Part shown: piece after piece, positions 1 through 33,948 of the stretch
Numbering within the stretch: the stretch's first letter is position 1
Layout of the letters: every line of letters starts with the position of its first letter
NCBI GenBank assembly: GCA_031285685.1
Contig: JAITVS010000038.1
Span: forward strand, 1 to 33,948
Direction of reading: 5' to 3'
From: Tannerella sp.
GTDB taxonomy: Bacteria > Bacteroidota > Bacteroidia > Bacteroidales > Tannerellaceae
Length of the DNA stretch: 33,948 bases
The notes under the pieces: generated by a model
What the model was told of the DNA's origin: nothing
The model's input: only the letters and a program-made list of their open reading frames with translations
Databases searched by the model: none
Program-made: the position numbers and the translations under genes

Positions 1-2
1 TC

Positions 3-1165
3 AGGGCAACCGCATCAAAAAAGAATAATCTTTTTTAAGTATCCAATATCGAGTGCTGCTTTATATATCCTCTTCTTCATACTTAATTTGTCTTTTTGGG
101 CTGAAACCAGTTGTAAGGCGAACTTTCTGAGAATAGAGAGATTTTCGGGAGCATTTTCCATCCTGGCTCTGCAAGCATCCTCCCTGAAAGTAACATCTAA
201 ATGCCAATGCAGGTGGTTTTCAATGCTCCAATGTCCTCTTACCAAAGAGTTGTAATAACGGGAATCAGGGATATCTTCATCGCTGATATAATAACGGATT
301 TCTTTACTCCCCGCATCCTTTATTTCGCGGGTTGATTCGACTTTGACCAATGTTGTAACGTCTTTCCAGGCCTGAATTGTTTCAGGCAAGAGATAATCAG
401 TTGCTTTTAAGATAGAGCATTTTCGGGTCTCTATCCGACCATGATCTGAGTCCAATTCTTCATAACAATCATATCCCATATGTGTTTTGAAGGCACATTC
501 CACATCATCAAGCAAATCTTGTTGATTGCCTTTAACCGGCAGTAAATAATGGGCTTCCTTATCACGTATCTGCTTTACAATATCCTTTTGTGTACCGATG
601 GCATCAATGGTTATCATAGAATCAGTTATATCTATCGAATCCAGTAGTTCGGGAATAGCGGTTATTTCGTTGGATTTATCTTCTACTTTCTTTTGCCCTA
701 TACAAAACCTGTTTTCACTTACCCAGGCATTAAGGAGGTACAAACCACTATTACCTCGACTTGTAGGAGAGGCTCCACATTGTTTCTTGCCATCCAGGAT
801 CACTTGTTTTTCTGACAGATCGGATAAAAGTGCTTTACCATAATTTCTAAGACAATTTTCTAAAGCCCGACTATCAATGCGCTTAAATACTCTTTCAAAG
901 GTATCTACCGAAGGGACTCCATTGGGTAAGGATAAGATATCACATAACTCTTTGCCGCGTTCTTTTCCAAACAGATGCATGTCTTGATAATCACTACCAC
1001 CTGTTAAATAGGTACAAATGGCGATAACTAAGATGTCGGATAACAGATGATCACAACGACCAACAACACGAGGATCCAGAACAGAATCAAAATAGTGGGA
1101 TAATGGTGTTTTCATGCCGACAAAGGTATAACTTTTTAAATATATTATTTTGATGCGGTTGCCCT
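3..1165 (-). mobile_element. ISAs1-family insertion sequence, complete
   Basis: The element is bounded by an 18-bp perfect inverted repeat: AGGGCAACCGCATCAAAA at 3-20 and its complement at 1148-1165. It contains one transposase gene on the minus strand that fills nearly all of it. The left end is at the window edge, so a target duplication cannot be checked. If base 2 (C) belongs to the end, the tip would read CAGGGC, as expected for this family, although the right tip has A at 1166 instead of G. The same tip, with two differences in 18 positions, recurs on a 142-bp miniature element at 33005-33146. Confidence 0.9.
15..1115 (-). CDS. ISAs1-family DDE transposase
   Basis: A 366-residue transposase that would catalyse cut-and-paste movement of the surrounding insertion sequence. 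The N-terminus (PLSHYFDSVLDPRVVGRCDH) and the segment LLSDILVIAICTYLTGGSDY are typical of the H-repeat/ISAs1 group. The central DGKK and the later DAIGTQKDI, KGNQ and RGHWSIENHLHWHLDVTF segments match the DDE catalytic core of that group, with the late Glu in WSIENHLHW. Length is usual for the family and the frame is uninterrupted, so it could be active. The stop codon lies at 15-17, inside the terminal inverted repeat, so gene and element end are fused. The start ATG at 1113-1115 lies about 33 bp inside the other repeat. Confidence 0.93.
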   Translation of the reverse strand: MKTPLSHYFDSVLDPRVVGRCDHLLSDILVIAICTYLTGGSDYQDMHLFGKERGKELCDILSLPNGVPSVDTFERVFKRIDSRALENCLRNYGKALLSDLSEKQVILDGKKQCGASPTSRGNSGLYLLNAWVSENRFCIGQKKVEDKSNEITAIPELLDSIDITDSMITIDAIGTQKDIVKQIRDKEAHYLLPVKGNQQDLLDDVECAFKTHMGYDCYEELDSDHGRIETRKCSILKATDYLLPETIQAWKDVTTLVKVESTREIKDAGSKEIRYYISDEDIPDSRYYNSLVRGHWSIENHLHWHLDVTFREDACRARMENAPENLSILRKFALQLVSAQKDKLSMKKRIYKAALDIGYLKKIILF

Positions 1166-1253
1166 ATATAATAATAGCTTTCTGAAAGGAGGCAAAGCGA
1201 CCGTTGGTTCACGTTACCGCAGACAAATATATAAATTTTCTGCATCTGGATAC

Positions 1254-1332
1254 TTTTTGTGTACAAAAATCCAGATAAATGAACTGTATGATATGGTTTG
1301 GATCGCAAATTATCGCTTTTTTTGTACAAAAA
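1254..1332 (+). promoter_or_regulatory. Paired TTTTTGTACAAAAA-like dyads upstream of the GH106 gene
   Basis: TTTTTGTACAAAAA at 1319-1332 is a perfect 14-bp palindrome ending 12 bp before the lipoprotein ATG. A looser copy, TTTTTGTGTACAAAAATCC, lies at 1254-1272. The shared string TACAAAAATC recurs at a 63-bp interval, about six helical turns. This spacing suits an operator pair for a dimeric regulator, but no regulator gene is next to it and no exact TAnnTTTG promoter was found here. The assignment rests only on symmetry and repetition. Confidence 0.35.
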
Positions 1333-1344
1333 TCAATAATACAT

Positions 1345-4206
1345 ATGAAAACAAAACTCTTTATCATCACATTACTCATCCTGATCACCCTGAGCGGATG
1401 TAATAATGAAAGAAACAACCAAAACGAAACCGGAACGATCGGGTGGCCGGAAATAACGCAGGAAGCAAAACCGTGGACCAGATGGTGGTGGCTCGGAAGT
1501 GCAGTCGACAAGGCAAATATCACGGCAGCGCTCGAAGCCTATCAGAAAGCAGGGCTCGGAGGCGTGGAAATAACTCCCATTTACGGTGTTCGCGGTACGG
1601 AAGATCAGTTTATAGACTTCCTTTCACCGGAATGGATGGAGATGTTTGTCTATACGCTGAATGAAGCTAAAAGACTGGGGCTGGGCGTCGACCTCGCCAA
1701 TGCGTCGGGATGGCCGTTCGGAGGTCCATGGATAGACGAGACTACAGCCTGTAAAAATATGGTATCCAAAGTATTTAACGTCCAGGGAGGAACGACTGTC
1801 AAAGAGACGATCAAATACATACAGGAACCGATCGTTCGTACCCAGGGACGTTTGAAAGTCACTATAAAGGATATAAAAGAACCTGTGACGGCAAATGATA
1901 ACCTTCAGGAATACGCATTCGACCAGATTCGTTATGAAAAGGCATTACCATTAATTGTTGTCAGTGCAAACAAAAAAGGACCAAATGGTTTCAGTGAAGT
2001 GATCAATATTACGGACAAAGTGGTCGACGGCAAACTGGAATGGACTGCTCCCGAAGGCGAATGGGTAATATGCGCTTTGTTTCAGGGGTATCACGGCAAA
2101 ATGGTGGAACGCGCCGGCCCAGGAGGCGAAGGTAATGTGATAGACCATTTCGCTACCGGACCGCTGAAAACATATCTCAAACAATTTGACAACGCTTTCA
2201 AAGATTATGATATCAGTTATCTCAGGCATTATTTCAATGACTCGTATGAGGTAGACGACGCGATGGGCGAATCCAACTGGACACCGGAATTTTTCGCCGA
2301 ATTTGAAAAGATACAGGGCTACGACCTTCGCAAACATCTCCCCGCGTTATTAGGACAGGATACACCGGAGATGAACAGCCGGGTGCTTTATGATTACCGC
2401 GTAACAATCGGCCGGTTGTTGCTCGAAAAATACACAACAGAATGGCAGGCATGGGCAGCCAAACAAGGCAAAGGTATCCGGAACCAGTCGCACGGATCTC
2501 CGGCTAACGTACTCGATTTATATGCGGCGAGCGATATTCCCGAAATTGAGGGAAGAGACATCGTAAACCTGAAAAGCGCCCCGTCAGCCGCACATGTGAC
2601 AGGAAAAAAGCTGACCTCATCCGAATCTGCAACATGGCTCAACGAACACTTCCTGTCGACACTGGGCGATGTAAAATCAATTATCGACAAATTCCTGCTC
2701 GCCGGAGTAAACCATGTATTTTACCACGGAACGGCCTATTCTCCTCGGGAAGCGGAATGGCCGGGATGGCTCTTCTACGCATCGGTACATTTCACTCCGG
2801 TAAATAGTTTCTGGGACGATTTCGGCGCCTTAAATCAATCCATTGCACGGACACAAAGTTTCCTGCAGGCTGGTAAGCCGGCTAACGACATACTTTTGTA
2901 CTATGCCGTAGCTGACCTGTGGTCGAAACCCGGCAGAGGCATGTTGCATCACTACCATTCATTCGATGATGCATCACTCAAAGAATGCGGAGCCTATCTT
3001 ACGGAAAACGGATATTCATGGGATGCCATATCCGACAAACAACTACTGGATGTATCATATGAAAAGTCTACGCTGCACAGTGGCGGAAACGCTTATAAAA
3101 CAATATGGATACCGGAGACACACCTCATGCCTGTCGAAACATTGGAAAAACTGATAGAACTGGCTCAGCAAGGCGCAACAATTGCATTTTACAAAAATTT
3201 ACCATCCGATGTTCCCGGATTGGCAAACTATGAAGGCAACAGCGGCAAAATGAATACACTTATAAAAAGCCTGTCTTTTATGGAAAACGGAAACATCCGC
3301 ACGGCTACATGCGGCAAAGGTAAAATCATAATATCGGATCAGATGGCCGATTTGGCGAAAGATTCGGGAGTACTGCCGGAAAGCATGTACAATTCAGGAC
3401 TTCAGTGCATACGCAGACTCAAAGATGACGGAAATTTCTATTATTACATTGTAAATTCTCCCGACAAAAGTTTTGACGGCTGGATCACGCTCAATGCGGA
3501 CTGTTCTTCGACAGCTTTATACAATCCGGTGACAGGAGTCTCCGGATATGCCAAAACACGCAAGACCAACGGAAAAACGGAAATTTACCTGAAAATAAAA
3601 CCAGAAGAAGGGTTCGTCGTCGAAACATTCAAAGGAAAACATAATGGTGATCTCTATCCATTCTACGAAAATCCGGGAGAAGCAATCGCATTCTCCGGCA
3701 ACTGGAATGTCGAGTTCATCAAAGGAGGTCCGACGCTTCCCGCTCCGCTAAATACAGGTGAACTGAAATCGTGGACAGAATACGGACAGGAATACATCCC
3801 GTTTTCCGGAACGGCAAAATATTCGACTCAGATTCCGGCGTTGACCACAAAAGCCGATGCATGGTTACTGGACCTGGGAGCGGTCTACGAAAGCGCTTCC
3901 GTATTCCTGAACGGAGAACATATCGGTACATTGATCAACGCACCGTACACCCTTGAGATTCCGGCAGCTTTACTGAAAGGAAATGACGAACTGACCATCA
4001 ATGTATCCAACCTGATGACCAACCGGATCATCGATATGGATAAAAAAGGCATCGTCTGGCGGAAATTCTATAACACCAATATCAATGCAAGGCTAAGGGA
4101 AAACGCCGGGGAAGATGGAAAGTTCACCGCCAAAAACTGGGAACCTAAAAACTCCGGTCTCGTGGGTCCCGTAATTCTAAAATCATTGTCGGTCAAAGAC
4201 TTTTAA
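1345..4206 (+). CDS. Secreted lipoprotein glycosidase, GH106 (alpha-L-rhamnosidase-like)
   Basis: The start at 1345 is chosen because it gives a lipoprotein signal: a hydrophobic stretch, then LSGC with the lipidated Cys at residue 19. The mature protein would be anchored at the outer membrane or periplasmic face. The protein is 953 residues. Near the N-terminus, KPWTRWWWLGSAVDKANIT and GLGGVEITPIYG, followed by LGLGVDLANASGWPFGGPWI, match the start of the catalytic barrel of GH106 enzymes, which release L-rhamnose from plant glycans. The C-terminal 150 residues (SGNWNVEFIKGGP, LDLGAVYESASVFLNGEHIG, NSGLVGPVIL) match the beta-sandwich galactose-binding-like module of that family. The catalytic glutamates were not assigned. 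The following genes, an unknown protein and a CE7 esterase, may share its role in glycan breakdown. A related family of unassigned specificity remains possible. Confidence 0.85.
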   Translation: MKTKLFIITLLILITLSGCNNERNNQNETGTIGWPEITQEAKPWTRWWWLGSAVDKANITAALEAYQKAGLGGVEITPIYGVRGTEDQFIDFLSPEWMEMFVYTLNEAKRLGLGVDLANASGWPFGGPWIDETTACKNMVSKVFNVQGGTTVKETIKYIQEPIVRTQGRLKVTIKDIKEPVTANDNLQEYAFDQIRYEKALPLIVVSANKKGPNGFSEVINITDKVVDGKLEWTAPEGEWVICALFQGYHGKMVERAGPGGEGNVIDHFATGPLKTYLKQFDNAFKDYDISYLRHYFNDSYEVDDAMGESNWTPEFFAEFEKIQGYDLRKHLPALLGQDTPEMNSRVLYDYRVTIGRLLLEKYTTEWQAWAAKQGKGIRNQSHGSPANVLDLYAASDIPEIEGRDIVNLKSAPSAAHVTGKKLTSSESATWLNEHFLSTLGDVKSIIDKFLLAGVNHVFYHGTAYSPREAEWPGWLFYASVHFTPVNSFWDDFGALNQSIARTQSFLQAGKPANDILLYYAVADLWSKPGRGMLHHYHSFDDASLKECGAYLTENGYSWDAISDKQLLDVSYEKSTLHSGGNAYKTIWIPETHLMPVETLEKLIELAQQGATIAFYKNLPSDVPGLANYEGNSGKMNTLIKSLSFMENGNIRTATCGKGKIIISDQMADLAKDSGVLPESMYNSGLQCIRRLKDDGNFYYYIVNSPDKSFDGWITLNADCSSTALYNPVTGVSGYAKTRKTNGKTEIYLKIKPEEGFVVETFKGKHNGDLYPFYENPGEAIAFSGNWNVEFIKGGPTLPAPLNTGELKSWTEYGQEYIPFSGTAKYSTQIPALTTKADAWLLDLGAVYESASVFLNGEHIGTLINAPYTLEIPAALLKGNDELTINVSNLMTNRIIDMDKKGIVWRKFYNTNINARLRENAGEDGKFTAKNWEPKNSGLVGPVILKSLSVKDF

Positions 4207-4222
4207 CCCAGCTAAAAGAATA

Positions 4223-4270
4223 AAATAGTGGATTTTATGCATTCTGTCAGACGCGTAAAATCCACTATTT
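4223..4270 (+). terminator. Stem-loop terminator after the GH106 gene
   Basis: A perfect 15-bp stem, AAATAGTGGATTTTA (4223-4237) with its complement at 4256-4270, closes an 18-nt loop 16 bp after the stop codon of the glycosidase gene. The stem is AT-rich and has no long U-run after it. Position and symmetry support a transcription end or mRNA-stabilising structure. Confidence 0.65.
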
Positions 4271-4351
4271 CATATAAGGCTACTTACCTTCATAAATATC
4301 CTCAGTAAATTCGATTTCAAACATTATTACGTTTTTTCGAAAGAAAATTTC

Positions 4352-4359
4352 TATATTTG
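4352..4359 (+). promoter_or_regulatory. -7 promoter element (TATATTTG)
   Basis: TATATTTG fits the Bacteroidetes -7 consensus TAnnTTTG and lies 81 bp before the next ATG, after the upstream stem-loop. No clear TTTG -33 element is seen at the right distance, so this is moderately supported. Confidence 0.45.
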
Positions 4360-4440
4360 TGTGAATTTTTTTCGGAAACGGATGGATCTTCAATAAATTA
4401 ATAAATCAGACAGATAAAATGAATCAGTTATAATTAACCC

Positions 4441-5928
4441 ATGGCAAAAAAGAAAGCAAAACCAAATCCCCAGCAACTATCTCCGGAAAAATACATCAGA
4501 ACCAAAGCCAGAGCGCTTCCTATTGAAGAATGTTTAATCAGAAAGGGATGGCAGGAATTCGGGTTAGCTGAAATTTTTGTCACCCGCAAGTTCAAATCCG
4601 GCAATCTGCTTGTGGGAATTTATCTCACAGATATATTCTGCCTGGGAGTAAAAGATACCCATTTCAAGTTCAACTGCTCTCCGGAAGAATATGATGATTT
4701 AATTGATTATATTTCCTCATCCGGAGGATTCGAAACCATTTCCTATGAAGAAGCCCATAATATAATATACGGTGCCATATCATATGCGGAGGATCTGGGT
4801 ATAGAACCGAATAAATTATTTGAGTTGACCCAATACATCCTCGAAGAAGATACGGAAAAGATTCCATTGATTGAATACGAATTCGGACGCGAAGGAAAAC
4901 CTTTCTTAGTCGCTAATAGTTCACTCGAGGCATCAAAATATATTCCAATACTTAATAAAAAAGTTGGTGAAGGGAATTATGAATTTTTACTGAATGACGA
5001 AGAAGATGATGAATATGATGATGAATTCGATGACGAAACGGAGGATGATTTCGAATATGGTCAAACTCCCTATGACATCGCAGACAAGGATGTAAAATAC
5101 ATCAAGACCGAGTATATGTACAACGCACCCTATTATCCCGAAGAACTCATTCTTACGCATCCCGAATTAAAAGAATTCTACAAAGAAAAATATTACTACT
5201 CACTCCCCGAAGATATTATCAATACGATATTAAAACTTCCTCGCAAAACACTCCTCGAAGACCTGAATAACATCGTCCTGTATGAAATAGGGCGGCATAT
5301 GCAGATATTGGAGGATGATATCACAGAGGTTAAAGATCAGGATTTTGCAATCATGCACGCATTGTTTTTCCTCGGAGAATTGAAAGCAGAAGAAAGTTTG
5401 GATGTTATACTTGAAATCATGCGACAAAATATGGACTTCTGCAACATAGCTTTTGGAGATACCGGATCAGACATCCTGCCGCTGACTCTTTATTATGCCG
5501 GCAGAAACAAATCGGACAAACTGTTTGATTTTGTAAAAGAACCCAATCTGGAAGCATTTTTAAGAATCTATGCATTCGAATCGGTTTGTTTTACTGCGAT
5601 AAACGAACCGGAAAGAAGAACCGAATCAGTTGAGTGGTACCGGAAAATCCTTCATTTCTTCCATGAAACAAATTATAATGCAGATACATTTGACACAGAC
5701 CTCATCGGATTAATCATTTATAATCTTCTGGAAATAAAGGCAAAAGAGCTTTTGCCGGAAATTAAATATTTATACGACAATCATCTGGTCGAAACAACAG
5801 GATGCGGATATTACGAAGAAGTAAAGGAAGAAATGCTATCTGATTTACATACACATGTTGATTACTTCCCATATAACATTTTTGACCGGTATAAGAACTT
5901 CGAAAAAAAATGGAATCAGGCCAGGTAA
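4441..5928 (+). CDS. Unrecognised 495-aa cytoplasmic protein with acidic linker
   Basis: I do not recognise a named function. There is no signal peptide: the start is basic (MAKKKAKPNP) and the protein should be cytoplasmic. The N-terminal ~150 residues look like a compact alpha/beta domain (RKGWQEFGLAEIFVTRKFKS, then GIYLTDIFCLGVKDTHFKF). Residues ~184-205 form a strongly acidic Asp/Glu-rich linker. The C-terminal ~270 residues are helical, with short repeat-like units (PEDIINTILKLPRKTLLEDL, DFAIMHALFFLGELKAEESL, DVILEIMRQN) that suggest a HEAT-like solenoid, possibly of the DUF1186 kind. The start is preceded by an AT-rich region with no Shine-Dalgarno, which is normal in this phylum. The gene stops 34 bp before the esterase start and is probably co-transcribed with it. 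Codon use and frame length make a real gene nearly certain. Confidence 0.8.
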   Translation: MAKKKAKPNPQQLSPEKYIRTKARALPIEECLIRKGWQEFGLAEIFVTRKFKSGNLLVGIYLTDIFCLGVKDTHFKFNCSPEEYDDLIDYISSSGGFETISYEEAHNIIYGAISYAEDLGIEPNKLFELTQYILEEDTEKIPLIEYEFGREGKPFLVANSSLEASKYIPILNKKVGEGNYEFLLNDEEDDEYDDEFDDETEDDFEYGQTPYDIADKDVKYIKTEYMYNAPYYPEELILTHPELKEFYKEKYYYSLPEDIINTILKLPRKTLLEDLNNIVLYEIGRHMQILEDDITEVKDQDFAIMHALFFLGELKAEESLDVILEIMRQNMDFCNIAFGDTGSDILPLTLYYAGRNKSDKLFDFVKEPNLEAFLRIYAFESVCFTAINEPERRTESVEWYRKILHFFHETNYNADTFDTDLIGLIIYNLLEIKAKELLPEIKYLYDNHLVETTGCGYYEEVKEEMLSDLHTHVDYFPYNIFDRYKNFEKKWNQAR

Positions 5929-5962
5929 ATAACAATTCATGTCAAACTTAAAATCATATTCT

Positions 5963-7243
5963 ATGAAACGCAATTTATTATTCATCTGTTCCCTATTCTG
6001 TTTTATTGGAACAGTTATCAACATGCAGGCTCAACCTGCACAACGGCTGGTCAATGTTATCGTATCTCCCGACCATGCGGACTGGAATTACAAGGCGAAA
6101 GAAAATGCGACTTTTAACGTGCAGGTTTTCAAGGACAATGTCCTGATGAAAAATGTTTCCGTCGATTACGAAATCGGCCCCGAATTTTTTCCGACGGAAA
6201 AAAAACAGGGTATCGTTCTGAAAAACGGCGAGATCACATTGAAATCGTCGATGAAAGAACCCGGTTTTCTGCGTTGCAAAGTTACGGCAAGGGTCGACGA
6301 CGAAAATTATGAAGGCATGACAACTGTCGGCTATGACGTTGATAAGATACAACCGACAACCGCCGAACCAAAAGACTTCGACGAATTCTGGGCTAACGCG
6401 ATTGAGGAAGCCCGCAAAACTCCGTTGGATCCTAAAATAATCCTGTTACCGGAAAAATGCACATCTACGCAAGACGTATATGAAGTAAGTTTTCAGAATG
6501 AACGTACAGGCTCCCGTATTTACGGAATACTGACAACTCCGAATACCCCCGGCAGATATCCGGCGGTTCTGAAAGTTCCGGGCGCCGGCATTCGTCCCTA
6601 CGGAGGAACAAGCATGGGAGACGAAGTGATCGTTCTGGAGATCGGGATCCACGGCATTCCGGTCACACTACCCCAGGAAGTTTACAGTAACTTAGCCGCA
6701 GGGGCATTGAGAGATTACAATCGGATTAACATGAATGACCGCGACAAACATTACTACAAACGTGTTTTTACAGGATGCATACGCGCTGTTGATTTTATTC
6801 ATGAGTTGCCGGGATTTGACGGTTTTACGGTAGGTGTTACCGGCGGAAGCCAGGGAGGCGCCTTATCGATCATCATTGCAGGACTTGATGAACGTATCAA
6901 ATTTCTGGCAGCATACTATCCGGCGATGTGCGACTACGCCGGCTATCTGAATAACCGGGCCGGAGGCTGGCCTCACTATTACAGAAATGCAAAACCGCAA
7001 CCAAATGAAGTAGAAACACTGGCCTATTTTGACGTTGTTAATTTCGCAAAACGCGTAAAAGTCCCGGGCTGGTACAGTTGGGGGTTTAACGACACGACAT
7101 GCCCGCCTACTTCCATGTATGCAGCCTACAATGTTATTCCGGGAAAGAAAGAACTGGATTTATACCTCAATACCGGACACTGGACCTATCCCGAACAAAG
7201 GACAGCCTGCGACAAATGGCTGGAAAAATTCATTTCGAAATAA
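5963..7243 (+). CDS. Secreted acetyl xylan esterase / cephalosporin-C deacetylase type (CE7)
   Basis: An alpha/beta hydrolase expected to remove acetyl groups from xylan-type oligosaccharides outside the cytoplasm. The ATG at 5963 is preferred over the in-frame one at 5939 because it begins a clean signal peptide (MKRNLLFICSLFCFIGTVI, cleavage near MQAQ). The protein is 426 residues. Residues ~25-125 form an extra N-terminal beta domain, so it is longer than a minimal ~320-residue CE7 enzyme. The AXE1 domain begins at AEPKDFDEFWANAIEEARK. The nucleophile is Ser296 in GGSQGG, the acid Asp377 in WGFNDTTCPP, and the base His406 in NTGHWTYPEQ, so the triad is intact. It follows the unknown gene by 34 bp. 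Substrate is inferred from the family and from the nearby glycosidase. Confidence 0.88.
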   Translation: MKRNLLFICSLFCFIGTVINMQAQPAQRLVNVIVSPDHADWNYKAKENATFNVQVFKDNVLMKNVSVDYEIGPEFFPTEKKQGIVLKNGEITLKSSMKEPGFLRCKVTARVDDENYEGMTTVGYDVDKIQPTTAEPKDFDEFWANAIEEARKTPLDPKIILLPEKCTSTQDVYEVSFQNERTGSRIYGILTTPNTPGRYPAVLKVPGAGIRPYGGTSMGDEVIVLEIGIHGIPVTLPQEVYSNLAAGALRDYNRINMNDRDKHYYKRVFTGCIRAVDFIHELPGFDGFTVGVTGGSQGGALSIIIAGLDERIKFLAAYYPAMCDYAGYLNNRAGGWPHYYRNAKPQPNEVETLAYFDVVNFAKRVKVPGWYSWGFNDTTCPPTSMYAAYNVIPGKKELDLYLNTGHWTYPEQRTACDKWLEKFISK

Positions 7244-7247
7244 ACAT

Positions 7248-7344
7248 AAATCCACTCCGAAAGTCCGTATATTATCATTTTATCCCTGCAAAACAACGTT
7301 TGCGTATAGAATAATTTTGTAAAGCGACCTTTCGGAGTGAATTT
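7248..7344. repeat. Nested inverted repeat between convergent genes
   Basis: AAATCCACTCCGAAAG (7248-7263) faces CTTTCGGAGTGAATTT (7329-7344), a 16-bp inverted repeat with one mismatch that can be extended with small gaps. The 65-bp interior holds a smaller stem, GCAAA ... TTTGC. It lies just after the esterase stop and before the end of the convergent permease gene. It could be a bidirectional terminator or a very short mobile palindrome. No target duplication is evident. Confidence 0.55.
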
Positions 7345-7363
7345 TATTAAAATAAAGCGTAAT

Positions 7364-9757
7364 TCATTCCGTTTTCAAGGCTTTTACCGGATCCTGATTG
7401 GCGGCATACCAACTCTGCCATGATACGGATGTAACCGAGATCAGTAAAACAAGCAGTCCCGATAAGGCAAATATCCACCAGTCGAGTGATGTTTTATGGG
7501 CAAAATTCTGAAGCCAGTAGTTCATCACATACCAGGACACAGGAACTGCAATTACAAAAGCGACGCCTATCCATACGACAAAACGGCTGTTCAGCATCCG
7601 GATGATATCACCGGGAGTAGCTCCGTTCACTTTCCGGATTCCAATCTCTTTCGTTTTCCGCTTAATAACAAACGCCATGATAATGATCAATCCCAGATTG
7701 GCTATAATCAAACACAGAAGTGAAAAAATACGCGTCAGCATTTCCGCATTCAATTCGTTATAATAAAGCTGTCCGTATATATCTTGCAGAAAGACATAAT
7801 CGGCCGGATAATCCGGATTTATCTGATTCCATACGGTATTAAACGTTTGAATAGCCTGCTCCTTTTTATCAGGAGACAACTGGATCATGAAACATTGTTG
7901 AAACATTTTCCGCTGTAATACAATCAAAGGTATCGATTCTTCAAAAGAAGTTGTATAATTAAAATCTTCCGTTACACCAACAATTGTTCCTTCCTTTATA
8001 TAATCCACCCCATTCCCGGAGCCGTCTAAATAGAGTCGTTTTCCGACAGCCTCTTCCGGATTTTCATACCCCAATGCCTGAACCGCTTTACGGTTAATCA
8101 CATATTCTTCTGTTATAGAAGAAACCGGTTTTCCGTCAAGCATATCAAAAAATGCAGTTTCTTCTTCCTTTAGTGTTCGTCTGGTTTCCCTGAACACAGT
8201 TCCGGCGATAGGTTTTATATTGAAAAACGGCAGAAAATCATTCCCGACAACAAGTATCGGCATACGACGGGGTATCTCCTCCTGATCTTCTGTTCGCACC
8301 CGAATTCCGTCGCGTATGGCAGAACCCGGAAGCTGCATGGCCGAAGTCACCATTTTTATTTCCGGATGCTTCAGCAACTCCGCCTTTAATACCTCATACC
8401 TGTCAACGATTATATTGGGTTGTTCTTTCATGACAAGGACGGAATCCTGATGTCCTCCCACCTGTGATGTTTTTATCCGGTCAATCTGCCGGGTAATACC
8501 AAAACTTAATATCACAATAAACACGACAATACCATACTGCGCGATAAGCAGATATTTCACTTTATCCAATGTGAAATTAGAGGGTTTTATTTCATTCTGA
8601 AAACCTCTAAACATGGTAGCGGACAAGCCTGTAATAACGGGAAAAAGCGATACTCCCACAACTAACACCAGAAACAAAGCCACCACTAAAAATACCTCCG
8701 TTATAGTTAAAACCGAAAATAAGTGTATCTGAGGGAAAACAAATAGAGAAACAAGACCACCCAGCAATATGGAGACCAGGCCTAAAACAAGAGCCAATAA
8801 GCTTTCATCTTTTACAACAACCGACGACGATGCACCATTCAATCGCAGCAACTGGTAATATTTGCCGTTAAACGAAAATATCAACCCTGCGTTCAGCCAA
8901 AGATTGAATAACACAATAACCAGTAAAAGCAGATTTGCTCCCGCAATCAGATAAATATAATTTATATTTCCGTTAGGTTCCAATTCACGAAGCACGCGGC
9001 TATACAGATGAATATCCGTCAAAGGCATGATATAAGGAGAAATTTTTTGAGGAGCATCTTTATATTGTTCATCCATTTTAGTCGCGACAGAAGTTTTCAG
9101 TTCATTCATATCCGTTCCGGGATGCAACAGCAGGTAAACATAAGTCCACCACCGGTCATTCTCCGGAAGATGCACAACTAAATCCGTATGAAAATGTGAA
9201 TTCTCCGGAAAATCCTCGAAAACACCATTGATAAAAAGCGAGAGGTTCGAAGCGTTTGAAAACTTACGTCCGGATATTTTTATTTCTTTTCCTATCGGAG
9301 ATTCTTCTCCGAAAAGTCGCCGCGCATATTTTTTGCTGATCGCTATTTTTCCGGGAGCGTCAATCACCGTGTTTTTATCTCCTTCCAATAGCCGGAAGTC
9401 AAATACCTCAAAAAAATTGGATGTAACCAGGTAAAAATCATTGATGATCTCCGACTTTCCGGCATATTCGATCAAACCGGTATTCACATATTGCAGAAAC
9501 ACAGCATCTTCAATAGCCGGAACATCTGTTATTACCGGACTACTCTTCGTCATACCGAAAATACGGCCGTCAACAGGCTCGTTATCATTTTGCACGGAAA
9601 ACCGGACAATCCGGTCCGCACTTGAATGAAACCGATCATAACTCAGCTCTTTTTTTATATAAGCGAATGACAATAACAAACATGAAAATATGACGGACAA
9701 TCCCAATAAATTGACAACCCGCAGATATTTACTTTTCCTTAAACGCCTTAAAAACAT
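7364..9757 (-). CDS. FtsX-like ABC transporter permease (MacB type, two FtsX domains)
   Basis: A 797-residue inner-membrane protein. It has an N-terminal transmembrane helix (~17-34), a periplasmic MacB_PCD-like domain with SYDRFHSSADRIVRFSVQ and FFEVFDFRLLEGD, then four hydrophobic segments between ~270 and ~420. A second periplasmic domain follows, and then three C-terminal helices with the hallmark KRKTKEIGIRKVNGATPGDI. This duplicated layout is common in Bacteroidetes permeases that lack a partner ATPase gene nearby, as here. Such proteins are linked to export or to envelope-stress responses, and the substrate is unknown. The gene stands alone, convergent with the esterase gene. Its upstream region carries a sigma-54 promoter match (9805-9820) and two upstream dyads (9874-9912), which point to control by an NtrC-type response regulator. 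Confidence 0.9.
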   Translation of the reverse strand: MFLRRLRKSKYLRVVNLLGLSVIFSCLLLSFAYIKKELSYDRFHSSADRIVRFSVQNDNEPVDGRIFGMTKSSPVITDVPAIEDAVFLQYVNTGLIEYAGKSEIINDFYLVTSNFFEVFDFRLLEGDKNTVIDAPGKIAISKKYARRLFGEESPIGKEIKISGRKFSNASNLSLFINGVFEDFPENSHFHTDLVVHLPENDRWWTYVYLLLHPGTDMNELKTSVATKMDEQYKDAPQKISPYIMPLTDIHLYSRVLRELEPNGNINYIYLIAGANLLLLVIVLFNLWLNAGLIFSFNGKYYQLLRLNGASSSVVVKDESLLALVLGLVSILLGGLVSLFVFPQIHLFSVLTITEVFLVVALFLVLVVGVSLFPVITGLSATMFRGFQNEIKPSNFTLDKVKYLLIAQYGIVVFIVILSFGITRQIDRIKTSQVGGHQDSVLVMKEQPNIIVDRYEVLKAELLKHPEIKMVTSAMQLPGSAIRDGIRVRTEDQEEIPRRMPILVVGNDFLPFFNIKPIAGTVFRETRRTLKEEETAFFDMLDGKPVSSITEEYVINRKAVQALGYENPEEAVGKRLYLDGSGNGVDYIKEGTIVGVTEDFNYTTSFEESIPLIVLQRKMFQQCFMIQLSPDKKEQAIQTFNTVWNQINPDYPADYVFLQDIYGQLYYNELNAEMLTRIFSLLCLIIANLGLIIIMAFVIKRKTKEIGIRKVNGATPGDIIRMLNSRFVVWIGVAFVIAVPVSWYVMNYWLQNFAHKTSLDWWIFALSGLLVLLISVTSVSWQSWYAANQDPVKALKTE

Positions 9758-9804
9758 AAACCAATCATTTTTATTAATAACGAAACAAAGCTACTCATAG
9801 TATA

Positions 9805-9820
9805 ATCAAACCTCATGCCA
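9805..9820 (-). promoter_or_regulatory. Sigma-54 (-24/-12) promoter
   Basis: Read on the minus strand, the sequence is TGGCATGAGGTTTGAT. It matches the sigma-54 consensus TGGCAYRN4TTGCW at every defined position except the C of the -12 GC pair, and it keeps the 10-bp GG-to-G spacing. Transcription would start about 12 bp further on, near 9795, leaving an untranslated leader of roughly 37 nt before the permease ATG at 9757. Confidence 0.65.
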
Positions 9821-9873
9821 CAAACACAAAGATCTAACTATATGAATATTACACCGAAACCATCACATAAATC

Positions 9874-9912
9874 TGTCCAATTATTAGACACTAAATGTCA
9901 AAAAATTAGACA
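9874..9912 (-). promoter_or_regulatory. Two 17-bp dyads, probable activator (NtrC-type) sites
   Basis: TGTCCAATTATTAGACA (9874-9890) and TGTCAAAAAATTAGACA (9896-9912) both have the form TGTC-N9-GACA, with dyad centres 22 bp apart, or two helical turns. They lie about 85-110 bp upstream of the inferred sigma-54 start site, the usual place for enhancer-binding proteins. The activator is not in the window. Confidence 0.65.
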
Positions 9913-10014
9913 ATATAATAAGAAAACAGCAGACCTGTTAACACTATATCCCCCGACAATAATTCTTCTGTTAAAAATATGCAAATAAGATAGAAGATTC
10001 ATCGAATATTCATC

Positions 10015-10042
10015 TTTGTTCATCTTAAAATATATACCTTTG
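10015..10042 (+). promoter_or_regulatory. Bacteroidetes-type promoter for the flavoprotein gene
   Basis: TTTG at 10015-10018 (-33) and TACCTTTG at 10035-10042 (-7, consensus TAnnTTTG) are separated by 16 bp. The transcript would start near 10050, leaving a leader of about 80 nt. Confidence 0.6.
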
Positions 10043-10050
10043 CCCCCGAT

Positions 10051-10078
10051 TGGAAGTCGTGTTACAACAAGGCTTCCA
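10051..10078 (+). promoter_or_regulatory. Leader hairpin before the flavoprotein gene
   Basis: TGGAAG (10051-10056) pairs with CTTCCA (10073-10078). The stem continues through a C-G pair, a mismatch and TGTT/AACA up to a very short loop. It lies at the very start of the predicted mRNA. It is too small for a known metabolite riboswitch and is more likely an mRNA-stabilising structure. Confidence 0.4.
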
Positions 10079-10131
10079 TTTTGTGAATTTTAACATAACA
10101 ACGAAGGACTTTTTTAATTAAATTCAAATTA

Positions 10132-11208
10132 ATGAAATCATTTTTTATTGGGAATATGGAGATAAAGATCCCGATCATACAAGGAGGTATGGGAGTCGGT
10201 GTATCTTTATCAGGATTGGCGTCTGCTGTAGCCAATGCAGGTGGAGTCGGCGTCATTTCATGTGCAGGCATGGGGTTGCTATACCCTAAGATCAAAGGCG
10301 ATTACGCCATAAAATGTATCGAAGGATTAAAAGAAGAGATAAGAAAATCAAGAGAAAAAACCAAAGGAGTCATTGGGGTCAATATCATGGTCGCCCTGTC
10401 CAATTATGCGGACATGGCCCGTACGGCTATCAAAGAAAAAATCGACGTAATCTTCGCCGGAGCCGGACTCCCTCTGGATCTGCCGTCATTTCTTTCCTCC
10501 GACAGCACCACGAAACTGGTTCCAATTGTTTCATCCTCAAGGGCGGCAAAAATTATTTGTGACAAATGGAAAGCCAATTATGGCTATTTACCTGATGCTA
10601 TCGTGGTTGAAGGTCCTAAAGCAGGCGGTCACCTTGGTTTCAAAAAAGAACAGTTGGCCGACAATCATTATTCACTTGAAACTCTTCTCCCTGAAATCGT
10701 ATCGGTGGCCTCTACCTATGAATCGGAAAAACATATTCCGGTTATCGCAGCAGGAGGAATTTCTACAGGTAAGGATATTTCACGCTTCATGGAATTGGGC
10801 GCTTCGGCCGTACAAATGGGAAGTATTTTCGTAACCACCGAAGAGTGCGATGCTTCGCGGACATTCAAAGAGGTTTACCTCAATTCCAATCCGGAAGATA
10901 TAGAAATCATAGAAAGTCCGGTCGGTATGCCGGGACGCGCTATCAGAGGAGAGTTTATCCAGCGGGTAAAAGAAGGACTGACAAAACCGATAAGCTGCCC
11001 TTTCAATTGCATCAAGACATGTGACTACACAAAGAGTCCGTATTGCATTGTAAAAGCATTATATAATGCGGCAAAAGGCAATATGAGCAAAGGATATGCC
11101 TTCGCCGGAGCAAACGCGTTCCTGTCAAAAAAAATAAGCAGTGTAAAAGAAGTTTTTGAATCATTGAAAAATGAATTTGCCCAGGCTACACAAAAAGTAA
11201 CGGAATAA
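10132..11208 (+). CDS. Nitronate monooxygenase family flavoprotein (NMO / FabK-like)
   Basis: An FMN-dependent TIM-barrel enzyme of the 2-nitropropane dioxygenase family, 358 residues, cytoplasmic. The N-terminus has the FMN-binding PIIQGGMGVGVS. His167 in the GPKAGGHLG segment is the conserved catalytic-site histidine. AAGGIS (206-211) and GASAVQMGS (223-231) form the phosphate-binding end of the barrel. Family members oxidise nitronates or, as FabK relatives, reduce enoyl thioesters, and the sequence alone does not decide which. Four cysteines (C289, C293, C297, C305) near the C-terminus form a CX3CX3CX7C cluster that is not part of the core fold and might bind a metal. The gene has its own promoter upstream and a strong stem-loop behind it, so it is monocistronic. 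Confidence 0.88.
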   Translation: MKSFFIGNMEIKIPIIQGGMGVGVSLSGLASAVANAGGVGVISCAGMGLLYPKIKGDYAIKCIEGLKEEIRKSREKTKGVIGVNIMVALSNYADMARTAIKEKIDVIFAGAGLPLDLPSFLSSDSTTKLVPIVSSSRAAKIICDKWKANYGYLPDAIVVEGPKAGGHLGFKKEQLADNHYSLETLLPEIVSVASTYESEKHIPVIAAGGISTGKDISRFMELGASAVQMGSIFVTTEECDASRTFKEVYLNSNPEDIEIIESPVGMPGRAIRGEFIQRVKEGLTKPISCPFNCIKTCDYTKSPYCIVKALYNAAKGNMSKGYAFAGANAFLSKKISSVKEVFESLKNEFAQATQKVTE

Positions 11209-11228
11209 TAAAAATCAAAAACGTATTT

Positions 11229-11285
11229 ATCCCCAGACGTTACATGAAATTCAGGAGTGAAGAGAGATATGTAACGTCTGGGGAT
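11229..11285. terminator. Bidirectional terminator stem-loop
   Basis: A perfect 17-bp stem, ATCCCCAGACGTTACAT (11229-11245) with its complement at 11269-11285, and a 23-nt loop. It lies between the convergent flavoprotein and TIM-barrel genes. A-rich sequence before the stem and T-rich sequence after it suit termination from both sides. Confidence 0.8.
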
Positions 11286-11293
11286 ATTTATTA

Positions 11294-13009
11294 TCAAGGT
11301 GCAATCCATTTATTCCAGTCAGGCTCAGCTTCTGAGCGCCATGTCAGCGGGTGAAAATTCTGTTTAAGCCATGTCCTGGGGTCGCGGTCAAACTCAGTCA
11401 ATTTTGTTTCCGCCATTTTATATCCATTTTTTATATCATCCTGAAGTAAAATTTGAATCCTGGCACATACTTTTTCAAATTGTTTCTGATCATATTGAAC
11501 AGTCCGGGCATCCTGAGAGGCCACAGTCAACATATAATGAATCCCTTTTCCTTCAAGTGAGCGAGCTGTATTATTTATAAAATCACGTTGTTTTTTAATA
11601 TCGTCCGACATTTTTTCATTCAAAGCAATTGCCTGATCAAAATATTCCACTGCCTTTCGATTTAATTGAGCCGCATCACGTAGCCTGATTCCCGTATCTT
11701 CAAAAATCCAGGGGTGAGCGGTTTTGGCGTCAGTAAGTATAAAATTAGCCCGGCGATTGGATTCCCAAATAGGAGTATCCCATGTTCCATTCACGATCTT
11801 CACATAATCCCAGCGGTGTTCGCCTTTCTCCCCTTTATCCAAACCCAGAGGGCCGATCAAATAACTCACATCCCAGGGAAAAGCTTCTACTGCCTGTGCC
11901 ACATATTCCCATGCTTTAATCATGAACGGAGCTGTTTTTTTTCCGTAAGGTGCGGCAATTTGCTGCAGTAATTCGTCTAATGAGGCATCTGGATTTTTCA
12001 TCCAAGCTTTGAGCATGGCATAGTTTACCGAATAAGTAGAGGGGGCAAAACCATAATATTCTTTTACACCAACGACTCCTTCCAATTCTTTCCAACCCGC
12101 CATTTGTTCATAAATCAGCCTTGGAAAATAATCATCAATCTGATACAATCCTTTATACAATGTATGATCAAATTCACCTACCACCGGAATATTAAGCTCC
12201 AATGCATATTGAATCAGTCGCTTAAGTCCGAGATCCGATTTTAATGATCCGTCATTGAATGGATACACTTCATTACTTGTGGATGAATTAAGCATTAATC
12301 CAAAATTGCCTTTACTAACACCTTTGACTGTTTCAAGTGTCTGGCCTTTTGATAATTCCCATGGCTTCCACCACAACATGGCTTTTCCGTCAGGGCGCGA
12401 TTCAACCATTGCATCTTTCAGAAGTGAAAGAAAATAAGCCAAACGATCATTGATAGGAATACCCGAACAACGTGGACAAGGACCAAACTCACTACAGATC
12501 CATGCTTGCTGGTCAAATGTATAAACAAGCATATCATTCACTGTAGGAAAATCAGCCATAAACTTCTTAACTTTACGTACATACTCTTGTTGTACCGCCG
12601 GATCGGAAATACATGCCGGCTTTACCGGATCAAAATTCAACATTCTCGGAATACCAAAGTGAGCCAATGTTTTAAACCCATGTTTCTCTGCCTGTATAAT
12701 ACGATACTTCCATTTTTCCATTTGTTCAGGATCTTCCAGATCCTCCAGGTTTATGACTTCATCAGCCGGTTTCCCACCCCATGCAATACTTAATTGCAGC
12801 ATGTTAATGCCCAATTCTTTCAAATCATTTAACTGTTGATCATCCCATTTAATATCTTCTGTTACAGAAGGATTCCCCACAATTCCAATGAAATAATCAA
12901 ATCCGGCCCTGCCGTTTTTTAACGGATCGGATTTTTTTTGAGCAAAACCTTGTTGTCCCAGTAATAAGGGAATGATAATCAGCGTAATTAAATTTTGTTT
13001 TTTCATCAT
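11294..13009 (-). CDS. Secreted TIM-barrel-like protein, probable glycoside hydrolase of unassigned family
   Basis: The start is set at the MMKKQN pair (ATG at 13009, or 13006). This gives a standard signal peptide (LITLIIIPLLLGQQGFA) and a 571-residue protein. Alternating strand/helix patterns such as LKELGINMLQLSIAWGG, HGFKTLAHFGIPR, VNDMLVYTFDQQAW, KAMLWWKPWEL, NIPVVGEFDHTLY and VVGVKEYYGFAP suggest a (beta/alpha)8 barrel. Candidate acids at strand ends include E in VGEFDH and E in VKEYYG. CSEFGPCPRCSG holds three closely spaced cysteines, which may form disulfides or bind metal. The C-terminal ~150 residues are helical. I cannot place it in a named GH family. It is last in the minus-strand series behind the receptor and two T9SS proteins, 59 bp after the preceding gene, so a role in degrading the same glycan is likely. 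Confidence 0.72.
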   Translation of the reverse strand: MMKKQNLITLIIIPLLLGQQGFAQKKSDPLKNGRAGFDYFIGIVGNPSVTEDIKWDDQQLNDLKELGINMLQLSIAWGGKPADEVINLEDLEDPEQMEKWKYRIIQAEKHGFKTLAHFGIPRMLNFDPVKPACISDPAVQQEYVRKVKKFMADFPTVNDMLVYTFDQQAWICSEFGPCPRCSGIPINDRLAYFLSLLKDAMVESRPDGKAMLWWKPWELSKGQTLETVKGVSKGNFGLMLNSSTSNEVYPFNDGSLKSDLGLKRLIQYALELNIPVVGEFDHTLYKGLYQIDDYFPRLIYEQMAGWKELEGVVGVKEYYGFAPSTYSVNYAMLKAWMKNPDASLDELLQQIAAPYGKKTAPFMIKAWEYVAQAVEAFPWDVSYLIGPLGLDKGEKGEHRWDYVKIVNGTWDTPIWESNRRANFILTDAKTAHPWIFEDTGIRLRDAAQLNRKAVEYFDQAIALNEKMSDDIKKQRDFINNTARSLEGKGIHYMLTVASQDARTVQYDQKQFEKVCARIQILLQDDIKNGYKMAETKLTEFDRDPRTWLKQNFHPLTWRSEAEPDWNKWIAP

Positions 13010-13068
13010 TAATTTATTTTTAGTATTATACATTATTTTAATCCGAAACCGACTCCGGTAATTGATAT

Positions 13069-16000
13069 TTATCTTTTTACAATCAACATTTGTTGTATAT
13101 ATTTATTATCTTTCGTTTTAATCAATACAACATAATTTCCGTTTTCCAATCCGTAAACAGGATATACATCGCTGCCGCCTTGGAATCTGGTAGTCATTTT
13201 ACCAGATAAAGTATAGATGCAAATCTCACATATATCTTCACCATTCAATACATGCATCATTCCGGTCGAATTAGGATTCGGAAATATCTTCAACCGGTTT
13301 CCCTCATTACAGTTTTGTCCGATCTCTACATTTGATGTAATATCAGTAGGAGTAAATTGATATTCATAGGATTGGATCTCGCCCGGCAGTATAGTCAATT
13401 GGACTACAATAAATCCGTTTTCCAATTCCGAAGAATGAATTCCGGCTATATCAAACATTCTGGGTATTTTAATTTTTAAATCACGCTGGAGTATATTAGA
13501 TGAGTTATTCTTTATCTCTACCTTTACATGTTGCAAATCACGTACGGCGGAAACAGACAGTCCGCCTTTAACCATCAAATCATTAAATCCTATGTTCCTA
13601 TATTCCCATTCGTCCGGTATCGCAGGAAAGAGATCTATATTCTGATCATCATCCGGGTCTATCAGCATCTGCGAAACATTACAGATAAAGGCACCGTGCG
13701 CACCGATTTCCGGAGTCAAAGCATGATTTCCTCTCACTTCAGAAAAACAAACATCATCGTATAAAATATCAGGCTGCGTAAAATTTTGCAACCAGGATAA
13801 TGCATCGTTCCCCATACCCAGCTTGGCTGCGATTACGCCCATTGTACCATTGTTAAACACATAGTTTCCCGTAGATGATTTAGATACATTAATATAGGTT
13901 GGTAATATCTTCCGGTCATCTTTAGTAATAACTCCGTACCACCATAAGGGTGAAAGCCAGGTTGCATCACCGACCCCTTCCTCTGCCAAAGCCCCGACTC
14001 CTCCGGCAATCTGCACTTCACCAAATAAGGTCGTTTGAGGAATCAGAATTTTATCCTCAAATACATCCCAACCCGGTTCGGAGAGTCCTCTCTTCTTACA
14101 CTCATTATATCCCATGCGCACAGCCGACTGTTGAACAGTATTAGGCATATGTTTGCAGCGATAGGCATTGCCGTCTACAATCAGATCCTGCAATGAAACA
14201 TAGGTAGTTGATTTGAGAATATCATATGCTTTATCACAAAATAGCTGATCATCACTATAATCTAAATAAGATAAAGCCATTAAAGCAGCATTTGTACCCG
14301 GATAATTCTGGTAAAGGTTAATTCCTTCTCCTTCTGTCGGCTGTACACAAATTGTACCGTCATACCCCATTAATGTAGTATAGATGGCTCCCGACAAATA
14401 TTTTCGCGTTACATGATGATGGGTAATTCCATTCACAGCATTTTCTTTCGCTTTGGGGAGAACATTGTAAGTCCAATCTGCAATATGTTTGGCTTCATTT
14501 AAATGTCCGGTATAAAGCAGGGCTAAGTGACTGAACATTAAATCGTACTCGGGGCATATGGCTCCGGCAAAACTCTCAACATCAGTAGAATTACAACCGG
14601 GAGGTATAGATGTATTTCCAAAATAAATTCCATGATAGAATACAGACTGTGCATATAACTTTGCAATCGATTCATCCGGAATGGAAATCTGCGATCGATT
14701 CATATAATCATTCCACCAGACAGCCGTTTCCTGCTTCAATGTTTCATATCCCTTCTGTCTGGCTGCAAAAGCTTTATTCCATGCATGATCCCATTGTAAA
14801 TCGGGAGTTTCTGGATTGAACGAAGACGCCGGTATAATATAAAATGTAATCGCATCAGCAGCATTAGAAGAATTCAATGTAGCACTTCCACTATCAGTAA
14901 TTACGGAAGAAGTCGCTTCAGCGACCACCGCTAAAACAGCCGTTGAGGTATTCAAACGGGTGGCAGTAATTACCATTCCTTTTGTACCGGACTGCTCCCT
15001 TACGGTAATATCACTTGTCCAGGATTCATGCAGTTTATCATAAATACCGGAATTATTATAGATCCTTACATCCTGCTCTACTGCAACATTTAACCGGATA
15101 GGAGAAGGAGCTCCCGTATCCTGTATACGAATAACCAATACGCCTTCGGGAGTAACAAATACCGTCCGTTTAGTCATAAAAGAAGTTCCTTCCACCTTTA
15201 AGCCCAAATCGATGGTTAATTCTCCGGTTGCTATATTTAATTGATGTTCGAACGAAGTGATTGTCCCCGGGAACAAATCAGGACCGTATCCTCCCCGTAA
15301 AATAAACGGGTTGAACCGATGTCCTTCGTTATCCCACCAATATTCATAACCATAGTACGGACGGTGTTTATGCCATATCCCCTCATCTGCATCCGGCGCT
15401 TTTGTTCCGGCAAATCCCCAGGGATCTACGCGCAAAACGGTACCTCCCAGTCCTAATGGCTGATACTGATAATCTTTCCGTGCCAACTTATCCATACCTG
15501 ATTTTACAAAGGCGCTGCTTTGAAGAACAGAGTTCCAAGCCTCAGAAGCAGTTCGTTGTTCGGGAAGAAGCTCTATTTTTGTAATTTTTGTTGATGCTCC
15601 GAACCACTTTTCTGCAGGAGTGGCCGATGAATTATGAGGAATCTCGATTCGTATCAATCCGATTTCACCCGAATAATCTGTTCCCCAGCCGGGATCAGTT
15701 GCCGAAATATCTACCCTCACATAATTTTTGCCAGGGTCAATATCAAAAAAAGAATAAGCAATCGTACCATCTGATTTTCCGAATTCAAGTAATCCCTTGA
15801 CCGGAATATCTATAGGCCAGTCTATTGCTTGATAGAAGATATCACAGAACGGATATAGTTCCGCATCAAATTTAGTATTCACCTCTACTTGCGGAAACCA
15901 TAATTGCGGTCCCATTTCGGATGCATTATCCACATAATGCAGAATCATGGCTCCCGGCTCATACTCTACAGTGATATCTCTGATACTTCCATCCTCTATT

Positions 16001-16743
16001 TCCCGCCATCCATCCAATCCGTTTTCAAAAGTCCATGCCGATACAACTCCCGACAAAATAAATCCCTGCTCTGAAATTTCCTTTTCCGTCAACGTATAAT
16101 TATACAGATTAAGGTCATCAATACAGGCGGTCAAACCATTAAGACCAATCAGCAGATTACCGGAACGGTTTACAGCCGGAACAGATAATATTTCTCCTGC
16201 TTTTTTTCCGTTTATATAACAGGTAACTACATTGCGTGCAGCCACCAGTGCTATATGTTGCCAGGAATTATGAGTCCATGTTGCTATATTCTCCCATATC
16301 CGCCCTGCTTTCTGAAATGACAATTGTCCTTTATTGATCGCCAGATTGAAATAACCACCATCAAAAGAGATAATATTTACAGGCATTGAAGCCTCTTTTT
16401 GTTCGCTTCCGGTCGTTTTTATCCAAAAGGAGAAAGACATTTCTCCGGAATAAAAAAACGGGTCGGAATACATTACTAAGTGACTTTTTCCGTCAACAAA
16501 CACTCCTCCCGAACCGTACCTGGCTGCCATAGGTTCTATTCTCGGATTCCCCGATGTCATAAAAGTAAATTCGTTTTCCGTATCATCAAAACCGGCATCA
16601 AAAATCCAGCTAATTTTTTTCCGATTGTCAGGTATCGGCGACTGAGTGTCGGGAAAATCCCATATTATATCTTTTGCCAGGCAAACCTGAGCAAAAACAG
16701 TAAGTGAAAATATAATTATGCAACATGTTTTAATTCTACACAT
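13069..16743 (-). CDS. T9SS-exported (alpha/alpha)6 glycosidase with LamG domain
   Basis: The ATG at 16743 is chosen because it opens a signal peptide (CCIIIFSLTVFAQVCLA); an upstream in-frame start gives no better one. The protein is 1224 residues. Residues ~45-220 form a LamG/concanavalin-like domain (FSFWIKTTGS, WQHIALVAARNVVTCYINGK, IDDLNLYNYTLTEKEI). A beta-sandwich-rich middle follows, then at ~690-1080 an (alpha/alpha)6 barrel resembling GH95/GH65-type enzymes (AWNKAFAARQKGYETLKQ, LALLYTGHLNEAKHIADW, TPEIGAHGAFICNVSQML), ending with DLFPAIPDEWEY, a typical closing segment. The last ~75 residues (IFPNPNSTG ... VLIKTKDNKYIQQMLIVKR) are a type A T9SS sorting tail, so the enzyme is expected at the cell surface or outside. 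Substrate is unknown. Confidence 0.82.
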   Translation of the reverse strand: MCRIKTCCIIIFSLTVFAQVCLAKDIIWDFPDTQSPIPDNRKKISWIFDAGFDDTENEFTFMTSGNPRIEPMAARYGSGGVFVDGKSHLVMYSDPFFYSGEMSFSFWIKTTGSEQKEASMPVNIISFDGGYFNLAINKGQLSFQKAGRIWENIATWTHNSWQHIALVAARNVVTCYINGKKAGEILSVPAVNRSGNLLIGLNGLTACIDDLNLYNYTLTEKEISEQGFILSGVVSAWTFENGLDGWREIEDGSIRDITVEYEPGAMILHYVDNASEMGPQLWFPQVEVNTKFDAELYPFCDIFYQAIDWPIDIPVKGLLEFGKSDGTIAYSFFDIDPGKNYVRVDISATDPGWGTDYSGEIGLIRIEIPHNSSATPAEKWFGASTKITKIELLPEQRTASEAWNSVLQSSAFVKSGMDKLARKDYQYQPLGLGGTVLRVDPWGFAGTKAPDADEGIWHKHRPYYGYEYWWDNEGHRFNPFILRGGYGPDLFPGTITSFEHQLNIATGELTIDLGLKVEGTSFMTKRTVFVTPEGVLVIRIQDTGAPSPIRLNVAVEQDVRIYNNSGIYDKLHESWTSDITVREQSGTKGMVITATRLNTSTAVLAVVAEATSSVITDSGSATLNSSNAADAITFYIIPASSFNPETPDLQWDHAWNKAFAARQKGYETLKQETAVWWNDYMNRSQISIPDESIAKLYAQSVFYHGIYFGNTSIPPGCNSTDVESFAGAICPEYDLMFSHLALLYTGHLNEAKHIADWTYNVLPKAKENAVNGITHHHVTRKYLSGAIYTTLMGYDGTICVQPTEGEGINLYQNYPGTNAALMALSYLDYSDDQLFCDKAYDILKSTTYVSLQDLIVDGNAYRCKHMPNTVQQSAVRMGYNECKKRGLSEPGWDVFEDKILIPQTTLFGEVQIAGGVGALAEEGVGDATWLSPLWWYGVITKDDRKILPTYINVSKSSTGNYVFNNGTMGVIAAKLGMGNDALSWLQNFTQPDILYDDVCFSEVRGNHALTPEIGAHGAFICNVSQMLIDPDDDQNIDLFPAIPDEWEYRNIGFNDLMVKGGLSVSAVRDLQHVKVEIKNNSSNILQRDLKIKIPRMFDIAGIHSSELENGFIVVQLTILPGEIQSYEYQFTPTDITSNVEIGQNCNEGNRLKIFPNPNSTGMMHVLNGEDICEICIYTLSGKMTTRFQGGSDVYPVYGLENGNYVVLIKTKDNKYIQQMLIVKR

Positions 16744-16835
16744 GACACGAACGCTTTTAAACAATAGAAAAATGAAGAACCCCGACCGATGAAATAAATT
16801 CAACAGTGACAAACAGATGATATAATGGGATCAGC

Positions 16836-16890
16836 TAAGAACTAGAAGTTAAATTACTTCTTTGTTTCGCCCTTTAACTTCTAGTTCTTA
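16836..16890 (-). terminator. 18-bp stem-loop after the beta-helix gene
   Basis: TAAGAACTAGAAGTTAAA (16836-16853) pairs perfectly with 16873-16890 across a 19-nt loop. It sits 19 bp after the stop of the beta-helix gene and upstream of the glycosidase gene. It may partly separate expression of the receptor-side genes from the enzyme genes. The AT-rich stem makes it a weak classical terminator. Confidence 0.6.
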
Positions 16891-16909
16891 AGACCTTATT
16901 GATTAATTC

Positions 16910-18667
16910 TTAATTTTTAATCAACTTACAGATTACCGGAACTCCGTCCGATTCAAATTTCACAAAATACACTCCCTTAGATATATTAGAAATAGAAATA
17001 GATCCCTGATATTTATCAACCGATTTTATACATTTCCCGGTAATGTCAAAAATGGTTACCAGATTATCCACTTTTCCCTGTATTTTGAAAGACTCCTTAG
17101 CCGGATTCGGATAAATATACGCATAATTTTCACGAACGATTCTTTCATTACCTGTACCTAAATCCATTTGAGAAGTATTCAGAGATAAAATATGTTCATC
17201 GATAGCTTGTTTATTATCCGACCAGATTTCTTTCTCTTCCGGAAACCAATTCAGGTCACCTACAGGTAAACCATCAAGTCCTCCATTCTTAGCAAATTCA
17301 TTCGTATACGATCCGTCAAATAACGGCCATGTCTCATTTTCTCCGAGTTTTCCATCCGGATCCCAGTACCAATTTAAACGGGTGTGATCTGTAGATGTAT
17401 AATGTTCCGCAAAATAATCTTTTTTTATTGCCGGTAACACCCATTGGGCCAAGATATTGGAATGTTCTTTAATACGCTTATCAGTAAACGCAGGATCTAC
17501 ATCATATCTGTTTCCGGCAGCTTTCCAATTAGGATATTCGATGCTATTATAAACCGAAGCCTGCGGATTTTTATTCAAAGCTTCCGACAGTTCAATGCCT
17601 CTGGCCGGAGCATCGGATGTCCAGACTAATGGCTGAAAATACATAGTATTAGCAGCTCCTACCGAATTGGTCCATGCATAAAGTTCATCCAGATTATCCA
17701 AAAATTGCTTATTCTTGAATTCTATATTATTTGCCACAAAACTTGTCATATAATCAAATCCCCAGTCTATTTCAACCCCGTTATCTTTTACTTTCGGACT
17801 TGGAGATGACCATAACAATTCCGATACACTGCCCGAAGGATAATTATCCCATCCGCCGACCCACGCCTTTTCATAAGGAATAACATGGCAATCATAAAGT
17901 AAATTATTTGTAAAAAAGAAATTCTCCTGATTGGACATCCAGTCTATCTGAGCCAGGTGATGTATAAACGTATTATGATTTATCCAGGTAAAATTACTTT
18001 TTACCGGATTGTTATTATCAGAAAAAACAGCCGTGCTCAATCCGACAAATGTATTGTTCTCAATATACAAAGTATCAACTCCGCTCTGATCATTCGGAAA
18101 ATAAAAATTTACAGGTCCATTGACACTGGCAGTTTGAATAGTCAATCGGTTAAATAAGTTATTCGTTAAATAAATTTTCGGACTTCCTCCCAAACAATAA
18201 ATCGGATTCCCTGCCGGATCCAATATACAATTATCGATAGTAACACGAATATTATTCCCTTCTATTCTCATAAAAAACTCAGTATTAAACACGCCGTCGG
18301 CAGTGGCATTGGAAAAATATATATCCTTTAGGATAATGTTCGAAAATACCTGAAACATATAATTAAAGGGAACACCGCCTGTACCGCTTGTTTGTAACGT
18401 AGGCGGCATAGTTGGTTTCGGGTCGTTTGCATCCGGCTCTCCTCCTCCGATAATGGTCAGATCAAATCCGGTGTTGTTAATAATTTCATCTAATACATAA
18501 TAACCGTTATATCCGTTTTTCAACCGATAAATTCGATCTCCTTTATACTGTTTTATAGCAGCATTAAGTGTACCAACCCCCGGCTCAACATCCAAAATTT
18601 CCATAGCCGAAACAAATGTACTGCATGCCAACAGGCATACGATCATTAAATAGGTAATTTTTCTCAT
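16910..18667 (-). CDS. T9SS-exported right-handed beta-helix protein (pectate-lyase-like fold)
   Basis: The start at 18667 gives a signal peptide (MRKITYLMIVCLLACSTFVS) and 585 residues. The region ~30-320 has repeated short strands with Asn ladders (NNIRVTIDNCILD, PKIYLTNNLFNRLTI, DTLYIENNTFVGLS, FTWINHNTFIHH, ENFFFTNNLLYDC), characteristic of a parallel beta-helix as in pectate lyases and related polysaccharide lyases or glycosidases. LDEIINNTGFDLTIIGGG resembles the entry strand of such folds. The last ~80 residues (YIYPNPAKESFKIQGKVDN ... GVYFVKFESDGVPVICKLIK) are a type A T9SS sorting tail. It lies 82 bp after the TonB receptor gene and is probably co-transcribed with it. Whether it cleaves or only binds a glycan cannot be told from the sequence. 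Confidence 0.8.
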   Translation of the reverse strand: MRKITYLMIVCLLACSTFVSAMEILDVEPGVGTLNAAIKQYKGDRIYRLKNGYNGYYVLDEIINNTGFDLTIIGGGEPDANDPKPTMPPTLQTSGTGGVPFNYMFQVFSNIILKDIYFSNATADGVFNTEFFMRIEGNNIRVTIDNCILDPAGNPIYCLGGSPKIYLTNNLFNRLTIQTASVNGPVNFYFPNDQSGVDTLYIENNTFVGLSTAVFSDNNNPVKSNFTWINHNTFIHHLAQIDWMSNQENFFFTNNLLYDCHVIPYEKAWVGGWDNYPSGSVSELLWSSPSPKVKDNGVEIDWGFDYMTSFVANNIEFKNKQFLDNLDELYAWTNSVGAANTMYFQPLVWTSDAPARGIELSEALNKNPQASVYNSIEYPNWKAAGNRYDVDPAFTDKRIKEHSNILAQWVLPAIKKDYFAEHYTSTDHTRLNWYWDPDGKLGENETWPLFDGSYTNEFAKNGGLDGLPVGDLNWFPEEKEIWSDNKQAIDEHILSLNTSQMDLGTGNERIVRENYAYIYPNPAKESFKIQGKVDNLVTIFDITGKCIKSVDKYQGSISISNISKGVYFVKFESDGVPVICKLIKN

Positions 18668-18749
18668 GGTAACAATATTTAGATCCGGATTCTGATTCAT
18701 TCATTAATTTTGAGAAATGCAGAATCCTGTAACATTTCTCAAAACATAT

Positions 18750-21700
18750 TCAATATTTATATCTGATTCCTATATCAGCTGTGATTCCATATTGCTCAAC
18801 TGTGATAGGACGTTTTTCTTCTCTGTATCGTATTCGATCTTCACTGTTTGTTATATTCGCCATTTTAAATAAGATTTCGAGCAGACCTTTGTTTTTCAAT
18901 TCAAACCCATATGAAGCATTAAAATCCAACCGGCTATAAGGTTCATTGATAATATAAAGCCGCAAGTCATTCGGATGAGTAGTCTGGATTTTATTTGAAG
19001 TGAACTGATAAGACAAATATGACTTAAACGACTTAATTTCAACCCCTAATGTCATATTTACCATATGTTCAGGCATTCCGGTCATCGGTTCGGTTACCAC
19101 CGAATCCTTTCGTCCGGTCAATTCGTAACGTGAATCTTCCGGTTTATATTTATACAAGCTGGTATATGGATTGGGGGACTTCCCGTGTGTATACGTATAA
19201 TTGACACTGAGAGTAAGATAAGATAATGGTTTCGGAAGATAACCGAATGAAGTTTGCCATTCCACTTCAATACCCCGAAGCACGATATCATACGGATGAT
19301 TTTCATGGATCGTTATGTTAACCAAATTATTATCATTAAAAACGGAATGTGGTATCGGATCACCGGGTATTCTTTTATATATCCTCGACCACAATTTATC
19401 TTTTACGGTTTTATTAAATCCGGTAATAGAAAATAATCCCAGTCGTTTACTGTGAAAAGTGAATTGTAAATCGTAACTTTTCCAAAGTTCGGTTTTCAGT
19501 TCAGGATTACCTGCTTCATAAGAATAATTGGATGGGTCCTGTGCATTATAATATTCATAAGGGGAAACTCCTGAAGACGGCCTGCGGATAGTATGGGTAT
19601 AAGAAAAATGAGTATAAAACCATTGGGTCGGTTTGACACGCACATGTAACATGGGTAACAAAAACCGGTCCTTTCGGATAGCTGTTGTATCTTTTAAACC
19701 AAATGCAGAAGCCATATTCTCAAAAACAGAATAGCTTCTTGTCACTTCATTTCCTTTAAAAGCACTCATATCGGATCTCATGTATTCAAACCTGAAACCC
19801 GGTATAAACATCAACCATTCCCCGATATTTATTTCAGGCATGATATAAGTTGCCGTATATTGATGCTTATCATTCAAATCACTCATTAACGAAGGACCAA
19901 GATTATAGATAAAACCCGTATATTTAGGATCATCAGATAAGCCCCCTGATGTTCCTGTCAGGTATTTTTCCTTCCCGTGTTGCCGCCAAGCGTCAAACAC
20001 CTGATTGTTTCTATTAAAAGAATAGGTATCACCAAATATATAATCGCCTCCTAGAAAATTATTTTCCTGTCCGGCAACAACTAATTCAACAATTCCGGAA
20101 GGCCAATTATATTTTTCCCTGATAAAATCTCCGAAAATAGCGTTATTTGAGGCATATCCCACTGCAGCAGTTCTATCCCGGATGTTTTTCGAAAACCTGT
20201 ATTTAGCACCGATCCGAACTTTACCGTTTATAAAACCGTCTTTTATTTTGAAAGGTATTTCATAATCAATCCGGGGTGTTATACTCCAGTTTTCCCCTTC
20301 CGTCCGGTCATAACTCATGGATTCGAGTTTTGTCCCACTTAGGTTTCTAAGTATTTTATCAAAATCACCTGCAATCTGCGCTGGTGAAAAAACCTTTAAA
20401 CTATCGCGGTACAATCCGTCAGCACGTGTTTCCGAAGTATAAAACCAACTTCTAGTCCCGGGGGTTTTTGTTTTACTATAGGAATAACTAATACCATAAT
20501 TTAACGTAGAATTGAGAAATGAAAGTTTAGTTCTTCCGCTCAGGTTATTTGTGACTCCATAATTACGAGAATAAGGAACCTCACTAATATTTATAAAAAT
20601 AGGAACTGTTGCAAGACTCCCTTCCGTATTGAAGCTTTTTGCCTGTGTTGATAAATAAGAATTACTTGCCGACAAAAAGGATTGATAATAAATAATAGTA
20701 GAATCAGTTACTCTGTAATCAAGAGAAAGAACTGCCGATTGTTTATAATTGATCCTTTTATTGATATTAAAATTAATACTACTGATGTAAAACGGATCAT
20801 TCTGGTTTGTCGTGTAATTAGTATTATACCCTACACTCATCAAACTTGTACTCCTGTTCACACGATCGGCATTGAGTGAAAGGAAAAAGCCGAACTTATC
20901 ATCTAAAAACCGGTTGCTTATCTGACCTACAAAATTATAATTTGCATAATCATCATTCAACGCATTATAACCAGACTCTGCCAGAAGATTATAATGAAGC
21001 CCTTTAGGTATCTCGCGTAAAGTCAGATCAACTGAACCGGCAACAGCATCCCCTTCCTGATTGGCGGTTAATGTTTTGTAGACTTCTACTCCCTGCAGGC
21101 TATAAGTAGAAATAACATTCAGTGCCACCGGAAATGGTTCCCCATTAATTAAAACCGTTGAATATGATTGATCCAGTCCTCTCAGAAGAAAAGCAGCCCC
21201 TTCTCCTCCAGATCTGTTTACAGCAATTCCCGGTAAACGCCCTATGGCTTCGATCGTATTAACATCCGGATTCTGTTGTAATTTTTCGGCAGATATTACA
21301 TTCTTTATCGTATTTGAATTAATCTGTTTCTGTATAGCGTTCTTCTGACCGATAGCCTGAGCCGTTACAACGATATCTTTCAACTGATTCACCTGTTGTT
21401 TCATGATTATTTCTTTATCAATACTGTTTTTAGCCTGAATTTTCAATGTTTCGTAACCTATATATGAAATTTCAAGCATAGCTTCCGGATCAACTCCATC
21501 CATTTCAAAATGACCTTCGTCATCAGTAGCAGTCCCGGTTCCAGTCCCATGAATCCTAATATTTACTCCTATCATAGGACCATCATTATCAATAACGACG
21601 CCACTTATTTTAATTTTCTTTTCAGAAGGCTGTAACTTCTCTTCCGGTTGTTTTCGTCCACGAATGATGTAGATTTGTTTCCCATCAATTTTATATGTAT

Positions 21701-21962
21701 TAGAGCTATTCTTAAACATTTGCCCAAGAAGTTGCTGCAACTCTGAATAATTTTCAGTAAAAGAGATTTTTCTTGACAAATCAACATCCTTATCATTGTA
21801 TAAAAAGACTACATCCGTTTTTTTTTCAATCGTATCAATCAGGTTTTTAACGGTTAACGACTTGCCCTTAAAATCAAACTGACCAAATAGTCGTACATCG
21901 GCTAGCTGAACATACTGCAACACGATCAGTATTAGAATTAATTTAAAAGGAATTTTACACAT
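18750..21962 (-). CDS. TonB-dependent outer-membrane receptor with STN signalling domain
   Basis: A 1070-residue transporter. The N-terminal signal (MCKIPFKLILILIVLQYVQL) leads into an STN domain (~30-105; GKSLTVKNLIDTIEKKTDVV), which in this class contacts FecR and controls an ECF sigma factor. A carboxypeptidase-regulatory-like fold follows (~115-200; KISGVVIDNDGPMIGVNIRI), then the plug (~205-320; AIGRLPGIAVNRSGGEGAAF, LRGLDQSYSTVLINGEPFP) and a 22-strand-type barrel with aromatic C-terminus (GIRYKY). It imports a ligand, probably an oligosaccharide, using TonB energy. The FecR fragment ends 10 bp upstream, so the two were one operon. No SusD-type lipoprotein follows, unlike classic SusC/D pairs, and the plug resembles the broader TonB-receptor family rather than SusC. 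Confidence 0.93.
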   Translation of the reverse strand: MCKIPFKLILILIVLQYVQLADVRLFGQFDFKGKSLTVKNLIDTIEKKTDVVFLYNDKDVDLSRKISFTENYSELQQLLGQMFKNSSNTYKIDGKQIYIIRGRKQPEEKLQPSEKKIKISGVVIDNDGPMIGVNIRIHGTGTGTATDDEGHFEMDGVDPEAMLEISYIGYETLKIQAKNSIDKEIIMKQQVNQLKDIVVTAQAIGQKNAIQKQINSNTIKNVISAEKLQQNPDVNTIEAIGRLPGIAVNRSGGEGAAFLLRGLDQSYSTVLINGEPFPVALNVISTYSLQGVEVYKTLTANQEGDAVAGSVDLTLREIPKGLHYNLLAESGYNALNDDYANYNFVGQISNRFLDDKFGFFLSLNADRVNRSTSLMSVGYNTNYTTNQNDPFYISSINFNINKRINYKQSAVLSLDYRVTDSTIIYYQSFLSASNSYLSTQAKSFNTEGSLATVPIFINISEVPYSRNYGVTNNLSGRTKLSFLNSTLNYGISYSYSKTKTPGTRSWFYTSETRADGLYRDSLKVFSPAQIAGDFDKILRNLSGTKLESMSYDRTEGENWSITPRIDYEIPFKIKDGFINGKVRIGAKYRFSKNIRDRTAAVGYASNNAIFGDFIREKYNWPSGIVELVVAGQENNFLGGDYIFGDTYSFNRNNQVFDAWRQHGKEKYLTGTSGGLSDDPKYTGFIYNLGPSLMSDLNDKHQYTATYIMPEINIGEWLMFIPGFRFEYMRSDMSAFKGNEVTRSYSVFENMASAFGLKDTTAIRKDRFLLPMLHVRVKPTQWFYTHFSYTHTIRRPSSGVSPYEYYNAQDPSNYSYEAGNPELKTELWKSYDLQFTFHSKRLGLFSITGFNKTVKDKLWSRIYKRIPGDPIPHSVFNDNNLVNITIHENHPYDIVLRGIEVEWQTSFGYLPKPLSYLTLSVNYTYTHGKSPNPYTSLYKYKPEDSRYELTGRKDSVVTEPMTGMPEHMVNMTLGVEIKSFKSYLSYQFTSNKIQTTHPNDLRLYIINEPYSRLDFNASYGFELKNKGLLEILFKMANITNSEDRIRYREEKRPITVEQYGITADIGIRYKY

Positions 21963-21972
21963 ACATAATTAT

Positions 21973-22686
21973 TTAATTAAATTTGATCTGATATGTATTA
22001 TCTCTGACCGAGTAGCTCATAGATGTTATTTCCGAAAGTCCGTTCAACACCTGATTCAAGTCATCTTTAAGTTCAATCTTTCCGGAACAGAATATACCGG
22101 AAGCAGAAGAGGGCAATTTCATGGTAACATTATAATATCTGGCCAATCGCAACAATATATTTTCGATCGGTTCGCTCTTTAATATTAATGCTCCGTTACG
22201 CCAATAAGTATAGTTCTCCACATCAACCGGATAAAGTGTACAGGCATTTTCCGTATAGGTAAAACATTGATTGGGCTGCATTGAAGTCGGCTTTCCTCCT
22301 GGTGATTTGACATTCACTTTTCCTTTAACCAATACTACATCTATTTTATCATCTTCATTGTAAGCTGTTACATTTAGTTCCGTACCAATTACCTGCACAT
22401 CAATTTTTTTTGTCTTGATGATAAACGGTCTACTTCCATCATGCTTAACAGATGCATAGATCTCACCTTCTACGTAAATCTCACGTTTTTCTTTTGCAAA
22501 AGCGATGGGGTATTTTACTGTGGAACCTGTGTTCACCCATAATATCGTACTATCAGATAAAACAATTTGCACCCTTTTCCCATATGGTACTTTCAATTGA
22601 CTATAAATAAGATCAAAGACCTGTATTGTTTTTTCAGATCGGCTAAACTGTATATGTTTTGAAAATAAGTCATGATGATTTTTGTA
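21973..22686 (-). pseudogene. FecR-family anti-sigma factor, 5'-truncated
   Basis: The frame encodes the periplasmic FecR domain (KVPYGKRVQIVLSDSTILWV, REIYVEGEIYASVKHD, FIIKTKKIDVQVIGTELNV) and the C-terminal DUF4974 domain (ILLRLARYYNVTMKLP, GLSEITSMSYSV). Family members also carry an N-terminal cytoplasmic sigma-binding domain and a transmembrane helix, about 100 residues more, and both are missing. Upstream of the apparent TTG at 22596 the frame stays open (SRSEKTIQVFDLIYSQLK) until TAA at 22687-22689. It has no ATG before the FecR domain. That TAA is also the stop codon of the neighbouring mobile-element gene. The gene therefore appears cut near 22650-22690, and its sigma partner is absent from the window. 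Without the membrane part it cannot relay the receptor signal. Confidence 0.8.
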
Positions 22687-23109
22687 TTAAATATTATTCA
22701 GATTACCCCACACACTGTATCCTTCCTTTGTTTTGCCATCCGGTTCTCCTAAAGCGTCCTGTACCTTGCCTTCACCGTTACGATTAAACCTTGAATGGGA
22801 TTGTCCGAAACCGGTTCCATGCCTGTCCATAATAACTGTACCGCCGGCATCTATTACTTTCTTTGCCAGAATTACGGTTTCGTTTACAAACGTTCCTTCG
22901 CTTGCAACCGAAATAAAGGCAACCGTATCGGGATTTGGCATAATTTCATCGTTTACAGGTATACCTTGTTGTCCGGCATCTTCCAGATAGATTCCGGTCG
23001 AAGATTTTCTGCCTGTTACTCCAAAACCAATGTAAGCATTTGCACAATTTGCTTTGCCCTGATCCTTGCCGGTTTTGTCTACTGATAGTTTGAATCCTTT
23101 TATTTTCAT
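22687..23109 (-). CDS. Unrecognised 140-aa mobile-element protein
   Basis: The ATG at 23109 is chosen. A longer in-frame ORF to 23187 would run through the left arm of the palindromic element at 23134-23300. I do not recognise a function. The middle (DTVAFISVASEGTFVNETVI, LAKKVIDAGGTVIMDRHG) has the strand-helix-strand look of a small Rossmann-like fold, followed by a Gly/Asn-rich tail (GTGFGQSHSRFNRNGEG). It has no signal peptide or membrane segment. It is the only gene between element A and the FecR breakpoint. Its last residues (WGNLNNI) abut the junction, so the native C-terminus may have been altered by the insertion. Confidence 0.72.
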   Translation of the reverse strand: MKIKGFKLSVDKTGKDQGKANCANAYIGFGVTGRKSSTGIYLEDAGQQGIPVNDEIMPNPDTVAFISVASEGTFVNETVILAKKVIDAGGTVIMDRHGTGFGQSHSRFNRNGEGKVQDALGEPDGKTKEGYSVWGNLNNI

Positions 23110-23133
23110 TTTTCTTAAATTTATGTCCGCAAG

Positions 23134-23300
23134 CAGACGGTTAGTAATTAATTGCGTCTTTTCCGTTGTAGTGTTTTTTGTAAGCAAGGTTTTTACAGAA
23201 AATACTACCCGAAGGGTGGAGATTTTTCGTAAAACCGGAGGTTCAACCTTGCAGACAAAAAACTCGAAACGAGATTTGCCAATTAATTACTGACTGTCTG
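23134..23300 (-). promoter_or_regulatory. Structured palindrome A, candidate single-stranded-DNA promoter
   Basis: An imperfect palindrome of 167 bp. Outer pairs: CAGAC (23134-23138) with GTCTG (23296-23300), and AGTAATTAATTG (23143-23154) with 23280-23291. Next comes TTTTTTGT with ACAAAAAA, then the shared core GCAAGGT (23184-23190) with ACCTTGC (23246-23252), and an inner stem around AAAATAC / GATTTTT. On the + strand of the right arm, CTTG (23248-23251) and GAGATTTG (23271-23278), 19 bp apart, resemble -33 and -7 elements, although the TA of the -7 is missing. The GAGATTTG lies in an internal loop that can itself form CTCG-AAA-CGAG. The right arm overlaps the last codons and the stop of the 90-aa gene. 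Confidence 0.65.
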
Positions 23301-23559
23301 TTTTCTGCATACGTCTTTCGTTATTTTCTGTTTCATATTCAGTAGGTATTTGGTAACATGATGCTAAAACATTAATAAAGTATTCGACATAGTCATGTTC
23401 CAATCCAAGATTGTCACATCCGGTTTCGATATCACTGAGCCGTAAATCGTTCAATGCCTTTAATTCGCGTAGATTCCGGATTTCATCTTGAAGATATTCT
23501 TCGGCTTGTTGTTTGTTACAACTGCATGAGTTGCATATACTGTCAATAATTGTATTCAT
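23287..23559 (-). CDS. Small unrecognised protein, 90 aa
   Basis: A predicted cytoplasmic protein with a short N-terminal cysteine cluster (CNSCSCNKQQAEEYLQDEI) followed by helical, acidic sequence (LRELKALNDLRLSDIETGCD). The Cys arrangement (CX2CXC) could bind a metal but is too little to assign a fold. It lies 29 bp after the 307-aa gene and is the last gene of the cluster headed by element B. Its final codons lie inside palindrome A. Function unknown. Confidence 0.65.
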   Translation of the reverse strand: MNTIIDSICNSCSCNKQQAEEYLQDEIRNLRELKALNDLRLSDIETGCDNLGLEHDYVEYFINVLASCYQIPTEYETENNERRMQKTDSQ

Positions 23560-23588
23560 CGTTGTAATATTTATTTAAGATTGTACTT

Positions 23589-24512
23589 TTATGAAATAAT
23601 TTTCAGGGGATTGCCAAAAAATGAATCGCATACGCCATATACTTCCTTTATACAATAATTGTATATATTTCGGTTATAATCTATTGCGAGGGAGAAGAAG
23701 TCATATTTTTGGGCGTTTAATTTCAATGTGATATCATGTTGCAGCGCCATCTCCAATACACTGCCGCCACCTTGAATAGAACTATAAATGCCACAATAGT
23801 TCCCTTTTGGAACAACGACTTTATTGATATTGAAACTTGCTTTAATAAGATCATGAATGCAGACCTTTCCGGTAAATGTGAGAAGATTGGCTCCACAACT
23901 GGTATTCTCAAGCTCCTGGTAAAAATCTTCATACGTGACCAATTCTTTATCATTCCGGTATTTCTTATCAGGAAACCTGCCATAAACCTTTTCTCCATGT
24001 TTAAGTAATAGTTTTTTTACTTTAGCCGGATTCAGTTTGAGCGCATCTACCATATCGCCGAAGTAGGATTCTTCATAGCAGAATCCGTCTTGGGATTCCA
24101 GCCAGTATGAGTTAATGCAATCGTTGTTCGAATACAATTCTATGCGAACCGGAATATCTGAACTATTACGGCATAATTGTCCCAACACATCAGAATCATC
24201 TTTTGCATAGATATGTTCTTTGATAGAATCTTCGTTTTCCTCGAAAAAGGATTCCACATCATCTTTTATGTACCCTGTGTTTTTGCACTTTTGTTTCAGT
24301 TCTTGAATAGCATCATATACGGCATTAATTTCGGCATCAATATACCAGTCGTTTATACTTTCATATAGATGATCAGCACATTTTTCTTTGATGCATTGTT
24401 GCAAAATTTCATAATTTCCATCTAATGAATCATTGCGATCTACAAAGGTCAATAGATAGAACCTATTCATAAAACCTATAACTGTTTCCAGTGTTAATTC
24501 TTTTGTTTTCAT
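23589..24512 (-). CDS. Unrecognised 307-aa mobile-element protein
   Basis: No family recognised. The N-terminal ~115 residues are helical and acidic (IKDDVESFFEENEDSIKEHI). The remainder is mixed alpha/beta, with PVRIELYSNNDCINSYWLES, KLNPAKVKKLLLKHGEKVYG and VVPKGNYCGIYSSIQGGGSV. There is no signal peptide or transmembrane segment. It follows the 103-aa gene by 79 bp, with a possible weak stem-loop in the gap, and precedes the 90-aa gene. Start at the ATG ending at 24512. It is probably a cargo protein of the element; no specific role can be supported. Confidence 0.72.
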   Translation of the reverse strand: MKTKELTLETVIGFMNRFYLLTFVDRNDSLDGNYEILQQCIKEKCADHLYESINDWYIDAEINAVYDAIQELKQKCKNTGYIKDDVESFFEENEDSIKEHIYAKDDSDVLGQLCRNSSDIPVRIELYSNNDCINSYWLESQDGFCYEESYFGDMVDALKLNPAKVKKLLLKHGEKVYGRFPDKKYRNDKELVTYEDFYQELENTSCGANLLTFTGKVCIHDLIKASFNINKVVVPKGNYCGIYSSIQGGGSVLEMALQHDITLKLNAQKYDFFSLAIDYNRNIYNYCIKEVYGVCDSFFGNPLKIIS

Positions 24513-24536
24513 ATTTGCAAGTTTTTATAAACAATA

Positions 24537-24562
24537 AGAGAGCGACTTTCCGGCCACTCTCT
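24537..24562 (-). terminator. Weak stem-loop between two genes
   Basis: AGAGAG (24537-24542) pairs with CTCTCT (24557-24562) across a 14-nt GC-rich loop, in the gap between the 103-aa and 307-aa genes. It is short, and the sequence after it is only moderately U-rich. It may attenuate rather than end transcription. Confidence 0.3.
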
Positions 24563-24591
24563 CACTATTTTGTTAATTATATATTTGTTAT

Positions 24592-24903
24592 TTAATTGAT
24601 ATTGATCGTTATATCAGTGTTTTTGTAAAGTATATTAAGGAAAGATACTTCTAAGATATCACCTTTGAACAGCGATTGTGAGCCATACCGTATCCGTTGT
24701 CTGAGTGTGAATTTTTGATTGCCAAAGCTCCAGGAGAAGTAACCGGATAAGCTTCTGTATTGCGGGCTGATATTAAAATCTATGAGCCATGCATTAAGCT
24801 CTACAATATTATCTGCAAGCAGCAACATATTCAATATCTGGATGAATGCTTTTGAAGCATATTCATCAATCGGATGTATCGGGTTCGATATTATTATTTT
24901 CAT
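24592..24903 (-). CDS. Small unrecognised protein, 103 aa
   Basis: No family recognised. It has a short helical N-terminal half (EYASKAFIQILNMLLLADNI) and a beta-rich second half (GYFSWSFGNQKFTLRQRIRY). It is neither secreted nor clearly membrane-bound. Its ATG overlaps the stop codon of the DUF4326 gene (ATGA at 24900-24903), so translation of the two is coupled. It belongs to the cluster headed by element B. Confidence 0.68.
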   Translation of the reverse strand: MKIIISNPIHPIDEYASKAFIQILNMLLLADNIVELNAWLIDFNISPQYRSLSGYFSWSFGNQKFTLRQRIRYGSQSLFKGDILEVSFLNILYKNTDITININ

Positions 24904-25205
24904 AGTTCCGGTAAATTATCTAAATACTCTTTAATTATATCACCGTGGCACGGTGCGGGTTTACAAAAGCATCCCAGTACTTTCCCCTTCAATGCAAGGA
25001 TTTTTAGCTTAAATTCCGGATCATTTTTTAACCGTTCATAAAAATACACTCGGTATTTCTCTAAGGTTGCTCCTCTGTTTTCTCCCGGTTTTAACCGGAA
25101 CGGATTTCCGAAATAACCGTCTTGTCCTCTGCCGGCCCTGCCGATATAAACACCATAATTTCCGTTTTTGATATTTACGACTTGTGTTTCCATTTTGTAT
25201 CTCAT
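24900..25205 (-). CDS. DUF4326 family protein
   Basis: About 101 residues of a small cytoplasmic domain found widely in phages and mobile elements, with no established biochemical function. The signature parts are present: NGNYGVYIGRAGRGQDG, the GNPFRL motif, GATLEKYRVYFYERL, and the C-terminal KGKVLGCFCKPAPCHGDII with conserved Cys and His residues that may coordinate a metal. The ATG ending at 25205 (MRYKMETQ) is chosen; the one ending at 25193 is equally possible. It is the first gene after element B and overlaps the next gene by an ATGA. Confidence 0.85.
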   Translation of the reverse strand: MRYKMETQVVNIKNGNYGVYIGRAGRGQDGYFGNPFRLKPGENRGATLEKYRVYFYERLKNDPEFKLKILALKGKVLGCFCKPAPCHGDIIKEYLDNLPEL

Positions 25206-25234
25206 TTTTATTATCAATATTTTTGGCTGTGGAA

Positions 25235-25397
25235 GCCATTATCCGTACCACGCAAGCCGGCAAAGACCGTGTTTGAACTATGCAAATTTTTCAGGAAAAT
25301 ACCTCCTGAGCGAAGCGAAGAGGGAAGATTTTCCGCAATAAAATTTGTACGGTTTTAAAACACGGAAATATCTTTGCTGCGTGGTACGGATAACGGC
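25235..25397 (-). promoter_or_regulatory. Structured palindrome B, candidate single-stranded-DNA promoter
   Basis: The clearest of the four outer stems: 20 bp at 25235-25254 against 25378-25397 with one mismatch. Inside it are GCAAAGA/TCTTTGC, CCGTGTTT/AAACACGG, and CAAATTT (25283-25289) with AAATTTG (25341-25347). That last pair occupies the place of the GCAAGGT/ACCTTGC stem of the other copies, a compensatory GG:CC to AA:TT change. The inner stem carries GGAAAAT/ATTTTCC. On the + strand of the right arm, TTTG (25344-25347) and TATCTTTG (25369-25376), 21 bp apart, match -33 and -7. A 5-nt AAATA bulge covers the TA of the -7. The DUF4326 gene starts 30 bp beyond the left arm. Confidence 0.72.
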
Positions 25398-25415
25398 TTT
25401 TATTGCTTTTTGCAT

Positions 25416-27140
25416 TTAAGAAAGATTGCTGTCTATTGTTTTCCTTAATTCTTCTTTCGTTTCTTCCTGTATCACACGCCCTTTGATTTCAGCAGTATAA
25501 TTGATTCTTTCCATGAATAAGGTATTGCTGTATATCTTGATTCCTTTGTAAAATTCGATATACTCAAGTTCATAATATGGATTGATTTGCAGTTGTTTTA
25601 GCTTTTTATCTACATATGGTTTAGTAAATAAAGAATCATTGTCTGCAATCATTTTTTCAAGCCATGTGCTGTGGTAAGTGCCGATTTTTTTATCGAATAC
25701 CTGTTGAGGTTTGATCGAATGCGGACTTCTTCTTGTCATGATCAGAAATGCCGGAGAACCGGAATAACGTGCTGTTTTATAAAATCCCAGATAACAATGT
25801 CCAACCTTGCAAAAGGTATAATCTCCTTTGTTGCTTTTCAGGCCGGAAAGAGAAACTTCACCCCCGAAAAATTGTTGCGGAAGTCCGGTAAGATTTATAA
25901 AATCATCAATATATCGTTGTGGAACATACTTTTGTAATATATCACTATGGTCTAAATAATTCCTGAAGATCCGCTGGGAAATTTCGAGTGATATTAATTC
26001 CGGCCTTGCATATGATATGTCCCGGTCGCTGTGCGCTATTGCTTTTTCAACGATTTCTTCTGTTTGCAACTCTTTGGGCATTTGTTTAAACCATTCGAAT
26101 GACTGGTTGTATTCTAAGCAAAATGCAGCAAAATCATCATTCCATATATGGTTTGGGATTTTAGGTAAACCTCTGTCTTTTTTAACGAATGCCTTGCATA
26201 CTTTATCTGTTAATAGATGAATATCACGATCATCCATAATGAAATCGTAGCTTTTTCTATTGTCAATACGTTCTATCGCTTTTAACAGTCTGGGTATAGT
26301 ACGGCAATTTGGAGGTAATTTTTTAAAATGGTATGGTGAATGATCTATGATAGCATCAGCCATCCGGTCGTCAATGCAAGAGTATATCTGCTTCCAGACT
26401 TCATCACTGAACAGCTTATAGTTCCCTTTACTTTCTTTATCTATAGCAATAAGAAATATTTCATATGAATACCTGTCTTCGGGAATGAGGTCAAAGCCAT
26501 ATTTTGCCAATAACTTCCAGTAATCGTAATCTTTAAATTCATTGGGGATTAATAGCGTTGCATCTTTTGCAGACAAACGTTCAATATTAAAAAATCCCAT
26601 GTAAAAATCTTTGGTTTTGATATTTGGGGGTGTTAAACCGAGTAATTGATTTGCCAGTTCATGCTTTTGGTCGTCAGGCAACGGATGGGAATAAGAACGG
26701 TTGGAACGTCCGTAAGATGTAGAAATTGTCGTGCCGAAAATAGAAAACAAACCTTTATATACAGCAAATGAATCCCATATATTTGCCGGGATAAAGGATA
26801 GTAACCCTATATTTTTAGAGGTAAGGATCAATAGCTGTTTAAGCATATGCCTGTTGACTTTAGCTGCCGGAACATGTTTGATATTTTCCACATCACATTC
26901 AATCGCCTTTTCGCAGACTTTCGTCGTGAGGACTTCCGGTACAACAGCCGATAAATCAAACTTGCCGCCGGATGAGTTTTCAATGACCTTGATAGTATCA
27001 TCCGTCGTTAAAAATTCAGCGGGTAATTCTTTTAAAATGCTGATATGCCCTTCGTCAATGGCGGCTTGTGCTATTTCTCCAGTGATTAAATGATCCGGCA
27101 AGTAACTGATTGCCGTATGAATACTGATATATTTTCCCAT
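25416..27140 (-). CDS. Repeat-rich unrecognised 574-aa protein
   Basis: The protein contains loosely repeated units of roughly 30-40 residues built on a P-x2-L-x-T-x-E/K pattern followed by an amphipathic helix: LPDHLITGEIAQAAIDEGHI, VPEVLTTKVCEKAIECDVEN, MPKELQTEEIVEKAIAHSD. These resemble the solenoid repeats of DUF4116-type proteins, which suggests a binding surface rather than an enzyme. The last ~140 residues (GDYTFCKVGHCYLGFYKTAR, SGSPAFLIMTRRSPHS) form a different domain. There is no signal peptide. It is last in the cluster headed by element C, 73 bp after the methyltransferase-helicase gene, and the two may act together. Function unknown. Confidence 0.72.
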   Translation of the reverse strand: MGKYISIHTAISYLPDHLITGEIAQAAIDEGHISILKELPAEFLTTDDTIKVIENSSGGKFDLSAVVPEVLTTKVCEKAIECDVENIKHVPAAKVNRHMLKQLLILTSKNIGLLSFIPANIWDSFAVYKGLFSIFGTTISTSYGRSNRSYSHPLPDDQKHELANQLLGLTPPNIKTKDFYMGFFNIERLSAKDATLLIPNEFKDYDYWKLLAKYGFDLIPEDRYSYEIFLIAIDKESKGNYKLFSDEVWKQIYSCIDDRMADAIIDHSPYHFKKLPPNCRTIPRLLKAIERIDNRKSYDFIMDDRDIHLLTDKVCKAFVKKDRGLPKIPNHIWNDDFAAFCLEYNQSFEWFKQMPKELQTEEIVEKAIAHSDRDISYARPELISLEISQRIFRNYLDHSDILQKYVPQRYIDDFINLTGLPQQFFGGEVSLSGLKSNKGDYTFCKVGHCYLGFYKTARYSGSPAFLIMTRRSPHSIKPQQVFDKKIGTYHSTWLEKMIADNDSLFTKPYVDKKLKQLQINPYYELEYIEFYKGIKIYSNTLFMERINYTAEIKGRVIQEETKEELRKTIDSNLS

Positions 27141-27213
27141 GATTTTATTTTTGATTTGTTTTTGATTTGAGAGGTTGATATAAAAATGGTGATAGGCTTT
27201 TCCTTGTTATTAT

Positions 27214-30213
27214 TTATGCAATTTGCTGTCCGCCCCATGCTATGTAAAAATTGCCTTCATCATCCTGTTCGCGCGTCAACAGGCTCTCGATAATAGACGG
27301 AGAGATTCCGAATTCATCAAAGATCTCGGATTCTTCTTTTACTTCGCCGGATTTTATGAACTCGTTCAGCCGTTCTTTGGTTAAGACAAGCGCCATCAGG
27401 TTTTGCTCAATAGAGCCGGAATAGCTGATAAAATGAACCCTTGTATCATTCTCTGAGTCAAGACGGATAAACCGGAAGTAGAACTGTTCCATTTTGGGGA
27501 TATTCCATTGTAAAGATTCAAGTATTACATCATCACAGGAGGGGATATTTGCAGAACTTTTCAGGCTTTGTTGCGTACATACCAGTATGCCGTTTTCAGT
27601 AGCTTCAAACTGCTCAATTATCTTTTCCCGTCGCCTGAAAGAGACATTACCCTTGATTACGAAAATCGGTCTGTCCGGGAACCGATTGTTCAGGAATAGT
27701 TCATACATACCCAATGCATCCAAGGTTGTACAGCCTATTGCGACTTTGCCTTTTATAGATTTAACCAAATATTCTATCTCTCTGGCTTTCGTTGGATATG
27801 GTTTACCATAGTACCCTTCCATACTGTTCGGGATAGAACAAGCTTTTATAAGCAGTTGAATCTGGCGGATTAACTTTAATTGAGATTCTTTCCGGGCATC
27901 GTCTATTTTGCTGAAATACAGATGGACAATACGATAAAATTCTTTTAATACAGTTTTATAAACCGCTTTTTCTCCTTCGGAAGGCTTTACATAATGAGTG
28001 AAAATTTCATATTTTTCTCCGGCAAATTCCCTGAACTTACGTGTTATAATGGTTTTTGCTATAATTTTGGCAAGATGATCTTTGTTATATACATCCTGGT
28101 TTTGCTTTTCGATACCAAAAACAGTTGCCCGGACCGGACAGAAACATGCTTTAAATAGCCTTGAACCACCCCGGGCCGGAAACGGCTCGCCATAATATCC
28201 ATTTGTTTCATTATAGATATTTTTATCCTGATCCTGATAATAGCTTTCCATACACCAGCAAATCATATTGACGGAATTGTTATACAGCAACTCTATCTGG
28301 CTGTATAGCTCATTAATATTGTTACGGGTAGTCGTTCCGGTGGCAAGTAATTTATATTTTAATCTACGGAAGATATCAAGGGAATTTTTTGTCCGGTTCG
28401 CCAGTGGGTTTGTTATTTCATCAGATTCGTCAAAGAGAAGGCAAATTTTTTGCGAACGGCTTTTGACAAATTTCATCAGGTACCTTTTTAGTTTGCTCAA
28501 CATCGAAAGCGATACAACGACGAATATACCTTCCGGGATATTGTTAAAGTCATCCCATTTTTTCACGGTAATGAATTTTTCACCGTTTCGCTTCAGGAAA
28601 GGTTCCCATGTCAGGTTTATTGCAATAGCAGGCGCGGTTACAATTACATTTTTAACCCGTTTGTTCAATAAATGGTATCTTCCATAATGATAGATAACCG
28701 CTGTCTTTCCCGATCCTTGTTGCCAGTTTAATAATGTGTATCGTTTTTGAAAAAAACAATTCATATCGTGAATTTGCAGCTTGGTAAAACGGCAAGTCTT
28801 CATTTCCTTATTGACAAAGGTTTGTTTACGTATATAGGCATGTAAATGCGGATCGGCTGTCATTTCTGAAAACGGTTGGGATTGTATCTCGAATCCGGTT
28901 CGTTTTCGTGCAATCGTTTTTGTTGCTGTTTTATACTGTTTCAGTAATTTGGATGTCCATTCTTTGGGCAGTGGAAGTTTAGTGTTATTCAGTATAAGGT
29001 CATTTAGGGATGTGTATTTTTTCTTTATTCCGGTTAGCAGCCTGGGGGCATATTCTTTCAATTTGAAACCATAGTTTGTCCGGACAAGCGCAACCTCCTT
29101 ACGTGGGACGTCATTCTGTTTTTTTATATACCGATAAATGACGGATAAGACCTTGGCCGGTGTTAGCTTTCGTTTTTCCCATTGTTTAAATTCTTCTTTA
29201 CTACATTCAAGGGGTGGAGTTTGATTCCGGTACTTAGAAACAAGGGCTACAGCTTTTTTATAATGCTTCTGTAAATGCGGATGCATCTTCAATTCGTACA
29301 GATATTTTTTCAGGAGGTATTCGAACCTTTGAATTTCTTCTTTTCCCAATTCTTGTGTTTCCCGCCGGATTTGCAGGCGTAAAGATTGTTTTACCTGTTT
29401 TGCTACATGGATACGGCCTTGCAGTTCTTCAATACTTACAAATTCATCTGCTTTATATGGATGCAATGGTATTTCCCGTGACTCCCTCATGAATACCATA
29501 ATTTTTGTCGCGAAATATTCTACACCAGTTGATGCAAAAGCATTCTCCGGCAATTTGGTTTGTCCGATAAAAGAGAAATCGCGGTTGATTGTAGTCACCC
29601 GCGATTTTTCCCAGAATTCACTGCTTAAAAAGGAACAAGGGACAATCAGCAGCAATATACCTGTGGGATTTAATACCCAATACGCCTTATTCATGTAGTA
29701 AAATTGCGAGAGTGTACCATCTATTTCCAGATTAAATGGCGGATTTCCGATTATATAATCGAAACGTTGTTCCGGATTATAACAACAAAGATCATTCATC
29801 TCTATATTGGCATCAGGATATAAGTGTTTTGCTACCTTAACAGCATTTGCATCAATGTCGAAACCGTATGCGTTATACAAATTAGGTAGATGGTTAAAAA
29901 AATTACCTATTCCACAACACATGTCTAGCACCATATCTGTTTCGTCCGGTGATACTAATTCCACCATTTGTTTGCAGATTTCATGCGGAGTGAAAAACTG
30001 TCCCATTTCAAATTCTTTTTTGGCTCGGGAGTATTCTTTATAACTGGCAAAATCCGCTTGTTTCAGATTGTGTAATCCACCGATGCCAGTGTATGTGTTG
30101 TAGATAGCCTCTTTGGTTAAGTTATTTTTACTACTCTCAATGCAATGAAGTATTTTACTATTAATTTCCGCACGACAGCTTTGGCCTATTTTCTGAGGAA
30201 TAATGTTGTACAT
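27214..30213 (-). CDS. N6-adenine DNA methyltransferase-SF2 helicase fusion (possible antirestriction protein)
   Basis: A 999-residue cytoplasmic fusion. The N-terminal part is a gamma-class-like N6-adenine methyltransferase: GQFFTP (71-76), the S-adenosylmethionine motif LDMCCGIGNF (96-105), and catalytic NPPF (157-160). The second half is a superfamily 2 helicase: Walker A GSGKT around Lys503, Walker B DESD at 595-598 in place of the usual DEAH, ATGTTTRNN as motif III, and the C-terminal RecA-like domain with QQSLKSSANIPSCDDVILES and QFYFRFIRLD as motif VI. Methylase-helicase fusions of this layout include the phage P1 DarB antirestriction protein. In a mobile element it may shield incoming DNA. 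An unusual Shine-Dalgarno precedes the ATG. A restriction or defence role is an alternative. Confidence 0.85.
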   Translation of the reverse strand: MYNIIPQKIGQSCRAEINSKILHCIESSKNNLTKEAIYNTYTGIGGLHNLKQADFASYKEYSRAKKEFEMGQFFTPHEICKQMVELVSPDETDMVLDMCCGIGNFFNHLPNLYNAYGFDIDANAVKVAKHLYPDANIEMNDLCCYNPEQRFDYIIGNPPFNLEIDGTLSQFYYMNKAYWVLNPTGILLLIVPCSFLSSEFWEKSRVTTINRDFSFIGQTKLPENAFASTGVEYFATKIMVFMRESREIPLHPYKADEFVSIEELQGRIHVAKQVKQSLRLQIRRETQELGKEEIQRFEYLLKKYLYELKMHPHLQKHYKKAVALVSKYRNQTPPLECSKEEFKQWEKRKLTPAKVLSVIYRYIKKQNDVPRKEVALVRTNYGFKLKEYAPRLLTGIKKKYTSLNDLILNNTKLPLPKEWTSKLLKQYKTATKTIARKRTGFEIQSQPFSEMTADPHLHAYIRKQTFVNKEMKTCRFTKLQIHDMNCFFQKRYTLLNWQQGSGKTAVIYHYGRYHLLNKRVKNVIVTAPAIAINLTWEPFLKRNGEKFITVKKWDDFNNIPEGIFVVVSLSMLSKLKRYLMKFVKSRSQKICLLFDESDEITNPLANRTKNSLDIFRRLKYKLLATGTTTRNNINELYSQIELLYNNSVNMICWCMESYYQDQDKNIYNETNGYYGEPFPARGGSRLFKACFCPVRATVFGIEKQNQDVYNKDHLAKIIAKTIITRKFREFAGEKYEIFTHYVKPSEGEKAVYKTVLKEFYRIVHLYFSKIDDARKESQLKLIRQIQLLIKACSIPNSMEGYYGKPYPTKAREIEYLVKSIKGKVAIGCTTLDALGMYELFLNNRFPDRPIFVIKGNVSFRRREKIIEQFEATENGILVCTQQSLKSSANIPSCDDVILESLQWNIPKMEQFYFRFIRLDSENDTRVHFISYSGSIEQNLMALVLTKERLNEFIKSGEVKEESEIFDEFGISPSIIESLLTREQDDEGNFYIAWGGQQIA

Positions 30214-30220
30214 AGTTTTG

Positions 30221-30227
30221 TCCTCCT
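30221..30227 (-). promoter_or_regulatory. Strong Shine-Dalgarno for the methylase-helicase gene
   Basis: AGGAGG, 8 nt before the ATG at 30213, is a textbook Shine-Dalgarno. Most genes of this phylum, and nearly all others in the window, lack one. It overlaps the stop codon of the 77-aa gene (30227-30229), which couples the two genes. Confidence 0.7.
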
Positions 30228-30460
30228 TATCTTCTTAGTGTTAGTTTGTATTCTTCCGGGGTTGAAGACATTCTCTCAATGTAGTATTCTTCGTCTAATA
30301 TCGCTAAAACTAAATTCGCATCGTCATCATGTAGAAAACGAGATGTAATCGTTAATACGATTGTATCTTCACCTGTTTTCTCCAAAAAGGTGAATGCGTT
30401 ATAATCAACATGTAGTGAAGATAACTTCTTTCGTATACGTATTATGCTAATCTTTTCCAT
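30227..30460 (-). CDS. Small unrecognised protein, 77 aa
   Basis: A basic N-terminus (MEKISIIRIRKKLSSLHVD) is followed by alternating strands (DTIVLTITSRFLHDDDANLV) and a helix. It has no signal peptide or known motif. It ends 13 bp before the methylase-helicase start, with that gene's Shine-Dalgarno across its stop codon, so it may be a partner or translational leader for it. The 213-bp gap upstream, to the zinc-ribbon gene, holds only a 23-codon ORF. Confidence 0.65.
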   Translation of the reverse strand: MEKISIIRIRKKLSSLHVDYNAFTFLEKTGEDTIVLTITSRFLHDDDANLVLAILDEEYYIERMSSTPEEYKLTLRR

Positions 30461-30673
30461 ATCTATTTAATTTTGTATTGTTTACTATTTTCTTTTGGTT
30501 CGTCTTAAATATAAAAAAAGGACTAATTAGTGATCAGCCCTCTTTAAATTATTTCTGTATACCTGCTTTGCGTCATCAATGTTACAATCTGTATTCTTGT
30601 TCTTTCTTTATTTCATGAATAGATATTTTGCTCGCTGATTTAATCGCTTTCATTTCACCATATATATTAAAGG

Positions 30674-31234
30674 TTATTGTATTATATAATCCTGATAAAG
30701 TTTGTGAGGCATCCATAGTGAAGCGGAACCAAAGTCTTTCAGCGCTTTTTCATCTGCAATTATTGCTTCGCACAATGGATGATCCAGATATTCTTGTGAA
30801 TCCGGCCATGAAACAGGACTATAAAGTTGTTCCGGCTTAGGATGTCTTTTGAACTTTTTGATATACTCATATTCCGGGATATAACGTGCTCCGTTATCCT
30901 CTGAATTAAAGCAAAGATAGCCGACATCTTCCTGTTCAAAGTAGCTGGCGTCATCAGGATACTCTACCAATACAAAAAAATCACTCCAATCGGTTTCGCA
31001 ATATGTACAGTAAGACATTCCGGATTTAACATCGTATTCTGCCGGATGATTATTACAGAAAGGACATAGCAAGGTTTCTTTTAATGGAATATTCAGATCA
31101 TCCCTGGATACGCTTGTAACCTTAGAAAACGGCAGTTCTCCTGTTAATCTTAAATGCAGATCTTTTTCCTGTTCACTTGGCAATTCCTTTTTTGAGAAAT
31201 ACTGGTGAAGATCTTCTAATAATGTTCTGTTCAT
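30674..31234 (-). CDS. Zinc-ribbon protein, 186 aa, unrecognised
   Basis: The ATG at 31234 is chosen. The longer ORF to 31396 would read through the left arm of palindrome C. A CX2C-X15-CX2C zinc ribbon is formed by C57, C60, C76 and C79 (LLCPFCNNH ... MSYCTYCETDW). The remainder is acidic with many Tyr and Asp residues. No enzyme motif is seen. The ribbon suggests nucleic-acid or protein binding. It is the first gene after element C and heads the cluster with the 77-aa protein, the methylase-helicase and the 574-aa repeat protein. Confidence 0.75.
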   Translation of the reverse strand: MNRTLLEDLHQYFSKKELPSEQEKDLHLRLTGELPFSKVTSVSRDDLNIPLKETLLCPFCNNHPAEYDVKSGMSYCTYCETDWSDFFVLVEYPDDASYFEQEDVGYLCFNSEDNGARYIPEYEYIKKFKRHPKPEQLYSPVSWPDSQEYLDHPLCEAIIADEKALKDFGSASLWMPHKLYQDYIIQ

Positions 31235-31272
31235 AACTTTTATTTTTATAGTTAATACCCGGCCTGTAGAGG

Positions 31273-31438
31273 CCATTTTACTCACATATGCATCGGATAA
31301 TACTGCTGCTTTCATGTGCAAGGTTTTTCGGGGAAATACCGTCTTCGCTTGCGAAGAGGGAAGATTTTCCCGAAAACAGCGCTTGACCTTGCTCATGAAA
31401 TTTAAAGCAGTATTACCTTTGCTGGGTGAGAATAATGG
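31273..31438 (-). promoter_or_regulatory. Structured palindrome C, candidate single-stranded-DNA promoter
   Basis: Outer pairs: CCATT...CTCAC (31273-31285) with GTGAG...AATGG (31426-31438), two mismatches. Inside: AATACTGCT (31299-31307) with AGCAGTATT (31406-31414), TTTCATG/CATGAAA, core GCAAGGT (31318-31324) with ACCTTGC (31386-31392), TTTTCGGG/CCCGAAAA, and CTTCGC/GCGAAG at the tip. On the + strand of the right arm, CTTG (31388-31391) and TACCTTTG (31414-31421) lie 22 bp apart. All of the -7 except its first T is in an 11/13-nt internal loop. The zinc-ribbon gene begins 39 bp beyond the left arm. Confidence 0.72.
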
Positions 31439-31458
31439 TATATGTACATTATTTGCTT

Positions 31459-32595
31459 TTAGGAGATCTTTACCCGATTAAGCAATGCTCCTGAAATTTC
31501 ATGTAGTTCACGGCTTCTGCGTGGTTCGAGTTCCCGTGCATGGGCGGTAATAGCAGATGTAAGTTTCCAAAGAGTAGCTTCACCTTGTACACCATCATCC
31601 GGATTGTTATTCATCAATATTTTTTCGATACTGTCGCTATCAGTTGTAAGTAACGATCCTTTCTTAACAAGCGATTTCAATTCATTATTAAAATCGACCT
31701 CTATTTCGCTCGCTCCTTGTATCTCAATAGCTTTTCGCATGATGTTGTCCTTGCCAAATAATCCACGTGTTAAATCCCGGACTGCTGAAACGGTTGTTTT
31801 TGTATCAAGTTCATATGTCTGTTGACTAAGTTGCAGGTTGTCCGGTAAGCGAGAGCCGAGATGTACCTGCTTCATAATACTTTCTCTGACCATTCCATTC
31901 AGGCAGGCTCCGTTCAACAGGAATGCACGCATATCGACGGCGCCGTCTCCATAATCCGAAGTACTGAAACGGGCTCCGGCAAAAATAACAATATCGCCAT
32001 TTTTCCTTGTCGGTATGACAATCGGTTCCGGAAGAATCGTCTCTGCCCACACTTTCGTATCATTCATGTATGCATCGGCTACAACTGCTCCCTGAAATCC
32101 TGCTTCCTGTATGAATGCGGTGAGTATTTCAACGCTGTTCAGCCGCCGGTAACTATCGCTCAACACACCTCTTACCTCACATCCGACAGTCCGGATGAGT
32201 ACACGTGTCCGCTGTGTCCAGCTTGAATGTTCATTAAGTACTGTTGAAGCTAGTTTGCGTTGCCATTTGTCACCGTTTGCTAATTCTTTTAAATACTTCG
32301 CCGGGATATTCATTTTTTCGGCCAACTGATAAACGGCTTTTTCGTGTAGTGAAAACTGACCGGAATTCATATTCATGAGAACATGTCCATTGTGTTCGAA
32401 AGTGATTACCGGCTGTTTGTCGTTTAAACGTAAATTTACTCCAATAGGTGCGATATAGTCTTGCGCAATTTTGTTTTCTGAAATAAGCCGTTTCATTGTA
32501 GACTTTACTCCGGGAGTTTTGTTCTCAATCATTCTTTGAACTTTGTTGATTACAACTTCATTCAAACCCTGTTGCATTTCGATTGTTGATTCCAT
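31459..32595 (-). CDS. DUF932 family protein
   Basis: A 378-residue cytoplasmic protein of the phage/plasmid-associated DUF932 group, a common cargo of mobile elements with no settled biochemical role. The segment VLIRTVGCEVRGVLSDSYRR followed by LNSVEILTAF is the recognisable core, with FAGARFSTSDYGDGAVDMRA, LLNGACLNGMV and a C-terminal helical region (TAHARELEPRRSRELHEISG). Start at the ATG ending at 32595, preceded by an A-rich stretch. It stands alone between elements D and C, so each flanking gene cluster has its own palindrome. The start of element C lies only 21 bp beyond its stop. Confidence 0.82.
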   Translation of the reverse strand: MESTIEMQQGLNEVVINKVQRMIENKTPGVKSTMKRLISENKIAQDYIAPIGVNLRLNDKQPVITFEHNGHVLMNMNSGQFSLHEKAVYQLAEKMNIPAKYLKELANGDKWQRKLASTVLNEHSSWTQRTRVLIRTVGCEVRGVLSDSYRRLNSVEILTAFIQEAGFQGAVVADAYMNDTKVWAETILPEPIVIPTRKNGDIVIFAGARFSTSDYGDGAVDMRAFLLNGACLNGMVRESIMKQVHLGSRLPDNLQLSQQTYELDTKTTVSAVRDLTRGLFGKDNIMRKAIEIQGASEIEVDFNNELKSLVKKGSLLTTDSDSIEKILMNNNPDDGVQGEATLWKLTSAITAHARELEPRRSRELHEISGALLNRVKIS

Positions 32596-32633
32596 GTGTT
32601 TATTTTTTTAGTGATTAATAATATGGAAGCTGC

Positions 32634-32801
32634 TGATTTCAGTTCCACAGGCCTTATGGGTGCGTGTTTAGACTGCGCAAGGTTTTTCGGAAAAATACCG
32701 CAGCAGAGCGAGGACGATTTTTCTGAAAACCGCTTTAGCGGCTCGACCTTGCACTGTCGTTAAGAACACGCACCTATCTTTGCCTGTGAGAACTAAAATC
32801 A
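32634..32801 (-). promoter_or_regulatory. Structured palindrome D, candidate single-stranded-DNA promoter
   Basis: Outer stem: 32634-32652 with 32782-32801, including CACAGGC/GCCTGTG. Then GGTGCGTGTT (32659-32668) with AACACGCACC (32765-32774), and the core GCAAGGT (32677-32683) with ACCTTGC (32746-32752), then an inner stem. On the + strand of the right arm, CTTG (32748-32751) and TATCTTTG (32775-32782) lie 23 bp apart. TATCTTT is exactly the right side of a 6/7-nt internal loop between two GC-rich stems, so the -7 would already be open in the folded strand. The DUF932 gene begins 39 bp beyond the left arm. Confidence 0.72.
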
Positions 32802-33336
32802 ACCGTTTTGCGAATCTCTTGCTTCTTATGTGCTATAAAAGCAAGAGCCTAATCAATTATTTTAGATTGGTTAAATGTAAAAGGTGCAGGATAGGTGATG
32901 TTATATGGAAAAATATGAATGTTTTTTTGAAAATGGAGTGATCTATAAAGCAACTTCAGTAATAGTAAATGTTTAAAAAAAGACAGTTATTCAGGTAGGA
33001 GTTGCAGGACAAACGCATGAAATTTTTGAATCATCATTTTACGCGTTATAGAAGGGGTGCTCACAAAATTTTTAGATTTTTTGGAGAAGTACACCTTCTT
33101 CCATATAGCCTCAAACGAGGTTAATAGTTTTCATGCGTTTGCCCTGGTAGGAGTTGCTATAAAAGGTTGTGATTACAAAGAATGAATATGACAAAATAAG
33201 CTACAATGAATTAGCGGAAATAATTATAAGGCAGATGGTGGCATATTAACGCAAAAGTCTTTTATGCGTTAGTTTATTCCGTTATTTGGTGATGATGTAT
33301 GAGGTTTTTATCGGAATTTCTCCGGGAGAAATAACA
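32802..33336. other. Intergenic stretch between palindrome D and the TetR gene
   Basis: There is no credible gene here. The stretch holds the 142-bp miniature element at 33005-33146 with its target duplication. The rest is AT-rich DNA in which I see no further clear promoter, terminator or repeat. Confidence 0.6.
33005..33146. mobile_element. ISAs1-like miniature element (MITE) with 10-bp target duplication
   Basis: Terminal inverted repeats CAGGACAAACGCATGAAA (33005-33022) and TTTCATGCGTTTGCCCTG (33129-33146), 18 bp with one mismatch. They are flanked by the direct repeat GTAGGAGTTG at 32995-33004 and 33147-33156. The tips and the 10-bp duplication fit the ISAs1 family. The right tip differs at only two of 18 positions from the end of the insertion sequence at 3-1165. 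No coding capacity is seen. The perfect target duplication suggests a fairly recent insertion mobilised by a transposase in trans. Confidence 0.85.
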
Positions 33337-33945
33337 TTAAAATAAATTTGAGATTATATTTCGAGTGTATTTTTTTAGTTCTTCTATATCTTTTTCAGAA
33401 GATATACTGTTATCAAATGCCGGATTAGCTGTGCGGCTAATGAAATGATAATATACTCCTCCAATAATGAGAGAAAACTGTTTTTTGATTTCAGCAGTAT
33501 TGTGATCGGGCAAATCACAATACTGCTCGATTGAATAACTAAAAAAGATCTCTTTTTTTGACGTGGATCTTTTTGTTAGATAGTTATCATTGCTTATTTC
33601 CCAAGCTAACAATCTTTGCAAAAACAAATCCTCATGTAGGAAATCTATCAACGTATTTATGGCATTGCAAAGTCGTTCTATGGAGTTGTTGCCTGAAAAT
33701 TTCACATTATCTTCGAGCCAATAATCATAAGGTCTTATTAATTTGTCGAAAAGACCGTGAATGTTATCATATCTGTTATAGAATACATTGGCTTGAATTT
33801 TAGCTCTTTTTACAATATTTGTAATGGTTGCATTTTCGAAACCATGTTCAATGATCTCTGCTTTAGCTGCTGATAACAAATTTTCGTTGAGGTCACTTTT
33901 TTTACGTCTAATCGACCTGGTTTTCTTTACGTTTTGTGATTTCAT
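33337..33945 (-). CDS. TetR/AcrR-family transcriptional regulator
   Basis: A 202-residue regulator. The N-terminal helix-turn-helix is clear: LNENLLSAAKAEIIEHGFEN, ATITNIVKRAKIQANVFYNR, YDNIHGLFDKLI (residues ~19-70), with a basic tail before it. The C-terminal ~130 residues are the variable ligand-binding and dimerisation domain (IERLCNAINTLIDFLHED, QFSLIIGGVYYHFISR). It would bind DNA as a dimer and release it on ligand binding. The gene is complete, with its ATG 3 bp from the window end, so its promoter and divergent or upstream partner are out of view. Its target and ligand are unknown. Confidence 0.88.
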   Translation of the reverse strand: MKSQNVKKTRSIRRKKSDLNENLLSAAKAEIIEHGFENATITNIVKRAKIQANVFYNRYDNIHGLFDKLIRPYDYWLEDNVKFSGNNSIERLCNAINTLIDFLHEDLFLQRLLAWEISNDNYLTKRSTSKKEIFFSYSIEQYCDLPDHNTAEIKKQFSLIIGGVYYHFISRTANPAFDNSISSEKDIEELKKYTRNIISNLF

Positions 33946-33948
33946 AAC

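Follow-up and report, generated by a model that had tools for sequence, protein, structure and literature searches.

Early gene expression from incoming single strands is known experimentally for a few enterobacterial plasmids (F, ColIb-P9), and in F the early expression of ygeA, ssb and yfjA depends on the sites Frpo1 and Frpo2, according to the account in PMC9849209. Four palindromes in the window (the whole stretch of DNA analysed here, 33,948 nucleotides of a Tannerella sp. contig) share with Frpo1, Frpo2 and the ssi/Frpo-like sites of ColIb-P9 and others a long hairpin formed by one strand, promoter boxes rebuilt in its stem and, on the reading proposed below, transcription from the hairpin foot into leading genes (PMC9849209, PMC11541004). 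They are likewise present in more than one copy, F having two Frpo and other elements several candidates (PMC9849209, PMC11541004). Unlike Frpo, they carry the boxes of a Bacteroidota sigma factor, a GNA loop cap and a -7 box that often lies in a bubble, and their hosts are Bacteroidota. Our model of the family (R1) matched nothing in the stretch of F's leading region, even at E values up to 10. That leading region contains both ssb and DUF932 genes, the latter probably ygeB, judging by its position; F folds into strong hairpins close to ssb, and also upstream of the DUF932 operon, and other F stretches fold equally strongly.

Two further systems invite comparison. The virion RNA polymerase of coliphage N4 uses promoters formed by hairpins of single-stranded DNA whose small loop is extra stable, and the present elements, on the reading proposed below, resemble them in both respects; in N4 the polymerase is the phage's own and the hairpin short, whereas here a long hairpin bears sigma-factor boxes. 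STAXI (RF01728) is likewise a structured motif that recurs close to ssb, antirestriction, integrase and topoisomerase genes, for which its authors weighed a role in single-stranded DNA and favoured RNA (PMC2864571); unlike the window hairpins, it consists of pseudoknot repeats of Enterobacteriales. 'Bacteroid' has zero occurrences in the main text of PMC11541004, and no title or abstract opening among the matches listed from the open-licence literature names a single-stranded promoter of Bacteroidota.

Four hairpins in one gene run

The original prediction placed the palindromes at the heads of minus-strand gene clusters. All four were confirmed by DNA folding, and they and the genes behind them are as follows:

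Hairpin A, 23134-23300, + strand: fold z -7.1; model match 52.2 bits; heads the minus-strand gene 22687-23109
-7-like box GAGATTTG of A, 23271-23278, + strand: degenerate, without TA; -33-like CTTG at 23248-23251; gap 19 nt
Gene behind A, 22687-23109, - strand: 140 aa; family search without match
Hairpin B, 25235-25397, + strand: fold z -7.9; 47.7 bits; core CAAATTT/AAATTTG; cap GCGAAGC; heads the minus-strand gene 24900-25217
-7 box TATCTTTG of B, 25369-25376, + strand: -33 TTTG at 25344-25347; gap 21 nt
Gene behind B, 24900-25217, - strand: DUF4326 (Pfam, 5.2e-21)
Hairpin C, 31273-31438, + strand: fold z -9.3; 57.3 bits; heads the minus-strand gene 30674-31234
-7 box TACCTTTG of C, 31414-31421, + strand: -33-like CTTG at 31388-31391; gap 22 nt
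First gene behind C, 30674-31234, - strand: nothing above the cut-off, a weak Zn-ribbon only
Later gene of cluster C, 27214-30213, - strand: N6-adenine methylase/SNF2 helicase fusion, 999 aa
Hairpin D, 32634-32801, + strand: fold z -7.9; 77.9 bits; heads the minus-strand gene 31459-32595
-7 box TATCTTTG of D, 32775-32782, + strand: -33-like CTTG at 32748-32751; gap 23 nt
Gene behind D, 31459-32595, - strand: relatives in 19 loci (66-93% identity)

With G-T pairs disallowed, A to D fold at -33.6, -41.3, -40.1 and -40.4 kcal/mol, whereas their shuffles average -14.0 to -18.2 kcal/mol (0/200 shuffles as low for each), and the four are the top 170-nt hairpin peaks in the window. The letters of the core agree with those predicted, GCAAGGT in A, C and D and CAAATTT in B, and the measured gaps between the right-arm CTTG or TTTG and the -7-like box fall in the expected 19-23 nt. 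The outer arms are unlike between copies yet remain complementary over about 165 nt. As for position, each hairpin does lie just 5' (on the + strand) of the start of a minus-strand gene, by 24, 17, 38 and 38 nt for A to D (starts at 23109, 25217, 31234 and 32595), where the starts for A and C are internal ATGs that we chose, the mechanical ORFs starting within the hairpins. The description as cluster heads needs a correction: the right arm of A runs into the 3' end of the following minus-strand ORF (23287-23559), and the hairpins split one long same-strand gene run.

Some of these genes have relatives on mobile elements. The methylase/SNF2 fusion matched 16 plasmid records with at least 80% coverage (36.5-40.5% identity), and the relative of the D protein in locus L022 (70% identity) adjoins tra genes. 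The D protein was also considered as a DUF932 protein. It gave weak tblastn matches to annotated DUF932 proteins, Pfam PF06067 had no match at E<=10, the hhalign probability was 1.2 and BLASTP against F's DUF932 protein was non-significant; this assignment is therefore unconfirmed for the window, and the parallel with F rests on other loci.

The wider family, its covariation and its -7 box

Of 198 genomes of the order, 22 have hairpins of this family, as do 10 of 296 genomes in a phylum sample (own genome included in both), and a genome can hold multiple copies. Rfam returned 0 matches at E<=1 for window positions 22500-33948 and 0 at the gathering threshold for five loci, so the palindromes are a DNA hairpin family without an Rfam match in what was scanned. 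In BLASTN searches of plasmid records, hairpin C had no match and one L022 hairpin matched 4 records. The seeds of model R1 were 23 of the 25 distinct copies from a scan that required the box or GAGATTTG, and its hit set comprises 69 hits, 62 of them distinct, after omission of 7 opposite-strand echoes and the weak hits L056:13367 and L067:13693. The best copy scores 142 bits on one strand and 21 on the other, and the complement strand of the hairpins never exceeds 24 bits.

The complementary divergence of the arms had been predicted to reflect covariation. As the four window copies are too few for such a test, 23 copies (window and relatives) were used, and 28 of 49 pairs have changed at both positions, where shuffles average 17.1 (0/500 shuffles), which bears the prediction out; further pair types are no more numerous than in shuffles (195/500). 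The copies share descent, and P values of this kind overstate the evidence.

A sigma consensus of TTTG / TAnnTTTG has been published for Bacteroides (PMC7366714). Its -7 box, TAnnTTT[GA], is carried by 53 of 62 right arms and by 0 of 62 left arms when these are read on the other strand, which places it on the predicted arm only; the model contains the box columns, so the count of 53 is partly selected for. A pattern scan that did not require the box found it in 32 of 33 hairpins, the sole exception being A (three more matches with weak folds and no box were not counted as hairpins). The -33 to -7 gap is 17-23 nt in 46 of 53. Pairing profiles of 56 of the 62 copies gave a mean upstream-base pairing of 0.38 in the box compared with 0.77 in the spacer, 0.80 downstream and 0.82 around -33, and the least paired box position is the A of TA. 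Box pairing reaches 0.53-0.67 in the TACCTTTG group (n=20), so an open bubble is not universal.

Relaxase polarity and genes behind the hairpins

A fixed strand relative to the conjugation machinery had been predicted, and position relative to oriT had been suggested as a check. Relaxases typically sit in the last-entering region, as described in PMC11541004, and both oriT and the transferred strand are here placed by the position of the relaxase gene. Among 94 hairpins (89 plus five from the order scan), mostly in genomes picked through the D protein, 54 have a PF03432 relaxase within 60 kb on the same contig, and 52 of these lie on the strand opposite the relaxase gene (23 of 25 relaxase loci). 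With four later cases added by eye, one opposite and three on the same strand, the count is 53/58, and in the main set within 100 kb it is 56/59. The same-strand exceptions are G105:C68 (two copies), G206:C3:352735, G025:C37 and G082:C4. In L091, the hairpin seems to be parted from the relaxase by chromosomal genes; it is still counted as an exception. Strand was thus as expected; 49 of the 54 hairpins are more than 14 kb from the relaxase, not beside the presumed oriT in the elements tested. The mobA-traA intergenic region has a conserved block with an inverted repeat, seen by eye. Motifs resembling MOBP nick sites occur on both strands of this region, so no polarity was read there.

A mobile setting is well established for the conjugative elements reached through the D protein and less so for order-scan copies. 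PF03432 was found in 12 of 21 order-scan hairpin genomes, 9 being without a match to this relaxase family, and TraG (TIGR03783) in 6 of 22 hairpin genomes, on the hairpin's own contig only in G059:C3 (contigs are short). The window's own genome had no TIGR03783 match.

In the window, the hairpin strand is the template for the genes behind it in 4/4 cases. More widely, 44 of 54 hairpins face, on their 5' side, genes that use the hairpin strand as template, although the 3' side is biased alike (41 opposite, 10 same), so this count shows strand and not head position. Overall, the counts do not place the homologues mostly away from cluster starts or in chromosomes without mobile context, but for 10 of 54 the coding 5' of the hairpin is mainly on its own strand, and one clear copy (L091) sits amid chromosomal-looking genes.

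The gene context expected from F was found at other loci. Of seven loci from outside the order, three have ssb and then DUF932 directly behind the hairpin and one has DUF932 alone; the ssb-DUF932 arrangement thus occurs in three genomes of the class, from two families outside the order. Other head genes encode ArdA, an N6 methylase, DUF4121, PriC and RadC. Many of the 67 head proteins scanned (99 first or second ORFs minus near-duplicates, plus window genes; 25416-27140 is neither first nor second) matched no informative family.

Promoter reading and rival explanations

Considering covariation, strand, box arm and gene content, all predictions that could be tested on sequence, we regard it as quite probable that the elements are single-stranded-DNA promoters of Bacteroidota conjugative elements, analogous to Frpo of plasmid F. 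In the proposed mechanism, the entering transferred strand (+ in the window) would fold each element into a long GNA-capped hairpin, whose right arm would serve as non-template strand in a promoter read by the housekeeping sigma factor of Bacteroidota, with a paired -33 CTTG or TTTG and then, 19-23 nt on in the window, TAnnTTTG in a bubble with little or no pairing. RNA polymerase would start near the hairpin foot and exit leftward using the single strand as template, so that mRNA of the minus-strand genes could be made at once on entry. With the second strand in place, that box would face away from the genes and the promoter would be off. The broader reading also appears likely, if a little less so: a class-wide, Frpo-independent promoter family with a GNA cap and an often part-melted -7 bubble, of which a conjugative element would hold several copies. 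During entry each copy would activate a gene set of its own, and synthesis of the second strand would silence it again.

It would be compatible with this if the hairpins also served to start second-strand synthesis, as reported for Frpo. Frpo is reportedly promoter and primer site both, to go by the title of a 1997 paper by Masai and Arai, and the same strand and mobile context would be expected if the hairpins were single-strand initiation sites that prime complementary-strand synthesis by polymerase or primase, with gene expression secondary or absent. We consider initiation alone unlikely, as it leaves unexplained why the hairpins stand just before genes (the window's four and the ssb-DUF932 copies), why there are several per element and why they have a sigma-like box at a regular spacing.

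Strong folds before genes could also be RNA leaders, the palindromes acting in the downstream mRNA as attenuators, protein-binding sites or riboswitch-like leaders, and new leaders without an Rfam match do exist. Here the loops and mismatches are informative. Of 38 distinct loops, 30 have a C-GNA-G cap, in which each of the four letters is seen at N (shuffled mean 5.7), and 2 have its complement; GNA loops are described as extraordinarily stable in DNA (PMC4686876). Single mismatches in 27 copies from the pattern and fold scans are G.T 18 to A.C 4, G.A 33 to C.T 1 and G.G 8 to C.C 0, and those in 35 model-found copies are G.T 27 to A.C 3 and G.A 40 to C.T 14. The window's four copies alone have no asymmetry (G.T 3, A.C 3), and when the structure is imposed on MAFFT alignment A2, G.T (34) and A.C (36) come out even; G.T/A.C counts from model-fitted alignments were set aside, as the model favours G-T pairs and reversed-echo rows swap counts. 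The mRNA would have A.C where these have G.T and C-TNC-G loops in place of C-GNA-G, its strand scores poorly with the model, and a TAnnTTTG on the non-mRNA strand would be left unexplained. On this strand-specific evidence we rejected RNA leaders, which we consider very improbable.

Equally improbable in our view are sites that act in duplex DNA, whether operators or cruciforms for an element-encoded regulator or ordinary promoters giving antisense transcripts from the right-arm box. Copy B fits the duplex consensus TTTG-N21-TATCTTTG, so its box could fire in the duplex, away from the genes, but consensus boxes are common in the window by chance (3 matches vs 1.83 expected), the outer arms diverge yet stay complementary, and one-sided mismatches and a preferred loop type would be unexpected. 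Least probable of all are REP/MITE-like palindromic repeats that spread as small mobile elements without a role in the host element, for although genomes can carry many copies (18 in G204), many order-scan hits lie close to contig ends and L091 has its chromosomal-looking surroundings, the strand is fixed relative to genes and relaxase, the arms diverge in a compensatory way and the ssb-DUF932 context recurs outside the order.

The -7 box, the GNA cap, the mismatches and the relaxase polarity all mark one strand, and it is the expected transferred strand. That the hairpin strand is the one transferred would fit the promoter reading, in which polymerase recruitment, timing on entry and shut-off would follow the course proposed above. 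The family is thus best read as Frpo-like in mechanism and unrelated to Frpo in sequence. Such a second, sequence-unrelated solution with other sigma boxes would suggest more than one origin of the principle. The hairpins look built to activate genes on DNA that is still entering as a single strand; if so, they would account for gene expression by conjugative elements of gut Bacteroidales before their DNA is double-stranded, and the genes they head (ssb, DUF932, ArdA, methylases and many of no recognised family) would form a catalogue of early establishment or anti-defence genes, for which model R1 offers a simple sequence handle in the mobile elements of Bacteroidota.

The four window palindromes and their relatives

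The final 11 kb of the window carries minus-strand genes interspersed with four long palindromes, which fold on the plus strand. The features referred to here are:

23134–23300, plus strand, hairpin A
25235–25397, plus strand, hairpin B
27214–30213, gene for an N6-methylase/SNF2-helicase fusion
31273–31438, plus strand, hairpin C
31459–32595, minus strand, gene for the D protein, behind hairpin D
32634–32801, plus strand, hairpin D
32994–33157, adjoining hairpin D, what looks like a small MITE-like insertion

The original observation of four palindromes held up: their folding energies lie at z-scores of −7.1 to −9.3 against dinucleotide shuffles, with 0/200 shuffles as low in each case, and they are the top four hairpin peaks across the 34 kb. 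The MITE-like segment has an 18-bp inverted repeat (33005–33022 and 33129–33146) and a 12-bp direct repeat, GGTAGGAGTTGC, on both flanks. Genes to the left of the hairpin group (FecR, TonB-receptor and others) look chromosomal, and a Pfam scan of the 23 window ORFs found no relaxase or tra gene. The source genome is a fragmented 5.6-Mb assembly, in which a fifth, more divergent hairpin copy lies on a 5.8-kb contig (C277, 4485–4611) that is probably a further piece of the same element or of a related one. Near-full-length homologs of the fusion protein (36.5–40.5% identity) occur in 16 plasmid records, with hosts being Bacillus, Lysinibacillus and one Vescimonas; the fusion is a candidate for early expression, as a protein of anti-restriction or establishment.

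Relatives of the D protein were found at 19 loci (66–93% identity) in Bacteroides, Phocaeicola, Parabacteroides, Alistipes, a Prevotella bin and others, and scanning these loci revealed similarly built hairpins. Another relative (70% identity) sits beside tra genes annotated as conjugative transposon in a record listed as a Parabacteroides plasmid, other genes of which look chromosomal. Elements with D-protein relatives beside such tra genes are here called CTnDOT-type.

A covariance model was built from 23 hairpin copies, and the alignment bore out the claim that the arms covary: both sides had changed in 28 of 49 pairs (shuffled mean 17.1; 0/500 shuffles), and 87% of paired cells were complementary vs 38–51% with one arm slid. 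The window and 20 loci together gave 34 copies matching the model, some of the 20 having none; 7 further low-scoring matches were other-strand echoes of the same palindromes. Searching across Bacteroidales gave matches in 22/198 genomes, and a sample of 296 Bacteroidota genomes gave matches in 10, 8 of them beyond the order, from three further families of its class. Ten genomes carrying D-protein relatives held 89 matching places. Rfam gave no match in the window stretch (E ≤ 1) or in five loci (gathering thresholds). At least 13 of the 37 order-scan hairpin places are no more than 1.3 kb from the end of a contig (for example G183:C15:1–124, G068:C25:120–237, the end of G151:C13 and the starts of G008:C14 and C18, by genome and contig), which suggests that assemblies break at these repeats and that draft genomes give too low a count.

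Anatomy of the putative promoters and strand sense

The predicted geometry was correct: in the folded plus strand the right arm is the non-template strand, and transcription would leave through the hairpin foot, take the left flank as template and so enter the minus-strand genes; in duplex DNA the box faces the opposite way. The housekeeping sigma factor of Bacteroides has TAnnTTTG as its −7 box, according to the available text of PMC7366714. As expected for the predicted arm, TAnnTTT[GA] was present in 53/62 right arms and in 0/62 left arms read on the opposite strand, a count that is partly selected, as the model columns include the box. A pattern scan with no box requirement still placed it in 32/33 hairpins, three weakly folding boxless matches having been excluded as non-hairpins. 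The gap from a −33-like [CT]TTG to the −7 box is 17–23 nt in 46/53 copies. Mean pairing with an upstream base is 0.38 in the box, against 0.82 at −26 to −16, 0.77 for the spacer and 0.80 past the box, with the A of the box's TA lowest of all positions. The box is paired less than the downstream stem in 49 of 56 copies and less than the spacer in 40. Among copies carrying TACCTTTG (n = 20), box pairing is 0.53–0.67; the open bubble is thus common without being universal.

Unlike a plain duplex palindrome, the hairpin family has strand sense. A C-GNA-G cap closes 30 of 38 distinct loops; the complement motif occurs in 2/38, and shuffling the loop letters gives an expected 5.7. The triloops are GAA (18 occurrences), GCA (11), GGA (9) and GTA (4). 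RNA is not known to have such a GNA-loop preference. DNA mini-hairpins with GNA or GNNA loops are described as extraordinarily stable in the available text of PMC4686876. Single stem mismatches are likewise of the stable kind on the hairpin strand (see table), and the G.T/A.C ratio reverses when the opposite strand is folded. The asymmetry is absent in window copies A–D alone (G.T 3, A.C 3) and in an alignment-based count under imposed structure (G.T 34 vs A.C 36).

Stem mismatches on the hairpin strand; counts are non-independent, as copies are related and some mismatch positions are inherited
Copies; G.T/A.C; G.A/C.T; G.G/C.C; T.T/A.A
27 from pattern/fold scan; 18/4; 33/1; 8/0; 9/1
35 found by the model; 27/3; 40/14; 14/1; 12/6

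Gene content and polarity relative to the relaxase

Coding on the 5′ side is mostly on the opposite strand at 44 hairpins and on the same strand at 10 (54 with at least 800 nt there), and counts for the 3′ side are much the same, at 41 and 10. The hairpins therefore sit within same-strand gene runs, and these counts reflect strand, not head position. At three of seven loci retrieved from genomes outside the order, spanning two families, the hairpin is directly followed by ssb (PF00436, 1e-15 to 8e-20) and next by DUF932 (PF06067). A fourth has DUF932 directly behind it, and PRTRC-system genes lie near the ssb/DUF932 loci. The remaining three are headed by DUF6943 or no-known-family proteins, one with a MobC-like gene nearby. 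Heads elsewhere (67 proteins scanned) include ArdA, N6 methylases, DUF4121, PriC, RadC, PRTRC_E and many unknowns. The D protein has weak tblastn matches to DUF932 proteins; Pfam, BLASTP and profile comparison gave no support for placing it in that family.

A DUF932 gene and ssb also occur in the leading region of plasmid F. There, ygeA, ssb and yfjA depend on Frpo1 and Frpo2, F's single-stranded-DNA promoters, to be expressed early (available text of PMC9849209), and we infer that the neighboring ygeB is the DUF932 gene. In sequence the hairpins are unlike Frpo, the covariance model having no match on the F leading region.

One element of Phocaeicola vulgatus ATCC 8482 has a minus-strand relaxase gene at 2048 kb. 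It adjoins a gap at 2049–2050 kb (presumed oriT), past which lie rightward, presumed tra, genes; plus-strand hairpins are at 2067–2075 kb, with others at 1994 and 2009 kb. This genome has a second element, which is the mirror image of the first. The hairpins at 1994407 and 2009359 are 39–54 kb beyond the relaxase's other side, share the strand of the others, and would enter late if part of the same circle. Across ten D-protein-relative genomes and two order-scan genomes, hairpins lie opposite the relaxase gene (PF03432 within 60 kb) in 52/54 cases and at 23/25 relaxase loci, these elements being related, as the genomes were mostly picked via the D protein. Both exceptions involve small relaxases (306–310 aa). 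Later cases, of which G059 is opposite and three are on the same strand (G025, G082 and another copy in G105), bring the count to 53/58. The distance to the relaxase exceeds 14 kb for 49 of the 54. As relaxase genes typically sit in the last-entering region (available text of PMC11541004), the hairpin strand is expected to be the transferred strand. In five elements, the stretch that separates the relaxase operon from the rightward genes (5340–5980 of locus L075 and equivalents) holds a block kept even in divergent elements, with the inverted repeat TGACATC/GATGTCA; this is a candidate oriT.

Mobile context is weaker in the order scan. A PF03432 relaxase, the one family searched, was found in 12/21 hairpin genomes, whose contigs are short. 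TraG (TIGR03783) occurs in 6/22, on a hairpin-bearing contig only in G059:C3. The window's genome has no TIGR03783 match and six PF03432 matches, all on other contigs. A strong hairpin occurs at 3258–3382 of locus L091 (G025:C37), where the surrounding genes look chromosomal (decarboxylase subunits, dnaK) and a MobB-like relaxase lies 15 kb away on the same strand; either this copy has decayed or been displaced, or it breaks the rule that the hairpins belong to mobile elements.

Proposed function

The principle of a single-stranded promoter is known. In the open-licence literature searched, as far as its text was available, we found no Bacteroidota example, nor this hairpin family, its sigma boxes or its GNA cap. 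A large leading-region survey looked for the sequences of known Frpo sites and for boxes of the E. coli type; "Bacteroid" is absent from its main text as available (PMC11541004).

Considering their anatomy, covariation and strand, the hairpins are most likely single-stranded-DNA promoters, Frpo-like in mechanism and not in sequence. Presumably carried on the transferred strand, such a promoter would be on, transcribing the genes behind it, while the DNA enters as a single strand, and would be turned off once the second strand is synthesized. An added priming role in second-strand synthesis is compatible with this function.
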